This document shows positions 1 to 60,688 of a stretch of 60,688 nt of DNA, in pieces. Origin of the DNA: a virus. The notes under the pieces were generated by a model, which saw only the letters and a program-made list of their open reading frames with translations, searched no databases and was not told the DNA's origin. The first letter of the stretch is position 1, and every line of letters starts with the position of its first letter. Location of the stretch: IMG/VR virus record IMGVR_UViG_3300023196_001456, positions 1-60,688 of that record; one strand, 5' to 3'. The translations under genes were made by a program, and so were the position numbers.

Positions 1-34
1 GTTGGCTGAATGCAAAAACTATAAACTTTTTCAT
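1..34 (-). CDS. Start of a leftward gene running off the window (partial)
   Basis: An ATG (complement of 32-34) opens a leftward reading frame of 11 codons, MKKFIVFAFSQ, that leaves the window. It follows an A-rich leader like those of neighbouring genes and lies just beyond the terminator of the DUF932 gene. The basic-then-hydrophobic start could be a signal peptide. Too little is visible to assign a function. Confidence 0.35.
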   Translation of the reverse strand, partial: MKKFIVFAFSQ

Positions 35-57
35 TTTTCTTTGGTGTTAAAGGTTAT

Positions 58-104
58 AAAAATAGAAGGCCTAAGAGAAAACTCTTAGTTGGTTGGCCTT
101 CTAT
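58..104 (-). terminator. Intrinsic terminator after the DUF932 gene
   Basis: Two nested hairpins: an outer 10-bp stem ATAGAAGGCC (62-71) with GGCCTTCTAT (95-104), and an inner 6-bp stem TAAGAG/CTCTTA around AAAA. Read leftward it is followed by five Us (58-62). It closes the leftward transcription unit that ends with the gene at 166-1020. Confidence 0.8.
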
Positions 105-165
105 AATTAATAGTCTTCACTTCTACTACTAACGTAAAAGCAAAAACAAGCTAACAATATTGCTA

Positions 166-1020
166 TTACAAAATGCATTCATCAATTATAATGCTTTGCT
201 TTTCTAGTTCTTCATCAATTTCAATTGTTTGTCCATTGATACCTACTAGCTCCCATTTTTCAGTATTAGTTGTTTGATTATTTACAACATCAGACATCAT
301 AAAATCATGAAAGTTCTGAGAATCTTGTAACCAATCTCTTGGTGTAGATAGTTTTAATGCATGTGTTACATGATTATAAAAACTCCAAGCATTGTTATCA
401 TCTGTCAAGTAATCATAAGAAGGTTTATTAATTTCTTTCTTAATGATAGATACCTGTGAAGACGTTATAATTTCTTCATCTATAAATAGTCTACCAACTA
501 AAGCTGCTTGCTCTGTTTTACTTAACAATGTAGACTTCAATGCATCTCTATCTTTAAGAATACGTGAATAATGAACTTCACCATTCTTGATCTGATTGCT
601 CAGCTGCATTTTAATATCATGACTTGCGGATCCTGTGTGTTTCCTTTTAAAGTTCATCATATCTCCGGCTACCATACCGTTGTTACATACCATAACATAT
701 GCACCAATTGCACACTGAAATCTTGTACTCTTATCATAAGAGTTTGTCCAGGCAAACATCATCCCTAATTCTCTTTCTTTAGAGATATCTTCATCAGTAG
801 TCTGAGAAGGATAGATATGATATATGCCTTGTGCTACATTGGCATTCATGTTTGCTCTATATAATTCTTTACGAATAGTAAATCCACTATTCTCCAATAA
901 ATTTTTTGTGTCATCTATCACTTGTTTATGTGATATGACTGTATAACTCTTACCGTGTTTAGGTAAAGGTTGACTTTCTAAATAATTTTGTGTTGTTTCT
1001 ACTGCTCTTTTATAACGCAT
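166..1020 (-). CDS. DUF932 (phage/plasmid-like) protein
   Basis: 284 aa. The middle of the protein (AYVMVCNNGMVAGD, about residues 107-120) and the later WSFYNHVTHALKL...DWLQDSQNFHDF segment (about 212-240) match the DUF932 family, found in many phages and plasmids. The family has no established biochemical role; its position in replication/recombination regions suggests a part in DNA metabolism. It is the last complete gene of the leftward block and is followed by a strong terminator. Confidence 0.8.
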   Translation of the reverse strand: MRYKRAVETTQNYLESQPLPKHGKSYTVISHKQVIDDTKNLLENSGFTIRKELYRANMNANVAQGIYHIYPSQTTDEDISKERELGMMFAWTNSYDKSTRFQCAIGAYVMVCNNGMVAGDMMNFKRKHTGSASHDIKMQLSNQIKNGEVHYSRILKDRDALKSTLLSKTEQAALVGRLFIDEEIITSSQVSIIKKEINKPSYDYLTDDNNAWSFYNHVTHALKLSTPRDWLQDSQNFHDFMMSDVVNNQTTNTEKWELVGINGQTIEIDEELEKQSIIIDECIL

Positions 1021-1070
1021 AGTTTAAACTTTTAAAGTGTAAATATAACTATTTTATATGGGATAACCAA

Positions 1071-1904
1071 TTAAAATATATATCTGATTGTTTTTATAGA
1101 AAAATACTTTGAATAAATTTCTTTAAATTCAGATAACAATCTTCCTTTATGTTCTAAAGGATATCTCATAACTCCTGATTGATTCTTAATTTCATAAGAT
1201 CTCCTCATCAACTCTCTTGCTTCCGGTTTAGCTTTAATCATTTGTTTAACGTGATTAGTTAAAGCAATGACTTCACATTTATTTTCACCAGCAGCATCTT
1301 TAACCATAGAAAAAAGATTATCATACTCTTCTTTCCATCCGGGATAAAATATTAGTGGACTGTAATTACAATGTACTTCCCAGCCCAACTTTTTGAGTCT
1401 ATTAATATCAGCTATACGGCTCTCTATCTTTTGCATCTTAGGTTCTAATATGTTAGAATATTTCTGAGGCATAAGACTAACACGTACCCGTGGTGGTTTA
1501 TTAAAGTGATTTACATCTAACTTCAATAACCCCGGATACTTAGTGGCCATAGTACTATTAAGTTGTGGGTGATCATCAAACCTTTTAAGATAATCAATCA
1601 AAGGTTCTGGCATGTGTTTCTGCATCAGTACTAAGTCTGAATTGCAGGCAATATCTACCATAGTATATATAGGATCTTGTTGATCAGGGACTTTAGTAAA
1701 TTCTCTTTCCCATTCAACAACAGACTCATAAATCTCATCAACGTTCTTGTTTACAAAAACTCTTTTACCATTGTATCTAGACATATAACAATAAGTATCT
1801 ACACAACCTCCAAAACATCCGTATATGATGTTTGGAGCTATGCAATTACTACTGTTATTATTTGTTTTGGTAATTAAAGTTTTGGTTTTCTGAACTTTAA
1901 TCAA
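1071..1904 (-). CDS. Spore photoproduct lyase-like radical SAM protein with altered cluster motif
   Basis: 277 aa. Near the N-terminus YGCFGGCVDTYCYMSR resembles the [4Fe-4S] cluster loop of spore photoproduct lyase-like radical SAM enzymes. The rest (MPEPLIDYLKRF, LPQ-type strand RVRVSLMPQKYSNILEP, LGWEVHCNYSPLIFYPGW) fits the SPL-like barrel, including the typical PLIFYPGW-type strand. Members repair UV lesions or act on other DNA or RNA substrates; the phage version's substrate is unknown. Odd feature: the spacing is C-x3-C-x4-C instead of C-x3-C-x2-C. The stop overlaps the start of nothing downstream; its own ATG overlaps the stop of the MazG-like gene (ATGA), so the two are translationally coupled. 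Family call fairly sure, activity unproven. Confidence 0.72.
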   Translation of the reverse strand: MIKVQKTKTLITKTNNNSSNCIAPNIIYGCFGGCVDTYCYMSRYNGKRVFVNKNVDEIYESVVEWEREFTKVPDQQDPIYTMVDIACNSDLVLMQKHMPEPLIDYLKRFDDHPQLNSTMATKYPGLLKLDVNHFNKPPRVRVSLMPQKYSNILEPKMQKIESRIADINRLKKLGWEVHCNYSPLIFYPGWKEEYDNLFSMVKDAAGENKCEVIALTNHVKQMIKAKPEARELMRRSYEIKNQSGVMRYPLEHKGRLLSEFKEIYSKYFSIKTIRYIF

Positions 1905-2203
1905 TGGTCTTTAACAAATTGACCATTAATCATCCGCCCTGTACGTTTTGAAATTACATTGTAAGCACTTTCTAGACATTGTTCCAAACTAATGTTTTGC
2001 ATTTTAGCTTGAATAATCAAGGTAACCATAATATCACCCATAGCATCAATGATCTCTTCACGGTCTTTAACATTGATGGCCGTGCAAAGCTCAGTTGTTT
2101 CTTCTAATGTCTTCAGTGCCTGGGCCATTGGTGTAGCTTTAGCAAGAATACCTTTCTCCATAGCCCAGTCTTCTACTGCGCATTCTAATTCAAAATAATC
2201 CAT
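1901..2203 (-). CDS. MazG-like nucleotide pyrophosphohydrolase
   Basis: 100 aa, the size of a single-domain MazG-like protein. The EExxE-type helix is LKTLEETTELCTA (about residues 30-42) and the second metal site is DAMGDIMVT (about 53-61), ending with NVISKRTGRMINGQF. Family members hydrolyse (d)NTPs or alarmones to monophosphates plus pyrophosphate; in phages they are thought to adjust nucleotide pools or ppGpp. It sits between PhoH and the radical SAM gene and overlaps the latter by four bases. Confidence 0.85.
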   Translation of the reverse strand: MDYFELECAVEDWAMEKGILAKATPMAQALKTLEETTELCTAINVKDREEIIDAMGDIMVTLIIQAKMQNISLEQCLESAYNVISKRTGRMINGQFVKDH

Positions 2204-2208
2204 ATTGT

Positions 2209-2871
2209 TTAATTGTTTTTTAATAATTCTAGTACTTCAGTCAATGATTCATGACGGTGGTTATCTTCTAGTACAACTTTATATACATGAAGAGAACTTG
2301 TAATTTTAGCAACTTCATTAATTGCAGAATAATTTTTGTCTTTTAAATCTATCTGTTGATTGTCTCCACAAAAAATCATCATTGAATCTTTACCTAATCT
2401 ACTTAAAGCCATAGAAAACTGAGACCTTGTTAAGTTCTGAAACTCATCTACAATAACAACAGAGTGATCAAATGTTCTTCCTCTAAAATGAGATAAAGAA
2501 ACCAACTCTATTTGCTCCTCAGACTCAAGCTTTTCTAAAAGCTCAGGTTTATTATAAACCTTACGCATATTAGATTTAATAGGTACCAACCAAGGTTCCA
2601 TCTTTTCTTTTTCAGAGCCAGGTAAAAAACCATTATCTTCTGTTGCCACAGTTGGCCTAGTAATAATAATCTTGTTGTATTGTCTCTTAAAAAATTGATC
2701 TAGTGCTATTTGGACAGCAAGTAGTGTTTTACCACTACCTGCGTTCCCATGTATAAAACTAAAAGGATGTTTAAGTATTTGTTCTTTTGCAGCCTTTTGT
2801 TCTTCTGATAATGTAATACTAAATCTGATAGACCCTTTAGGTGGTCTCTTTGTTATATTTGTTTTTGCCAT
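2209..2871 (-). CDS. phoH: PhoH-like ATPase
   Basis: 220 aa, a compact PhoH domain. Walker A is HGNAGSGKT (about residues 41-49), ITRPTV follows, Walker B is VVIVDEFQN (about 137-145) and the sensor-like segment is MIFCGDNQQID. PhoH proteins are RNA/DNA-associated ATPases of the SF1-like helicase fold and are common in marine and Bacteroidota phages. The start overlaps the polymerase stop by one base, indicating a polB-phoH-mazG-like operon. Confidence 0.93.
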   Translation of the reverse strand: MAKTNITKRPPKGSIRFSITLSEEQKAAKEQILKHPFSFIHGNAGSGKTLLAVQIALDQFFKRQYNKIIITRPTVATEDNGFLPGSEKEKMEPWLVPIKSNMRKVYNKPELLEKLESEEQIELVSLSHFRGRTFDHSVVIVDEFQNLTRSQFSMALSRLGKDSMMIFCGDNQQIDLKDKNYSAINEVAKITSSLHVYKVVLEDNHRHESLTEVLELLKNN

Positions 2872-4883
2872 TAGAATAGTGTTAATTGATTTGGAGCAAC
2901 ATCAATAATATTATTAATCTCTTGCTCTATAGCTTCAAGATAATATTTTTTATTAATATCATAGTTATCCCACTTAGGTTCTAATTGCATATCATTAAAT
3001 ATTGTCTGCAACCATTTACCAGCTTCTAACTGTATCTCCCTATTATCTTTCTTATTAACTTTAAGAATCTTTACACCGGATTTAGATATAAAATATCTAT
3101 TAATCTTCTGTAATTTTTCTTCATCAAATATACCATTCTTTATTTGTCTAGCAACCTGTTGCCAATCACCTTTTGATTTTCCACCAATACAATAATCTAA
3201 TATGTTTTTATTTGTATCAATATAATCTTCAGGTAACATATCATGAACAAAGTAATGATAGATTGCTTTTGGTATAACAAGTTTAGATTTATTCTTGTGT
3301 AACTGCAGGTTATGAAAATCAAATCTACCTTTAAGTTTCACCGGGGCAAAACTAAACTTATCATTCTCTACTTTAAATAAGTAATGAGGATTATCAGTTT
3401 TAAGTTTTCTCCAAGTAGATATATCTACACCAATCCACTTATTAATACCAATGTAGTTGTTAACATCACCAATGACCATCTTCTGATATTCATCATGTTC
3501 TAAATTAAGATTGGTTTTTTCTTCCCATTCTTTACATATAAGCATGTATTCATCATAAAAAGCCTTTGGTATTATAGTTTCTACACCATCTGTGTTTTGT
3601 AAAAGAGCAATAGCACCCGGTATACGCTCCATAATTTGCTCATAAAGCATCATTAGGGATAGTTGACCATTAATTGTTATTCTCATACATAACTCAGGAT
3701 CATAAAAGAAGCTGTTTTCATCATTGCTAAGACCAAAAGTAGAATTAAGTATAATCTTGTATACATAGTTCATTGGATTGCTCTTAGGAATCTTCTTACG
3801 CTCTTCAAAGAACCATTCATATTGATTACAGAATTCTTCTTTAGGGAAATGACCCGGTGACCACTTGTTTTTAATAGCCAGATTTGGATAAAAAGATGTT
3901 ACATCAGAGGACATAATCATCATATCATCATCTGGTTCATAAACACCTTTCTTTATAGCACCGTGAACACCACCTAAACCAAAGTGTGTGTTAACACCTT
4001 TATAGTTTATGTTGTATTTAAAACTCCCTTTAAGACTACCTGCATTAACTTCTAATGAAGCAAATCTATCAAACAGCACTTTAAACTCTTGAGATGAGAA
4101 AGAGATGTATGGTAATATAATATCCTTAATCTTAATTGTATCCCTATAAGTTCTCATCTGTTTGAGATCTCTTTTAGGTATATTTAAGTTTCTAGATAAA
4201 TAATAACCAAATATTTCTTTACTAATCCTAGGTTCTGAGGCACTAAACATGTTAATGCTGTATGTACTTGTCAACTCTTTTCTTAAACCTACTTGAGATC
4301 TTGATCTATTATAGATTTCTTTTGTAGACTTGACATCATTAATACAGTATTCAAGTATAGTGTCTAGATCTTTTTGAGTTCTGATTTCAGTTTCATGGTG
4401 AATAGGCATATCTAATATATTCTGCCAATCCATGCTATACTGAATCCATTTAAGACTAGAACGTTTAGCAGGATTGTCCCAATGATGCATTTTAAATAAA
4501 TCTATTTGACCTATTCTCATCTTCCATTGTGGATAATCACTAAACTCTTTGTTGTTTGATTTCTGTATACATCTCTGTGCATACTTATAAATAATATTAG
4601 CAACTAAATGACCATCAAGACCTAAACCTTCTTCATCTTTCCATTTACTAACATTATCTAATATATAATGAGTTACTTGCGCATCAAATGCTAATCCATT
4701 ATAGGATATATGCCACTCTTTATTTGTAATGTTGTCTTCTAGAAAGCTTATAAATTCTGTCTGATCATTTCTTAACCGTGATATTACAAATATCTTAGTT
4801 TCTGTAGTTTTATAATTTTCAAAAACACCAGTAAAACAATCATAAAGCGTTTCATAATCCATTACCCAGTGTTTTTTACTCAT
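2871..4883 (-). CDS. Family B DNA polymerase with 3'-5' exonuclease
   Basis: 670 aa, a small PolB. The exonuclease domain shows ExoI DYETL (residues 9-13), ExoII YNGLAFDA (about 60-67) and ExoIII YCINDVKSTKEIY (about 183-195). Polymerase motif A is SSDVTSFYPNLAI (about 325-337), motif B ILNSTFGLSND (about 377-387) and motif C QNTDGVE (about 429-435), where the usual DTDS/DTD core is NTDG. It lacks a terminal-protein segment that I can recognise, so ordinary RNA-primed replication with the phage primase is likely. Main replicative polymerase of the phage. Confidence 0.93.
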   Translation of the reverse strand: MSKKHWVMDYETLYDCFTGVFENYKTTETKIFVISRLRNDQTEFISFLEDNITNKEWHISYNGLAFDAQVTHYILDNVSKWKDEEGLGLDGHLVANIIYKYAQRCIQKSNNKEFSDYPQWKMRIGQIDLFKMHHWDNPAKRSSLKWIQYSMDWQNILDMPIHHETEIRTQKDLDTILEYCINDVKSTKEIYNRSRSQVGLRKELTSTYSINMFSASEPRISKEIFGYYLSRNLNIPKRDLKQMRTYRDTIKIKDIILPYISFSSQEFKVLFDRFASLEVNAGSLKGSFKYNINYKGVNTHFGLGGVHGAIKKGVYEPDDDMMIMSSDVTSFYPNLAIKNKWSPGHFPKEEFCNQYEWFFEERKKIPKSNPMNYVYKIILNSTFGLSNDENSFFYDPELCMRITINGQLSLMMLYEQIMERIPGAIALLQNTDGVETIIPKAFYDEYMLICKEWEEKTNLNLEHDEYQKMVIGDVNNYIGINKWIGVDISTWRKLKTDNPHYLFKVENDKFSFAPVKLKGRFDFHNLQLHKNKSKLVIPKAIYHYFVHDMLPEDYIDTNKNILDYCIGGKSKGDWQQVARQIKNGIFDEEKLQKINRYFISKSGVKILKVNKKDNREIQLEAGKWLQTIFNDMQLEPKWDNYDINKKYYLEAIEQEINNIIDVAPNQLTLF

Positions 4884-5170
4884 AACTCTGACTTTTTATA
4901 ATTATCTAAACTTGTCTGCCGTGCATCTAATATAAGATCCATTATTACATCATATATATCTTCTACAGCATTTCTTTGAGAAGAATTAAATCTTTTTTCT
5001 AACTCTCTCTCATACATCTTAGTAGCATTTATAACAGATTTAAGCTTCTGTTTTTCTGTTTGTACATGTATGTATTTTAAATTATGTGCTACTTCACCCA
5101 TGCATTTAGTAAGAGCAAGCAACATGTTCATATCCATTACATCTTCAATTTTTATTTTATTCATAAACAA
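4880..5170 (-). CDS. Small helical protein upstream of PolB
   Basis: 96 aa, charged and predicted largely helical (MLLALTKCMGEVAHNLKYIHVQTEKQKLKSV). No family recognised. It overlaps the polymerase start by four bases (ATGA), so it is probably co-translated with PolB. A terminator lies directly upstream, so a promoter for this unit or read-through is required. Confidence 0.7.
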   Translation of the reverse strand: MFMNKIKIEDVMDMNMLLALTKCMGEVAHNLKYIHVQTEKQKLKSVINATKMYERELEKRFNSSQRNAVEDIYDVIMDLILDARQTSLDNYKKSEL

Positions 5171-5180
5171 TAATTTAGGT

Positions 5181-5205
5181 AAAAAAAAAGCCCAAATTAA
5201 TGGGC
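5181..5205 (-). terminator. Intrinsic terminator downstream of the gene at 5240-5656
   Basis: Read leftward: GCCCA-TTAATT-TGGGC stem-loop (5190-5205) followed by nine Us (5181-5189). It lies between the 138-aa gene and the polB unit. Confidence 0.85.
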
Positions 5206-5239
5206 TCCTTTACATTAGTTAATAAATAGTATAGGCTAC

Positions 5240-5656
5240 TTATTGACCGGGCATGATGATTTTAGAAACTTTTGTTTCTTCAACATCTACAAAAAATTGT
5301 TTATAATCATAAGAAGATGCATTGATTGCAAATATATTGATGAAGTCTTCAATATCTTTTTTATCTGATAAATAAAATTCAGAAAAAGTATCTACTAATC
5401 TTCTTTCTTCTTTGTGTGTTTTACCTGTCTGTTGATTAGGAGTCTTAAGTCTCATGGGCTGTCCGTCATCATCTAACTTAGGGACCATGTGGTAAGATTG
5501 TTTCATCACTTTACTGATGACTGCTAAAATGCCTGACGTAGGGTCAAACATAGCTTCTGTATAAGGTGAGTCATTACTGACTGGAATCATTGTAAATGAC
5601 TTAGCATTTCTAAAACTAGAATTCACTAACATCATATTTTGTCCAATTTTTGACAT
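5240..5656 (-). CDS. Unknown 138-aa protein, separately terminated
   Basis: 138 aa, no family recognised. The N-terminal half is beta-rich (MMLVNSSFRNAKSFTMIPVSNDSPYTEAMFDPTSGILAVIS, described in pieces: strand-forming segments at about residues 8-50); the C-terminal half has acidic helices. A TAnnTTTG promoter element lies 22 nt upstream and a strong terminator 35 nt downstream. This pattern of a single gene with its own promoter and terminator suggests an abundant protein, perhaps DNA-binding. Confidence 0.75.
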   Translation of the reverse strand: MSKIGQNMMLVNSSFRNAKSFTMIPVSNDSPYTEAMFDPTSGILAVISKVMKQSYHMVPKLDDDGQPMRLKTPNQQTGKTHKEERRLVDTFSEFYLSDKKDIEDFINIFAINASSYDYKQFFVDVEETKVSKIIMPGQ

Positions 5657-5668
5657 ATTGATTTTTTT

Positions 5669-6265
5669 TTATTTAGGCAAATATACATTACATTCTTTTA
5701 ATAAAGAAAGAAATGCACCATTTTTATTAATAACTGTTTCTTTTATCAAGTCTGGCGGGCTACATAGTTCAAACACATCTTCTAAAAGTTCTACCTCAAC
5801 ATCTAGCTCATCTGCATAAAATTCATGAAATCCCTCCGGTGATAAAAATGCTTCAACAAAGTCAGAAGATTTAGAATCACTAAAGAAATCTATAATTATT
5901 ACTTTAGAATTTAAACTAAATTGAGAATAGTTTCCTTTTACAAATTTATTGAAGTCACTTTTATAGCCTGAGAAATCAAAAACAAATAAATGTTGATTAT
6001 CTCCCAGGTCTATATACTCATCAAATTTAGGATGTTTTCTTATGTATCTATTACAGAATTTATCAAATGAATCACACATTTTAACTTTGTATTCACAAAG
6101 AAATTTGTAATCATCAAAAGAGTGCACATTATCCATAGCTATATAAGTTTGCTTTGGAACATATGCCAATCCTTTCTTTAACTCTAATAAAGGATAAAGA
6201 AAGACCCTACTCTTTTGAAAATAATCTGTATACACAATACCCATACTATAATCTAACTTTTTCAA
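5669..6265 (-). CDS. Unknown 198-aa protein
   Basis: 198 aa, rich in aromatic residues (FLCEYKVKMCDSFDKFCNRYI; HLFVFDFSGYKSDF; KVIIIDFFSDSKSSDFVEAFL). The alternating hydrophobic strands and acidic helices suggest an alpha/beta fold. No family recognised. It overlaps the end of the PDDEXK nuclease gene by 20 bases, so it belongs to that operon. Confidence 0.7.
   Translation of the reverse strand: MKKLDYSMGIVYTDYFQKSRVFLYPLLELKKGLAYVPKQTYIAMDNVHSFDDYKFLCEYKVKMCDSFDKFCNRYIRKHPKFDEYIDLGDNQHLFVFDFSGYKSDFNKFVKGNYSQFSLNSKVIIIDFFSDSKSSDFVEAFLSPEGFHEFYADELDVEVELLEDVFELCSPPDLIKETVINKNGAFLSLLKECNVYLPK
5678..5685 (-). promoter_or_regulatory. Bacteroidota-type -7 element TATATTTG
   Basis: On the leftward strand TATATTTG fits TAnnTTTG and lies 22 nt before the ATG of the 138-aa gene. 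No clear TTG was seen at the -33 position. It falls inside the end of the preceding gene. Confidence 0.45.
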
Positions 6266-7244
6266 CTAAGAAATTGTAAGGTAAACTATAATTTCTTTCA
6301 TTGTAGTGATATTCTGCAGCCATTATTACATTACTTAATGCCTGCGCCCACTTATTAAGTGTAGCATCAGTAACTTCAAAAGTATAAACTTGGTTATATT
6401 TATCTATAACAACAAACTTAAACTCAATCTTATACTCATCTACATTATCAATTGTTTTCCTTATATCTTCATAAACTAGTTTACAATAAATAGCAGCCTG
6501 AAGCCAATAGTTATAAAACTCTACTGTATCATTAAAGTCAGCAATTGTTTTACCTGTAGTCTTAAGATCACATATGGTTATAAGTTTCTCATCATGATTA
6601 ACTTTATAATAATCTATGTAACCATGTAAACCAAAAGGCATTTTAGATAATGTACAACTCAGATATTTCTCTGCATGTGTTTCTATTGGATCTAAATCAA
6701 AGTCTGTTGAGACTTCTTCAAAGATTGCCATAACATCACTGTTACTTTTGATAAACTCTGCCTGCTCTGTACACTTTAATAAAGTATCTTGATCTACAAC
6801 ATCAACATTAGTATTAGACAAGAATTCCCAATAAGGTTCAAATTCTTTGTTCATAATCTTTACAATACGTTGTTCATCTGTTTTAAGAGATTGATACAAG
6901 TTCATTTCTTTGAGTGAATCCAATACTATTTCAGATGAAACATCAAACAACTTTTCTGCATCTGTATGTAAAGACATGTTCTTTAATACCTTTCTAACAC
7001 TATCTGATGGTGCTTTACCGGGTGTTATACTAAACTTGTTCTCAACATTCTCAGGTTCAAATACTAAACAATGTACAAGTTTGCCTTCTACCAAGTGTTT
7101 ATCTGTTCTAACCTCACGGTCATTTAAAATATAATCCTTATAAAATAAGGATGGTGAAAATAAAAGTTTATTTAAAGAAGAGTAGCTAAACTTAAACTTA
7201 TCATTTGAGTAAAACTGCTCTTCTTTTTCAATGTTTCTATTCAT
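6246..7244 (-). CDS. PDDEXK (RecE/exonuclease VIII-like) nuclease
   Basis: 332 aa. The N-terminal segment has FSYSSLNKLLFSPSLFYKDY and GKLVHCLVFEPE, the helix typical of RecE-type and PDDEXK_1 nucleases. The catalytic region is GYIDYYKV...ITICDLKTTG (about residues 209-230) with a later YWLQAAIYCKLVYE helix (about 244-257). Members are 5'-3' double-strand exonucleases used with annealing proteins in phage recombination; the Sak4-like ATPase and SSB-like gene of this operon are plausible partners. Overlaps the next gene upstream by eight bases. Confidence 0.85.
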   Translation of the reverse strand: MNRNIEKEEQFYSNDKFKFSYSSLNKLLFSPSLFYKDYILNDREVRTDKHLVEGKLVHCLVFEPENVENKFSITPGKAPSDSVRKVLKNMSLHTDAEKLFDVSSEIVLDSLKEMNLYQSLKTDEQRIVKIMNKEFEPYWEFLSNTNVDVVDQDTLLKCTEQAEFIKSNSDVMAIFEEVSTDFDLDPIETHAEKYLSCTLSKMPFGLHGYIDYYKVNHDEKLITICDLKTTGKTIADFNDTVEFYNYWLQAAIYCKLVYEDIRKTIDNVDEYKIEFKFVVIDKYNQVYTFEVTDATLNKWAQALSNVIMAAEYHYNERNYSLPYNFLVEKVRL

Positions 7245-8403
7245 TTATTGAGTTATTATATTCTTTTTTTAATACAAGATGTTCTAAATCAACTTTAAAT
7301 ACATCAGCTCCTGGTCCTACCATTACACGTAGACATTTATTAAGGAGTAAGAATCTGGTTTTGTCAACAGCAAATTTAGTTAATTTTCTGTCTTCTGTCA
7401 AGGCTGTGATGTATCTATTATAAGAATAAATATTATCCATACCATGACCACCTTCATATGATTTTAAACGTGATCTCATAGCTTTTACATTTACTGTATT
7501 CCAATTGTTAGTAGCTTTCATCCAATCATAATGCCACCAATACAAACTAGATACAATGTTAAATGATTTTTCTATATTACAGTTAGCTAGCATTTCAACA
7601 GCTAATGTTCTATTTTCTATATCACTACTTGTAACCATTTGTTCTATGGTATCATATTGATCATCTTCAATGATTGCTAAATCTTCATCAATTATTTCAG
7701 TTATTGCAGTATCAAATACAACAGTAGCTACAGAATTAACAACTTTATTATAATCATAAATGTTTTTCTTTTCAATTACAACTACTCTAGATCCTAGATT
7801 TGCTGCTTCATGAAAAGGTTCTGTAATTTTAAGAAATTGATCTTTCCATATCTGAGCATTGTTACTATTATGATAATAACGGTCATGGAACGCAATAATT
7901 GAGTTTTGATCCATTTCAGATAGGCTTTCTCTAAGTTCATTAAGAGCTTTATCAGTAAACATGCCTTTCTCTTTTGCTATTATACACACCCTAACAAAGT
8001 CTTTGTAATCTAAATATTTATTACTATACCAATTGTATGTAAATATAGATTCTAAAAACTTATATGATACTACGTGTATGTCTGCCTTAGCACTATCTCT
8101 AGTAATTTTACAATCAAACCTTTCCTTTAACAAATCAAACTTTTGTCTTGGTAAGTTTAATTTAGGATATCTATAGATCTTTACATTTTGTAGGTTAATA
8201 ACAGATGGTTCCTGTTTATCAGTAACTATGTTATGTAACCCAAATTTTGCAAGATCATCACCTGATAAATGGTAGTTATCACTACTCCCAACATAAAGTT
8301 CATCTGTTAGTTGTATATCAAATGCTCCAGATGTTAGTTCAACATTTTTGTTAACCGCAACATCTTCTCTTTTTAAATTAAAATTATATATCTTTTTTGT
8401 CAT
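7237..8403 (-). CDS. Unknown protein, paralogue A of the MoxR/VWA cassette
   Basis: 388 aa, no named family recognised. It shares two regions with the neighbouring protein at 8384-9436: a strand-helix-strand module (YRYPKLNLPRQKFDLLKE ... ADIHVVS, about residues 73-110) and a helical repeat (ENRTLAVEMLANCNIEKSF, about 270-288). The module order is the same in both, so they arose by tandem duplication. The C-terminal half is unique and basic. It overlaps the neighbouring stop codon region by 20 bases and is co-transcribed with MoxR and VWA genes, suggesting it is a client or adaptor of that ATPase. Confidence 0.75.
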   Translation of the reverse strand: MTKKIYNFNLKREDVAVNKNVELTSGAFDIQLTDELYVGSSDNYHLSGDDLAKFGLHNIVTDKQEPSVINLQNVKIYRYPKLNLPRQKFDLLKERFDCKITRDSAKADIHVVSYKFLESIFTYNWYSNKYLDYKDFVRVCIIAKEKGMFTDKALNELRESLSEMDQNSIIAFHDRYYHNSNNAQIWKDQFLKITEPFHEAANLGSRVVVIEKKNIYDYNKVVNSVATVVFDTAITEIIDEDLAIIEDDQYDTIEQMVTSSDIENRTLAVEMLANCNIEKSFNIVSSLYWWHYDWMKATNNWNTVNVKAMRSRLKSYEGGHGMDNIYSYNRYITALTEDRKLTKFAVDKTRFLLLNKCLRVMVGPGADVFKVDLEHLVLKKEYNNSINE

Positions 8404-9436
8404 GTTTTAAATATTTTTGATATTCTTTTTTGACAGCTACTTTAAATGTATAAAGGTCCCTGTTATGAATGCTTATTTCTCTCCTAACTATAGGTTCTAG
8501 ATATCTAAATGTGGTTGTGTCAAGCTTTTCTTCCTGCTCTAACCATAGTATCATATCTTGTGCACTCTTGCGTTCAAAATTAAGAAAGCCTGATTCACTT
8601 ATCCAATACTGCAAATCTTTATCTCTATTGTCTGCATATGTTATACTACTACAGTCTTGTGCAAACTGCCATAATAAATGATAGTTCTTTTTATAATCTA
8701 TAGTTGGTATAATTTTAAGAGCTAAAGCTTTATCATCACCATATGAATTTAACTGAGTCTTGAGATCACTAAGAAGCTGTTCATCAAGAGTCATTTTACT
8801 AGCAGAAGCATGAAGAACTGTCTCAGGATCAATAACACTAACATCTGTGGTATCAATTATATGAGCCAAGTTTAAAGCCATACCAGTAATCATCCAAGTA
8901 TCATATAGACTATCTTCAATATCTAGATCATAATATCTTACATTATCTGTAATCTTAGGTGTAATTATACATTCTAAATTAGAATCAGCTATTTGTCTAA
9001 GAATACCTGATCCTGAGTTGATATCTCCTTTTGTAGTCTCATAATTCCATAACTTATTCATCATTATAGTACTTGGGATGTTCTCCGCATTACTTAATTT
9101 ATGAGTTGTTATTTCTTCATGACCTATAATTAGATCTGCTAATTCATAATCATTTGTTACAGTTATACTGTGCTCTTTAAGAGCAGCCTTTAATCTATCT
9201 TGTGATACATTACATTTAGGTAGTATAAAAGCTTTCTTTTTAGTTCTAAAAGTCAGGCCATCTTCTGTTGGGACCGTTAGTATAGTGTTTATTTTTTCAT
9301 ACGTTGTTTGATCTTGAGTACATAATACTTCATGAACACTAGTACTAGAAACCAACCCATAAATAGGGTCAGCCTCTAGTGCAAAGTGTGTTAAAGCATC
9401 AGCATCAAAATTTTGATATACTGATTTATTTGCCAT
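8384..9436 (-). CDS. Unknown protein, paralogue B of the MoxR/VWA cassette
   Basis: 350 aa. Residues about 66-104 (FILPKCNVSQDRLKAALKE ... ADLIIGHE) and 225-255 (DDKALALKIIPTIDYKKNYH) align with the protein encoded just downstream. The first module resembles a BRCT-like or Rossmann-type half (helix, small-residue turn, ADLIIG strand), but this is a weak impression. It begins one base after the MoxR stop region, so it is tightly coupled to the ATPase gene. Function unknown. Confidence 0.75.
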   Translation of the reverse strand: MANKSVYQNFDADALTHFALEADPIYGLVSSTSVHEVLCTQDQTTYEKINTILTVPTEDGLTFRTKKKAFILPKCNVSQDRLKAALKEHSITVTNDYELADLIIGHEEITTHKLSNAENIPSTIMMNKLWNYETTKGDINSGSGILRQIADSNLECIITPKITDNVRYYDLDIEDSLYDTWMITGMALNLAHIIDTTDVSVIDPETVLHASASKMTLDEQLLSDLKTQLNSYGDDKALALKIIPTIDYKKNYHLLWQFAQDCSSITYADNRDKDLQYWISESGFLNFERKSAQDMILWLEQEEKLDTTTFRYLEPIVRREISIHNRDLYTFKVAVKKEYQKYLKHDKKDI

Positions 9437-9437
9437 T

Positions 9438-10706
9438 TTATTTCATAGTCATTTTAACAATCTCAGGGATCATCATTAGTTTATTGAACTTTTGTTTATT
9501 ACCACTAAATATTGATCTTACAATCAAATACTTTAAGTCATTAGTAAAATAGTCTTCAGTACATAGTGCCTTTAGTCTTTCTGTATTTTTTTGACTTACA
9601 GTATTTTCTTTAGAATACACAACAGCATAGTTTGCCAGACGTGTAGCTAATGTAGATGCAATATCTGCACGGTAATTGTCACCTTTACCAATACAACTTC
9701 TAAGCTCACCAAGAATATATTGCTGATTATCATGTGTCAACAAATCTTTTGGAGTTACAAGCTTATCAAGTTTATTATTAATGAAGGTTGTGAACATTGA
9801 TGCAAAAGCATCACCTACACTACCCTCACCAATCATTTGAATCATGCTAAGGTTATCTTCAAAATTATCAAAGCTTGATATAGCATTAAAGAATGTAGTA
9901 ATAGATCTTGCATTTGTTTCTTGAGTTACTAACTCAGGATTCAATAACAAAAAGTTAATACATCTAGAATCTACACCTGCTTCTTCCGCCCATTGAGCCC
10001 ATACATTAACATCAAACTTAAGATTAGCAGTTACATATCTGGTTTTCTGTGCACTATCTACACTGTTAACCATATAGTCTCCGTTATCCGGGTTAGCTGT
10101 TAATATAATATGCCAATCCTGTGGTAGTGTCCATGAAATATAAGACTGTCTGTCAATCAATTCCATACAAGCTTGAATAAAACGTACATCAGCACGGTTC
10201 CAGTCATCTAGTAATAAGATACCACCTGATTTTTTATCAGCAATCCACTCTGGTGGGCAATAAGACATTCTGTTCTTACCAGTCATTTTGTATCCATTTT
10301 TTAGATACTCTTGTACAGCAAGTTCATCAACCCATAAACCAACCTTTTTGGTTGTTACTTGTGGCATTTTTGCCAAACTGGATGATGCAGCAGCTCTTTG
10401 TGCAGCAGTATAAGATATGTCATTTTTATTTTCTGAAACTTTTGTCTCTTTATACATTTGGAATTGCCGAACTGGGAAACCTACTAAGTCACCTAGCTCT
10501 TCTATCTGTGCTAAGTTTAACTTAACAAAGTTTAAATCATTCTCTTTAGCTAACTCAACAATAGTTGAAGTTTTACCAATACCTGATTCACCCACAACCT
10601 CAACAGATACAGATTGCTTACCTTCTTTTTGTAAGAATCTATTGTTAGTGATTATGTGATTAACAAATCCTTTTAGTTCTGTAGCATTTAAATTTACTTG
10701 ACCCAT
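9438..10706 (-). CDS. MoxR-type AAA+ ATPase
   Basis: 422 aa. Walker A is VVGESGIGKTS (about residues 37-47), Walker B is GGILLLDDWNRAD (about 161-173; most MoxR proteins have DEINRA), followed by the sensor 1 segment HIILTANPDNGDY and an RYVTANL arginine region. MoxR ATPases remodel proteins together with a partner carrying a VWA domain, and that partner is the adjacent gene (10722-11885). The pair is also known from cobaltochelatase CobS/CobT and from phage CobS-like proteins. Cytoplasmic. A leader AAAAAAGTAAAA precedes the ATG, like that of the SSB-like gene, suggesting efficient translation. Confidence 0.9.
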   Translation of the reverse strand: MGQVNLNATELKGFVNHIITNNRFLQKEGKQSVSVEVVGESGIGKTSTIVELAKENDLNFVKLNLAQIEELGDLVGFPVRQFQMYKETKVSENKNDISYTAAQRAAASSSLAKMPQVTTKKVGLWVDELAVQEYLKNGYKMTGKNRMSYCPPEWIADKKSGGILLLDDWNRADVRFIQACMELIDRQSYISWTLPQDWHIILTANPDNGDYMVNSVDSAQKTRYVTANLKFDVNVWAQWAEEAGVDSRCINFLLLNPELVTQETNARSITTFFNAISSFDNFEDNLSMIQMIGEGSVGDAFASMFTTFINNKLDKLVTPKDLLTHDNQQYILGELRSCIGKGDNYRADIASTLATRLANYAVVYSKENTVSQKNTERLKALCTEDYFTNDLKYLIVRSIFSGNKQKFNKLMMIPEIVKMTMK

Positions 10707-10721
10707 TTTTACTTTTTTAAT

Positions 10722-11885
10722 TTAATTTAGTTTTATCTTTTGTCCTGGTAACTCATCATTTATCTCTGATATACTGCTGTGTACCCATAAGGTATTTTTT
10801 GGACAGTCATCAGGAGAATATGCTTCACCATCTGTTAAATATATAAGAGCTGTATATAACCCTTTCTTTTCATTATAGTGATCAATTACTGGTTGAAAGC
10901 TTGTCCCACCACGACCATGTATCTCCCAATCTTTCTTTGGATTGAATTCTTTTACACTTTTTAATTTAGTATCACATTGTGCAACTGTAATTTTATGACC
11001 AGTTTTATGCATATGTGCTAACTCAGAGAAGAATTCTTTTAGTTCTTCTGTATTTACAGAACCTGATGTGTCAACACCAACAAGTATATGATTCTTAAAC
11101 TTTATCTTTAAACCAGGGTTTTCAGAATAACGTTTATTATACTTACGTCTCATCTTTCTAGTGTAAACTATACTTGAATTACCTACAAACCTTCTTAAAT
11201 AAGCTTTCCAATTAAACTTTGCAGGTTCAACATGCATTAACTTATGAATTAGCTCTGATAACTCTCCAGGCACAGTGCCTTGCTTTTTAAGAGTTTCTTG
11301 TGTTGCTTCCTTAAGCTGATGATCAACCTGCTTTTGCACAAGCTTTTTATCAGCTTCAGATAAATCATCAAAATCATTCCATGTACCATGACAATGTGGG
11401 CTATTACCATCCATTTGATCCATTAGGTTATCTAATGATGGAGATGTCCCATCTTGTTGTGCTTGTTCCAAAAGTCTATAATATTCTTTTGTACCTGCTT
11501 TAGTAGGAAGATTTAATTCAGGAAAACTTGAGAGTAATAAACCACCTTCAGGTAATTTACTTTCCAGTATGTACTGGTTAATTTCTAAATCAGCAGCTAT
11601 ATTAAATAACTTATGATTAGAATATAGATCTCTCATTATTAAGTGCCCAAATGCAATATGTAATAGTTCATGCTTTACCAAACCATATCTATGATCCTCA
11701 CTTAAATTAAAGTAAAAATCAGGATTGATTGTTAACTGCATTCCAATACCGTGCTTGCTAACACCTGCTGTAGGTATTTTATCACTGTATTTTTTATTTA
11801 TACCAATTAAAAAAAGCCCGTAAAAGGGCTCTGTAAATATTAAATTTTTAGTTGTCCGTGCAACTACATCTTGTATGTTCATCAT
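10722..11885 (-). CDS. VWA protein with N-terminal metallopeptidase-like motif (DUF2201 type)
   Basis: 387 aa. The N-terminal half contains KHELLHIAFGHLIM (about residues 69-82), an HExxH zinc-peptidase-like motif with a third H. The C-terminal half is a VWA domain with a complete MIDAS: DTSGS (about 272-276), GGTSF (about 326-330) and TDGE (about 351-354). This matches the family of putative metallopeptidases with a VWA-like domain (DUF2201). The adjacent MoxR ATPase is the expected partner. Whether peptidase activity is real is unknown. Likely cytoplasmic; no signal peptide. Confidence 0.88.
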   Translation of the reverse strand: MMNIQDVVARTTKNLIFTEPFYGLFLIGINKKYSDKIPTAGVSKHGIGMQLTINPDFYFNLSEDHRYGLVKHELLHIAFGHLIMRDLYSNHKLFNIAADLEINQYILESKLPEGGLLLSSFPELNLPTKAGTKEYYRLLEQAQQDGTSPSLDNLMDQMDGNSPHCHGTWNDFDDLSEADKKLVQKQVDHQLKEATQETLKKQGTVPGELSELIHKLMHVEPAKFNWKAYLRRFVGNSSIVYTRKMRRKYNKRYSENPGLKIKFKNHILVGVDTSGSVNTEELKEFFSELAHMHKTGHKITVAQCDTKLKSVKEFNPKKDWEIHGRGGTSFQPVIDHYNEKKGLYTALIYLTDGEAYSPDDCPKNTLWVHSSISEINDELPGQKIKLN

Positions 11886-11887
11886 AT

Positions 11888-12178
11888 CTATATAATTTTA
11901 TCTAATATTTTTTTATAAGTTTCTTCATTATATGTACCACCAATATCAATCAGGATACGTTCTATTGTAAGAGAACCTATAGCATACTTAATGTTCCTAC
12001 TTTTTAAAAATAACTTTCTTGTATCATAATGTAAAGCTTTAGCAAATAGTTTATCAGTTATATATTTATCATCTAACTCTAAACTATTATAACAATGCAT
12101 TCCTAAATCAAAATCATCAGGTAGTCCATTAAGTAATCTTAAAATATTAAAGAAATCATTCTTCTTTAGTAGATTCAT
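11888..12178 (-). CDS. Small unknown protein between RusA and VWA genes
   Basis: 96 aa, helical and with balanced charge (FFNILRLLNGLPDDFDLGMH; KLFAKALHYDTRKLFLKSRN). It overlaps the RusA-like gene by 23 bases and ends two bases before the VWA gene start, so it is part of the same operon. No family recognised. Confidence 0.65.
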   Translation of the reverse strand: MNLLKKNDFFNILRLLNGLPDDFDLGMHCYNSLELDDKYITDKLFAKALHYDTRKLFLKSRNIKYAIGSLTIERILIDIGGTYNEETYKKILDKII

Positions 12179-12554
12179 CTGTTAATATTTCTATCCATAC
12201 TCCGGGATTCTTTTTATCATATTTATATTGAATAAATACAGGAAGAATGAATTCTGCATTATCATCCTCAATCCAACCCGCTTTGACCATATCATCTTGT
12301 ACTGTTTGTGCAGGATTGATATAATCAAATTTATGCTTAGTACCTCTTACAAATGTAAAAGATATCTTAGCTGGTAAAGTACATTTAGATAATTCTGCTT
12401 TAAACTCTTCAGCATACTTTTCATAGTATTCTTTAGTAAGCTTCCTATAGTTAACTACTGTCTTACTAGCTATAAAGTATTTACCCGTCCATCTTCTTCC
12501 ATTTTTACTGGAAGGTACAGAACCCGGTATCCACCATTTTTTTGGTTTTTTCAT
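12156..12554 (-). CDS. RusA-like Holliday junction resolvase
   Basis: 132 aa, normal length for RusA. VPSSKNGRRW at the N-terminus, then FDYINPAQTVQDDMVKAGWIEDDNAEFI (described in parts: FDYINPAQ, DDMVKAGWIEDDN at about residues 76-101), which carries the aspartates that bind the metal in RusA, and a C-terminal GVWIEI strand. RusA resolves four-way junctions during recombination-dependent replication. It is directly downstream of the primase gene. Confidence 0.85.
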   Translation of the reverse strand: MKKPKKWWIPGSVPSSKNGRRWTGKYFIASKTVVNYRKLTKEYYEKYAEEFKAELSKCTLPAKISFTFVRGTKHKFDYINPAQTVQDDMVKAGWIEDDNAEFILPVFIQYKYDKKNPGVWIEILTDESTKEE

Positions 12555-12555
12555 A

Positions 12556-13539
12556 TCATTTATTAAGTGTTTGTTTTAGTAATGGTTTTAATACTTCATG
12601 TAATTTATCAAAGCCATGTTTTTCCATAGCATCTGATATGTCTTTACATATAGTTAGCGCACATCCATGTATATTATATGTGCTTGCATATCTTTCAATT
12701 GCTTTAAAACCTGCTTCATCATTATCAAACAATGCAATAACCTTTTTATACTTTTTTTTAAAGTTTTGTATAATGTGAGGTTTAATTATAGTATTCTCTG
12801 AGTCTGGTGCTACAACTTCAATGTTATAACCCATACCCTTCAAACACATTGCATCTTTTAATGATGAACATATTACTAAATAAGGTTTCTCATATTTTAA
12901 TTGATCTAGTCCCTGAAGATAAGTATTGACTTTATGAAATCTATGTTTACTTTTGGGTTGATATATTTTATATACCTCTCCATGTTTATTAAAGTATCCA
13001 TAAACTCTTGGTGCCTGTATCTTTAATGTATTAATGTGGCCATCTTCTTGCTTTATGAGATTATAATACTCAATTGGCTTAACATTATACAAATCCAACA
13101 TAGACATACCTATCCTATAAGATAACCAGTAATCTGCATCTAGTTGATTCCACGGTCTGTGTTTTATAAAATCCACTTCCCATTTAGATACAGGTTTAAA
13201 TTCAATTTTGGCTTTACCATTTTGCTTGACATATACATTATAGTCAGATATAATCTTCATCACAGCTTTAGTATAACCAATATTAAACATAAGTTTTACT
13301 AAGTCAACTTTATTACCATTATTACCAGTTGAGAAGTCTTTAAATTTATATTGACTTATTCTTGGGTCAACATAAACACAAAAGCTTGGTGTTTTCTCAT
13401 TAGGATTAAATACTGAATGTATTTTTACATCCTGTCCTGTTAAGGTTTCTGATAAATTTAAATAATATTGAAACACCCAATAACTTGGTATATCATCTAT
13501 TTCTAATACTAAATTTTTAGTGTTAAACATATTAATCAA
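12556..13539 (-). CDS. DnaG-like primase with degenerate zinc finger and Toprim domain
   Basis: 327 aa. The N-terminus has the CHC2 fold signature NPNEKTPSFCVYVD ... YKFKDFSTGNNGN, but the zinc cysteines and histidine are missing. The Toprim domain reads YLVICSSLKDAMCLKGMG (about residues 220-237) and IALFDNDEAG (about 270-279): the DxD motif is present while the usual Glu of the first motif is replaced by Ser-Ser-Leu. It probably makes primers for PolB with the DnaB helicase encoded in the same block. It follows a terminator, so read-through or an unseen promoter drives it. Confidence 0.82.
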   Translation of the reverse strand: MINMFNTKNLVLEIDDIPSYWVFQYYLNLSETLTGQDVKIHSVFNPNEKTPSFCVYVDPRISQYKFKDFSTGNNGNKVDLVKLMFNIGYTKAVMKIISDYNVYVKQNGKAKIEFKPVSKWEVDFIKHRPWNQLDADYWLSYRIGMSMLDLYNVKPIEYYNLIKQEDGHINTLKIQAPRVYGYFNKHGEVYKIYQPKSKHRFHKVNTYLQGLDQLKYEKPYLVICSSLKDAMCLKGMGYNIEVVAPDSENTIIKPHIIQNFKKKYKKVIALFDNDEAGFKAIERYASTYNIHGCALTICKDISDAMEKHGFDKLHEVLKPLLKQTLNK

Positions 13540-13543
13540 ATTG

Positions 13544-13568
13544 AAAAAAAAGGGGGCATTACACCCCC
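13544..13568 (-). terminator. Intrinsic terminator after the SSB-like gene
   Basis: Read leftward: GGGGG-TGTAATG-CCCCC (13552-13568) followed by eight Us (13544-13551). It separates the SSB-like gene from the primase gene and probably lets only part of the transcription continue. Confidence 0.85.
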
Positions 13569-13590
13569 TCTAATTTTAGGTTAATTTTGA

Positions 13591-14265
13591 CTACAAATCA
13601 AAGTCACTTGCTGATGAAGTTGTTGGCTCAAAGCTTGTTGTTGCTGGAGCGTCTGTTTTAACAGCTTTTCTTAAGTGAAGAGGATTGTTAGAATCAAATG
13701 TAATTAATTTAGATGACTCTACATCAAGTGCTTCTATTGGCACATTACCTTTACTCATTTTTGGTAAAAACAAATCATTGTTAATATAACCTTCTTTGTT
13801 TTCCCATTCACGTGCTGCAAGACATACGTTTACAAAACCTGAATTAGAAAAGATACTATTACATGCACTCATGAATTCCTCAATTGTGTTTGCACTAATC
13901 TTATCTAGATCCGCTCTTTTGTTTAGAGTTTCAGCTAAGAATACCATAGCTTTCATAACTTCATTGTCACGGCTAATCTCATTACCATTAGGAAGAATAG
14001 TATCTTTGTATGCATAAGGGCTAAACCTTACTCTACCTACTTGACCTGAATAACGTGGTCCATTAGGATTATTTTGATCTACTAAAAATCCTTGAAATTC
14101 ACCTGTCATAGGCTCACTTTCTACATGTAATGTAATATTATATGCATTTGCATCATATGGTGTTTGATCAAAAGTAACAGAGTTAATCTTTACTTTTTGA
14201 TTACCTGTTCCAATAACTGGCTTCTCTTTGCCTGATCCGGCTGTCATTCCTTGTGTGTTAAACAT
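13591..14265 (-). CDS. Probable single-stranded DNA-binding protein
   Basis: 224 aa. Beta-rich N-terminal half (QKVKINSVTFDQTPYDAN; YNITLHVESEPMTGEFQGF) consistent with an OB fold, and a low-complexity Thr/Ser tail that ends in SASDFDL, an acidic tip with terminal hydrophobic residues like those of SSB proteins. It has an A-rich leader and is followed at once by a strong terminator, as expected for an abundant protein, and is between primase and a Sak4-like ATPase. Sequence homology to a named SSB family cannot be seen directly, so this is an inference. Confidence 0.6.
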   Translation of the reverse strand: MFNTQGMTAGSGKEKPVIGTGNQKVKINSVTFDQTPYDANAYNITLHVESEPMTGEFQGFLVDQNNPNGPRYSGQVGRVRFSPYAYKDTILPNGNEISRDNEVMKAMVFLAETLNKRADLDKISANTIEEFMSACNSIFSNSGFVNVCLAAREWENKEGYINNDLFLPKMSKGNVPIEALDVESSKLITFDSNNPLHLRKAVKTDAPATTSFEPTTSSASDFDL

Positions 14266-14297
14266 AATTTTTACTTTTTTAATTATTGATTTTTAAA

Positions 14298-14981
14298 TTA
14301 CTCTTCATATTTCTTAATACAGTCTTTTACATACTGCAGGTTGTTTGGGATGAAGAAGTCTTCAAACATACCTTGTGGTGATTTACATGTGTTCTCTCCA
14401 TTGTTTTGAGTCTCAAAACCATATTCAAGTTCACCATCATCATTTTTATTTACCTTTCCAAATAGAACTATAGAAAACAGACCTTCCAAAGTTAGTGTGT
14501 TATCTATCATTTTACCAATGGTTTTTGCTTTAATTTTTCTATTACCATTGATATCAGTTGAATCTTCAGAGTGAGTTAAAAATATTACGGTTAAGTCATC
14601 TCTTAGATCTTTAGGCATTTTAGCTACTGTAGCTAAGTTTGCTGCAATCTGGGTAAACTTATCATAACCTTTCTCATTAGCTCTATCAAAGTATTCAAAA
14701 GAACTCATATACTGCCAATCATCAATAACTAATGTTTTGATTTTTGGCATTTTTTGATCTACATGTGTAATTGCTTTCATTATTCCAGCTGCTGATGAAG
14801 ATGAAGCCAAATTACCTTTTGGATTTTCCTTATTGATTGCTGTATAATTAGACTTCCAACCTTTAAAAGGCAGTGGTTTGTTTGCAATGTTAATTATAAA
14901 TGTTTCATCAGGATCTAAGTGTCTAATTGATGTTGATTTACCTGTACCTGAATCTGCTATTATTAATATACTGTTTGCCAT
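14298..14981 (-). CDS. Sak4-like RecA-fold ATPase (AAA_24)
   Basis: 227 aa. Walker A is ADSGTGKST at residues 9-17, Walker B is TLVIDDWQYM (about 91-100), followed by VIFLTHSED (about 140-148). Length and motifs fit the AAA_24/Sak4 group of phage RecA-like recombination mediators, which act with SSB and an exonuclease. The SSB-like gene is the next gene downstream. Confidence 0.82.
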   Translation of the reverse strand: MANSILIIADSGTGKSTSIRHLDPDETFIINIANKPLPFKGWKSNYTAINKENPKGNLASSSSAAGIMKAITHVDQKMPKIKTLVIDDWQYMSSFEYFDRANEKGYDKFTQIAANLATVAKMPKDLRDDLTVIFLTHSEDSTDINGNRKIKAKTIGKMIDNTLTLEGLFSIVLFGKVNKNDDGELEYGFETQNNGENTCKSPQGMFEDFFIPNNLQYVKDCIKKYEE

Positions 14982-14983
14982 AT

Positions 14984-15541
14984 TTATTTAATTAATTTTG
15001 TAATTACTTTGGTTAATGTTATTAATGTTTGATTAATTTCTTCTAGCTTATTTACTAATGCAGATGATGGTGTTTCATCAGGATTAGCTAAGGTAAACAA
15101 ATCTTCAACTTTACCTGTGTCTTGAAACTTTTGACCCGGTAATTCTTTTGATGTCACATCTTTAATAACTTTTAATTCACTTACGGGAATCAAATGTCTT
15201 TGGAATCCTGAGTTGCTAGTAATTAATTCATACTCTGACTTCCAATGAGGATTGTATTTATGTAGATATAATGTTCTTTTAGGGTCTTCTGTATCATAAT
15301 CAATACTTACAAACTCTGTATATATATCTTCTTCTTTCTCCATTTCACTAGGAAAGAAACTAACATGTAACTCATCCTTACCAGATGGTCTGTATGCCAT
15401 CTTAGGAATATATAATGCATTAATCATACCTTCTGTTTGAAAATAATCTTCATGCTCTTCTCTTAATTTTTTAACTTTGCTTTTGCGTTCTGCAGGTGTT
15501 AGTCCCATAATTTCATTGTTTATTTTTTTTGTATTTATCAT
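14984..15541 (-). CDS. Unknown 185-aa protein of the replication operon
   Basis: 185 aa. Charged N-terminal helix (ERKSKVKKLREEHEDYF), a beta-rich middle, and a C-terminal amphipathic helix (LEEINQTLITLTKVITKLIK) that could form a coiled coil. No family recognised. It overlaps the helicase stop by four bases (ATGA) and ends two bases before the Sak4-like gene, so it is probably co-expressed with both. Confidence 0.7.
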   Translation of the reverse strand: MINTKKINNEIMGLTPAERKSKVKKLREEHEDYFQTEGMINALYIPKMAYRPSGKDELHVSFFPSEMEKEEDIYTEFVSIDYDTEDPKRTLYLHKYNPHWKSEYELITSNSGFQRHLIPVSELKVIKDVTSKELPGQKFQDTGKVEDLFTLANPDETPSSALVNKLEEINQTLITLTKVITKLIK

Positions 15542-16494
15542 CTCCTTTCTTGTTGTCCAGGTGTAGGCATTTCTTCAATTTGCATTTGTTCAAATTTTGC
15601 TTTAAAGAAACTCATTCTTGCATCACCATTCCTAGCTTTAAGAAAGTGAAGAACTAATGTTCTATCATTTTCTATTATATATCTATCAGGTCCATAAAAC
15701 CTAATCTTTTGTTTAGCTGGCCTGTTGATACCTATTAACATATCTGCATGTTGTAACATAGCATCTGAACCAAATATATCTGACTCAAGAATATAATTAC
15801 CATACTTACCATCTATTGCTCTTTCTGGATTATCAATATTTCTATTAAGTTGTGATAGTGAAATAAACAAACATGGATAATCTCTTTTACATTGTGTAAA
15901 AAACTCACCCAACTCAAATAACATATCTAATGTGTTATTCTGATAAGGTGCTCTCTTTACAAGCATTGTATGATCTAATGTTATAATAGTTTTTTTACCT
16001 TTATGCTTATTCATGTACATATCAATTTGATCACGCATTTGATTTACAGTCATAGGTGTTGAAACTATATCTACCGGATGCTTAACTCTTTCCTTAGCAT
16101 ACTGATGACATGTGTTCAATACATCAGAAGTAAGTATACTACCAGCACTACATAATTCTTTATATGTTTTACCAGTAATAGAACTAAACTCTCTAATAGC
16201 TGAGGTTCTACCAACCATCTCAAACTGAAATTCTAATACTCTAAAATCATCATCCGGATTTAGTGCAAAAGATTCTCTTATAATCTGATCTTTAATAAGT
16301 GTTTTACCTGAACCAGGTCTACCACCTATTACGGTTAGAGTATTCCATTCTAAACCATCAGTAGCAGCATCATTAAACTTAGGCCACGGTGTATATATAG
16401 ACTTTTCAGTCCCATTTTGTCTACCCTGCATGTATTTTAATGCTTCATTGAATGCGGAATATTGCCCCACCCATCCTTCTGTTGATTTAGCCAT
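15538..16494 (-). CDS. DnaB-like replicative helicase (C-terminal ATPase domain only)
   Basis: 318 aa. Walker A is GGRPGSGKT (about residues 57-65), Walker B is TIITLDHTML, followed by LFISLSQLNRNIDN and the HADMLIGINRP segment. This is the RecA-like core of DnaB. The N-terminal collar domain of cellular DnaB (about 150 residues) is missing. It unwinds DNA at the fork; the small proteins encoded immediately upstream are candidate loaders. Confidence 0.9.
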   Translation of the reverse strand: MAKSTEGWVGQYSAFNEALKYMQGRQNGTEKSIYTPWPKFNDAATDGLEWNTLTVIGGRPGSGKTLIKDQIIRESFALNPDDDFRVLEFQFEMVGRTSAIREFSSITGKTYKELCSAGSILTSDVLNTCHQYAKERVKHPVDIVSTPMTVNQMRDQIDMYMNKHKGKKTIITLDHTMLVKRAPYQNNTLDMLFELGEFFTQCKRDYPCLFISLSQLNRNIDNPERAIDGKYGNYILESDIFGSDAMLQHADMLIGINRPAKQKIRFYGPDRYIIENDRTLVLHFLKARNGDARMSFFKAKFEQMQIEEMPTPGQQERR

Positions 16495-16645
16495 TCTCTA
16501 TTGTATATATAATACTTGTTACATTATCTATGCTTGAATTACATGATTTAGTGTCTGGTTCCCATTCACCATCTCTTAGCATTTGAAAATCTTCAAGTAC
16601 AAGGTTTAATTTATTTAATACTTCTTCTTGTTCTTCTACTGTCAT
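16487..16645 (-). CDS. Small acidic protein between loader-like and DnaB genes
   Basis: 52 aa, MTVEEQEEVLNKLNLVLEDF at the start, acidic and helical. Its ATG overlaps the TGA of the upstream gene (ATGA) and its stop overlaps the DnaB start by eight bases. This two-sided coupling is the main evidence that it is a real gene. No family recognised. Confidence 0.6.
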   Translation of the reverse strand: MTVEEQEEVLNKLNLVLEDFQMLRDGEWEPDTKSCNSSIDNVTSIIYTIENG

Positions 16646-17232
16646 ACTACTTTTTCTTTAAATGTTTGTTGTTCTGTGTCAATACCATCTCTGATCATAT
16701 CACAATAATCAGCTAATGTAGAAGACTTAACTTTATGCTTATCTTGTTTACATATAAAATATTGACTTGTCTGCATATACATGTACTCTGCATCTCTGTA
16801 CTCATTCACGTACATTCTTGTAGCTTCAAATACTTGATCCCATGTATAATCATATGTTTCAAACAACCATCTAAAAGAACTTGATAACATTTTTACATTG
16901 ACTCTTGCAGGTTTACCGCTTGGTAATCTTTGGTTTGGAAATATTTCCCTATAGGTATTTATCTTATCAGCAAAGTCTTTACCCATAAGCTGGATATTAG
17001 TTTTCTTTTTTGCTTTTATAAAATAATTATCTAAGTGTGCTATAAAGACTTTTGCATCTGCTGTTAATTTATATGATTCATTATCAAATGTAACATATCC
17101 ATTATCAACTAATGCTTTTTTGTCATCTTCTGAAATCTTAGGCAAAGCTATTTTTAGTTTCATACCAAATAATATAGCTGCCTGATTTGGACTAAGTTTG
17201 TTTTTGTATATTATTTGGAATAGTTCCCACAT
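16642..17232 (-). CDS. Replication-associated protein, possible helicase loader
   Basis: 196 aa. Residues 1-70 look like a winged-helix unit (LSPNQAAILFGMKLKIALPK, then ALVDNGYVTFDNESYKLTADAK with a beta hairpin). The C-terminal half is helical with WLFETYDYTWDQVFEATRMY. No named family recognised. It lies between a DnaA domain IV protein and DnaB, the usual place of initiator or loader genes, and overlaps the former by 41 bases. The loader role is inferred from context only. Confidence 0.65.
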   Translation of the reverse strand: MWELFQIIYKNKLSPNQAAILFGMKLKIALPKISEDDKKALVDNGYVTFDNESYKLTADAKVFIAHLDNYFIKAKKKTNIQLMGKDFADKINTYREIFPNQRLPSGKPARVNVKMLSSSFRWLFETYDYTWDQVFEATRMYVNEYRDAEYMYMQTSQYFICKQDKHKVKSSTLADYCDMIRDGIDTEQQTFKEKVV

Positions 17233-17653
17233 ATGTATTTATTAGTTTAGTAACTTTATCAAATGCATTCATATAACTTTTATCTTTTATATAAAGCATA
17301 TCATCAACGCTGTTTCTACTGTGTACCACACTTGAATGATCACGTTCAATATATTTACCTACAGCATGGCAAGTATATCTCATAGTATGACCCACATGAC
17401 AGTAAATCTTTCTGAACATTACCAAGTCTTTAGTTCTGTTTAATACAGAAAGTTTCTTGATACTTTGTAGTTCAGGATAAAGAATATGCATAGTAGTTAT
17501 GCATGCTTTATGTATTTGTTCAAGTGTTGGCCTGTATTCTCCTTCATTATGTAATTTTTGAAATACAATGATTTCAATTCCATACTCAGTGAGCATAGTT
17601 TCTTTGAACGTAACTATGTCATTATCAAGCCTATTGTGTTGATTCTTAGTCAT
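17192..17653 (-). CDS. Stand-alone DnaA domain IV-like DNA-binding protein
   Basis: 153 aa. Residues about 70-135 (RKIYCHVGHTMRYTCHAVGK then YIERDHSSVVHSRNSVDDML) match the C-terminal helix-turn-helix of bacterial DnaA, including the RDHSSVVH signature (RDHSTV in DnaA). The AAA+ domain of DnaA is absent. It may recognise DnaA-box-like sites in the phage origin or compete with host DnaA. A host-like promoter (TTG-N20-TAAATTTG) is 22 nt upstream of the ATG. Confidence 0.85.
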   Translation of the reverse strand: MTKNQHNRLDNDIVTFKETMLTEYGIEIIVFQKLHNEGEYRPTLEQIHKACITTMHILYPELQSIKKLSVLNRTKDLVMFRKIYCHVGHTMRYTCHAVGKYIERDHSSVVHSRNSVDDMLYIKDKSYMNAFDKVTKLINTYVGTIPNNIQKQT

Positions 17654-17674
17654 TTATGTTTGTTATATAGTTTA

Positions 17675-17705
17675 CAAATTTAAGAAAATTTTACCAGTCT
17701 ATCAA
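17675..17705 (-). promoter_or_regulatory. Bacteroidota-type promoter for the DnaA domain IV operon
   Basis: On the leftward strand TTG (17703-17705), a 20-nt spacer, then TAAATTTG (17675-17682) fits the -33/-7 consensus TTG-N(17-23)-TAnnTTTG of Bacteroidota. The -7 lies 22 nt before the ATG at 17653. It overlaps the last codons of the uracil-DNA glycosylase gene. Confidence 0.6.
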
Positions 17706-18365
17706 GGTTTTGCCTTGTTTATTTAGTTCTACATTAGTCTTATTAAACACGTCATTTGAATCCCAAATACCACCTCTATATGCAGCTGATGCAGGATGTG
17801 TACACTTAAGTATCTTTTGATTAGATATTAATCTTTCCCATGCTTCTGCTTTTTTACCCATCAATATAAAAACAATATCTTTATTGTCTTGATTGATCTT
17901 ACTAAACAGATGTTCAGTAAAGGGTTTCCAATGCCAAAAGTGTGATCCTATTTTGTTTACTTCAACTGTAAGAGCTGTATTAATTAATAGCACGCCTTGA
18001 TTAGCCCAACATTTTAAATCAGTGTGATCTGTATCAATTGCTTTATTGATATATTGTAAAGACTTTTCTGCTTTATCTTTTTTACTACAGCTAAAAGCCA
18101 AACCATCAGCTGATCCTAATTGTGGATAAGGATCTTGACCAACTATCACAACTTTTAAATCATCATATTTACACTCTTTGAATGCATTAAATATGTCTTT
18201 AAACTTTGGAGTAAATCTTTTACCTTCTTCAACTAAACTAACTAATGAATCTGTTAGATCATCATAAAGTTTGCTGTCAATATAAGGAAATAATATATCT
18301 GCCCAACCTGAGCTTTCTATATCTTTTTTTAAACTGTCTTTTAGAATTATAAGGTTTTTTTCCAT
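17691..18365 (-). CDS. ung: Uracil-DNA glycosylase (family 1-like)
   Basis: 224 aa from the second methionine (MEKNLIILKD). The more distant upstream ATG at 18425 would overlap the divergent gene and adds 20 poorly conserved residues, so I reject it. Motif 1 is VIVGQDPYPQLGSADGLAFS, with Pro where most family 1 enzymes have His. NQGVLLINTALTV and THPASAAYRGG (the HPSPLS counterpart) are also present. It removes uracil from DNA; crAss-like phages commonly carry this gene. Confidence 0.88.
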   Translation of the reverse strand: MEKNLIILKDSLKKDIESSGWADILFPYIDSKLYDDLTDSLVSLVEEGKRFTPKFKDIFNAFKECKYDDLKVVIVGQDPYPQLGSADGLAFSCSKKDKAEKSLQYINKAIDTDHTDLKCWANQGVLLINTALTVEVNKIGSHFWHWKPFTEHLFSKINQDNKDIVFILMGKKAEAWERLISNQKILKCTHPASAAYRGGIWDSNDVFNKTNVELNKQGKTLIDW

Positions 18366-18375
18366 ATTTCTTTCT

Positions 18376-18397
18376 ATTTTTGTATATTTGTATATAA
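18376..18397 (+). promoter_or_regulatory. Late-type AT-rich motif before the lone rightward gene
   Basis: ATTTTTGTATATT (18376-18388) matches the motif seen before several late genes with one T fewer, and is followed by TGTATATAA. It also contains TATATTTG (18383-18390), a TAnnTTTG element. It lies in the 42-nt gap between the divergent uracil-DNA glycosylase and rightward gene starts, 20-30 nt before the ATG at 18408. Confidence 0.55.
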
Positions 18398-18407
18398 ATC
18401 TTTTATT

Positions 18408-18848
18408 ATGTCTGAAGAAAATCAAAATTTAGAGTCAACTGTTACTTATGACTTTACAAAAGTTATAACAGGTATCACAGTATCAACCGCATATATTTCT
18501 GGTCTTTCTAGAATTTTAACTGATATGGTAACTAACTATCCAAATCCTGCAGGATTACCTAAACTATTTAAAAAGTTTGGTGCTATAATGCAGTTAGAAG
18601 ACGGACAAGAAATTACTGAAGAAATACAAAAAGATCTTACACTTGATATAAATGAATCTAATATTTATACATTGTTTTCTTTACTCCAACTTCTAAGGTT
18701 TTTAGCAAAAGAACAAGGTCTTGAAATTGAAACTAAGACTACTGCTACTAAAGATGATCTAAAGGATCTTGCTGATTTAGTTACAGCAGGTAAATCTACA
18801 GCAGATAAAATCAAAGAGATTAATAGTAAGATGAAAATAGTTAAGTAA
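18408..18848 (+). CDS. Unknown protein, the only rightward gene in the left block
   Basis: 146 aa. An N-terminal region with many Ser/Thr and small residues (TYDFTKVITGITVSTAYISG) is followed by charged helices (LFSLLQLLRFLAKEQGLEIE; DLADLVTAGKSTADKIKEIN). No family recognised. It is divergent from uracil-DNA glycosylase and meets the next leftward gene tail to tail with no spacing. Its promoter-like motif is of the late type, so it may be a late or virion-associated protein. Confidence 0.75.
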   Translation: MSEENQNLESTVTYDFTKVITGITVSTAYISGLSRILTDMVTNYPNPAGLPKLFKKFGAIMQLEDGQEITEEIQKDLTLDINESNIYTLFSLLQLLRFLAKEQGLEIETKTTATKDDLKDLADLVTAGKSTADKIKEINSKMKIVK

Positions 18849-19232
18849 CTATCTTAAATTCATACCATTAAACTCTCCAATTTCTATACATGATTGTATA
18901 GCTAAGTTAAGCTCATCTTTATCACAATCTGCAAAAGATTTGCAATACTCTTGCCCATCTCTAACAAAGCATAATCCACATGCTCTTTTTACTTCCATCT
19001 TTGCTTCTATAAATGTGTAGCCAATTTCTTGTGCTATTTCTCTAATCATTGCATGTACACGTGCTAACTGTGGGTTACTACCCTTATCACCACCTACACC
19101 AATAAATATTTCTAACTTAGAGTCATCAGGTAAACTACCTAACCATTTATTAAATTTGGTTTGAACTGCTTTCTTTGGGAAATACAATTCTCCATTTTTA
19201 ATTGAAGCTTTTATATATAAGTTATCTTTCAT
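18849..19232 (-). CDS. Unknown 127-aa protein (possibly recombination-related)
   Basis: 127 aa. The central ARVHAMIREIAQEIGYTFIE and the later YCKSFADCDKDELNLAIQ resemble the layout of small phage recombination/NinB-type proteins (strand, NPQLARVHA helix, SF...D helix), but I cannot confirm a family. It overlaps the stop of the small membrane gene upstream (ATGA). Confidence 0.6.
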   Translation of the reverse strand: MKDNLYIKASIKNGELYFPKKAVQTKFNKWLGSLPDDSKLEIFIGVGGDKGSNPQLARVHAMIREIAQEIGYTFIEAKMEVKRACGLCFVRDGQEYCKSFADCDKDELNLAIQSCIEIGEFNGMNLR

Positions 19233-19381
19233 CCTAATATAACATTACTTACAGCGCATGTTAATGATACTACTAAAAATATTAGTAGACTCCAAAAACA
19301 TCCTTTGTATATTTTAGATTGTCTTTCAGGAGATCTTCCTTGATTACTTCTGTACTGTCTTATTTTTTTTTCTTTTTTCAT
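19229..19381 (-). CDS. Small single-pass membrane protein
   Basis: 50 aa. A basic N-terminus (MKKEKKIRQYRSNQGRSPER) precedes one hydrophobic segment, FWSLLIFLVVSLTCAVSNVI (about residues 29-48). The stop overlaps the next start (ATGA) and its start overlaps the stop of the 31-codon frame upstream, supporting a real, coupled gene. Positive residues before the segment suggest the N-terminus stays in the cytoplasm. Confidence 0.55.
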   Translation of the reverse strand: MKKEKKIRQYRSNQGRSPERQSKIYKGCFWSLLIFLVVSLTCAVSNVILG

Positions 19382-19473
19382 ATAAACATGTGTTCATCTT
19401 GATTACTATTATTAGTGTTATCTTCTGGTAAATCTAATTGTGTTTCTGGTTCTTTTGGGTCATCTGTTTTCAC
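19378..19473 (-). CDS. Very small acidic protein with GTG start
   Basis: 31 aa, MKTDDPKEPETQLDLPEDNT at the start, strongly acidic. No ATG is available; GTG at 19473 is the first start codon. The TGA overlaps the ATG of the membrane protein gene. Support rests on this coupling and on filling an otherwise empty gap. Confidence 0.4.
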   Translation of the reverse strand: MKTDDPKEPETQLDLPEDNTNNSNQDEHMFI

Positions 19474-19483
19474 GTGATAGGGT

Positions 19484-20050
19484 TTAATTATAAAATTTAG
19501 TTATTGATTCACTTGTAAGTGTATATAAAGGTGCTTTCAAGCCTGCTTTTTTTAATCCGTTATTTACCCATGTGTTACAAGTGTAATACCAACGGTAGTT
19601 GTCTTTACCATAATAATAGTTTGGTGCATATTCTGAATTATAATGTGATTCATCTATGTGCTTTTTAATTATTTGATATTGCTTTTCAGAACACTTGACT
19701 GTTTTCCAATTAAAAGAATCAAAATAGAAAGTCTTCTGTACACGTACTAAAGTAGAAGGATCAGTAATCAAAGTTTTATATAGCTTTCCTATAGTTAAAC
19801 TATCAAATGTATCTACTTCTGTAAAAAATACTTTAGATCCCCAACCATAAAGTTTAAAGACTCCATCTTCTCTTAATACTATATCTACATGTGCACCATT
19901 ATCAGATAAATAAAATTCACGTTCTGATGATTTACTATAAGATCCAGTAGGTATATAGTGTGCTGCAAACATTATTAGTATAAAAACTAATGATGAGACA
20001 GCACAAATTTTTAATATGTCTTTTATTGCTTTTTTAAAATTCATGAGCAT
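19484..20050 (-). CDS. Membrane-anchored DUF2459-like protein
   Basis: 188 aa. A hydrophobic anchor (CAVSSLVFILIMFAAHYI, about residues 17-34) is followed by NGAHVDIVLREDG, YGWGSKVFFTEV (about 68-79), KYQIIKKHI-type helix and TCNTWVNNGLKKAGLKAPLYT (about 157-176), the order and motifs of DUF2459, an NlpC/P60-like family of unknown activity. The H of HVDIVL and C of TCNTW are the likely catalytic pair. Facing the periplasm, it could act on the envelope, for example in lysis or superinfection exclusion; this is inference. Confidence 0.75.
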   Translation of the reverse strand: MLMNFKKAIKDILKICAVSSLVFILIMFAAHYIPTGSYSKSSEREFYLSDNGAHVDIVLREDGVFKLYGWGSKVFFTEVDTFDSLTIGKLYKTLITDPSTLVRVQKTFYFDSFNWKTVKCSEKQYQIIKKHIDESHYNSEYAPNYYYGKDNYRWYYTCNTWVNNGLKKAGLKAPLYTLTSESITKFYN

Positions 20051-20282
20051 CTAAAATTTCTTGTTCAAAATCTTCATCTATGAGATTCATGACATCAATA
20101 TTAACAAGATTACCTGTTCTATCAATACCACTATACCATACATGAGTTATGTCTGCTGTTGGTCCATAACCTGGTGTTCCTGGATCTCCATTAGAATCAT
20201 AATATTGATCTGGTTCTCCTGGGTCATAATTATATTCAACCGTAACTGACTCACCTGTTTGTGTTATAAGATCTATTTCCAT
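20034..20282 (-). CDS. Small acidic Gly/Pro-rich protein
   Basis: 82 aa. EYNYDPGEPDQYYDSNGDPG and TPGYGPTADITHVWYSGIDR; very acidic with a C-terminal EDFEQEILDAHEF helix. It overlaps the DUF2459-like gene by 17 bases. No family recognised. Confidence 0.65.
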   Translation of the reverse strand: MEIDLITQTGESVTVEYNYDPGEPDQYYDSNGDPGTPGYGPTADITHVWYSGIDRTGNLVNIDVMNLIDEDFEQEILDAHEF

Positions 20283-20283
20283 A

Positions 20284-20523
20284 CTATATAAATCTTAGTG
20301 CACCTCCATCAACGTAAACAAACTCTTGTCCACACTCAGTGCACTTAGCATTTGATTCATTACGTAATAAAGAAACATTATAACAATTAGGACAAGGAGT
20401 ATCTCCTTCTTCTATATATTCTTCTATTGCTTTTCTAGCATAGCTATGTATCATTGCATCATGTGCACCACGATACTCTAGCTCTTCTTGTTGCTCAATA
20501 AAGAGCTCTTTCATTTTTCCCAT
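20284..20523 (-). CDS. Small zinc-ribbon protein
   Basis: 79 aa from ATG 20523. The same frame stays open to 20646, but that extension is occupied by another gene in a different frame, so the shorter start is chosen. The N-terminal half is helical (MKELFIEQQEELEYRGAHDA) and the C-terminal half holds CPNC ... CTEC, a zinc ribbon. No family recognised. Confidence 0.7.
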   Translation of the reverse strand: MGKMKELFIEQQEELEYRGAHDAMIHSYARKAIEEYIEEGDTPCPNCYNVSLLRNESNAKCTECGQEFVYVDGGALRFI

Positions 20524-20527
20524 AATA

Positions 20528-20674
20528 TTATTTTTTTTGACTGTCCATCCAACATCTACTACTGCAATAGCTTTCATACTCTGATAGCTTACCACATTGT
20601 AGACATTTATAAACTTTATTAGTTTTAGTTTCTGTTTTTTTATCATCCATCCAACTCCATTCTTGAATACTCAT
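20528..20674 (-). CDS. Short CxxC...CxxxC zinc-binding protein
   Basis: 48 aa. After an acidic, Trp-rich start (MSIQEWSWMDD) it has YKCLQCGKLSEYESYCSSRC, with four cysteines spaced like a small zinc knuckle. It begins two bases after the SF2 helicase stop and ends five bases before the next ATG, which fits a packed operon. Role unknown. Confidence 0.65.
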   Translation of the reverse strand: MSIQEWSWMDDKKTETKTNKVYKCLQCGKLSEYESYCSSRCWMDSQKK

Positions 20675-20675
20675 C

Positions 20676-21776
20676 TTAGTTATTTAAAGGATTGTAAAAT
20701 TTAATTTTAGAATTGTCAAAATCTTTCAAAGCATTGGTAACCCATGTCTCATCCTGTGTACCTGTATAACATAGTATGTGACATACTGCTGTTTCAGATG
20801 GATTAAGTCTTAGTAATCTACCTATTCTTTGTGAAGATTTTCTTTCATTACCATATGCATGCATAATAATACCTTGTTTAAGGTTTGGAATTGTAACACC
20901 TTCTGATAATTGTAACACGCATGATAACTTATCAATTCTACCATCAGAGAATAATTCTAGATTCTCTTCTGATTTTGCATTACCAGAGTGATAACTATGC
21001 TTGCATAATTTATCAGCTTGCTTTTGTGTATTAGCAAATATAATGCACTTATCACCTAAGTTAGAAGTCAATGATTTGACGTAATCTTCTTTAGTAGAGT
21101 AGTCCATCAATGCTTTCATTCTCATAATAGCAGCAAACTGTCTTTGTTTTGGTGTATTAGCATCTGCATAACGCTTAGTAGAGTAACTATAGTCTAAGAA
21201 TTCTGATGTCCACCAAAAACCTCCATTTTTATTCTTTTTCTTTAGTGTCTTAAGTTTAGACAACTCCAGTTGATGAACAAAAATTTTATAGTTGTTTAGT
21301 ATTTTAGAATCTGTTGCATCATCTACACTAAATGTAAACTTGATGGGACAATACTTTTTGACCATTCTACCTTTTACAGAATCAGCACGTTTTGGTGGTG
21401 TACCTGTTAAGCCTAATATTTTACCTGTAAATACAGACAAAAATGGCTCATGTGATTCTAATAAGCTATGACATTCATCTAAATAGACTATATCATAGTC
21501 ATTTGGATTCTGTTTGTTTATAGATAAGTATGTTGTAAACGTTATATGTTTAACTAATGGGTATAATCCCATTTTATCTAGTTCATCAAGCCAAGACTGA
21601 GCTACTGAATGTTTTGGTATTACTACTAATGCATTTATAAAAGGATTATAGTTTCTTTGTAAGTGTTGTATAGCAATTCTTGTCTTACCTACACCCATAG
21701 ATATGCCTAAACCACATCTTTTATGTTGTGCAGCTATAGATAATGCATCTGCTTGTACTATTTCTCTTTTAGTCAT
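20676..21776 (-). CDS. SF2 (DEAD/DExH-type) helicase
   Basis: 366 aa, short for SF2. Q-like/Walker A region GLGISMGVGKTRIA (about residues 22-35), motif Ia VVIPKHSVAQSW, motif II LDECH (about 98-102), motif III LGLTGTPP, then in domain 2 CIIFANTQKQADKL and motif VI QRIGRLLRL (about 322-330). Likely a DNA helicase/translocase for recombination or replication restart. The first gene after the tRNA cluster. Confidence 0.88.
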   Translation of the reverse strand: MTKREIVQADALSIAAQHKRCGLGISMGVGKTRIAIQHLQRNYNPFINALVVIPKHSVAQSWLDELDKMGLYPLVKHITFTTYLSINKQNPNDYDIVYLDECHSLLESHEPFLSVFTGKILGLTGTPPKRADSVKGRMVKKYCPIKFTFSVDDATDSKILNNYKIFVHQLELSKLKTLKKKNKNGGFWWTSEFLDYSYSTKRYADANTPKQRQFAAIMRMKALMDYSTKEDYVKSLTSNLGDKCIIFANTQKQADKLCKHSYHSGNAKSEENLELFSDGRIDKLSCVLQLSEGVTIPNLKQGIIMHAYGNERKSSQRIGRLLRLNPSETAVCHILCYTGTQDETWVTNALKDFDNSKIKFYNPLNN

Positions 21777-21817
21777 AATTATTACATGAATTTTTTAATT
21801 TTTTAGATTTATAAAGG

Positions 21818-21891
21818 TGCTCCCTATAGGACTTGAACCTATGACCTTTTCATTATGAGTGAATTGCTCTAACCAACTGAGCTAAGAGAGC
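21818..21891 (-). tRNA. tRNA-Met (CAT)
   Basis: 74 nt cloverleaf on the leftward strand. Acceptor GCTCTCT pairs with AGGGAGC (one G-T), D arm GCTC/GAGC, anticodon loop CTCATAA with anticodon CAT, T arm ATAGG-TTCAAGT-CCTAT. The anticodon stem has one outer A-A mismatch. The CCA end is not fully encoded. CAT could also be an Ile tRNA after lysidine modification. Confidence 0.9.
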
Positions 21892-21894
21892 CGG

Positions 21895-21980
21895 TAGCCG
21901 GAGTGGGATTTGAACCCACACGGACATTGCTGTCCAAAGGATTTTAAGTCCTTCATGTCTACCAATTTCATCATCCGGCC
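21895..21980 (-). tRNA. tRNA-Leu (TAA)
   Basis: 86 nt class II tRNA. Acceptor GGCCGGA pairs with TCCGGCT (G-T at the end), D loop AATTGGTAGAC, anticodon stem AAGGA/TCCTT around CTTAAAA (anticodon TAA), a long variable arm and T arm GTGGG-TTCAAAT-CCCAC. Only three bases separate it from the tRNA-Met gene. Confidence 0.93.
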
Positions 21981-21985
21981 AACAG

Positions 21986-22059
21986 TGATCCCACAAGGAC
22001 TTGAACCTTGAACCTACAGCTTAGAAGGCTGTTGCTCTATCCAATTGAGCTATAGGACC
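21986..22059 (-). tRNA. tRNA-Arg (TCT)
   Basis: 74 nt. Acceptor GGTCCTA pairs with TGGGATC (two G-T pairs), D arm GCTC/GAGC, anticodon stem ACAGC/GCTGT around CTTCTAA (anticodon TCT), T arm CAAGG-TTCAAGT-CCTTG. It reads AGA, by far the commonest Arg codon of this AT-rich phage. Confidence 0.93.
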
Positions 22060-22077
22060 TAATTTTATAGATCAAAT

Positions 22078-22482
22078 TTAAATCCTCTTTTCAGAAAAAC
22101 CTAATTCTATAGCTTCTTTTGGATGTTCTTCTATCCACATGTGACATGACCTGCATGATGATAGCCAAGTGCTAACCTTTAAATGATATTCCCCACGTCC
22201 TTTCTTATGATGTACATCTGTAGAATGTAACGTGCAATTGTGCAAAGCTGCTTGACAAATTGGATTCTCTTCAAGAAACTTACGTCTAAGTTTACTGTAA
22301 GCTAAATCAATAACTTGCATTTTCTTTGACTTTTGCTTAATGGGCTTTCTCATTAAAGGTTTAGCATCTGTACTCTTACTTTTGTACCAGCAACTCTTGC
22401 AATAACGGTTTCCTTTATCATTTTTCCAGATAAATTGTTCCGTATTGCAATTGTTACATAGTTTCTTTTTTTGTTGAATCAT
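22078..22482 (-). CDS. HNH endonuclease with N-terminal zinc fingers
   Basis: 134 aa. The N-terminus has CNNC ... CKSC. The C-terminal HNH domain reads CQAALHNCTLHSTDVHHKKG, then STWLSSCRSCHMWIEEHP, with paired cysteines and the catalytic HH. It could be a homing-type, packaging or recombination nuclease; its place next to the tRNAs is compatible with homing, but it is not inside a gene. Overlaps the next gene by four bases. Confidence 0.85.
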   Translation of the reverse strand: MIQQKKKLCNNCNTEQFIWKNDKGNRYCKSCWYKSKSTDAKPLMRKPIKQKSKKMQVIDLAYSKLRRKFLEENPICQAALHNCTLHSTDVHHKKGRGEYHLKVSTWLSSCRSCHMWIEEHPKEAIELGFSEKRI

Positions 22483-23021
22483 GCTTTCAACTTTTTTTGA
22501 TTGTCATTTGGACTTAAAGTTAAGTAATTTGCTGGTAATAAACCCTTTGACATAAATAAAAGTATCACATCTTCATATACTATACCTAAATCTTTAAAAG
22601 ATATTGTATTATTATAATCTTCTAAATACTCATCAACTGGTATAGATATTAAAAACTCAACTGATTTACCTTTAAATGTTCTTTTAAAGTAGTTGTTGAT
22701 CTTTTTACTGCAAATCATTTGTTTCCAAGCATTGATTTCTCTTTGACCTCTTCTCCAAACTTTTGAGATTCTTCTTTTTTTATCCCAATGTAATTTTTCA
22801 ACCTCAGCTTTATCATAGACGTTTAACCCATGTAACACTCTCTTAAACAAGAAGTGTTGGTATGAATTTAACTTGGTATACTCAAAGTTGTTAATAATTG
22901 TAGGTGGATGTAACTGATATTCATCAAGTATTCCATAATAGTGGTAACGTTGAAGTCTTTTACTTAGGAGATCTTTACTTTCATTTTGTTTTAGTTGTGT
23001 TAATTGTTCTTGAGATAGCAT
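22479..23021 (-). CDS. Unknown 180-aa basic protein
   Basis: 180 aa, basic with many aromatic residues (KLHWDKKRRISKVWRRGQRE; INAWKQMICSKKINNYFKRT). The core suggests nucleic-acid binding. No family recognised. Translationally coupled to the HNH gene. Confidence 0.7.
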   Translation of the reverse strand: MLSQEQLTQLKQNESKDLLSKRLQRYHYYGILDEYQLHPPTIINNFEYTKLNSYQHFLFKRVLHGLNVYDKAEVEKLHWDKKRRISKVWRRGQREINAWKQMICSKKINNYFKRTFKGKSVEFLISIPVDEYLEDYNNTISFKDLGIVYEDVILLFMSKGLLPANYLTLSPNDNQKKLKA

Positions 23022-23067
23022 ACATATAGTTTTAATTTTTATTTAATATAATTTTAGATTTAATAAT

Positions 23068-23112
23068 AAAAAAAGGGACTATCACACTATTTCTAGTGGT
23101 CAAGTCCCTTTT
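23068..23112 (-). terminator. Intrinsic terminator after the acidic-tailed protein gene
   Basis: Read leftward: AAAAGGGACT ... AGTCCCTTTT (23075-23080 with 23103-23108, extended by A-U pairs) followed by a T tract (23068-23074). The loop can form a second stem CACTA/TAGTG. Symmetric A and T tracts may allow termination in both directions. Confidence 0.85.
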
Positions 23113-23136
23113 CAGTCATCCTTCAGAGATGTTTAT

Positions 23137-23706
23137 TTAGAGTTCAAATGTCTCTTCTTCTTCTACTACTAATTCTTCTACTTTCTCATCAACAATTTCA
23201 TTTTCTACTTTTTCCTCTGATGAGTCAAATCCAAATGCCTCAGCTGTTGTAGCTTTCTTTGGTTTTTTCTCTAGGTTAAATGAAGTTGATGCGTTTGCAT
23301 CTTTGATTGCAGCACCATTATTATGAGCTAACAATACATCCTCCGCTGTTGCATCAGCAACAAAAAAGGTTTTCCTATAAATAGGTTCTCCATCAACACA
23401 ACAGATAATACCTGTATCACCTGCATACTTAAGGTCTCTATCAGGATCATTAGCTGAAAATGCATCAAATTGTTCTTTGATGATAATTTTACCTGGCAAT
23501 GTAGTCATAGATTCTAAACCAATAGATTGTAGATCTTCTAATTTACCATGTAGTAGTGTACTTATGTTTGATTTCTTAACCCAACCTCCATTACCAAAGG
23601 TAACTCTGTCTTGTTGTAATCTTACATAACCGTACTCTGAACTTGTGCTTGATTGGCGGATAACATTTCCCATGTCATCAGCAATGATGTTTACTTTACT
23701 TTGCAT
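23137..23706 (-). CDS. Abundant-type protein with acidic C-terminal tail (possible second ssDNA-binding protein)
   Basis: 189 aa. N-terminal half beta-rich (YGYVRLQQDRVTFGNGGWVKK; LPGKIIIKEQFDAF; GIICCVDGEPIYRKTFFVAD), then a linker and a long acidic tail ending VEEEETFEL. The acidic tail with hydrophobic end resembles SSB or T4 gp32-like tails. An A-rich leader and its own strong terminator suggest high expression. No named family is recognised; DNA binding is inferred. Confidence 0.7.
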   Translation of the reverse strand: MQSKVNIIADDMGNVIRQSSTSSEYGYVRLQQDRVTFGNGGWVKKSNISTLLHGKLEDLQSIGLESMTTLPGKIIIKEQFDAFSANDPDRDLKYAGDTGIICCVDGEPIYRKTFFVADATAEDVLLAHNNGAAIKDANASTSFNLEKKPKKATTAEAFGFDSSEEKVENEIVDEKVEELVVEEEETFEL

Positions 23707-23758
23707 AATTTTTGCTTTTTAAAATTTAATAAAATGTGTGAATGATTCTGTCTATCTT

Positions 23759-24028
23759 TTAGACATCATCTGGGTGAAAATACGGGTCTTCCAATTTCTC
23801 ATAACTATCTATTTCATCTAAAGATCTAGAGTCTTCAATGATCCTTTCAGGATCTTCATCAGATTCTTTCTCTTGTTTACCAGAAAATTGATTGTAAAAA
23901 GGATTACCCACTTCTTTTGTATATACTCCACCTAAACCATTGAGGTCTTTTATCTCATCATCTGATAAAGATAAATATTGCTCAACTGAACATTCTATTA
24001 TGCGTCCATTAGGTAACTGTATTATCAT
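23759..24028 (-). CDS. Small acidic protein
   Basis: 89 aa. Starts with MIIQLPNGRIIECSVEQYLS (a beta hairpin and helix) and ends in an acidic, probably disordered tail (DEDPERIIEDSRSLDEIDSY). I have seen similar short proteins in Bacteroidota phages but know no function. Confidence 0.65.
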   Translation of the reverse strand: MIIQLPNGRIIECSVEQYLSLSDDEIKDLNGLGGVYTKEVGNPFYNQFSGKQEKESDEDPERIIEDSRSLDEIDSYEKLEDPYFHPDDV

Positions 24029-24050
24029 TTTATTTGCTAAGTAAGTTTAA

Positions 24051-24058
24051 CAAAAATA
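24051..24058 (-). promoter_or_regulatory. Bacteroidota-type -7 element TATTTTTG
   Basis: TATTTTTG on the leftward strand fits TAnnTTTG and is 23 nt before the ATG of the 89-aa gene. No clear TTG is seen 19-23 nt further upstream. The rest of the gap (24059-24142) shows nothing else. Confidence 0.4.
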
Positions 24059-24142
24059 TAATAATTTATGTATCTAATATAACATAATAAGCATGTCTTT
24101 CATTATTAGGAGTAAAAAGTCTGCATATATATAGCTAACAGG

Positions 24143-24391
24143 TTATTTTATTATTAGCTTTCTACCTACTCTTTTAACATAATCTTGATCTTTCAGTTCT
24201 TTTATCAGTCTCTTTGTGGTTCTTTGACTTACATTTAAGTCATCCGCTAATGTTGATATAGAAGGAAAACAAGATCTTTGTTTGTTTGCATAACATGCTA
24301 AAACTGAGTATAGTGCTTTAGCTTTTATTGATAGGTCTGGTGATAATATAACCTCACGGCTAACTATACCAAATCTATAGTTCTGTGACAT
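24143..24391 (-). CDS. Winged helix-turn-helix regulator (HTH_36 type)
   Basis: 82 aa. LSIKAKALYSVLACYANKQRS and CFPSISTLADDLNVSQRTTK then LIKELKDQDYVKRVGRKLII: a classic winged helix of the HTH_36/replication initiator type with almost no extra sequence. It could be an early-gene regulator. It overlaps the upstream gene by 17 bases and lies near the right end of the leftward block. Confidence 0.82.
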   Translation of the reverse strand: MSQNYRFGIVSREVILSPDLSIKAKALYSVLACYANKQRSCFPSISTLADDLNVSQRTTKRLIKELKDQDYVKRVGRKLIIK

Positions 24392-24560
24392 GTTTAGACA
24401 TGATGATCAATAAAGCAAAGTTATGATCTACTTCTTTACTTAGTTCATCATTTCTCATACCATACTTATCATTCATCATCTTACCGAAAGGTATAGACCT
24501 GTCACTTTTTAACCACTTGTTATACTCACTGGTTAACAGTTCTCTACTTATTGTTGCCAT
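24375..24560 (-). CDS. Small unknown protein
   Basis: 61 aa, MATISRELLTSEYNKWLKSD at the start, helical. It ends inside the start of the winged-helix gene and begins nine bases after the next upstream gene, so it is part of that operon. No family recognised. Confidence 0.6.
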   Translation of the reverse strand: MATISRELLTSEYNKWLKSDRSIPFGKMMNDKYGMRNDELSKEVDHNFALLIIMSKHVTEL

Positions 24561-24569
24561 GTCTTGATT

Positions 24570-25139
24570 TTAAATTGATATTTCATTGATATCAGTTCCA
24601 TTAATTTCACTGAATAATTCTGTTTGAACTACTTTATTAAAGAAAGGAATAGTGTTTTTATCCACTACCTCAATGTCAAATGTATTAATTTTTGCTGACT
24701 CTTCTTTAATAACCTGGTTGTCTACGTCATAATAATAAAGCATTACCTCCATATTCATATGATATGGATCAAACTCATCACTCCATGAACCATCTGTTTT
24801 AATTCTACCATAGATATAACCATCTATAGTAGCAAGACCTTTATCAATTAGCACATCCCATTCAAAGTTTGTACCTGCATGATAACTTGGTGGCTTTACT
24901 TTAACAATATCACCCATCTGTAAAGTTTTGATTTCTTTGTAAGATAAGATACTGTTTAAGATAAAACTCATATGTGACTCACTTAATCCTTCATTAAGGA
25001 TATTCATGATGTGCACAATGTTTTCAGGATTAGACAACTTTGATTTGTTGACTATCCCATATATAATTTCTTTACTTGTTTTTTCTGATATTACGTATGT
25101 TGTATTATTTTTTCCCATTAATTTAATTTTAATAAACAT
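24570..25139 (-). CDS. Unknown 189-aa protein preceded by a start-codon hairpin
   Basis: 189 aa. N-terminal helices (EKTSKEIIYGIVNKSKL; IMNILNEGLSESHMSFILNS) followed by a beta-rich part (MGDIVKVKPPSYHAGTNFEW; GLATIDGYIYGRIKTDGSW), resembling a small SH3-like barrel. No family recognised. Its ATG lies in the stem of a 36-nt hairpin (see 25137-25172), so its translation may be controlled. Confidence 0.65.
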   Translation of the reverse strand: MFIKIKLMGKNNTTYVISEKTSKEIIYGIVNKSKLSNPENIVHIMNILNEGLSESHMSFILNSILSYKEIKTLQMGDIVKVKPPSYHAGTNFEWDVLIDKGLATIDGYIYGRIKTDGSWSDEFDPYHMNMEVMLYYYDVDNQVIKEESAKINTFDIEVVDKNTIPFFNKVVQTELFSEINGTDINEISI

Positions 25140-25172
25140 AGCAGGCCAATACTAATGATTGGACCCGCTATG
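25137..25172 (-). promoter_or_regulatory. Hairpin sequestering the start codon of the 189-aa gene
   Basis: On the leftward strand CATAGC...GCTATG closes the hairpin, with inner pairs GG/CC and CCAAT/ATTGG around a 7-nt loop. The final ATG is the start codon at 25139. Pairing is 13 bp with one mismatch and one bulge. The remainder of the gap to 25285 has a small GGTTA/TAACC hairpin (25176-25189) and an AT-rich stretch. Confidence 0.5.
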
Positions 25173-25285
25173 TTAGGTTACCACTAACCATATATACTGT
25201 GTGTTTCCCTAGCCTTACTACCTAGTAATAATATATATAATAATACTGGTGTTGTTAGGGTGTCAGGTGTGGCACTTTTAATTTG

Positions 25286-25633
25286 TTAAACTTGTTGTTT
25301 TATCTCCAATGATACAAATGGGATAAATACTATTACAGCTACATCTCTACCATTATATCCATAGTCAAGACCTATTCCAAAACCAATTAATGGCAGGATT
25401 TCTATATTAAACTTTGGTAGCATATGTACTTTTGGTAAGTAATTATATACTATGACTGCTAATATCATTACAGTAAAGTAAGATAGTATTAGTCCACTCC
25501 ATACTAATGGTGTAGATATAAAGCCATCATTGAATACGATAGCTGCTAATGTTACTGTTGCAAGTATAGGTGATACTACAACAAATACTATTTTAATAAT
25601 TGATCTGAGAATTCTTTTATAAGTTGGTTTCAT
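25286..25633 (-). CDS. Small multi-pass membrane protein
   Basis: 115 aa. Basic N-terminus (MKPTYKRILRSIIK), then hydrophobic segments at about residues 15-35 (IVFVVVSPILATVTLAAIVF) and 42-62 (PLVWSGLILSYFTVMILAVI), and a weaker one near 80-105. Probably in the inner membrane. Could be an anti-superinfection or lysis-related protein, but nothing in the sequence proves it. Confidence 0.65.
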   Translation of the reverse strand: MKPTYKRILRSIIKIVFVVVSPILATVTLAAIVFNDGFISTPLVWSGLILSYFTVMILAVIVYNYLPKVHMLPKFNIEILPLIGFGIGLDYGYNGRDVAVIVFIPFVSLEIKQQV

Positions 25634-25637
25634 GGTT

Positions 25638-25922
25638 TTATTTATTATAAGATTGACAATAGTTTATATATTCTACATTAGAGAATCTTTTAATCTCTAT
25701 GATGTTGTTGTCCAAAGCAAGTGCTCTTAACTCATGGTTATTAGTAAGCTCTTCATTCAAATCTTCCATTAGTGGTGATTCAAGTTCATTACGTTTGATT
25801 ACGAAATGTTGTTCTCCTGTAAATAGGTTAACTGTTGGACTTTCAATGCTTGTATACATTAGTATACCGATTCTGTTGTTGTGCTGAACAAATTGCTCAG
25901 GGTATATGATTTTTATCTGCAT
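25638..25922 (-). CDS. Small unknown protein
   Basis: 94 aa, beta-rich (RIGILMYTSIESPTVNLF; EQHFVIKRNELESPLMEDL). No family recognised. Four bases separate it from the membrane protein gene downstream. Confidence 0.6.
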   Translation of the reverse strand: MQIKIIYPEQFVQHNNRIGILMYTSIESPTVNLFTGEQHFVIKRNELESPLMEDLNEELTNNHELRALALDNNIIEIKRFSNVEYINYCQSYNK

Positions 25923-25955
25923 GGTTTTGTGGTATTAATTAAATAAAGGGATAGA

Positions 25956-26129
25956 CTATCTACCCCATTTAGAACGTTTATGTTTTTTCTTGGATACCCA
26001 ATAGTTATTCTTGGCCCAAGCTTTTTTGTTTTTTGATGTCCCACATCTATTACGTGTGGATCCACATGATTGTAATACTGGTCCTCCAATAAAGAGTAAC
26101 AGCATTAGATAAAGAAACTTTCTTTTCAT
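25956..26129 (-). CDS. Small probable lipoprotein
   Basis: 57 aa. A signal peptide-like start (MKRKFLYLMLLLFIGGP) leads to VLQSCGST, a lipobox-like site with Cys at residue 22, followed by a very basic tail (NKKAWAKNNYWVSKKKHKRS). It fills a 220-base gap and lies just before a two-segment membrane protein gene. It could be an outer-membrane lipoprotein for superinfection exclusion, or a spanin-like partner; unproven. Confidence 0.6.
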   Translation of the reverse strand: MKRKFLYLMLLLFIGGPVLQSCGSTRNRCGTSKNKKAWAKNNYWVSKKKHKRSKWGR

Positions 26130-26146
26130 AGTTTAAGGATTAGTTA

Positions 26147-26353
26147 TTAATAATTAAGTTTTTCATGTACGTCTTGACCAACGAATGCTGCTGGTAACCA
26201 TCCAAAGATTATTGATACACCTATGGTAGCACCATGAGCAAAGCATTCTTTAAATGTCCAAGTATCTTCTAGATACCATACGATTGTATTTATGAATATA
26301 ACAGTTAGGATAAATGTTGCAACTGTAGCCAACATGATTTTAGTATTTTTCAT
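26147..26353 (-). CDS. Small membrane protein with two hydrophobic segments
   Basis: 68 aa. Segments IMLATVATFILTVIFINTIV (about residues 6-25) and ATIGVSIIFGWLPAAFVGQD (about 42-61). No family recognised. Together with the two genes that follow it forms a membrane/lipoprotein cluster at the start of the leftward block. Confidence 0.65.
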   Translation of the reverse strand: MKNTKIMLATVATFILTVIFINTIVWYLEDTWTFKECFAHGATIGVSIIFGWLPAAFVGQDVHEKLNY

Positions 26354-26400
26354 TTTAATTGTATTAGTGGTGATTGCAATATTGCGGGTAATATGATACT

Positions 26401-26580
26401 ATTCCTATAGAGGAAGAGACAACAACTACTCATGTTTTATTGTTGAGTGTAATTGTTACTCTTGTAGTGTTGTTAGCTATATTTATATATATAGGGTCCA
26501 GTTATTATTTTAATGGCCTTAAAGGTATATTATATGGCTTATATGATGTCATCTTCATTGTGCAACACCCAAATAAATAA
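26401..26580 (+). other. Rightward open frame without ATG, encodes one transmembrane helix
   Basis: A frame opened by a TAA at 26389 runs to TAA at 26578-26580 without ATG or GTG; possible starts are ATT 26401 or TTG 26434. The translation IPIEEETTTTHVLLLSVIVT then LVVLLAIFIYIGSSYYFNGL looks like a real membrane protein. It may be a gene with a rare start, a decayed gene, or chance. It lies in the otherwise non-coding gap 26354-26749. Confidence 0.25.
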
Positions 26581-26595
26581 TTTTTACATAACTAA

Positions 26596-26612
26596 TTACT
26601 AATTATTAGTAA
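26596..26612. promoter_or_regulatory. Perfect 17-bp palindrome, operator candidate
   Basis: TTACTAAT-T-ATTAGTAA, eight perfectly paired bases on each side of a central T. It is near the right end of the leftward block, four bases before the first copy of the 23-bp repeat. The winged-helix protein at 24143-24391 is a possible ligand; this link is speculation. Confidence 0.5.
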
Positions 26613-26615
26613 GAT

Positions 26616-26638
26616 GCAAAGATTAGTTGGGGAGCAGA
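26616..26638. repeat. 23-bp direct repeat, copy 1
   Basis: Contains ATTAGTTGGGGAGCAGA. It matches the copy at 27136-27158 at 20 of 23 positions, in the same orientation. The two copies flank the gene at 26750-27079. Confidence 0.7.
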
Positions 26639-26717
26639 GGTTGATATTGGAAGATGAGCAGAAATAGAGGTAAAGAATTGGTTAATGTAACATAGGAATT
26701 GTAACATTCCAGTTATT

Positions 26718-26742
26718 AAAGGCCGTGCTTTTACACACGGCC
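26718..26742 (-). terminator. Intrinsic terminator after the first leftward gene
   Basis: GGCCGTG-8 nt-CACGGCC (26721-26742), a 7-bp GC-rich stem, followed leftward by a short U-rich run (TTTAATAA). It ends the gene at 26750-27079. Confidence 0.7.
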
Positions 26743-26749
26743 ATTAAGA

Positions 26750-27079
26750 TTATACTGCTTCCACCCACATTAGTGTTGTGAGTTCACCGGTTCTAAGATC
26801 CGTTACTGCATTATCAGACATACGGAATCCAGGCATCTCTTGTCCAGGCTCTAATTTTTTCATTAGCTCTTGGATTGTTGGATGATTAGCTCTCATTACC
26901 AAATTGGTTTCTGGGTCTATAAGAGATAATTGGCCGAAGGTAATATTACCTTGAGTTCTACTACCAACAGCAAGACCAGCAAGTGTAGTCTTTTTGTTAG
27001 TGATTGGTGTTGACGTACACTGAATCATTGCTGAGCCTGTTGACTCATTGATTTGTACTTTTCTGAAGAATACTGACAT
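26750..27079 (-). CDS. First leftward gene, unknown 109-aa protein
   Basis: 109 aa, beta-rich (VFFRKVQINESTGSAMIQCT; TQGNITFGQLSLIDPETNLV) with a helical TIQELMKKLEPGQEMPGF segment and a final TTLMWVEAV strand. No family recognised. It starts the leftward block, has its own terminator and is flanked by 23-bp repeats, so it is probably expressed separately and strongly, perhaps as an early DNA-binding or host-takeover protein. Confidence 0.7.
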   Translation of the reverse strand: MSVFFRKVQINESTGSAMIQCTSTPITNKKTTLAGLAVGSRTQGNITFGQLSLIDPETNLVMRANHPTIQELMKKLEPGQEMPGFRMSDNAVTDLRTGELTTLMWVEAV

Positions 27080-27135
27080 AATTTATGAATTTAAAATATT
27101 AATGGATACCACTTATATACGGGGGTACCCTATCC

Positions 27136-27158
27136 GCAATAATTAGCTGGGGAGCAGA
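27136..27158. repeat. 23-bp direct repeat, copy 2
   Basis: Contains ATTAGCTGGGGAGCAGA. It differs from copy 1 at three positions and lies 57 bases upstream of the start of the gene at 26750-27079. Confidence 0.7.
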
Positions 27159-27290
27159 ACAGTAGATCCTCTTCAGAATGCCAAACACAAAACTTTTGCA
27201 ATACCGTGGGGGGTACAAAAATTAAAAATAAAATTTTTTTTAATCTAGTGAGTCCGGGAAATATGGAATTTAATTTTCAACCCTCACAAA

Positions 27291-27312
27291 TAATTTGTAT
27301 ATTAATTATATA
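27291..27312 (+). promoter_or_regulatory. Late-type motif before the first rightward gene
   Basis: TAATTTGTATATTAATTATA keeps the core TTTGTATATT of the motif found at 38155, 44972 and 56634. It ends 27 nt before the ATG at 27340. Confidence 0.5.
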
Positions 27313-27339
27313 AACACAACTAACTCTATAATTTAAGAT

Positions 27340-27666
27340 ATGAGTAAAGAAGAAGACGGAAGGGAGCATGATCCTATGGAAGATATTAAGAAAAAAGAGG
27401 CTGAATTAGATCAAGTAAATTTAGCTTATGACAATTCATATAAAGTTCTTACAGGGGAAATTGATTTCCATACATTACTAGAAGATTCATTTAAGGATGG
27501 GGATTCTGCACTGATGGCTTTTGATCCGGATTCTGGCCCTTTACAAACTGAATTAGAAGGTATGATTGCATGGTATATTGAATCAGAAGAGTATGAAAGA
27601 TGTGCCATGTTAAGAGATATACTGGAAGAGAAATTTCCAAGCTTACTAATAAACCAAACCAAATAA
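27340..27666 (+). CDS. Small acidic protein with UVR-like motif
   Basis: 108 aa. Acidic N-terminus (MSKEEDGREHDPMEDIKKKE) and a C-terminal YIESEEYERCAMLRDILEEK segment (about residues 79-98) that resembles the UVR helix pair of UvrB/UvrC and ClpC. The UVR motif mediates protein-protein contacts. It opens the rightward block. Confidence 0.7.
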   Translation: MSKEEDGREHDPMEDIKKKEAELDQVNLAYDNSYKVLTGEIDFHTLLEDSFKDGDSALMAFDPDSGPLQTELEGMIAWYIESEEYERCAMLRDILEEKFPSLLINQTK

Positions 27667-27668
27667 AG

Positions 27669-27989
27669 ATGGGAAATATATTACAAGACATGATTAGTAT
27701 GCTGACTAGAAAAAAGTCAGTGATACCAAAAGCAGATGATTACATTGCTATTGCTAGATATGCAGGTACACAAGAAAGATTAAAACAACATCCTAAACTA
27801 AACTCTGAGCTTACTACGTTGGGAGACTTAAAAAAGTTTACATCTGGTAACTCTGTTAATATAGGATCAGATCAAACTATAACCGGAACTAAAACCTTTT
27901 CTCGTATAGTTATTATTTCTGAGGATGGTACTAAGTGGGAACAAACTATCAGCAATGATGGAGTCACTGAGTACAATAAAATAGCTTAA
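27669..27989 (+). CDS. Unknown 106-aa protein
   Basis: 106 aa from ATG 27669; the frame is open further upstream but that part overlaps the preceding gene. The N-terminal half is helical and the C-terminal half is a repeat-like beta segment (NIGSDQTITGTKTFSRIVII) of the type found in phage fibre stalks. Possibly a minor virion protein. Confidence 0.65.
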   Translation: MGNILQDMISMLTRKKSVIPKADDYIAIARYAGTQERLKQHPKLNSELTTLGDLKKFTSGNSVNIGSDQTITGTKTFSRIVIISEDGTKWEQTISNDGVTEYNKIA

Positions 27990-27992
27990 TGA

Positions 27993-28247
27993 ATGGCAAC
28001 ACCAAGAAAAGGAAAGGCAAGAGTTAAAGTAACTAAATCAGGAAAGAAAGTTAGTTACGGACAAGCTGGTGAGGCCAAAGGAGGCGGACCAAGAGTTAAG
28101 CCTGGTACTTCAAAGGGTGATAGTTATTGTGCAAGAAGTTTAGGGATTAAGAAAAGACTTTCTGCAAAGAAAAGGAATGACCCTAATACACCAAATAATC
28201 TATCACGTAAGCGTTGGAAATGCTCAGGGGCAAAATCAAGAAAGTAA
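27993..28247 (+). CDS. Small Lys/Arg-rich protein 1
   Basis: 84 aa, very basic. Contains GDSYCARSLGI and NDPNTPNNLSRKRWKCSGAK. It belongs with the next two genes to a run of three basic proteins joined by TAATG overlaps. I recall similar sequences in marine phages, but no function. A role in DNA compaction or packaging is plausible from charge only. Confidence 0.75.
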   Translation: MATPRKGKARVKVTKSGKKVSYGQAGEAKGGGPRVKPGTSKGDSYCARSLGIKKRLSAKKRNDPNTPNNLSRKRWKCSGAKSRK

Positions 28248-28438
28248 TGGCAACAAAGAAAAAAAGTACAGTAAACAAGGCAGGCAACTATACTAAACCT
28301 GCAATGCGTAAAAGATTATTCTCTTCTATTAAAGCAGGAGGGAAAGGTGGAGCACCTGGGCAATGGTCAGCACGTAAAGCTCAAATGCTTGCTAAACGTT
28401 ACAAAGCTAATGGTGGAGGCTACAAAACTAAGAAGTAA
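28247..28438 (+). CDS. Small Lys-rich protein 2 (DUF5872-like)
   Basis: 63 aa from ATG 28247, which overlaps the preceding TAA (TAATG). The C-terminal APGQWSARKAQMLAKRYKAN resembles the DUF5872-type segment known from giant viruses and marine phages. Basic, with no other recognisable domain. Confidence 0.7.
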   Translation: MATKKKSTVNKAGNYTKPAMRKRLFSSIKAGGKGGAPGQWSARKAQMLAKRYKANGGGYKTKK

Positions 28439-28680
28439 TGGCAAAAGCTAAATCACAAAAGAGTTTAGATAAGTGGACTAAACAGAAGTGGAGAACTCCT
28501 TCTGGTAAAAAAAGTAAGGATACCGGAGAAGTATATGCACCTTCTAAGACTATTGCTAAACTTAAAAGCACTGCAGCAGGAAGAAAGAAGTTAGCTGCTG
28601 CTAACAAGAAAAAAAGAGCAGCTACCAAAAAAGGTGAGCAACACGCAAAGCATGGCCTTCATAAAGGCAAAAAGCGTTAA
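28438..28680 (+). CDS. Small Lys-rich protein 3, histone H1-tail-like
   Basis: 80 aa, over a third Lys/Arg. SLDKWTKQKWRTPSGKKSKD at the N-terminus and an AAGRKKLAAANKKKRAATKK tail similar in composition to histone H1 or bacterial histone-like tails. Starts in a TAATG overlap. Nucleic-acid binding is likely from charge. Confidence 0.72.
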   Translation: MAKAKSQKSLDKWTKQKWRTPSGKKSKDTGEVYAPSKTIAKLKSTAAGRKKLAAANKKKRAATKKGEQHAKHGLHKGKKR

Positions 28681-28740
28681 ATGAAAAAACAAAATAAATA
28701 GAAAAGGGCCTAAACTTTTTTTATTTAAACTATTTATATA

Positions 28741-28758
28741 TATATTTGTATAAATAAC
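28741..28758 (+). promoter_or_regulatory. Promoter candidate before the 101-aa gene
   Basis: TATATTTGTATAAATAAC contains TATATTTG (TAnnTTTG) and TTTGTATA, the first part of the late motif core. It is 25-42 nt before the ATG at 28783, in the 102-bp gap that otherwise shows only a six-codon frame at 28681. Confidence 0.45.
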
Positions 28759-28782
28759 GTTTAATAATTAAAAAAAAGCAAA

Positions 28783-29088
28783 ATGGCAAATTCTAAAAAC
28801 CAAAACCCATTACAAGACCAAGACCCTACTTTATCTAAAGAGGAAATGGCAGCACGTAGAGAAGAGATTACTGGATTCTATAAAGATAACATCCCTCATT
28901 TAGAAGTACAAGCAGAATATGAAATGTTACTGGCTACTATTGAGAAGTCTAGAGCAGAACGTATGCAAGCTCAAATGTTTATGGCTCAACAGTATGCTTC
29001 TCAAGAAGAAGGATCTAATCCAAACTCTGATGAAGCTAAAGCATTCAAACAAGCAATGGAAGAAGCTGCATCTAAAATAGAAGATTAA
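28783..29088 (+). CDS. Unknown Met/Gln-rich protein
   Basis: 101 aa. Charged helices with NIPHLEVQAEYEMLLATIEK then MQAQMFMAQQYASQEEG. A coiled coil is likely. No family recognised; placed just before the endolysin, so it could be a virion or lysis-related protein. Confidence 0.7.
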   Translation: MANSKNQNPLQDQDPTLSKEEMAARREEITGFYKDNIPHLEVQAEYEMLLATIEKSRAERMQAQMFMAQQYASQEEGSNPNSDEAKAFKQAMEEAASKIED

Positions 29089-29089
29089 T

Positions 29090-30010
29090 ATGAAACTTCT
29101 AAAGAAAGGTGATACAGGGCAAGATGTCAAAACACTTCAAACAGCATTAAAGATAACAGTTGATGGTCACTTTGGACCATTGACTGAGAAAGCAGTAGTT
29201 AGATTTCAGCTTTCTAATAACTTTCCCGTAACAGGTATAGTAGACTCTCCCGTATGGACACTTCTCTTAAATAAATCTATATTAGTATTAGATGAGATAG
29301 ATGAGGACAGTGATATTTCTGATGAATATTTTATTACAGAATATAATCAAACTATTCACAAATACTATTTACCTAAAGGTGAATATGTTAACGGGCCTAT
29401 AACTAATGACTACATATTCCTACATCATACAGCAGGTAGAGAAAATCCATATAGAACAGTGGATCACTGGGGTAGAGATAAAAGAGGTAGAGTAGCAACA
29501 GAGTTTGTACTAGGTGGAAGAAATCACAGAACAGGTGATACTGAATATGATGGTGTCATGGTACAAGCATTTCCAGAAAAGTGCCAGGGGTGGCACCTTG
29601 GAAGAACTGGATCAGGATGGATGAATAGACATTCTGTAGGATTGGAAATTTGTTGTGCTGGATATCTTGATGAGGATTACAAAACATACTTTAATAGCAA
29701 ATGTGCTGATACTGAGGTTATTGAACTAGAAAAACCTTTTAGAGGTCATTCTATATGGCATACTTATTCAGAAGAGCAAATCAAAGAAACTGAAAAGTGG
29801 ATCAAATTTGTAGCAGAGAGAGATAATATTGATATTAGAATAGGACTTCAACAGTATATTCATGAGCATGGTGCACATAAAGCCTTTGGGTTTCATGAAG
29901 ATGCTTTCTATGGAAAGGTAAAAGGATTATTAACACATACCAATGTAAGGAGAGATAAGTCTGATTGTTATCCACATCCTGACTTTGTAGATATGATAAT
30001 GAGTTTATAA
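29090..30010 (+). CDS. N-acetylmuramoyl-L-alanine amidase (endolysin) with peptidoglycan-binding domain
   Basis: 306 aa. Residues 1-60 form a PG_binding_1 domain (GDTGQDVKTLQTALKITVDG; VDGHFGPLTEKAVVRFQ). Residues about 80-300 are an Amidase_2/PGRP-type domain with zinc ligands in FLHHTAGRE (about 109-117) and in the HTNVRRDKSDCYPHPDF region (about 283-299). It cleaves the amide bond between MurNAc and the stem peptide. No signal peptide, so a holin or other export route is needed; no holin was recognised. It starts one base after the previous stop. Confidence 0.9.
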   Translation: MKLLKKGDTGQDVKTLQTALKITVDGHFGPLTEKAVVRFQLSNNFPVTGIVDSPVWTLLLNKSILVLDEIDEDSDISDEYFITEYNQTIHKYYLPKGEYVNGPITNDYIFLHHTAGRENPYRTVDHWGRDKRGRVATEFVLGGRNHRTGDTEYDGVMVQAFPEKCQGWHLGRTGSGWMNRHSVGLEICCAGYLDEDYKTYFNSKCADTEVIELEKPFRGHSIWHTYSEEQIKETEKWIKFVAERDNIDIRIGLQQYIHEHGAHKAFGFHEDAFYGKVKGLLTHTNVRRDKSDCYPHPDFVDMIMSL

Positions 30011-30011
30011 A

Positions 30012-30383
30012 ATGGCACTAGTAAATAAAGTAGATTTAAAATTGAAAGTAAGTATTAATGTATCAATAAAGTATCAGATACTTACATATTGTTTCTTTAA
30101 TGATATCCTGCTGACTAAAACAGATTTAGATTTTTTAGCAGAATTATCTTTTAATCCTAAAATTGAGATAGCTAAGTTTTGCAATCTATTAACTGAAAAA
30201 GGTATATTTAAAAGTTCTCAATCAGCTAGAAATGCAATTTCTAAAATAGAGAAGAAAGGACTATTAAGTAAAATTGGTACTAATAAAAAAACAATAGTAA
30301 TTAATAAAACAATTAATGTACAAACAAGTGGTTTAGTTTTATTGGATTACAAAATATTAGGCAATGAACCCAAAGAAGCATAA
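30012..30383 (+). CDS. Probable winged-helix DNA-binding protein
   Basis: 123 aa. The middle (FCNLLTEKGIFKSSQSARNA then SKIEKKGLLSKIGTNKKTIV) reads as recognition helix plus wing. It overlaps the HU/IHF-like gene by 20 bases, and crAss-like phages often carry paired small DNA-binding genes in this place. Family not certain. Confidence 0.6.
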   Translation: MALVNKVDLKLKVSINVSIKYQILTYCFFNDILLTKTDLDFLAELSFNPKIEIAKFCNLLTEKGIFKSSQSARNAISKIEKKGLLSKIGTNKKTIVINKTINVQTSGLVLLDYKILGNEPKEA

Positions 30384-30717
30384 TGAGTTTAAGAAAGGTA
30401 TTGCTGAAGAAGTGGGTGTACACTCACAGTTAGTTGATGATTTTATAACTTTTTATTTTAGTAAAGTAAGAAAAAAATTATCATCACTTGCCCATCCTAG
30501 AATTTATATAGAAGGATTAGGTACCTTTTATCTTAGGAAAAAAAAGTTAGAGCATGCAATTAAAAAACAAAAAAGCATGTTAGGTAATGTAGCAAAGCGT
30601 ACTTATAATGGATATGCAAAAAGTGAAACAATAACTTCAAATATCAATGAGATGGAAAAAGCTCTTAAAGTAATTGAAAATGATATCTTAAGTAAGAAAA
30701 TGTTTAGAGAAAAATGA
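30364..30717 (+). CDS. HU/IHF-like DNA-bending protein
   Basis: 117 aa. EEVGVHSQLVDDFITFYFSK (two helices), then LSSLAHPRIYIEGLGTFYLR, the beta-turn-beta entry of the HU/IHF arm, followed by a basic helical tail. Likely binds and bends the phage genome in replication or packaging. HU/IHF subunit genes are a hallmark of crAss-like phages. Confidence 0.75.
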   Translation: MNPKKHNEFKKGIAEEVGVHSQLVDDFITFYFSKVRKKLSSLAHPRIYIEGLGTFYLRKKKLEHAIKKQKSMLGNVAKRTYNGYAKSETITSNINEMEKALKVIENDILSKKMFREK

Positions 30718-31046
30718 GCAAGATAAAAAAATACTTAGATGCCTTTAGAAATGCAGGAAAGATTGCGGAAGGAATAAAAAATAATGTATTTAAAAAAGAG
30801 CATGTTGAAGCTATAGCAACTGAAAGGTTTCAGATTTGTATAAAGTGCAGTTTGTTTGATGCTAAAGGAGATAGTTGCTTAGCACCAGGAACACAGCCGT
30901 GTTGTAGTGATTGCGGTTGCAGTCTGGGTTTTAAAGTAAGATCATTATCTTCAGAATGCCCAAAAAGTTTTTGGGACTCAGTTACTACTGAGGAAGAAGA
31001 GGAACAAATATTTGAAAAAATTAAAAATGATGAAAATGCAAATTAA
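30714..31046 (+). CDS. Cysteine-rich small protein
   Basis: 110 aa. A helical N-terminus is followed by FQICIKCSLFDAKGDSCLAP then QPCCSDCGCSLGFKVRSLSS and ECPKSFW, at least eight cysteines arranged as two zinc-binding clusters. Acidic C-terminus. It overlaps the HU/IHF-like gene by four bases. Similar Cys-rich proteins occur in Bacteroidota phages; function unknown. Confidence 0.72.
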   Translation: MSKIKKYLDAFRNAGKIAEGIKNNVFKKEHVEAIATERFQICIKCSLFDAKGDSCLAPGTQPCCSDCGCSLGFKVRSLSSECPKSFWDSVTTEEEEEQIFEKIKNDENAN

Positions 31047-31125
31047 TTACATATATAAAGACACAACAACAACAGTAGAAACTGACACAGAAGGTTTGTG
31101 GTGGTATACTACTACAACACTATAA
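31030..31125 (+). CDS. Very small Thr-rich protein
   Basis: 31 aa, MKMQINYIYKDTTTTVETDT at the start, ending WWYTTTTL. It starts inside the end of the preceding gene and ends two bases before the PDDEXK gene. Alternative ATG three bases upstream. Length makes the call uncertain. Confidence 0.4.
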   Translation: MKMQINYIYKDTTTTVETDTEGLWWYTTTTL

Positions 31126-31127
31126 TT

Positions 31128-31940
31128 ATGGCTATTATATTTAAAGAAGAGGGTCATTCCTATGAAAGTATAAATAATGACTCTATTGATTGGTTAAGTG
31201 TAACTTCTTTTATTGGTAAGTTTAAACCTAAGTTTGACAGAGAAGGACAAGCAAAAAAATCATCTAAGAACAAAAGATCTAAATGGTATGGTATGACTGA
31301 AAAAGAAATACTTACTGCATGGGATAATGAAACTAAAAGAGCTATTGGTCTAGGTAATTATTATCATGATCAAAGAGAAGCTGATATGCTTGATTTTAAG
31401 ACAATAGAAAGAGATGGTACACAAATACCTATTATCAAACCTATCACCAATGAGAATGGCGTTAAAATGGCTCCAGAGCAAAAGCTTAAGGAGGGTATTT
31501 ATCCAGAACACTTAGTGTATTTAAAATCAGCTGGAATATGCGGGCAAGCAGACTTAGTTGAAATTGTAAATGGTTATATAAACATATATGATTATAAAAC
31601 TAATAAGGAAATAAAAGAGAAAGGATTTACAAATTGGGAAGGTATAACAAACAAAATGTACAGGCCTGTTAATAATTTGGATGATTGTAATTTAAACCAT
31701 TATAACCTACAACTCAGTATTTATGCGTATATTATTAAAAAACACAACCCTAAACTTAAGATAGGTAAGTTAGTTATACAGCATGTTAAGTTTGAAAAAG
31801 TTGGAGATGATGATAATGGTTATCCTATTACTAAAATAGTAAATGGAGAACCTTCATTAGAGGGTGTTAAAATGTATGAATTACCATACTTAAAATCAGA
31901 AGTAACATCACTAATAATGTGGTTAAAAGACAATAGATAA
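31128..31940 (+). CDS. PDDEXK-type nuclease
   Basis: 270 aa from ATG 31128; an upstream GTG (31098) is not used because it lies inside the small Thr-rich frame. GICGQADLVEIVNGYINIYD then YKTNKEI gives the D...DxK core (about residues 143-167), and HYNLQLSIYAYIIKKHNP (about 195-212) is the helix typical of RecB/Cas4-like nucleases. It is near the terminase gene, so it may take part in packaging or host DNA processing. Distinct from the RecE-like nuclease at 6246-7244. Confidence 0.8.
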   Translation: MAIIFKEEGHSYESINNDSIDWLSVTSFIGKFKPKFDREGQAKKSSKNKRSKWYGMTEKEILTAWDNETKRAIGLGNYYHDQREADMLDFKTIERDGTQIPIIKPITNENGVKMAPEQKLKEGIYPEHLVYLKSAGICGQADLVEIVNGYINIYDYKTNKEIKEKGFTNWEGITNKMYRPVNNLDDCNLNHYNLQLSIYAYIIKKHNPKLKIGKLVIQHVKFEKVGDDDNGYPITKIVNGEPSLEGVKMYELPYLKSEVTSLIMWLKDNR

Positions 31941-31942
31941 TT

Positions 31943-32221
31943 ATGAGCAATATAACATTAACAAAAGTAGCTGTAAGAATAAGTTTAAGTGATGGTCAAC
32001 CTTATAAAGAATATGTAGAAGCAGGTAGTTATCAAGATCTTTATATAGATGCAACTTGTATAATGGCAGCAACCCCATACTATTCTACACTTAACAAAGG
32101 GGTTATGAACGGTTTGGTTTTATTAACTTTAAAAACAGGGACGCAGATAGTAGATCCATCACCTATAGTTGTTCAGGCAAACTTTCAAGATATTAAGGAT
32201 ATAATGGATGCAAATAAATAA
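31943..32221 (+). CDS. Unknown 92-aa protein
   Basis: 92 aa, beta-rich (NITLTKVAVRISLSDGQPYK; MNGLVLLTLKTGTQIVDPSP). Compact and without charged tails, possibly a virion or packaging accessory protein. No family recognised. Confidence 0.65.
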   Translation: MSNITLTKVAVRISLSDGQPYKEYVEAGSYQDLYIDATCIMAATPYYSTLNKGVMNGLVLLTLKTGTQIVDPSPIVVQANFQDIKDIMDANK

Positions 32222-32224
32222 ATT

Positions 32225-32743
32225 ATGCTAGTAAGACTATTTGACGTACAAAACAGTAAAGTAATTCCAACAGAACATTGCTATGCTTTACCTTTCCTAA
32301 AAGCAATTATGACTGAATATCCTGATACATACTTACAGGTTTATCAATATATTTTTTATATGAGTTGTCCTAATCCTGATATGAATCCATTTTTTAATTT
32401 ACCTGAGCATGAGAAAGAAGATATTATAATTGAAGAAGTAAAGTTGGAGGAATCACCAGAAGATGGAAAGATAAGATATGCTCTAGACATGTGTAAGAAA
32501 TTATATGAAACACCAACATACAGAGCTTATGTAGGTATAAAATCCATGTTAGATAGATTAGGTAAGTATATGGAAGTCACACCTATAGAACATGGTAGAG
32601 ATGGAAATATTAATTCCATGGTAAATGCAGCAGCTAAATTTGAGAATATAAGACAATCATACAAAGGAGCATTTAGTGATATGAAACAAGAGCAAGAAAG
32701 TTCAGTGCGTGGAGGTGCCGGATTAGCTTATGATCAAATATAA
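32225..32743 (+). CDS. Unknown protein upstream of terminase (small-subunit position)
   Basis: 172 aa, mostly helical (RYALDMCKKLYETPTYRAYV; KSMLDRLGKYMEVTPIEHGR) with a SSVRGGAGLAYDQI tail. It sits two genes upstream of TerL, where a small terminase would be expected, but no helix-turn-helix is visible. Role uncertain. Confidence 0.65.
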   Translation: MLVRLFDVQNSKVIPTEHCYALPFLKAIMTEYPDTYLQVYQYIFYMSCPNPDMNPFFNLPEHEKEDIIIEEVKLEESPEDGKIRYALDMCKKLYETPTYRAYVGIKSMLDRLGKYMEVTPIEHGRDGNINSMVNAAAKFENIRQSYKGAFSDMKQEQESSVRGGAGLAYDQI

Positions 32744-32744
32744 A

Positions 32745-32897
32745 ATGAAAGTACAAGAAAAATGGCTATTCTGTTATTGGGATGAACCAATATTTGAAGA
32801 AGAAGTAAAAAAAACTAACAATACAAAAACTAAAAACAATGGCACAACAAGTAATACCAATAGGAAAGAAGGTTCTAATCAAACAAAAAGAAGCTGA
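32745..32897 (+). CDS. Small Asn/Lys-rich protein overlapping the GroES-like gene
   Basis: 50 aa, MKVQEKWLFCYWDEPIFEEE at the start, then a low-complexity NT/K-rich tail. It overlaps the GroES-like gene by 59 bases. The conserved-looking N-terminus and a clean start one base after the preceding stop support it; the overlap weakens it. Confidence 0.42.
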   Translation: MKVQEKWLFCYWDEPIFEEEVKKTNNTKTKNNGTTSNTNRKEGSNQTKRS

Positions 32898-33117
32898 ACA
32901 GTATTTTAAGAATACTACAATTATGATTCCCACATCTTCACAAGAGCAAGAAAATATAGGGACTGTAGTTGGTGTAGGTCAAACAGTTTCAGAAATACAA
33001 GTAGGGGATGTTGTACAATATACAGATCACTGTCTACCTGTACCAATGAGGCATGATGAAGCAGAACACTTGCTTATACAAGAAGGGGATATATTTGCTA
33101 TTCTGAGAGATGTATAA
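32839..33117 (+). CDS. GroES-like co-chaperonin
   Basis: 92 aa, the Cpn10 length. PIGKKVLIKQKEAEQYFKNT, then IGTVVGVGQTVSEIQVGDVV, and LLIQEGDIFAILRDV at the end follow the Cpn10 barrel, including the VGDVV strand; a mobile loop lies at about residues 22-38. T4 gp31 is a phage GroES that helps capsid folding. No GroEL-like gene is seen, so it would use host GroEL. It sits directly before TerL. Confidence 0.85.
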   Translation: MAQQVIPIGKKVLIKQKEAEQYFKNTTIMIPTSSQEQENIGTVVGVGQTVSEIQVGDVVQYTDHCLPVPMRHDEAEHLLIQEGDIFAILRDV

Positions 33118-35296
33118 AACCATTCCTACATATAATAATAATAAGTGGGAAACAACAGAGTTTGAAGATAGAGAAAGTTTTATAAAGTTTTTATTGGATA
33201 TATTTAAGGAACCTGGTGAATATAATTTTACCAGTATGTCTAAAGAATTTAATAATGAAGCTAAAACTTTTAATAAACTTGGCTTCTATTGTGATAAACC
33301 TTTTAGATCTAAAGATTTTATAAGCTATTGGGAAGATCAGAAGATTAAGTGTAGAGAAGGTGTGATATATAAACACAATGGACTTACGTGGTATCTAACA
33401 CGTGACTACTACATGTGGCTTAACTTTTTACCCATATATGATAAAGAAGAAAAAAAATATGGTTTTGCTAAAGTGCGTGATGCTCAGTATCATATGGCTT
33501 TGTATGAAATACTTGCAGAGTTGCATTATCAGCACTCAGCAATATTAAAGAAACGTCAGATTGCTTCTTCCTATTTTCACATGGGAAAAATAATTAATAC
33601 ATATTGGTTTGAAGAAGGTAGTACATGTAAAATTGGTGCATCACTAAAAGACTATATAAATGATAAAGGTTCTTGGAAGTTTTTGGATGAATACAAAACA
33701 TTTCTAAATGAACATACTGCATGGTACAGACCAAGTAATCCTGAAAAGGTTTTATTATGGCAGCAACAGATAGAAGTTAAAGTTGGTAATAGGAAAACAG
33801 CTAGAGGTTTAAAATCTAAAATACAAGGGGCATCATTTGAAAAAAATGCAACATCTGGAGTAGGTGGACCTACAACATACTTCTTTCATGAAGAAGCTGG
33901 TATAGCACCAAAGATGATGCAAACATATGAGTACTTACGTCCTGCAATGTCTTCTGGTATGGTGACAACAGGTATGTTTATAGCTGCAGGATCTGTTGGT
34001 GACTTGGAACAGTGTAATCCTTTAAAGGATATGATACTCAATCCAAAAGCAAATGATATATATGCAGTAGAAACTAATCTAATGGATGCAGATGGAGGCA
34101 TTGGTATGGCAGGGTTATTTATTCCTGAACAGTGGTCTATGCCACCTTATATTGATCAATATGGAAACTCTTTAATTGATGAAGCTATTGAAGCTATAGT
34201 AACAGAAAGAGCACGCTGGAAGAATGAATTAAGTGGAGAACAATACCAATTAAGGATATCTCAGAAACCTTTGAATATAGCAGAGGCATTTGCATATAGA
34301 AAAGAATCAGTTTTTCCTCAAGGGATATTAAGCAAACAACAAAAAAGAATTCAAGAAAAAGAATATCCTTATGAGTTAATTAAACTAGATAGGGATGAAA
34401 AAGGAATTTTTGCTAAAAGAACAAATAAATTACCTATTACAAGATTTCCAGTAGATAAAAAACAAACTGATAAAACAGGTACTGTAGTTGTATGGGAAAG
34501 ACCTGTAAAAAACCCAGAGTTTGGTGCATACTATGCTTCTATTGACCCTGTGTCAGAAGGAAAGACAACCACATCTGATTCTCTTTGTAGCATATTTGTA
34601 TATAAAAATGCAACTGAAGTTACAAGAACTACAGCAGCAGGTGACGTTGAACAGTTTATTGAAAAAGATAAAGTAGTGGCTGCTTGGTGTGGTAGGTTTG
34701 ATGATATTAATAAAACCCATGAAAGACTTGAATTAATAATTGAATGGTATAATGCTTGGACATTAGTGGAAAATAATATTTCACTTTTTATCCAGCATAT
34801 GATTGCTAGAAAAAAACAGAGATACTTAGTACCTAAACAACAAATACTTTTCTTGAAAGACTTAGGATCTAATAGAACTGTTTATCAAGAATACGGTTGG
34901 AAGAATACAGGAACATTATTTAAAAGTCATTTAATCTCTTATGCAATTGAGTTTTTAAGAGAAGTGATAGATGAAGAAACTGACATTAACGGTGTTGTTA
35001 CAAATCAAACATTAGGTGTTGAAAGAATACCAGATCCAATGCTGATTAAAGAAATGTTAGCTTATTACCCAGGATTAAACGTGGATAGACTTGTTGCATT
35101 TGGTGCATTAATTGCATTTGTGAAAATACAACAGTCTAACAGAGGTTATTCTAAAAGACGGGAATCTGAAGATAATTCTTTGGTAAATTCAGAAAAATTC
35201 ACTAAATTAAAGTATAGTCCGTTCAAAAATATTGGGCAAAATAAATCAAGAAATAGCTCCAGACCAAGAAGGTCAGGTTTTAAAAATTATAAATAG
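33110..35296 (+). CDS. terL: Terminase large subunit
   Basis: 728 aa. An ATPase motif region lies at about residues 143-160 (ILKKRQIASSYFHMGK, an atypical Walker A), Walker B-like TTYFFHEEAGI at about 254-264, and the RNase H-like nuclease has YYASIDPVSEGKTTTSDS (about 474-491) and a final DRLVAFGALI aspartate (about 658). It packages DNA into the prohead. It is long for TerL but in the range of crAss-like terminases. Starts inside the end of the GroES-like gene (8-base overlap). Confidence 0.88.
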   Translation: MYKTIPTYNNNKWETTEFEDRESFIKFLLDIFKEPGEYNFTSMSKEFNNEAKTFNKLGFYCDKPFRSKDFISYWEDQKIKCREGVIYKHNGLTWYLTRDYYMWLNFLPIYDKEEKKYGFAKVRDAQYHMALYEILAELHYQHSAILKKRQIASSYFHMGKIINTYWFEEGSTCKIGASLKDYINDKGSWKFLDEYKTFLNEHTAWYRPSNPEKVLLWQQQIEVKVGNRKTARGLKSKIQGASFEKNATSGVGGPTTYFFHEEAGIAPKMMQTYEYLRPAMSSGMVTTGMFIAAGSVGDLEQCNPLKDMILNPKANDIYAVETNLMDADGGIGMAGLFIPEQWSMPPYIDQYGNSLIDEAIEAIVTERARWKNELSGEQYQLRISQKPLNIAEAFAYRKESVFPQGILSKQQKRIQEKEYPYELIKLDRDEKGIFAKRTNKLPITRFPVDKKQTDKTGTVVVWERPVKNPEFGAYYASIDPVSEGKTTTSDSLCSIFVYKNATEVTRTTAAGDVEQFIEKDKVVAAWCGRFDDINKTHERLELIIEWYNAWTLVENNISLFIQHMIARKKQRYLVPKQQILFLKDLGSNRTVYQEYGWKNTGTLFKSHLISYAIEFLREVIDEETDINGVVTNQTLGVERIPDPMLIKEMLAYYPGLNVDRLVAFGALIAFVKIQQSNRGYSKRRESEDNSLVNSEKFTKLKYSPFKNIGQNKSRNSSRPRRSGFKNYK

Positions 35297-35317
35297 AACA
35301 ATTAAATATATTCTAGA

Positions 35318-38077
35318 ATGAAAGTATTAAATGCAATGCAGTTAAAAAATGGAGCTAAGGCAGAGAGCGGCCCTACGTTCTCTAGTTTAACTCAACCAGT
35401 TCAGTTTATTTCATCTAAACAAAAAACTGATGAGTGGGCTGCATGGAATTTAGATTGGCTTGAAGTTCAAGGAATAGAATTTTTGCGTTTAAATGCTAGA
35501 AGGCTTTTAAAGAATTATAAATTAGCTAAAGGTATTATTGATAAAACAGATTACATTGTTGAAGAAGACAATGACTATAAAGAACTGATGGATGTTCTAA
35601 CAACAGAAAATGAATCTGCATTAGAATTAAAATTTTATCCTATTGTTCCTAATGTTATTAATGTCTTAAGTGGAGAGTTTGCTAAAAGATATAATAAAGT
35701 TCAATTTAGAGCTGTTGATGACAAATCATATAATGAAATGTTAGAGCAGAAAAAAGCAGAAATTGAAGAATCATTACTTGCAGATGCAGAAATGCAGTTA
35801 GTGCAAAAAATGATTGAGATGGGTATGGATCCCGCATCAGAAGAAGCACAGCAACAATTAAATCCAGAAAATCTTAGAAGTCTTCCTGAAATAGAAGACT
35901 ACTTTAGCAAGTCTTACAGAAGTTCAGTTGAAGAATGGGCAACTCACCAGCTTAATGTGGATGAGGAAAGATTTAAAATGCAAGAACTTGAAGAGAGAGG
36001 GTTTAGAGATAGCCTTATTGCTGATAGAGAGTTTTGGCATTTTAGAATGTTAGAAGATGATTATGATGTAGAACTATGGAATCCTGTATTAACATTTTAC
36101 CAGAAATCTCCAGATCAAAGATATATATCTGAATCTAGTTATGTAGGTAAGATTGATTTAATGACTGTATCTGATGTAGTAGATAAATATGGTTATTTAA
36201 TGGATATGAAGCAACTTGAGTCTTTGCAAAAAATATATCCAGCTCGTTCTGCACAGTATCAAGTTAATGGTTATCAAAATGATGGATCATACTATGATGC
36301 CACTAGATCTCATGAGTGGAATACAAATGCACCCGGCTTAGCATACAGGCAGTATACAAGTAACTATTGGAATGATACATCAAGTGGTGGAGATATAGTA
36401 TCTCAAATATTAGATGAAAGTGAAGACTTAATACAATGGGGTGATAGCAACTTAATGAGAGTTTCAACAATTTATTGGAAAACTCAAAGAAAAGTAGGTC
36501 ATCTTACTAAAATTGAACTAGACGGAGAAGTTACTCAAGAGATAATTGATGAAACATTTAAGATTACAGAAAAACCTGTATATGACACATCAATTTTTAA
36601 AAATAAATCTAAAGAAACTCTATTACAGGGAGAACATGTTGATTGGATTTGGATTAATGAAACTTGGGGTGGGGTAAAAATAGGACCTAATGTGCCAGCA
36701 ATGTGGCATACTACAATGGGTGATAACGTTAATCCTATTTATGTAGGTATTAATAGAACTAAACCTGGTAGGTTACCATTCCAATTCAAAGGATCTAATA
36801 CATTATATGGGTGTAAACTTCCAGTAGAAGGCCGTGTATTCTCTGATAGAAATACAAGATCTACTTCATTAGTAGATTTGATGAAAGCTTATCAGGTTGG
36901 ATATAACATGGTAAACAATCAAATAGCAGATATACTAATTGATGAATTAGGTACTGTAATTATGTTTGATCAAAATGCTTTACCACGCCATTCAATGGGA
37001 GAAGATTGGGGTAAAAACAATTATGCTAAAGCATATACTGCTATGAAAGATTTTAGCATGTTACCTTTAGATACATCTATTACTAATACAGAAAATGCTA
37101 CAAACTTTAATCATTACCAGACTCTTAACATGGAGCAAACAGGTAGATTAATGTCACGTATTCAATTAGCTAATTATTTTAAACAACAATGTTTTGATGC
37201 AATTGGAATTAACCCACAACGTTTAGGTGGTGCTGTATCAGCACAAACTGCAACAGGTGTTGTTAATGCTATGCAACAATCCTATGCACAAACAGAAATA
37301 TACTTTGTACAACACTCAGATCATTTAATGCCTAGAGTGCATCAAATGAGAACTGACTTAGCACAGTTCTATAACAGTACAAACCCAAGTGTTAGACTTA
37401 GTTATATATCTAGTGAAGCACAAAAAGTAAACTTTACAATCAACGGTACTGATTTATTATTAAGAGACTTTAATGTTTTTGCAACAACTAAAACAAATCA
37501 CAGAGCTATTCTAGAGCAGCTAAAACAAATGGCTTTAACTAATAATACTACTGGGGCATCAATATATGAGTTAGGTAATATTGTCAAAGCAGACTCAATT
37601 GCTGGAGTAACTGATATACTAAAAGATTCTGAAACAAGAATACAAGCTCAGAGACAGCAAGATATGCAACAACAACAGCAAATGCAGCAAGAGCAATTAC
37701 AAGCTAAAGCTCAAGAAGAACAAATGAAACTGCAAGCTGAGCAAATGGAAAATGATAAGGATAGACAAAATGATTTAACTATTGCAGAAATTAGAGCTGC
37801 TGGTTATGGTTCAATGAGTGATGTCAATGAAAATAAAGTCTCTGATTACCAAGATGCTATGAAAGATATTAGAGAAACTACACAATATAGAGAGCAAGCT
37901 AATCTTAAGCGTACAGAGATGACTCAAAAAGGAGTACTTGAGCAATCTAGATTAAGTGTAGAAAGAGAAAAAATATCTGCAGATAAGCAAATAGCTAACA
38001 CTAAATTAGAAATTGCTAGAGAAAACAAAAACAAGTATGATGTACAATCTTCTGATAAAAAGAAGAAAGATAAATAA
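35318..38077 (+). CDS. Portal protein
   Basis: 919 aa, directly downstream of TerL as portals usually are. A central region (YQVGYNMVNNQIADILIDEL; TMKDFSMLPLDTSI-type, SAQTATGVVNAMQQSYAQTE) fits the portal stem/wing, and residues about 770-919 are a long Gln/Lys-rich coiled coil. The portal forms the dodecameric DNA channel in the capsid vertex. Length is large but usual for crAss-like portals. Identification rests on context and overall pattern, not on a named motif. Confidence 0.8.
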   Translation: MKVLNAMQLKNGAKAESGPTFSSLTQPVQFISSKQKTDEWAAWNLDWLEVQGIEFLRLNARRLLKNYKLAKGIIDKTDYIVEEDNDYKELMDVLTTENESALELKFYPIVPNVINVLSGEFAKRYNKVQFRAVDDKSYNEMLEQKKAEIEESLLADAEMQLVQKMIEMGMDPASEEAQQQLNPENLRSLPEIEDYFSKSYRSSVEEWATHQLNVDEERFKMQELEERGFRDSLIADREFWHFRMLEDDYDVELWNPVLTFYQKSPDQRYISESSYVGKIDLMTVSDVVDKYGYLMDMKQLESLQKIYPARSAQYQVNGYQNDGSYYDATRSHEWNTNAPGLAYRQYTSNYWNDTSSGGDIVSQILDESEDLIQWGDSNLMRVSTIYWKTQRKVGHLTKIELDGEVTQEIIDETFKITEKPVYDTSIFKNKSKETLLQGEHVDWIWINETWGGVKIGPNVPAMWHTTMGDNVNPIYVGINRTKPGRLPFQFKGSNTLYGCKLPVEGRVFSDRNTRSTSLVDLMKAYQVGYNMVNNQIADILIDELGTVIMFDQNALPRHSMGEDWGKNNYAKAYTAMKDFSMLPLDTSITNTENATNFNHYQTLNMEQTGRLMSRIQLANYFKQQCFDAIGINPQRLGGAVSAQTATGVVNAMQQSYAQTEIYFVQHSDHLMPRVHQMRTDLAQFYNSTNPSVRLSYISSEAQKVNFTINGTDLLLRDFNVFATTKTNHRAILEQLKQMALTNNTTGASIYELGNIVKADSIAGVTDILKDSETRIQAQRQQDMQQQQQMQQEQLQAKAQEEQMKLQAEQMENDKDRQNDLTIAEIRAAGYGSMSDVNENKVSDYQDAMKDIRETTQYREQANLKRTEMTQKGVLEQSRLSVEREKISADKQIANTKLEIARENKNKYDVQSSDKKKKDK

Positions 38078-38154
38078 GTGTTAGCTATATACTGCAAAAA
38101 ACTTTACTAAAATTTAAAATTATATAAGTTTATTGCATTGCATGTGAAAAAACA

Positions 38155-38174
38155 TTTTGTATATTATATATATA
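38155..38174 (+). promoter_or_regulatory. Late-type AT-rich promoter motif before the scaffold gene
   Basis: TTTTGTATATTATATATATA, 29 nt before the ATG at 38203. The 125-bp gap between portal and scaffold genes otherwise contains no gene. The sequence matches the motifs at 44972 and 56634 almost base for base. Confidence 0.65.
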
Positions 38175-38202
38175 AGGATTTAATATTAAAACCAACAATA
38201 AT

Positions 38203-39483
38203 ATGGATACCAAAACAAACACTGTGAACAGTAACGTAGAGACATTAGACATTAACATTGATGAAATATTTGATGGAGCTCCAGGAAGTGGGGCTGTCAC
38301 ATTACCTGCGGAAGAAAAACCAAAAAGACATATTTTATCAGGATTGCAAGAAAAAGCAGATTTTTCTTTTGCTGACCCAGATAAAGATGACGCTGATGAC
38401 TTAACTGCTAAAGTTGATGAAACAGAAAAAGAAACTGCTAAAGAAGATACTAATAGTAAAGTAGAAGAAGCTGCTGATATACTAGAATCTTTAGATGAAA
38501 TTGATGAAGTTTCAGAAGAAGAGAAATCATCTAAAAGAGGTAGAAAAAGTATATCAGGAATATCTGATGTATTTTCTAAACTTATTAAAGATGATATGAT
38601 AGTACCTTTTGATGATGATAAAGAACTAGATGACTATACTGCTAAGGATTGGGAAGAATTAATTCAAGCTAATTTAGAAGAAAAAGCTAATCAAGTAAGA
38701 AGAGAAACTCCAAAACAATTTTTTGCTAGTTTGCCTCAAGAACTTCAAGTAGCAGCAAGATATGTAGCAGATGGTGGTCAAGATCTAAAAGGATTATTTT
38801 CAACATTAGCTCAAGTTGAAAAAACTAAAGAGCTTAGTATTAAAAAAGAACAAGACCAAGAAACAATTATTAGAGAATATTTAGGTGCTACAGGGTATGG
38901 AACACAAGAAGAAATCTCTGAAGAAATTGAAATTTGGAAAGATTTAGGTAAACTAGAAAAACAAGCATCTAAGTTTAAACCTAAATTAGATAAAATGCAA
39001 GAAAAGGTTGTTGCTAAAAAAATAGAAGAGCAAGAGCTTAAAAAGAAGCAGCAAGAACAAGCATCTAAACAATACATGTCTAGTGTATATGAAACATTAA
39101 AGGATGGTAATTTAGGTGATATAAAAGTTGATAAAAGAATACAAACAATGTTGTACAATGGTTTAGTTCAACCAAGTTACCCATCTGTTAGTGGACGTAA
39201 TACAAATTTGCTTGGTCACCTTTTAGAAAAGTATCAGTTTGTTGAACCAAACTATACATTAATTTCTGAAGCATTATGGTTGTTGCAAGATCCAGATGGA
39301 TACAAAGCAAAAATAATGGATAAAGGAGCACAGAAAAGTATTGAGCAAACTGTAAGAAAATTAAAGACTGAACAGGCAAATGCAGGCGGATCTAACTCTT
39401 TAGGAATACAGAGTAAGGAAGAAGAAAAGAAGAAGTCAGGAAGAAAATTACCTAGAACCAACAACATATTCAAACGGATTTAA
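38203..39483 (+). CDS. Acidic coiled-coil protein, probable scaffold
   Basis: 426 aa. N-terminal third acidic and probably disordered (EIDEVSEEEKSSKRGRKSIS), then charged helices (KKEQDQETIIREYLGATGYG; KIEEQELKKKQQEQASKQY) that form coiled coils. No enzyme motif. The acidic, helical composition and place between portal and major capsid protein fit a capsid scaffold. Confidence 0.7.
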   Translation: MDTKTNTVNSNVETLDINIDEIFDGAPGSGAVTLPAEEKPKRHILSGLQEKADFSFADPDKDDADDLTAKVDETEKETAKEDTNSKVEEAADILESLDEIDEVSEEEKSSKRGRKSISGISDVFSKLIKDDMIVPFDDDKELDDYTAKDWEELIQANLEEKANQVRRETPKQFFASLPQELQVAARYVADGGQDLKGLFSTLAQVEKTKELSIKKEQDQETIIREYLGATGYGTQEEISEEIEIWKDLGKLEKQASKFKPKLDKMQEKVVAKKIEEQELKKKQQEQASKQYMSSVYETLKDGNLGDIKVDKRIQTMLYNGLVQPSYPSVSGRNTNLLGHLLEKYQFVEPNYTLISEALWLLQDPDGYKAKIMDKGAQKSIEQTVRKLKTEQANAGGSNSLGIQSKEEEKKKSGRKLPRTNNIFKRI

Positions 39484-39534
39484 CAATCAAAAATAAATAA
39501 CAATTAATATTAACAACAAAAACAAGTAAAAATT

Positions 39535-41154
39535 ATGGCAACTCCAGTATTAAATAATGGAATTTTCCTAAGAGATACAAGCTACAAAGCTAGTTCTCAT
39601 GTTGATTCTTATCACTTGACTCAGATGCTAGGTTCAGCGGAACCTATGGATATGGGACCAGTAGACCTTTGGGCAATGACTCAAAAGGTTGAAATGCCTT
39701 TATATCAAATGGCATCTTTCGGTGGAAAGAATACAATCATGGTGGACAATGCACGTGGTGAGTACAAATGGCAAACTCCAATTGCACAAGATCTTCCATA
39801 CATTGTGGCAGATATTGAAGCAGGTAACACAAGTAAAGGTGTAGATGGTACTACATTTAAAATTAAGATTTCCAAAAGAACATTTGGACATGGTGATATT
39901 ATCACATATGACAAATACAATGGATTAGAGCTTTACATCACAGCTGATGATATTATCCCAGCAGGTGACGGCTACATCTATACAGTTCAATTGGTAAACA
40001 ACAACAATGCAGCTAGCTTAGATAATAAGTATTTAGCTCAAGGTACAAAGTTCTTCAGAAAAGGTTCTGCAAGAGGTGAGTACGGAGAAAGATTCTCTGA
40101 CATTGAAACAGGTTCTGGTTTCCGTGAATTCTACAACTTTGTAGGAGGAGCAGAAGCACATGTACATTATTCTATTTCTAGCCGTGCTGATCTTATGATC
40201 AAAGGTGGTTTGAATGCTGATGGTACTGTACCAGTAACTGAGATCTGGAGAAACTTTAACACTGACTCAGCAAATCCATCTGTTCCTTCAATTGAAGGTT
40301 TAGTAGCAAATATGGGTAAAGCTGGTGCAAGAGAAGCTATGGAGAATGGTACTCTTACACGTACTTTCATTACAAATATGGAAGCAGCTCACTTATCTAA
40401 AATTGCAACGGATATTGAAACTTACCTAATGTGGGGTAAAGGTGGTAGAATTAAACAAGACGGACCAGATGATATTAGATTATCTGTAGGTTTATGGGCA
40501 CAGTTAGATAACTCTTTCAAAAGAGTATATAACAAGTCTTCATTTACTCTTGATATGTTTAAGTCTGAGCTTTACAACTTCTATCAAGGTAAAGTTGAGT
40601 TTAAAGGGCCGGACCCACAAAGATCACTTGTTGTACAAACAGGTATTGCAGGAATGCAATTGATCAACAAAGCTATTGCTGATGAAGTATATGGTTCTGG
40701 TTTAGTTCAAAATGCATCTGATATAGGAGCTGTTAAAGGTTCTGGTATGGATTTGGATTACGGTTTTGCTTACACAAGCTTTACTATTCCATTCTTAGCT
40801 AACGTTAAGTTTGTATTGAATCCAGCATTTGATAACTTAAATACAAATGACATTGAGAATCCATTAATTGATGGAAGACCTCTAAGTTCTTATAGCTTTA
40901 TTATCTTTGATGTAACTGATGAAGGAAATGACAACATTCACTTGTTGAAACTTTCTTGGGATAATCAACTTAAGTGGTTCTACCAAAATGGTACTATGGA
41001 CTACATGGGAAGAACTCAAGGGTTTGCATCTTCTGGAAACTTCAATGGCTATAGAGTTATGATGACTCAAACAATGCCAGCTATTTGGGTTAAGGATCCA
41101 ACTAAAGTTCTAAAAATTGTAATGAGAAACCCTATTACAGGAGGATCATTCTAG
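39535..41154 (+). CDS. Major capsid protein candidate
   Basis: 539 aa, preceded by scaffold, followed at once by a strong terminator, and with an A-rich leader (AAGTAAAAATT) before the ATG, all typical of the most abundant virion protein. The mature body is beta-rich without hydrophobic repeats (IKISKRTFGHGDIITYDKYN; FRKGSARGEYGERFSDIETG). I cannot confirm the HK97 fold from sequence alone. It ends with TAG. Confidence 0.8.
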   Translation: MATPVLNNGIFLRDTSYKASSHVDSYHLTQMLGSAEPMDMGPVDLWAMTQKVEMPLYQMASFGGKNTIMVDNARGEYKWQTPIAQDLPYIVADIEAGNTSKGVDGTTFKIKISKRTFGHGDIITYDKYNGLELYITADDIIPAGDGYIYTVQLVNNNNAASLDNKYLAQGTKFFRKGSARGEYGERFSDIETGSGFREFYNFVGGAEAHVHYSISSRADLMIKGGLNADGTVPVTEIWRNFNTDSANPSVPSIEGLVANMGKAGAREAMENGTLTRTFITNMEAAHLSKIATDIETYLMWGKGGRIKQDGPDDIRLSVGLWAQLDNSFKRVYNKSSFTLDMFKSELYNFYQGKVEFKGPDPQRSLVVQTGIAGMQLINKAIADEVYGSGLVQNASDIGAVKGSGMDLDYGFAYTSFTIPFLANVKFVLNPAFDNLNTNDIENPLIDGRPLSSYSFIIFDVTDEGNDNIHLLKLSWDNQLKWFYQNGTMDYMGRTQGFASSGNFNGYRVMMTQTMPAIWVKDPTKVLKIVMRNPITGGSF

Positions 41155-41170
41155 AGAACATTAATATTAA

Positions 41171-41202
41171 AGGGGAGGGGTTAATCCTCCTCCCTTTTTT
41201 TT
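41171..41202 (+). terminator. Intrinsic terminator after the capsid gene
   Basis: GGGGAGG and CCTCCTCCC form a GC-rich stem (41172-41194) closed by a short loop and followed by eight Ts (41195-41202). Confidence 0.9.
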
Positions 41203-41222
41203 AATCCTTAAATAAAATAAAA

Positions 41223-41471
41223 ATGGCACAATTAAAAAAAGTTACACAGAAGTTTCAAGATAAAGCTTATGTAGGTAAAGTAAATACTACCGGTCTAGCA
41301 AAATTGCTTCATGTTAATCAAGTAATTGATTGGGTTAGAGGAGCAGCTGATATAGAGTTTGCATCTAATGCTGCTGCAAAAGCTGCAGGTTTGGAAAAAG
41401 GAGACTTATATCATACAGCAGGTGTATTAAAAATAGTTATAGATACTGTTGAAGAACAGGAGCAACAATAA
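41223..41471 (+). CDS. Small capsid-associated protein
   Basis: 82 aa. ASNAAAKAAGLEKGDLYHTA then GVLKIVIDTVEE resembles small head decoration or head-associated proteins that end in GDLYxTxGxLKIV in Bacteroidota phages. It follows the capsid gene after its terminator. Confidence 0.65.
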   Translation: MAQLKKVTQKFQDKAYVGKVNTTGLAKLLHVNQVIDWVRGAADIEFASNAAAKAAGLEKGDLYHTAGVLKIVIDTVEEQEQQ

Positions 41472-41486
41472 ATGTCAAAAAACTTT

Positions 41487-41507
41487 AGCAAGACTTAACA
41501 TCTTGCT
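41487..41507 (+). terminator. Possible weak terminator
   Basis: AGCAAGA-CTTAACA-TCTTGCT, a perfect 7-bp stem, but the following sequence (TTAGAAATT) has few Us. It lies between the 82-aa gene and the 338-aa gene. A TACTTTTG element (41544-41551) of TAnnTTTG type follows. Confidence 0.35.
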
Positions 41508-41590
41508 TTAGAAATTATTAATAAATAAACTGTACAATATTTGTACTTTTGACTAGTAAATAATTATTAATTTTAAAAACCAAAAAAAAA

Positions 41591-42607
41591 ATGGAGGATT
41601 ACACAATTGTAGAAAAATATCAGCAAACAAAAAATAAGACTATAGCCATACGTCCTTTCTTTAATGCAAATAAAGAAAACATGGGACTTGAGCAATATGG
41701 ATTATCATTGCATGATGGTGTTTTTCATGAAGAAAGTTTAGCATGTTTAGAAATGAATGGTGTTAAACGTTATGTTACAGGTTTAAATGAGTTTGCACCT
41801 GAAGTAAAAATGCTTCCAACTCCAGAGAAGAAGGCAAAAATTAAAGAAATAAGATCAGTTGTTGCACAGTTAGAAGCTGAGTTAGCTGCTAATGTTGTTG
41901 ATACTGATGATAAAGAGTTTTGGAATAAACTTACAATAATGAAACCTGATAATTCTGCGTTTTGGGATAAGATTAGTTTAAGATGTGGTAATGATCCAAC
42001 ATTTTTAGATCCTGCTACAGATCCTTATGATCTAATTAAATTACATGCAATTAATGCAGGGGGTTTTTCTATTGTTGCTAAATCATTAAAAGCTGCAAAA
42101 GAATCTAATACACCTTTTAAGTTTTTCTTAGATACTGCAAAAGAATCATTATCTACAAGAACTGAATTAAGTAAACTTAGAAACAAATCATTAGTTGCAT
42201 TACAAAACATGTATGATTCTAATGTTGCTAAACTTATGTATGTTGCAAAAATATGTGATGTAGATAGTGTTCAATATGTAAAAGCTACACCTAATGATGT
42301 ATTATATGAAAATATGGATGCATACATTAATGGGTTTGGTGGTGAGGCATCTAAAAAGAGAGCGGCTTCTCAATTTTTAGAAGTAGCTGGTTTAGATATG
42401 GAGGAATTAAAAATAAGAGCATTAATTAAAGATTCTCTTTACTATAGATTTATAACAACTAAAGCTGGAGGTTGGATTGAACCAATTGATAGTGGTATTA
42501 AATTGGGTAAATCACCATCTGAATGTTTACAACATTTAAAGAATCCAGAGAATGAAGATACTTTAATGTCATTACTTGCTAAGGTGGAACCATACTGGAA
42601 CTCATAA
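41591..42607 (+). CDS. Unknown virion-region protein
   Basis: 338 aa. Helical with strong PTPEKKAKIKEIRSVVAQLE coiled coil and a C-terminal SKKRAASQFLEVAGLDMEEL helix set. No family recognised. Position between capsid and connector suggests a head-completion or internal virion protein. Confidence 0.7.
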   Translation: MEDYTIVEKYQQTKNKTIAIRPFFNANKENMGLEQYGLSLHDGVFHEESLACLEMNGVKRYVTGLNEFAPEVKMLPTPEKKAKIKEIRSVVAQLEAELAANVVDTDDKEFWNKLTIMKPDNSAFWDKISLRCGNDPTFLDPATDPYDLIKLHAINAGGFSIVAKSLKAAKESNTPFKFFLDTAKESLSTRTELSKLRNKSLVALQNMYDSNVAKLMYVAKICDVDSVQYVKATPNDVLYENMDAYINGFGGEASKKRAASQFLEVAGLDMEELKIRALIKDSLYYRFITTKAGGWIEPIDSGIKLGKSPSECLQHLKNPENEDTLMSLLAKVEPYWNS

Positions 42608-42617
42608 AATTTGAATA

Positions 42618-43325
42618 ATGAATAACAATACTCTTTTATTAAAATTAAAGCAAAGGCTGAATAAACTAGATAGTCAAGACTATGACAATATAGAATGTTG
42701 GCAATTTGTAGAAGCTTTTAATAAAATACAATTAGAATGGTGTAGAAGACAGCTGCACGGTGGTAATATGTATAAAGAAGGAGATGAGTTATCTAAGAAA
42801 AGAATTGATGATTTACAGCCTCTATTAATAGAGCTTCTATTAACAGGAACTGTATCAGAAACATACTTTGAATCAAATAATTTTCCAGTAGATCAATACT
42901 TAGAATATAAAAGAGTAAGTACAGATGCTACTTCAGAATGTTGTCCAGATCCTAGATCAATGACTGTATACCTTTCTGAAGTGGCTAATGTACCATTACT
43001 ACTAAGAGATCCTTTAAAAAATCCAGATTATGAATGGGGTGAAACTTTTTGTACTATGCAAAGTAATACAATAAGAATATATAAGAACAATGATTTTAAT
43101 ATTGTCAACCCTATTTTAACATATTACAGAAAACCAGTTTATATAGAAGTATTGGGTTGTACAGATCCATATACGGGTGTTACAAGTCCGGTTAATATAG
43201 ACTGTGAATTTAAAGATGATGTAGTTGAATTAATGTTAGATGACACAGCATCTTTAATAGCAGGTGATGTTGAAAATCAATATCAACAACAAAGAGGACA
43301 AGCTGCGGCTGAACGTAATAATTAA
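42618..43325 (+). CDS. Head-tail connector/adaptor
   Basis: 235 aa. The C-terminal VNIDCEFKDDVVELMLDDTA, then SLIAGDVENQYQQQRGQAA matches the adaptor-type ending (FKDDVVELIIDDAASLIAGD) common in Bacteroidota phages and in crAss-like ring proteins. Likely sits below the portal. Confidence 0.75.
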   Translation: MNNNTLLLKLKQRLNKLDSQDYDNIECWQFVEAFNKIQLEWCRRQLHGGNMYKEGDELSKKRIDDLQPLLIELLLTGTVSETYFESNNFPVDQYLEYKRVSTDATSECCPDPRSMTVYLSEVANVPLLLRDPLKNPDYEWGETFCTMQSNTIRIYKNNDFNIVNPILTYYRKPVYIEVLGCTDPYTGVTSPVNIDCEFKDDVVELMLDDTASLIAGDVENQYQQQRGQAAAERNN

Positions 43326-43369
43326 ACAATAAATTATTTATACAGTATAGCTTTCTTATTTAAAATTAA

Positions 43370-43389
43370 TTGCGTATATTATTAATGTA
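43370..43389 (+). promoter_or_regulatory. Late-type motif, weaker copy
   Basis: TTGCGTATATTATTAATGTA retains GTATATTAT of the motif but with TTGC instead of TTTTG. It is 47 nt before the ATG at 43437. Confidence 0.4.
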
Positions 43390-43436
43390 CACAATGTACA
43401 AACTTTATATATTTATAACAACAAAAAACAAAAATT

Positions 43437-44891
43437 ATGGCTTATTTTAATCATGCGTTTTACAAAACGTTTGTAGTAGGTTCCACTGAGGCTAATGCCG
43501 GAATCTCTACATCAGCACTAGCTGCTGGAGAAATGGGTATTGTTAGTGACTCAGATTGGGAAACTATTGCAATACCAGGTGGTGCTTTGCCAGCTAATTC
43601 ATTAGCTTACTTAGTACAAGGTTCATTTTACACTAAAGACACTATTGGAAACAATCCAGGTCACGGTGGATACAAAGAATCTGTAAAATCCAAAGGAATC
43701 AATCCTAGATATGTATCTAGAGCTTGGTATACAAACTGTTTGGTTGCATCACAGTCTAAGGCTTCATTGTCTTTAGGTTCTGATTGTACACCATGTGGTT
43801 CAACACAATTTATGAGAATGGATGTTAAGGGTTCACCTGCATTAAGATTCTTAAATCACAATGCATATGCTATTGGAGATTCAGCAAACATTTGCTGTAT
43901 TGATGGACAAGAGTTTCTTGATCCTGCATTAGTTGGTGCTACTATGGCTGATATGGTATTAGCTAATCCTTTAATCAAACCTTTTGTTGCTGAAGCAGAT
44001 GTTGATGGTGCAAAAGATGCAACTTTAGTTGCTGGATCAGGTTATGCTGTTGCTGCAGGTGTTGCAGTAACTGGTGGATCTGGATCTGGTGCAGCTGTTA
44101 ACATTTTAACTGTTGCAGGTGGTGGCGTTGCTACATTTAGCTGGGCTTCTGTAGGTTCTGGATATGCTGTAGGTGATGTATTAACAATTTCTGGTGGTGG
44201 TGGAGATGCAACACTAACTCTTACTTCTGTATCAGAAGGTGGTGTTGTTGTATCTGTAGAAACTGCAGGAGTAGTTACACAAGAAGTTTATAGTATTGCA
44301 CAAGTATTAGATGGAACATATGTTGCTTCAACTGATCCAAATGGTGCTAGTAAAGTTTCTGCTACTGTAGAGTTTGTAGGAGCATACGTAGGTACTAAAT
44401 TTGGAAACTGTTCTTTTGATTCAAGAGATCACTTTAATGCTGAGCCAGTAGAAATCATTGCTTCTGTGTTAGACGAAACAGGTGAAGTATGTAATGATTG
44501 TGGTGTTGCAACAATGACTCCAGGTCAAATGCAACAAACACAAGGTGAGCAAGTAATCAGAGACTTAATCTTATCTGAAAGATACCGTCAATCTCCTTAT
44601 AACCAAGGAAACGCTGACAGTGCTAGAATCAGAGAAATTGAAATGTCTGATGAATTACTTTCTGCTGTAGATAGAAGTGCTACATATAAAGCATACTACT
44701 TACAACACAGTGTACCACGTTTCAACAATCCAAGTGGATTATTTGATAATGATCAGTATGTTTACCAAATCTATGTTAAGTGTGATGATGATGCAGCAAA
44801 TGTTGCTGTTAAAGCTTTACTTGACAAAGTTGTTGCTTTAGCTAATGCAGCTGGGAATCCAATTGCAGTAGAATACAACGCAGCTTGGTAA
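43437..44891 (+). CDS. Abundant-type structural protein with Gly-rich insertion
   Basis: 484 aa. N-terminal (AYFNHAFYKTFVVGSTEANA) and C-terminal (QVIRDLILSERYRQSPYNQG) parts flank a central Gly/Val-rich insertion of about 90 residues (GSGYAVAAGVAVTGGSGSGA; GSGYAVGDVLTISGGGGDAT), typical of bacteriophage surface beta domains. Followed by a strong terminator and with an A-rich leader, so it is probably a major virion or tail protein. Exact role unknown. Confidence 0.75.
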   Translation: MAYFNHAFYKTFVVGSTEANAGISTSALAAGEMGIVSDSDWETIAIPGGALPANSLAYLVQGSFYTKDTIGNNPGHGGYKESVKSKGINPRYVSRAWYTNCLVASQSKASLSLGSDCTPCGSTQFMRMDVKGSPALRFLNHNAYAIGDSANICCIDGQEFLDPALVGATMADMVLANPLIKPFVAEADVDGAKDATLVAGSGYAVAAGVAVTGGSGSGAAVNILTVAGGGVATFSWASVGSGYAVGDVLTISGGGGDATLTLTSVSEGGVVVSVETAGVVTQEVYSIAQVLDGTYVASTDPNGASKVSATVEFVGAYVGTKFGNCSFDSRDHFNAEPVEIIASVLDETGEVCNDCGVATMTPGQMQQTQGEQVIRDLILSERYRQSPYNQGNADSARIREIEMSDELLSAVDRSATYKAYYLQHSVPRFNNPSGLFDNDQYVYQIYVKCDDDAANVAVKALLDKVVALANAAGNPIAVEYNAAW

Positions 44892-44921
44892 AATGTAATA
44901 TATTTTTACACAAATAAACTA

Positions 44922-44955
44922 GAGCAGGAGAATTAAAAACTCCTGCTCTTTTTAT
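44922..44955 (+). terminator. Intrinsic terminator after the 484-aa structural gene
   Basis: GAGCAGGAG-9 nt-CTCCTGCTC (44922-44948), a 9-bp perfect stem, followed by TTTTTATTTT. Confidence 0.9.
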
Positions 44956-44971
44956 TTTATATTGTCTGTTA

Positions 44972-44993
44972 TTTTTTGTATATTATATATATA
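44972..44993 (+). promoter_or_regulatory. Late-type AT-rich promoter motif
   Basis: TTTTTTGTATATTATATATA and two more bases, 20 nt before the ATG at 45014 and directly after the terminator at 44922-44955. Followed by TAGCAT, as at 56634. Confidence 0.65.
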
Positions 44994-45013
44994 GCATATT
45001 AAAGTATTAAAAA

Positions 45014-45565
45014 ATGGCGGATAAGCATATATTAAGTTTAGAAATCCCAACTGTATCTAATTGCGGTTTATTATGTATTAAAGACACTAGCCAATACTCA
45101 TCTGAGTTAGCTGTGGATTGTGAAGAGTTACTTATCACATTACCAGGTTTTAGTGTACCTGTACTAATAAAAGTTGATAAGGATTTTGATATGTGTTTGA
45201 CTGCATGCACATTAGCATTACAAAAAGAAAATTGCGGTAATAGCCAACAAGATATACCTGATGGTATATATGTTATAAGGTATAGTGTATCTCCAAATGC
45301 AAAAGTATATGTGGAGTATAATCACCTAAGAGTTACTTCCCTACTTACTACTTATTATGAAGTTTTATGTAAACTTGATGTTCAGGCATGTCAGCCAGAA
45401 TTTCAAAAACAAGATCTTTTAAATGAAATGTCATTTATTAGAACTCTTATAGATGCAGCAGTTGCAAATGCAGAATATTGTCAATCATCTGCTCAAGCAA
45501 TACAGCTATACACTTATGCAAAACAAAGATTAAATAAAATAGCTTGTCCTTCAGGACAGTGTTAA
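45014..45565 (+). CDS. Virion protein, Ig-like N-terminal domain and helical C-terminus
   Basis: 183 aa. Beta-rich first half (SLEIPTVSNCGLLCIKDTSQ; GIYVIRYSVSPNAKVYVEYN) followed by helices with many Cys (CQPEFQKQDLLNEMSFIRTL). Similar neck/adaptor proteins occur in Bacteroidota phages. It is the first gene after a terminator and late-type motif. Confidence 0.68.
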   Translation: MADKHILSLEIPTVSNCGLLCIKDTSQYSSELAVDCEELLITLPGFSVPVLIKVDKDFDMCLTACTLALQKENCGNSQQDIPDGIYVIRYSVSPNAKVYVEYNHLRVTSLLTTYYEVLCKLDVQACQPEFQKQDLLNEMSFIRTLIDAAVANAEYCQSSAQAIQLYTYAKQRLNKIACPSGQC

Positions 45566-45593
45566 ATATACATAAACCAAAATGTAAAATATT

Positions 45594-45806
45594 ATGAACT
45601 GTGCTCATTGTAATAAACCGTTCACATGCGGATGTCAAAAGACTCAAGTAGATGGAGTTACTATACACAAAACGTGTAGAACTGTATTTGCTGCTAGTAA
45701 AGCTGAAGTAATTGCTAAAGCTAATGAAGAAAAAGTCAAGGCATCATCACGTGATTTTGATTTACAATTGGCTTCACGTCAAATTAAAAATTTAAGAAAT
45801 ACATAA
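45594..45806 (+). CDS. Small Cys-rich protein
   Basis: 70 aa. CAHCNKPFTCGCQKTQVDGV gives a zinc-finger-like cluster at the N-terminus with TCRT following; the rest is a charged helix (SKAEVIAKANEEKVKASSRD). No family recognised. Confidence 0.65.
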   Translation: MNCAHCNKPFTCGCQKTQVDGVTIHKTCRTVFAASKAEVIAKANEEKVKASSRDFDLQLASRQIKNLRNT

Positions 45807-45812
45807 CTGCTG

Positions 45813-46349
45813 ATGCCTACAACACATACATCAAATGGTGATTATAAGAAAGAGCAAGCTCTTATAAAAAGAATAAGCACAGAGCAAAATTTTGCTCAAC
45901 AGGTGTATGTTCTTTTTAGAGAAGTTAAGTATGGAATATCACCATGCTGTTATTCTGATTTTGAATCAGCTGTGTTAAAGAAATCATTGTGTGATTGGCA
46001 AAATGCAGCTAGTAATAAAGTAGTAGCATCAACTGAAGTAGAAGGACAATTTGTAGAGCCCTTAGCACAGATAAATTTAAAAGCAAGCATGCCTTGTCCT
46101 GTTACGCCAACTAATGTAGTTACAATATATGACTTAGAAGGATTACTTGAAGATGGTGGTACATATACTCAATGTTTTGAAGTTGCTTCTGATGAATGGA
46201 TTATTACACATGGCTTAGGCTCATATCCATCAGTTACAGTTGTAGATAGTGCTAATACTACAGTAGTGGGGAATGTGGAGTATATAAGTACTCAACAATT
46301 AAAAATAACATTTAACGCATCTTTTTCAGGGTGTGCATTTTTAAATTAA
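45813..46349 (+). CDS. Virion protein with fibre-type C-terminal domain
   Basis: 178 aa. The end (WIITHGLGSYPSVTVVDSAN then TTVVGNVEYISTQQLKITFN) matches the HxLgxYPsVTVvDs...V.YI domain found at the tips of many phage fibres and baseplate proteins. The N-terminal half is helical. It may connect the tail to the fibres encoded downstream. Confidence 0.72.
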   Translation: MPTTHTSNGDYKKEQALIKRISTEQNFAQQVYVLFREVKYGISPCCYSDFESAVLKKSLCDWQNAASNKVVASTEVEGQFVEPLAQINLKASMPCPVTPTNVVTIYDLEGLLEDGGTYTQCFEVASDEWIITHGLGSYPSVTVVDSANTTVVGNVEYISTQQLKITFNASFSGCAFLN

Positions 46350-46384
46350 ATAACTAAAATTAAATAACAAATAAATAAAACAAA

Positions 46385-48790
46385 ATGGCAGTACAATTTT
46401 TAACAGGACTAGATGTCCAAGGAAATTTAAACCTGAATAATAATCAAATACAAAATGTTATTATTCAGCCTCTTGGCGCAGACCCGTCAGGAATTGCAGG
46501 TAAAATCTATTATAACTCTGGTACAAGTAAACTAAGGTTATATGATGGTTCTGCTTGGGTAGACTTAACAACAGGTGCAGATGGTAATACAACCTATGAC
46601 TTAACAGCAACAGGAGCAGCCAATGGAACAGCAACATTAAATTTAGTTGCTTCAAATCCAGCTAGTACTGATTCAATAGTATATACAGGTTCAGGTACAA
46701 CCACAGTAACACGTGCTGGTTCTACATTTACTATTAATTCAGCTGATCAATATGTTGGTACAGTTACAGATGTAGTAGAAGGTAAAGGAATTAGTATTAC
46801 AGGTACCTCAACTCAAACACCAACTGTAAACATTGCATATTCAGGTGCAGCAAATGCTATTGAGGTTGCTACTTTACAAGCTATTCAACCTGATGATTTA
46901 CTTTGGTTTTCAGCTAAGGATGATCAGGTTATATACAAGACTTCTCTTAATAGTATGCCAGGCTTTGGTAAAGATGGTACAGTTACTTCTGTAGCATCTG
47001 GAGCTGGTTTAACTGGCGGTCCAATTACTGCAACAGGAACATTAGAAGTTGATTATGCAGGAACAGATAACGTTGTATTAGCAGCCGGTGATGGAACACT
47101 TGTTGATTTAGTAGCAACAGATAAAGTTCTATTTTCTGATGCTACAGACAGCAATGCTAAATTTGCAAACTTATCTCAAGTAGCAACTTATATTAATGCA
47201 GGTGCAGGTTCTGTAACTTCTGTAGATGTAAGTGGTGGAACTACTGGTTTAACAACAAGTGGTGGCCCAATTACAAGTAATGGTACAATAACACTTGCTG
47301 GTACATTAACTGAAGCAAATGGAGGTACAGGATTATCATCATATACTAAAGGAGATATATTATTTTCAGATGCTGCAAATTCATTAGCTACATTAGGAAT
47401 TGGTGGAAGTGGTCAAAGACTTGCTGTTTCTGCATTAGGTGTAGTAGAATGGGTTAATGACTCTGGATCAGGTGTAACAAGTATTGAAATAACTGAAACA
47501 GGTGATGCATTATCAATTACAGGTGGACCAATTACTACTTCAGGTACAATTAACATTGCTGGAGCAGGTTCATCAAGTCAGGTAATCCTAGGTGATTTAA
47601 CTTTAGGAACTTACACAATTGGTACAGTTACTAGCGTTACTGCATCAAATGGAGCTAAAGTAACAGGAACAGCAACAACAGTACCTAATGTAGAAGTTGA
47701 TTACTCTGCAACTGGTATAATTGCTTCAGCAGGTGGCCATAGTGGTTTTGCAGAATCAGATGATAAAATTTTATTAGCTGATGATAGTGCATCAGGAGTA
47801 GTTGTAGAAGCAGCCTTAGTAGATATACCACTTAATGTATTTGGAACTCCAAATGCTTCTTTAAATATAGGTGGAGAAAAATTAACTAGTGTAGCATCAG
47901 GTACTGCAGGCACAGATGGTGTTAACTTAGGTCAAGTACAAGCACTTGTAGCTGGAGTTGGTGTATTCCAAGGTGGATATAATGCTACAACAAATGTACC
48001 AGCAATAGCAGGAGCAAGTAACATTGCCCTGACAACAGGTGATTTCTTTGTTGTAACAACAGATGGTACTATTGCATTTAACGGTAGTAATGTAAGAGTT
48101 GAGGTAGGAGATACAATTTACGCTAATCAAGCAATTGGAGCAGGTTCTAATCCTCCAGCTTCAGATTATGCTATTGTTATTCAAGATCAAAACATTGCAG
48201 GAGTAGGTGCAACAGATGGAGCAACTGAAAAAGGTGTGGCTGGATTTAGTAGTGCAACTTTTGCTGGTACAGCAAATGGATTCATTACTGTTAAAGCAGG
48301 TGGAATTAGTGATGCTCAGCTAGCAAGTACGTTTAACAAAATTATTGGTACGGATGTAGATCTGGACACAAGTGGTGTAGATGTAGTTGATCAGATTAAT
48401 GTTACTGATGGTGTTATTACATCAATGAGTAAAAGAACATTACCTAATGCTGCAACAGGATCAGTTGGTGTGACAGAGATTGCAACACAAACTGAAGTTG
48501 ATGCAGGGACAGATACATTTAGATATGTAACTCCAGCAACATTAGCAAGTGCACAATCTAAAAGATCATACACAGGTACTTATCCAGCAACTAGTACAAA
48601 TACCTTTTCAATTGCAACAGGTGTTCATGGATTAGCTAACGGACCTTGGATTATTCAAACTTATAATTCTAAAGGAGCACAAGTGTTTATGGATGTTCTT
48701 GCAGATTTATCAACAGGTACTGTAACGTTTGGTGCAACTTCTAATTTAGGTGTAAATGATATTAGAGTAGTAATGCAGCTTGTAGGATAA
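46385..48790 (+). CDS. Large fibre/adhesin protein with beta repeats (1)
   Basis: 801 aa. Ser/Thr/Gly-rich with at least five TSV..G.GL.GGPIT.SGTI units (about residues 130-450), a hallmark of phage fibre beta-helix repeats, and a globular C-terminal part. Probably a long tail or head fibre. Followed by a strong terminator. Confidence 0.8.
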   Translation: MAVQFLTGLDVQGNLNLNNNQIQNVIIQPLGADPSGIAGKIYYNSGTSKLRLYDGSAWVDLTTGADGNTTYDLTATGAANGTATLNLVASNPASTDSIVYTGSGTTTVTRAGSTFTINSADQYVGTVTDVVEGKGISITGTSTQTPTVNIAYSGAANAIEVATLQAIQPDDLLWFSAKDDQVIYKTSLNSMPGFGKDGTVTSVASGAGLTGGPITATGTLEVDYAGTDNVVLAAGDGTLVDLVATDKVLFSDATDSNAKFANLSQVATYINAGAGSVTSVDVSGGTTGLTTSGGPITSNGTITLAGTLTEANGGTGLSSYTKGDILFSDAANSLATLGIGGSGQRLAVSALGVVEWVNDSGSGVTSIEITETGDALSITGGPITTSGTINIAGAGSSSQVILGDLTLGTYTIGTVTSVTASNGAKVTGTATTVPNVEVDYSATGIIASAGGHSGFAESDDKILLADDSASGVVVEAALVDIPLNVFGTPNASLNIGGEKLTSVASGTAGTDGVNLGQVQALVAGVGVFQGGYNATTNVPAIAGASNIALTTGDFFVVTTDGTIAFNGSNVRVEVGDTIYANQAIGAGSNPPASDYAIVIQDQNIAGVGATDGATEKGVAGFSSATFAGTANGFITVKAGGISDAQLASTFNKIIGTDVDLDTSGVDVVDQINVTDGVITSMSKRTLPNAATGSVGVTEIATQTEVDAGTDTFRYVTPATLASAQSKRSYTGTYPATSTNTFSIATGVHGLANGPWIIQTYNSKGAQVFMDVLADLSTGTVTFGATSNLGVNDIRVVMQLVG

Positions 48791-48806
48791 TAAATAGTAG
48801 AATTTA

Positions 48807-48852
48807 AAGGGGGAACATTTAAATCTAGAATTTAGTGTTTCCCCTTTTTTTT
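48807..48852 (+). terminator. Intrinsic terminator after fibre 1
   Basis: GGGGGAACA (48809-48817) pairs with TGTTTCCCC (48836-48844) with one G-T, followed by eight Ts (48845-48852). Confidence 0.88.
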
Positions 48853-48888
48853 AAAAATATGTATATTGCAAACAAAGAATAAAATGTC

Positions 48889-50481
48889 ATGGCTATAAGT
48901 TTTTTATCTTCAATAGAAATAACTGGATCATCTACTGTTACTAGTATAAGTAATGATAACAGCACTTATACTGGTATATTAGTTTGGGATGGTGCAGTAT
49001 TGAAGTATAGAACCAAAGCACAACTTTTATCAGATATTGGTGCAGGTTCAGGAACAGGTACTGTAACCTCAGTTACTGTTACAGGTTCTAATGGTTTATC
49101 TGGTACAGGAACAATAACATCAAGTGGAACAATAACTTTATCAAACAGTGATAGAGGTTCAGCTCAAAACATATTTAAAAATATTGCAGCAGCTGGTCAA
49201 TCTAGTATTGTTGCAGATAATAATAATGATACACTTACATTTAAGGCAGGTAGTAACATTACAATAAATACTGACGCAAGTACAGATACTATTGAGATTA
49301 TTGCTAAAGATACAACAACAAACAATTATGTAAGTTCTGTATCTTTTGCTACTGGTACTGGTGTATTAACACTTAATAGATCAGGTCTTACTGCATTAAC
49401 AGTTGATCTTGACGGAAGATATGTTACAAGCTCAGGTGTTACTTCTATAGCTACTTCAAATGGTATTACAGGGGGTACAATAACCTCAACGGGTACAATT
49501 GAAGTAGATGCCACAGTAGTAAGGACTTCAGGTGCACAAAGTATTGGAGATGTAAAAACATTTACAAGTAGATCTGATTTTTCTAATGCAGATGGACTAA
49601 GAACTAATCAAGTAAGAACTTATGGTGGTCAACAACTTGTACTTAATGCAGGTGAGACATCATCATATTTTACAGGACAAACAAATGAGTTAGTTTATTT
49701 AAATGCTGAGTCAGGAATAGAGATTAACTCTTCTCCTGATAATTGGGCTAGTGGATGGGCAGGCAGAAAAACAACAACAATAAATGACTCAAGTGGTAAT
49801 TCTACATTTGCTAATGATATAACAGTATCAGGTGGTGATATTACTCTTGGTGGTACAGGAAGAATACAAGGAGTAGATACAGTTTCATCTGGTACAGATG
49901 CAACAAGTAAAACATATGTAGATAATGCTATAAGCAGTCATAGACCTGCAGCACCAGGTGCTCCAAGTAATGTATCAGCTTCAGTAGTTGGTCAAACAAT
50001 AGAAGTTGTATTTGGTAAATCAACAACAAATAATATAGATTACTATCAAGTTTGGTCATCAGATGATGGTGCAGACTTTGGTATTATAGGTCAAGTACCA
50101 GAAGATGATTTTTCTAATACAATGACTATTGTAGATACTACATTTAATACTAGTGGTACAATGTCATACAGAGTATATGCTGTTAAAGAAGGTATATATT
50201 CAAGTCCTACTTTAGTAAGTCAAGCTTATACATCAGGTGCACTGTCTGTTATTAATATGTCAGTGATACAGTTACCATCTGCATATTATGTTCAATATGA
50301 TTTGCCTTTATCAAGGTTTATAGATCATATAGAAATATATATGGATTCAGCAGCAACTCAAGGTGCACTTTCAAGATCTAATGCATCATTAGTTTATAGT
50401 GGAATGAATTCATCTTATATGCATAGTGTAGGATCAAGTAGAAATTATCACCAGTTTTGGGTAGAAGTAGTAACATCATAA
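48889..50481 (+). CDS. Fibre/adhesin protein with FN3-like domain (2)
   Basis: 530 aa. N-terminal half has two repeats of the type in fibre 1 (GTVTSVTVTGSNGLSGTGTI; SGVTSIATSNGITGGTITST). The C-terminal half begins at GAPSNVSASVVGQTIEVVFG (about residue 364) and reads as a fibronectin type III domain (SYRVYAVKEGIYSSPTLVSQ) plus a final beta domain. Such domains are common in phage surface proteins. A weak late-type motif (ATATGTATATTGC) precedes it. Confidence 0.75.
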   Translation: MAISFLSSIEITGSSTVTSISNDNSTYTGILVWDGAVLKYRTKAQLLSDIGAGSGTGTVTSVTVTGSNGLSGTGTITSSGTITLSNSDRGSAQNIFKNIAAAGQSSIVADNNNDTLTFKAGSNITINTDASTDTIEIIAKDTTTNNYVSSVSFATGTGVLTLNRSGLTALTVDLDGRYVTSSGVTSIATSNGITGGTITSTGTIEVDATVVRTSGAQSIGDVKTFTSRSDFSNADGLRTNQVRTYGGQQLVLNAGETSSYFTGQTNELVYLNAESGIEINSSPDNWASGWAGRKTTTINDSSGNSTFANDITVSGGDITLGGTGRIQGVDTVSSGTDATSKTYVDNAISSHRPAAPGAPSNVSASVVGQTIEVVFGKSTTNNIDYYQVWSSDDGADFGIIGQVPEDDFSNTMTIVDTTFNTSGTMSYRVYAVKEGIYSSPTLVSQAYTSGALSVINMSVIQLPSAYYVQYDLPLSRFIDHIEIYMDSAATQGALSRSNASLVYSGMNSSYMHSVGSSRNYHQFWVEVVTS

Positions 50482-50483
50482 TT

Positions 50484-50654
50484 ATGGCAGGAACAGAACC
50501 AGGAACAGATAGAGAGTATTGGCTAAATTGTTTGGCTGAATATGAATTAGCTTTACAAGAAGAATTTTTAATGAAACCTGGATATGGGTTTGATGACAAT
50601 ATGATTCAATTATTAAAATTTGAAATAGACGAATGTTTAAAACAGTTAGCTTAG
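50484..50654 (+). CDS. Small acidic helical protein
   Basis: 56 aa from ATG 50484, which starts two bases after the preceding stop. DREYWLNCLAEYELALQEEF and [17 protein letters not shown]; possibly a fibre-associated chaperone. It overlaps the next gene by 22 bases. Confidence 0.6.
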   Translation: MAGTEPGTDREYWLNCLAEYELALQEEFLMKPGYGFDDNMIQLLKFEIDECLKQLA

Positions 50655-52372
50655 AAAGAGCAGACATAAAATCCATAGTGGGATGTGCAGCAAATGACTA
50701 TGCAGGTCAAGTTGCTATTGTACCTGTGACTAAAAGAGGCATGAGCAATACTACAGTATCTAGCGGTAGTGGTGATTATGATGGTGGAGATAGGGTAATA
50801 GGATTTGGCAATGGATATGAAATAGATGGAGACCTGCTTTTTACTATTGGCTGGGGTGATGGTTTTGCTGTAAGGAGATTGAATGATGATGGTACAATGA
50901 CAAGGTTGTTTTATGAGGAATATTTTCTTTGGAGAGATACAACAAGTACATACAATCATCTTAACTCTGTTGGTATAGATAAAATAAATAAGTTAGGTGT
51001 AGTCATGACATATAATGTTGAAGGCTATACTACTTTTGATTATAGTGGTTGTGTAAATGGAGGATCAACTTTTATAAAAGATCCAAGACCTACACATAGT
51101 AATCCTGATGTATTCATAGGTTCACAAGATTTGGCCGGTGGATATGTTAATAGAGTAGGTGGTGGACACTATAGTGGTTTATGTGCAGCTGGAGAATGGA
51201 TATATGCAGCTGATCATGATTCACATCATTACAAAAAGGTAATGCGTAGAAACTTAAAAACAGGTGCTGAGGAAAGATTAGCCACAAATGATACCAGCGT
51301 AATGTACCCTGGTTCAGCTCCAGAAGATAGAAGTGGATATAGAGGAAAGTGCTTTTATGATGAGGTAAATGATAGAGTTTTAAACTCTAGATTTTATAAT
51401 GCTAATTTTGTATTAATATTAGATGCATCAACGGCAAACCCAAAAACAGTATGGTGTGATATGGGTGACGCTGGTCAAGGAGATGATGGATATGAACATG
51501 GTTGGTTTATACCAGACCCTAAAGGTGAACCTAATATCTTTTGGACAGGTTGTAATTCTAGATTTACTAAAATGGATATAACACCATGTTTTTCAGGGAA
51601 CACTGCTACAATACTAGATATAAGGTATGTTGAAGGTCAAACTCCTGGTAATAATTTTGCTGTAGAGTTTAGAGCAGGTACAAAATACACATCAGAAATA
51701 GGTGGGAGACCTACTGATAGAATGCCTGGATATCCTAATTTTATGCCAACTGCAGCAGATAGAGGAAAAGCCATGAACCCTGGATGGGTAGATTTTGATA
51801 ATAATAAAATAGTATGTCTTTATAGATTTGATAGTGTAACAGAAGATACTACATCTTTAGGAAGGGGTAGATCATATAGAACTGATTATGGTAATACTGT
51901 AGTAAGAATGTATTCTGCTAATGGAACACCTTGGTGGATTGCAACAGGTTATGGATATGATGGTCATGGGTTTAGAATATGGAGTGATGCTTACAAAAAT
52001 GAATTAATACCAAACTGGTCAATAGAATATGGAGAGTATACATTAGATAATTCAGCTAATATTGATTTTGTTTTTTGGGATAGAACAAATTACTTTGTAC
52101 CAAGTGGATGTAGTTTAAGTTATTTTGTTTCTAATAATAACGGAACTACCTGGGAATCATATGCTGGAACTGAAACAGGAGAACATAACTTTAGTTCAGT
52201 TGGAGATATATTACGTATAAAGATGGTTGCATCTGGTGATCCTTCAAAAAATGCATATAAAATGGGTGATACAAAAGACGTAATATTGTTTGGTACTAAG
52301 TATTCAGCAGAAATGGACCCTGCCATTAGACAAAAAATGACTAAGTTTAAATTAAGAGGAAAAAAGAAATAA
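50633..52372 (+). CDS. Probable beta-propeller-like receptor-binding protein
   Basis: 579 aa. Gly/Asp/aromatic-rich with recurring blades ([60 protein letters not shown]) that suggest a beta-propeller or jelly-roll fold. No enzyme motif is certain. Its place within the fibre run supports a tip or depolymerase-like role. Identity is inferred. Confidence 0.6.
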
Positions 52373-52373
52373 T

Positions 52374-55300
52374 ATGGCAACAATAACTGGCTCACAAAGA
52401 TTATTATCTTTAGAAGGTAACACTGTAGATACTACTGTTTCTTTAGGAGCAGGTGGTTTGCTATTAGATAGTTCAGGATCTGCTGGTACTAATGGTCAGA
52501 TTCTTAGTACTACAGGATCAGCTGTACAATGGGTTAATGACAAGACAGGTACAAATAACTATGTATCAGGTATTAGCTTTAATACAACAAATGGAGTTTT
52601 AACATTAACACGTTCAGGTCTAGGAGATCTTACAGTAGATTTAGATGGTAGATATTTAACCTCTGCATCAAACTTTTATCTTGATGGTATAACTAAATCA
52701 GGTAATACACTTACGTTTAGCGTTAGTGGTACTACAAATCAAACATATACATATGGAAGTAATGCATTCAATAGTTCAACTATTTATGCTGAGCCAGGTA
52801 TATTTAGTGGTGGTGGCACACCAACTTTAGCTCCCGGAGTAACTGAAGCAGAAGTAAGATCTTTAATTAGTGCTGGTACTTCTAGTTTAGTGATTGGTAC
52901 AACTGCAACTACAGCAAAAGCGGGTAATATTACAACAATAACTTCAGCGCAGGCAACTGCTATTACAAACAACACGGCCAAGGTTTCAGATACAGGTACT
53001 CCTGCAATATTATCTAATGGTGCTACCCCAACTCTAAATACAGGAATAACCGGAGCAGAGGTAAGATCTCTTATAGGGGCAGGAACTGGAAGTGGTACTT
53101 CTAACTTAGTTATTGGTACAACATCAACAACTGCAATGGCAGGTAATACAACAACTATTACTTCTGCACAAGCAACTGCTATTGTAGATAACACTAAGAA
53201 AGTAACAGATAGTGGGGTACCAGCAGTTTTGTCTAATGGAACAATTCCATCATTAAACTCAGGTATATCTGCTGCTGAAATGAGAAGTCTTATTGGAGCA
53301 GGTACAGGTAATGGATCATCCAATTTAGTAATTGGAACTACTTCTACAACAGCTAAAGCAGGTAATATAACTACTATTACAGGTGCTCAAGCATCAGCAA
53401 TAACTGCAAATACTGCTAAAGTTACAGACTCAGGAACACCAGCAATACTTTCAAATGGAGTCACACCAAGTCTTAATTCAGGAATTAGTGCTGCAGAAGT
53501 TAGAACATTGATTGGTGCAGGTACTTCAAGTAGTGCAGGAGTTACAAGCGTAAGTGGTACTGCAAATAGAATCTCTGTTACGGCAGGTGCCACACCTACG
53601 GTAAATGCAATTACAGGTACAGTAAGTTCTTCTTCTGCTAATTTAGCAACAGGAGCACAAATACAAACAGCCATTAATACAGCTGTAACAGGAGTATTAA
53701 AATATAAAGGAACATGGAATGCAGCCACCAATTCCCCACTACTTCAAAGTCAAAAAGGTATTGTAGGTGAATATTATATTGTATCTACAGCAGGTAATAC
53801 AAATTTAGATGGTATTACAGACTGGGCAGTAGGTGACTGGGCAGTATTCTCTGATCAAGCAACAGATGCTTGGCAGAAGATAGATAACACACAAGTTGGT
53901 AATGTGACAGGGAGCGGTTCATCTGGAAGAGTTGCTTATTGGAATGGATCAACTAATATAACAAGTGACGCAGGATTAACTTTTAATGGTGGTACAAATC
54001 TTTTAGCAGTTGGTGGTGCAGTAACTTGGAGTGGTGGTGGATCAACAGAATCTAATTCTGCATATGATAATATGATTACTGGAATTAGTGATAGTGGTAG
54101 TTCAACTAAAACAATTACATTATCACAACAAGATGGTAGTACTTTAACCACATCATTTAGTATACCGCAAGGAACTATGTCTTCTTGGACTATTCAAGAA
54201 GGAAACGGAACAGAAAGTACAGCTGTTACAGATGGTGAAACATTAACAATAGCACAAGGTGGTGGTATACAATCAGAAATGACTTCTGTAACTAGTGGAG
54301 GTACTATTACTATTACCAATACAGATAGAGGTTCTTCTCAAGATATATTTAAAAATGTAACTAATGGTAAGGGTATTATTAAAGCTACAGGCAACAATGA
54401 TACCATAACTATTCTAGGTTGTGATGGAACAAACGTAGAAGTTAATGAAGAAGAACGTACTGTAACTATTTGTGCAACTAAGCAAACTCTTTCTGTAGCA
54501 GGTCAAACACTTACAATTTCTGATGGTAACTCTGTAACAATGCCAACTAACACAGGACCTCAAGGTCCTAAAGGGGACACCGGAGCTGCAGGAGCCGCAG
54601 GTGCAGCAGGTGCTAAAGGTGATACAGGACTGAGAGGTGCCGCAGGAACCAATGGTACTAACGGAGCAGCCGGTGCCAAAGGTGATACAGGTGATACAGG
54701 AGCCACGGGTGCAACCGGTGCTGCAGGAACAAATGGTACTAATGGTGCAAAAGGAGATACTGGAAACACTGGACCACAAGGTGGACAAGGGATACAAGGT
54801 AATCCGGGAACTGCTGGAGCTAAGGGAGATACGGGTGCAAAAGGAGCAACTGGATCTGCTGGAGCGGCTGGAGCAACTGGTGCTCAAGGTCCTCAAGGAG
54901 CAAAAGGTGATACTGGCTCACAAGGTCCAGCAGGACCTAATGGTGGAACATATCACTATACTAATTCAGGTGATAACCCAAGTAAATTTAGATTCTGGGG
55001 TACTTCATCTACTTATGGTATAGGAATGCAATCTGGTCAATCTTATGGTTATTTAAATGACTATGCTACAGTATTTCAAATGAATAATGAAGCAGACCGT
55101 GGATGGGTTTGGAAATATGAAGGTCAAGCCAACAGTGATGGTGCAATGTCATTAACAACTTCTGGTAATTTAAAACTTAAAGGAGTTGCAGATGTAGGAT
55201 ATGTTAGAATAGATGGTAATGATGTAATTAATAATAAAGGAGAATGGGTTGGCCAACCAACTGGATTACAAGGACCAAAAGGAGATACAGGATCTACTGG

Positions 55301-55802
55301 AGCACAAGGAATACAAGGTGTTACTGGATCTCAGGGACCAGCCGGAGCTAAGGGAAATACAGGTTCTCAAGGGGCTGCTGGAAGCAATGGAACTAATGGA
55401 ACCGATGGAGCTAAGGGTGACACTGGCTCAACAGGGCCCAAAGGTTCAACTGGAGCGACTGGGGCTACAGGTGGACAAGGACCACAAGGTCCACAGGGTG
55501 ATAAGGGGCCAACGGGTAGTCAGGGACCAACAGGTGATAGAGGACCTACTGGTAATACTGGATCAACTGGAAGTCAAGGACCACAGGGAATACAAGGCCC
55601 TGCTGGATCAAAAGGTAGCACAGGTAGTACAGGAGCTCAAGGACCTCAAGGACCTGCAGGACCTTCAGGACCTAACTTTCCTGTAAGTATTGATGGTCAA
55701 CCAGATACAACAATAAAAAGAGTAGATGTTAATGGAAAATCACGTTGTGCTACTTTTGAATTAAATGATGGTACTTCATTTAGTGTACAACTCTGTGGAT
55801 AA
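52374..55802 (+). CDS. Collagen-like tail/head fibre (3)
   Basis: 1142 aa. N-terminal beta region; a 3.4-fold repeat of about 73 residues (about residues 144-386); two Gly-X-Y collagen-like segments (about 728-857 and 964-1100) separated by a globular domain; and a C-terminal tip. Repeat units include [20 protein letters not shown]. Collagen-like stalks give rigid triple-helical fibres in phages. The largest gene in the window. Confidence 0.85.
52803..53530 (+). repeat. Tandem repeats of about 219 nt in the collagen-like fibre gene
   Basis: Three full and one partial copy of a unit of about 73 codons, recognised by LSNGxxPxLNxGI...[10 protein letters not shown] and [13 protein letters not shown]. 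The copies differ at the DNA level, suggesting old duplication kept by selection. Confidence 0.8.
54555..55675 (+). repeat. Two collagen-like Gly-X-Y segments
   Basis: Segments at about 54555-54945 and 55263-55675 are runs of Gly-X-Y triplets (for example [20 protein letters not shown]), interrupted by a 107-codon globular region. Repeats of GGA/GGT-rich codons make the reverse strand look coding, but it is not. Confidence 0.9.
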
Positions 55803-55819
55803 AATATAAACTAACAATT

Positions 55820-56260
55820 ATGGCAAACAAGAAAAAAACATCAACTAAGAAAAAGGCAACAAAAAAGAAAGTTGTTAAAAAGGTTATTAAAAAAGTAGAG
55901 GTACCTGTGGTAAAGGAACACCTATCCCAAAGGTTTTATTTTGATATAGAGTCTTTAGTAACAAATGGTAATTCTTTGATAAAGGAGATAGTATTTACTT
56001 ATACAGGTTCATTAGTAATACCCAAGTCATTAAAATCAACATATGAAAAGAAAAGTGTTACTGTACATGGATCATATATTGTAAAAGATGCTGATGAAGG
56101 AATTGTGACAACACAAGATTATAAATCATTATCTAAAAATGATGTAAAAGTATTCTTGTTAAAGCATTTGCGTGATGATTATATAACAGGAATGCAGGAT
56201 ATAATTAAGAAAGACTTATTACCAGAAACAAATTTAGTTGTTGATCTACCTTGGAAATAA
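55820..56260 (+). CDS. Virion-region protein with Lys-rich N-terminus
   Basis: 146 aa. Lys-rich start (NKKKTSTKKKATKKKVVKKV) followed by a beta/alpha body (FYFDIESLVTNGNSLIKEIV; KVFLLKHLRDDYITGMQDII). No family recognised. Confidence 0.65.
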   Translation: MANKKKTSTKKKATKKKVVKKVIKKVEVPVVKEHLSQRFYFDIESLVTNGNSLIKEIVFTYTGSLVIPKSLKSTYEKKSVTVHGSYIVKDADEGIVTTQDYKSLSKNDVKVFLLKHLRDDYITGMQDIIKKDLLPETNLVVDLPWK

Positions 56261-56280
56261 AAAATAAATTATTATCTTTG
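56251..56280 (+). promoter_or_regulatory. Bacteroidota-type promoter before the 83-aa gene
   Basis: TTG (56251-56253), a 19-nt spacer, then TATCTTTG (56273-56280) fits TTG-N(17-23)-TAnnTTTG. The -7 is 31 nt before the ATG at 56312. The TTG lies in the last codons of the previous gene. Confidence 0.55.
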
Positions 56281-56311
56281 AAGAGTATACAAATTTTAAA
56301 AACCAATTATA

Positions 56312-56563
56312 ATGGCAAAAGTAAAAAAAGCAAAAAAAATTCTTGCTAAGGAACTAGAAGAAGTTAAAGAACTTCAAAATCAAATTAATACATTACTAAT
56401 GAATATTGGTAATGCAGAGTTGGTAAAAAATCAACTTGTAGCAACTCATGCAGAAGCAACTACAAATTGGAAAGCAGTAAGTAAATCTCTTGAAGAAAAA
56501 TATGGTTCAGTTAATATTAGTTTAGAGGACGGTACCATAAGTGAGATTCCAGAAGAAGAATAG
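56312..56563 (+). CDS. Small coiled-coil protein
   Basis: 83 aa. A long helix (AKELEEVKELQNQINTLLMN) then a short acidic C-terminus. The prefoldin-like layout is common for phage fibre-assembly chaperones or head fibre adaptors, but this is only a resemblance. Confidence 0.65.
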   Translation: MAKVKKAKKILAKELEEVKELQNQINTLLMNIGNAELVKNQLVATHAEATTNWKAVSKSLEEKYGSVNISLEDGTISEIPEEE

Positions 56564-56593
56564 ACTTCCAACCTTTTTTATAAATATTTTTTT

Positions 56594-56640
56594 CAAAAAA
56601 TTTTAAAACCATTCTTCTTGTTTGGTTTTAGAATTTTTTG
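56594..56640 (+). terminator. AT-rich 17-bp inverted repeat, terminator-like
   Basis: CAAAAAATTTTAAAACC (56594-56610) pairs with GGTTTTAGAATTTTTTG (56624-56640) at 16 of 17 positions with a 13-nt loop. The right arm overlaps the start of the late-type promoter motif, so a terminator and promoter seem to share sequence. Low GC makes termination efficiency uncertain. Confidence 0.45.
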
Positions 56641-56657
56641 TATATTATATATGTATA
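56634..56657 (+). promoter_or_regulatory. Late-type AT-rich promoter motif
   Basis: TTTTTTGTATATTATATA and six more bases, then GCAT, 40 nt before the ATG at 56698. Almost identical to the copy at 44972. Confidence 0.65.
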
Positions 56658-56697
56658 GCATTTCTGAAAGACTTGCATCATAGAAAAAAAAGTATTT

Positions 56698-58920
56698 ATG
56701 ATTCCAACTAACTCAAGCGCAACTACAAATGGTTGTGATAGTATATCATCAAATTGTGTTATCTGGCAAGGACCAGATATTGCTTGTATAGATCTTTGCA
56801 ATGGTGATACAATTACCGAAGTAGTAGCTAAACTAGCTGAAAAATTATGTGATATCCTTGATGGAGGTATTGTTGCTAATCCTGATTTAACAGGGTTAGA
56901 CTTGACATGCCTTGCTATACCGGGTTTACCACCAGAAACTCTTGTAGAAATTCTACAAGCTATGGTAAATCAAATTTGTATAAACAAAACTTCTAAAGGT
57001 GAACCAGATCCAGGACGTAATGATAGATTAAACTTACCTACTTGTTTATACTATCTTGATGCTAATGGAAATCAAGTAACATCATTACCAATAGATGAGT
57101 ATGCTATTTTAACAGCACAAAATTTATGTGCTGTAATTTCTGATGTTGAAGTAAACACATTAACAATAGCAAATCATACAACAAGATTAAACTTATTAGA
57201 AGCATGTGTATTTCCAGAAGGAGTATGTGCTATAGGTAGTGGAGGAAGTGAAGCTCAAGTAGTACCTACATGTATTGTAAATGTAGGAAATTTAACAGAT
57301 GTATCAGTTTTATTACTTGCACTAGAAATTAGATTTTGTGAATTAGAATCTGCAGTTGGCCTACCAAGTACAATTAATAATGCAATTTCACAATCAATTA
57401 TAACAGCAAGTTACATAACCTTATCTAACAATGCAGTTAGCTACGGTTCTATATCAGGTTGGAATACTAATGCAATTACTCTTGCACAATCTATGCAAAA
57501 TGCGTGGGTTGTAATTGATGATATGTATAATGCTATTACAGAAATTCAAACAAATTGCTGTGGTGGTGGATGTGATTCTGTATCATTTGGTTATACAATA
57601 CAAAACATACTACAAGACGGACAAATAACAGGTCTTAGATTTATATTTTTAAATTCAAGTATGCCTAGTACATTTAATGATTGTGCAGGTAGTTCAACTA
57701 TTACAATTGGAGATGTAAATGGTAATACAATTCAAGAGATAGTATCAGTTAGTAGTTTACAAAATGATCCTAATGGGGTACAAATAAACTTACCTGGTAT
57801 GAATACAGTTCAAGATTTAAATGTCTCAATAGGTTTCTGTGTTACAAATGGTACAGAATCATGTTCAGATACTCAAACAACTGTTGTAACAGGATTTATA
57901 CCATGTCCTATAAGTCCAACTATATCAAATGTACAGAATGAACAAGCAACTATTAGTTTTGTAAATACATTAGGACCAACAGCTCAGTATGTATTAGATG
58001 TTATAAACACTGTTACAAACATTACTGAACAAACAGAAACTGTAAATAACCCAGGAGGTCCTGTCACAGTTACATTTACAAATTTAATTCCTAATACAAA
58101 TTATAACGTTAGAATAACTATTAACTACCAAGGTGGAACACAAGTATGTATTAACCCAACTAACTTTACATCTACAGGGGCAGAGAATCCTTGTACAAAT
58201 GGAATAGATTGTGGGTTTATAGTTGACTTTACTTCCAGTATGTCAGATGAAATTATTTTACTTAAAAATGGTATACCTGGAGTAGTTAATACAATTATAA
58301 CTGAATCAGGTTCAAATGATTATCAATTAGGTATAACTCTTGTAGATGAGTGGTCTACTGCAGTACAACCACCATCAACTACATATAGTGACAAACCTGC
58401 CTATACTTCCTTACCAGCAAATCAAAAAATTATGAATACTGGGCCTACCACTAATTCATGGTTTACAACAATGGAAAGGTTTGGAATAAATAATGAAGCT
58501 TCATTTAATTCACAAATAGCACCTCTTGCTACTGTGGTTTTCCCGGTAGGAGGTGGTTTCAATAGTGAAGAACCAACGGATGTTGCAATAGGCTTAGCAA
58601 TTGAAGGTGCAGCCTTTATGGGTGATTGGAGACCAAGTGCTGCTAAATATTTAATAATATTTACAGATAATCTTCCAAGTGGTTCTGATGATACATTTAA
58701 TAATGTTGATGTTCAAAGGTTGGCACAATTAGCAGCAACATGTTCATCACTAGGAATTAGATGTTTTGTAATGGGAGTAGGTAATAATAAAACATATACT
58801 CCACCAGGAGGAACACCAATATTCCCTTGGAGAATCTTTGCTTTAGATACCGGAGGAGATTGGAATTTAAGTTACAATGCAGGAGCTATTTCAGAGTTTA
58901 TAACTGATCAGTGTCCATAA
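56698..58920 (+). CDS. Virion-type protein ending in an FN3-like and a VWA domain
   Basis: 740 aa. N-terminal half Cys- and Asn/Thr-rich (SISSNCVIWQGPDIACIDLC; QICINKTSKGEPDPGRNDR). An FN3-like domain spans about residues 400-485 (TISFVNTLGPTAQYVLDVIN; NYNVRITINYQGGTQVC). The C-terminal domain is VWA-type: CGFIVDFTSSMSDEIILLKN (MIDAS-like DFTSS at about 509-513), then ATVVFPVGGGFNSEEPTDVA and LIIFTDN (about 652-658). VWA domains bind proteins or receptors through a metal. Probably a surface adhesin. Confidence 0.75.
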   Translation: MIPTNSSATTNGCDSISSNCVIWQGPDIACIDLCNGDTITEVVAKLAEKLCDILDGGIVANPDLTGLDLTCLAIPGLPPETLVEILQAMVNQICINKTSKGEPDPGRNDRLNLPTCLYYLDANGNQVTSLPIDEYAILTAQNLCAVISDVEVNTLTIANHTTRLNLLEACVFPEGVCAIGSGGSEAQVVPTCIVNVGNLTDVSVLLLALEIRFCELESAVGLPSTINNAISQSIITASYITLSNNAVSYGSISGWNTNAITLAQSMQNAWVVIDDMYNAITEIQTNCCGGGCDSVSFGYTIQNILQDGQITGLRFIFLNSSMPSTFNDCAGSSTITIGDVNGNTIQEIVSVSSLQNDPNGVQINLPGMNTVQDLNVSIGFCVTNGTESCSDTQTTVVTGFIPCPISPTISNVQNEQATISFVNTLGPTAQYVLDVINTVTNITEQTETVNNPGGPVTVTFTNLIPNTNYNVRITINYQGGTQVCINPTNFTSTGAENPCTNGIDCGFIVDFTSSMSDEIILLKNGIPGVVNTIITESGSNDYQLGITLVDEWSTAVQPPSTTYSDKPAYTSLPANQKIMNTGPTTNSWFTTMERFGINNEASFNSQIAPLATVVFPVGGGFNSEEPTDVAIGLAIEGAAFMGDWRPSAAKYLIIFTDNLPSGSDDTFNNVDVQRLAQLAATCSSLGIRCFVMGVGNNKTYTPPGGTPIFPWRIFALDTGGDWNLSYNAGAISEFITDQCP

Positions 58921-58960
58921 GATTATATAAGAAATTAAATAAAAAATAAAAAATAAAAAA

Positions 58961-59521
58961 ATGGCATGTAATTGTACAAAATGTAGTTCACAATGCGGAT
59001 GTTCTGATACAGCAATCACAAACCCATGTACATATACGGATTGTAGTGTTGGTAATGAAAGATGTGATGACATACAATGTGCAGAATGTGTAAGTTATTG
59101 TGGTACATCTTTTCAAATAGGTGATCCTGGTAGTAGAATAGTTATATCCTCTGGTGAAAGACTTGATTCTATTATACAGAAATTTTCTATGATATTATCT
59201 AATGGATTAGGAGCATGTACTTCAAATGATGTACAACATGATCCATATAACGTATATGCAGGTATAATAACTAAAAGTTCTGTAGATGTAATTTGGGATG
59301 GTATATGGAGTAATAGTTCAGGTTTAAATATATATATAGATACGCAAGTATCTCCAGGAGGATGGGTATTAGTAAACCCAACTCCTATTGTACCAACTGT
59401 AAATAATCTTACAGTAACAAACTTAATTGCTAGTACAGCTTATAAAATTAAAGTAGTAGATGCTGGAAACTCTTCAGCGTGTAAACCAATTGAAATTCTT
59501 ATTACTACTTTAGCTAATTAA
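58961..59521 (+). CDS. Cys-rich virion-type protein with FN3-like part
   Basis: 186 aa. The first 45 residues hold at least 13 Cys (ACNCTKCSSQCGCSDTAITN; NERCDDIQCAECVSYCG), then GERLDSIIQKFSMIL, then an FN3-like beta domain (VTNLIASTAYKIKVVDAGNS). Related proteins are known to me from Bacteroidota phages, without assigned function. Probably a metal- or disulphide-stabilised surface protein. Confidence 0.7.
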   Translation: MACNCTKCSSQCGCSDTAITNPCTYTDCSVGNERCDDIQCAECVSYCGTSFQIGDPGSRIVISSGERLDSIIQKFSMILSNGLGACTSNDVQHDPYNVYAGIITKSSVDVIWDGIWSNSSGLNIYIDTQVSPGGWVLVNPTPIVPTVNNLTVTNLIASTAYKIKVVDAGNSSACKPIEILITTLAN

Positions 59522-59545
59522 TGGCAAATAAAAATAACAACAGAA

Positions 59546-59570
59546 GGTGATAGTTTGTTGGTTTTCTATC
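59546..59570 (+). other. Hairpin between the Cys-rich gene and its terminator
   Basis: GTGATAG and CTATCAC form a 7-bp stem with a 12-nt loop. It follows the nine-codon frame at 59521 and precedes the terminator, and might stabilise the 3' end of the transcript. Confidence 0.35.
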
Positions 59571-59582
59571 ACAAGAGTTGGA

Positions 59583-59612
59583 GAGGCTCCTTTTAGGGGC
59601 CTCTTTTTTTTT
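59583..59612 (+). terminator. Intrinsic terminator after the Cys-rich gene
   Basis: GAGGCTCC-TTTTA-GGGGCCTC, an 8-bp stem with one G-T pair, followed by nine Ts. Confidence 0.9.
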
Positions 59613-59626
59613 AATAATTAATTCAG

Positions 59627-59634
59627 TATATTTG
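59627..59634 (+). promoter_or_regulatory. Bacteroidota-type -7 element before the phosphoesterase gene
   Basis: TATATTTG fits TAnnTTTG, 21 nt before the ATG at 59656 and just after a strong terminator. No TTG at the -33 position. Confidence 0.45.
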
Positions 59635-59655
59635 GTAAATTTAAAAACTTTCCCT

Positions 59656-60688
59656 ATGCAAGACATTAAACAGAAAGTAATCAATTCATTGAAATGGAAA
59701 AAGAACAGTAGAATATCTGCTGAACGGTGTGATATCAGTGAAGATGAATATCTTAAGATTAAAAAGCAAGTATTACAAGAAAGAAAAACAAAAAGAAAAA
59801 AATCCATATTTTTTAGCAAGGCAGCAGAAAATGCCCAGGTTGTAGAAGCAATTGATTTAGAAAAAGGAGAAGGTAAGATATCTGGAACTTTTGATCATGA
59901 ACCTAAAAGTGCAGAAGAAATAATTCAATTGTTAAAAATAGATACTGATAGATGGAAGTTGTCACAGTATTGGAACAAGCAAATGGGTGATCACTGGAGA
60001 GTATCAGCTTTAGTATCTCAGATTAAGAATCCAGAAGAAAAGCTTTTTAAAGAGCTATTGGAAAACTGGGAACCTAAAACATATAAGCTCCCTAAAGCAA
60101 ATATTAAAAAAACTAATAAAGAAGATCCTGTATGTGGTGTAATATCATTACAGGATATTCATTTTGGTAAAGAAGGTAATGATACAATAGATAAAGATTT
60201 TGAAGACACCATTACCTACCTCATTAATAAAGCAGCTCCTGTTAATTATATAGAAAGAATGTACTTTGTTGTAGGAGGTGATTTAATCAACATGGATACA
60301 TTTAATGGTACTACAACATCAGGAACTCCTTTGGATAACTGTATGAGTGCTACAGAGGCTTATGTGCAAGCATTTGACGCAATGCATTGGGCAATCAATT
60401 ACATCAAAGCATTCTGTAAAGAGCTGGTAATAGTTTACGTACCTGGAAATCATGACAGATTATCTTCTTATCATTTAGTACATGCTTTATCAAAATCAAT
60501 TGAAAGTGATGAGATAACATGGGATATAAAATATGAAGAGAGAAAAGTGCATGTTTGGCATAATAACTTTAATGCTTTTGAGCACGGTGATAAACGTAGT
60601 AAAAACAATCCTTTAATTTATGCATCAGAGTATCCTAAGCAATGGGGTGCTACAACAAATAGAACTTTATTTAAAGGTCATATACATA
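59656..60688 (+). CDS. Calcineurin-like metallophosphoesterase (partial, 3' end outside)
   Basis: At least 344 codons, open to the window end. The N-terminal 100 residues are basic (LKWKKNSRISAERCDISEDE; KKQVLQERKTKRKKSIFFSK) and may be a helix-turn-helix. The phosphoesterase signatures follow: DIH (in SLQDIHFG), VGGDLINMD, GNHDR, EHGDKRS and a final KGHI. The order D-x-H, GD, GNHD, H, GH is typical of calcineurin-like enzymes such as SbcD/Mre11. Its DNA or RNA target is unknown. Confidence 0.88.
   Translation, partial: MQDIKQKVINSLKWKKNSRISAERCDISEDEYLKIKKQVLQERKTKRKKSIFFSKAAENAQVVEAIDLEKGEGKISGTFDHEPKSAEEIIQLLKIDTDRWKLSQYWNKQMGDHWRVSALVSQIKNPEEKLFKELLENWEPKTYKLPKANIKKTNKEDPVCGVISLQDIHFGKEGNDTIDKDFEDTITYLINKAAPVNYIERMYFVVGGDLINMDTFNGTTTSGTPLDNCMSATEAYVQAFDAMHWAINYIKAFCKELVIVYVPGNHDRLSSYHLVHALSKSIESDEITWDIKYEERKVHVWHNNFNAFEHGDKRSKNNPLIYASEYPKQWGATTNRTLFKGHIH

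Follow-up and report, generated by a model that had tools for sequence, protein, structure and literature searches.

A hairpin around an apparent phage start codon belongs to a conserved candidate RNA element beside replication genes

Is a phage gene controlled by a hairpin that appears to enclose its start codon, or is the hairpin there for another reason? The question arises from a 60,688-nucleotide stretch of viral DNA (IMG/VR record IMGVR_UViG_3300023196_001456; hereafter the window), in which the ATG of a 189-aa open reading frame lies within a stem. A sequence-only reading had proposed that this stem blocks translation until it melts or is opened. The features referred to below are listed in the order in which the minus strand is read, followed by the kind of evidence that defines each.

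25286 to 25633, minus strand: gene for a 115-aa putative membrane protein, the usual upstream neighbour (42-locus comparison)
25135 to 25278, minus strand: the whole structured element, comprising a core at 25200-25278 and the terminal hairpin (covariance models R1 and R2)
25260 to 25275, minus strand: P1, a 6-pair stem capped by a loop of 4 bases (two-sided changes among 38 distinct versions)
25214 to 25258, minus strand: P2, a long hairpin with an AU-rich tip (alignment of 38 versions, mostly invariant)
25176 to 25189, minus strand: P3, the GGTTA-GTGG-TAACC hairpin (sequence inspection)
25135 to 25174, minus strand: P4, the terminal hairpin (folding, covariation, strand comparison, gap survey)
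25137 to 25139, minus strand: ATG within the P4 stem, not the conserved start
25119 to 25134, minus strand: AU-rich leader separating P4 from the start codon (sequence; gap in relatives)
24570 to 25118, minus strand: 182-aa gene from its conserved start (protein family alignment, predicted structure)
24143 to 24391, minus strand: gene for an 82-aa helix-turn-helix protein that resembles parts of phage replication initiators

The lower stem of P4 pairs AACATAGCGGG (25174-25164) with CCTGCTATGTT (25145-25135) on the minus strand and the upper stem pairs CCAAT with ATTGG, giving an architecture of 11 pairs, a small bulge and 5 pairs in which the ATG (25139-25137) is located in the 3' arm, as originally described. 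When the minus strand of 25080-25230 is folded, P4 is found in the minimum-energy and centroid structures alike, and the energy of the whole 151 bases is -32.5 kcal/mol, compared with -23.7 kcal/mol (sd 3.3) for shuffled sequences (z -2.69), with 1 of 200 shuffles equally good. Two-sided changes occur at 13 of the 17 P4 pairs among 10 distinct versions in the R1 alignment, indicating that pairing of the stem is under selection. Over the whole structure named in that alignment 27 cells show two-sided changes, compared with 7.8 after shuffling, a value reached by 0 of 500 shuffles. The existence of the hairpin is thus borne out by minus-strand folding and by covariation beyond chance, compensatory changes being present in relatives, and P4 is, on this comparative evidence, a selected RNA structure in the leader. 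Among 37 representatives, the hairpin upstream of the next start has energies from -15.7 to -36.0 kcal/mol and reaches p <= 0.05 relative to mononucleotide shuffles in 36, the exception being L069 (p 0.07). In some versions, among them L021, L032 and L036 as well as distant relatives, P4 has a long loop with recurring sequence, an example being AUACUUGUUU in the distant versions and AUUUGGUUUUA in nearer ones; the window is without such a loop. An intrinsic terminator, that is, a GC-rich hairpin followed by a T run, was considered and rejected for P4: the sequence directly 3' of the stem is TTATTAAAATTAAATT, and P4 is absent among the 10 terminator-like sites found by a scan of 16000-30000.

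Comparison of the two strands bears on whether the structure is selected as RNA or as DNA. The strand test used 30 representatives, namely the 37 without L045, L049, L052, L063, L073, L086 and L109. The P4 region is more stable in the gene sense than in the antisense in 30 of 30, by a mean of 6.8 kcal/mol, and G-U pairs account for 87 of 771 pairs in the sense strand versus 25 of 707 in the antisense. Likewise, the wobble cells of P4 in 10 sequences comprise 19 G-U versus 1 A-C. The greater sense-strand stability together with these wobbles indicates selection as RNA, and we conclude from the sequence comparisons that P4, at least, has been selected as RNA on the gene strand. For the element as a whole the sense preference is weak (23 of 37), and it is absent in P1 (20 G-U, 24 A-C) and in P2 (13 G-U, 42 A-C).

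The proposal that the stem buries the start codon did not hold. A second ATG (25118-25116) is in frame 21 bases after the stem ATG, behind an AU-rich stretch and 16 bases below the P4 stem in the window, and it is to this codon that the common N terminus of the protein family, M..TYxI, corresponds; only L041, L042, L050 and L119 among 42 family proteins extend upstream of the common start. Among the 10 versions compared that have the same hairpin type, an in-frame, open start-like codon is kept in five (L041, which is nearly identical to the window, L042, L045, L050 and, as GTG, L047). The stem codon is unusable in the other five, being out of frame in L051 and L052 and meeting a stop at the fourth codon in L049, L054 and L032. 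Because the stem codon of relatives is often GTG, out of frame or stopped, and because of where the family N terminus lies, that the window has an ATG at this place is most probably fortuitous. The gap between the hairpin and the next start has a median of 15 bases across the 37 representatives (12-18 in 26 of them; range -1 to 37), although in L049 the predicted structure extends into the start codon. Since the start codon is conserved outside the stem, the thermometer or start-codon switch suggested for this leader appears unlikely on these alignments. In start-codon-occluding leaders and RNA thermometers a hairpin adjoins the start codon; the present leader shares the hairpin beside the start and differs in that the conserved start lies 16 bases outside the stem.

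If P4 does not hide the start of the gene, its context becomes the more pertinent matter. P4 makes up the 3' portion of a conserved element occupying the gap between the membrane-type gene and the 182-aa gene, measuring ~145 bases in the window and about 145-200 bases in the family. Covariance model R1 scores 25135-25277 at 159.3 bits, and model R2 scores the core, 25200-25278, at 80.9 bits. P1 begins 10 bases past the upstream stop codon (25286-25288), and the copy in the window contains one C-A mismatch; two-sided changes are found at 5 of its 6 pairs among 38 distinct versions, the structure having been named by hand. P2 has the most conserved sequence within the element, its family form being CUAACARYACCAGUA, an AU-rich tip, and ACUAG followed by GUUAG (in the window, ACUAG-GUAGUAAG); as P2 is mostly invariant, its pairing is weakly tested. 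P3 is present in the nearer relatives of the window and is absent or altered in several distant ones. The structure of P1 and P2 was named by hand rather than predicted automatically, and RNAalifold predicts zero pairs on the core alignment of 38 versions. In the same alignment the number of pairs with a two-sided change is not above shuffles (10 versus 8.8; 149 of 500), and the number of cells with a two-sided change is 51 versus 19.9 (0 of 500), with 80.6% of cells paired. Model R1 pairs the 5'-terminal GCCAY with GUGGU of P3, an arrangement that was dropped in favour of the P1 hairpin; pairing between the 5' arm and the P3 region was unsupported in 28 representatives, where the arms of each sequence gave -6.75 kcal/mol and swapped arms -6.58 kcal/mol, 30% of permutations being as good.

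The element recurs well beyond the window. Relatives of the downstream protein were found at 13 viral-contig loci, of which L013 is partial, and in L010-L012, where the protein is 50% identical, the intergenic core is almost unchanged. A 21-base core string is present in 23 viral contigs, and a gapped pattern search added one more distant version, L038; L039 and L040 were dropped, as they resembled chance matches in coding sequence. For a sample independent of the RNA sequence, 80 related viral contigs were retrieved via a conserved neighbour protein. A search of these with R1 widened the family and showed its core to be two hairpins, and R2 finds matches in 73 of the 80 at E 6e-8 or better, a count that includes the rows of the model itself, 38 R2 rows coming from such contigs. 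In the seven contigs that R2 misses (L053, L060, L076, L108, L110, L111 and L113) the sequence extends only 814-1341 bases upstream of the query gene, and the element lies 1488-1804 bases upstream of that gene in the other contigs; the seven therefore end too early to reach its place, and all 73 loci that are long enough have it. Of 64 further loci, taken from a set of at least 119 stretches with already-counted contigs excluded, R2 has a match in 37 and no good match in 27. Near-duplicate contigs occur in the collections, so these counts are not of independent events. R2 finds a single place per record in 12 of 12 records, eleven of them viral (90-118 kb) and the twelfth a bacterial bin.

Cellular sequence gave a single occurrence. 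A first pattern scan of cellular contigs gave no match, and of the 16 cellular contigs picked out by a looser pattern R2 finds the element in only one, L131 (WLWP01000004.1; 114,697 bases, binned as Pseudomonadales). As this contig has relatives of both marker proteins in addition to the element, it looks like a phage genome of the group inside a bacterial bin. The search of eight named phages, including phi14:2 and crAss001, with R2 gave nothing convincing (best E 0.15). Named phages likewise gave no match to the DNA of 24500-25700 and no protein match to the 189-aa open reading frame or to the other, also 189-aa, neighbour protein; a search for the neighbour protein in the eight named records (5 + 3) gave no match, and the 182-aa family, sought in three named records, gave nothing in two and E 0.002 in csAssE-Sib. 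The terminase is ~25% identical to those of crAss-like phages (among 122 records), and the capsid protein matches 10 records, the nearest being Leptolyngbya phage Lbo-JY46 at 28.9%. Judged from these proteins, the carrier appears to be a phage group with a distant relationship to the crAss-like phages, seen so far only in sequence records.

Several other features of the window and its relatives were recorded. The string CTGCTCCCCARCTAAT occurs twice without mismatch, at 26622-26637 and 27142-27157 (minus strand), in noncoding sequence near the start of the gene run; these sites are possibly a phage promoter or regulator site, and two matches at <=3 mismatches arise in 10 of 100 shuffles. Comparable CTGCTCCC strings are found 3' of the element in L077 and L078. 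A 23-base AT-rich string with 91-100% identity is present at 38152-38174, 44971-44993 and 56633-56655 (plus strand), ~20-43 bases ahead of open reading frames at 38203, 45014 and 56698, and could be a late promoter. A 1142-aa open reading frame at 52374-55802 (plus strand) contains many Gly-X-Y-like repeats, with three 219-base repeats at 52874-53530.

The genes on either side of the element are of constant kinds. Across 42 loci the element usually starts no more than ~13 bases from the stop codon of a 103-127-aa gene, membrane-type by eye, the exceptions being L082 (274 aa), L064 (76 aa), and L084 and L085, which have only a short open reading frame 170 bases off. On the 3' side the 182-aa family follows directly or after one small gene, and then usually a gene for 60-78 aa and the helix-turn-helix gene. 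The extra small gene is found in L055, L058, L061, L065 and L073, and there too the gap from hairpin to start is 13-22 bases, indicating that the element is not tied to the 182-aa gene alone. The model of the 182-aa protein (mean pLDDT 84.6) has a predicted SH3/Tudor-like barrel. In a structure search no PDB entry was matched at E <= 0.001; Tudor domains and ribosomes head the VIA-align matches, at Z <= 6.9, possibly reflecting a mere common arrangement, and a NusG-like match at Z 5.6 is generic. One of 37 downstream proteins, that of the window, weakly matches a replication initiation protein in PHROGs (E 9e-5). Comparison of the 37 with Pfam, PHROGs, PADLOC and NCBIfam yielded no firm family assignment and no toxin family, and weak PADLOC matches were to Drt9 in two and DrmC in one. 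A Type III toxin-antitoxin system, in which an RNA of tandem repeats precedes the gene of an endoribonuclease, was considered and rejected, there being no toxin family downstream and no tandem repeats found in 25000-25700.

The reading we favour, with confidence about evenly balanced, is that the element is an intercistronic RNA with a cis-acting role in the replication-side operon. The element would be transcribed as part of the operon and would influence in cis the expression of the genes downstream. With P1 adjoining the stop codon of the upstream gene and P4 ending immediately ahead of the leader, the transcript could fold between two translated genes. Such a fold would usually leave both leader and start codon accessible, and a phage or host protein, RNA polymerase or a processing enzyme may bind the invariant part of P2. 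Candidate mechanisms would thus include a bound protein, antitermination and processing. The constant kinds of neighbour in most of the 42 loci count in favour of action in cis, although the compact layout alone could account for the position of P4 next to the leader.

A related reading, to which we assign a modest chance, is that the RNA is part of a replication switch, either as an origin primer or loading RNA or as an RNA bound by the neighbouring barrel protein so as to time replication. In autogenous control an operon RNA is bound by a protein of the same operon, and the element resembles such RNAs in being a structured RNA ahead of a gene with a predicted barrel, a fold seen in ribosomal protein and Tudor domains; it differs from them in that the fold match here is weak, generic and predicted only. 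That the element is itself the start of replication, as a folded single strand or a priming RNA, has a smaller chance. The cumulative GC-skew minimum of the window falls at 25,384, ~110 bases from the element, while gene direction and AT skew, by contrast, switch near 27.0-27.3 kb. Of 32 loci, 24 have the minimum closer to the element than to the direction switch, the initiator-like helix-turn-helix gene is ~750 bases from the element, and single copies in the 12 records tested would suit an origin. When longer stretches of 11 genomes are considered, however, the minimum is at the element in five (the window, G001, G002, G004 and G011), nearer the direction switch in five and uninformative in one. 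The lack of tandem repeats at 25000-25700 also argues against an origin, and the sense-strand wobble pairs of P4 favour RNA over duplex DNA.

An antiterminator RNA that modifies RNA polymerase in the manner of HK022 put is improbable, despite the presence of strong hairpins within a run of same-strand genes. According to PMC9378689, put is ~70 bases long, has two stem-loops, lies at or ~270 bases downstream of an early promoter, and works without dedicated trans-acting protein factors. The element is similar to put, as described there, in being a phage stem-loop RNA for which a cis role would be proposed, that of put being in early transcription. It differs from that description in its length of about 145-200 bases, its three to four hairpins and its sequence, and also in placement, since it lies ~1.8 kb inside the minus-strand gene run and apparently not within some 270 bases of a promoter. 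Terminator-like hairpins picked out by eye flank the element at 26721-26742 and 23075-23108 (minus strand), although the scanner lists neither and lists 25948-25966 instead; and the NusG-like match of the downstream protein is too generic to lend weight.

It is distinctly doubtful that the element is an independent small RNA acting in trans, whether released by cleavage of the operon transcript or transcribed from a promoter within the upstream gene. Its ends are well defined, it is present in one copy, and gene insertions next to it are tolerated. Sigma-70-like matches lie just upstream of and at its 5' end (25352-25380 and 25237-25266, minus strand), at a chance frequency (72 versus 76.8 expected). 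There is no terminator match at the 3' end, however, and the constant neighbours suggest action in cis. A strict Bacteroidota-type promoter scan is empty near the element, which says little given 5 matches versus 4.4 expected overall. Blocking of the start codon by the hairpin, as thermometer or switch, is very improbable: the ATG sits in the stem and in frame in the window and its close relatives, but it cannot start the gene in half of the same-type versions, and the family begins at the next ATG, beyond the stem.

As an intercistronic RNA the element was compared with known families. At the gathering threshold Rfam 15 finds three tRNAs and nothing else in the window, where a trio of tRNAs (Met, Leu, Arg) is located at 21816-22059 (minus strand). 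It finds none in 25050-25330 up to E 5 and none in seven loci at the gathering threshold; in L084 and L077 up to E 1 the only matches, to microRNA, histone stem-loop and snoRNA families, fall far below threshold (best E 0.0073). No Rfam family covers the element. A literature search, covering titles and abstract openings, gave no description of it, and the text of PMC10136315 is without the terms non-coding, noncoding, RNA structure, terminators and promoter. In PMC2864571, manA, wcaG, Ocean-V and Ocean-VI are candidate structured RNAs for which environmental sequence is part or all of the evidence, some of them from phages, and in this respect the element is similar to them. There manA and wcaG are tied to cyanophages and metabolic genes, unlike the element, and the table of that source gives Ocean-VI no Rfam number, so that Ocean-VI falls outside the Rfam comparison made here. 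Taken on its sequence, the element appears to be a new family of RNA whose general kind is known, most likely one that acts in cis between cistrons.

The locus illustrates that what looks like a 'hidden start codon' in a single genome can arise by accident within a covarying stem. The covariance models provide a marker for finding the phage group, and control of this operon, in a group without a known isolate, becomes a testable question. A structured RNA that is kept by 73 of 73 long-enough loci, in single copy where tested and beside replication genes, is probably important to these phages.
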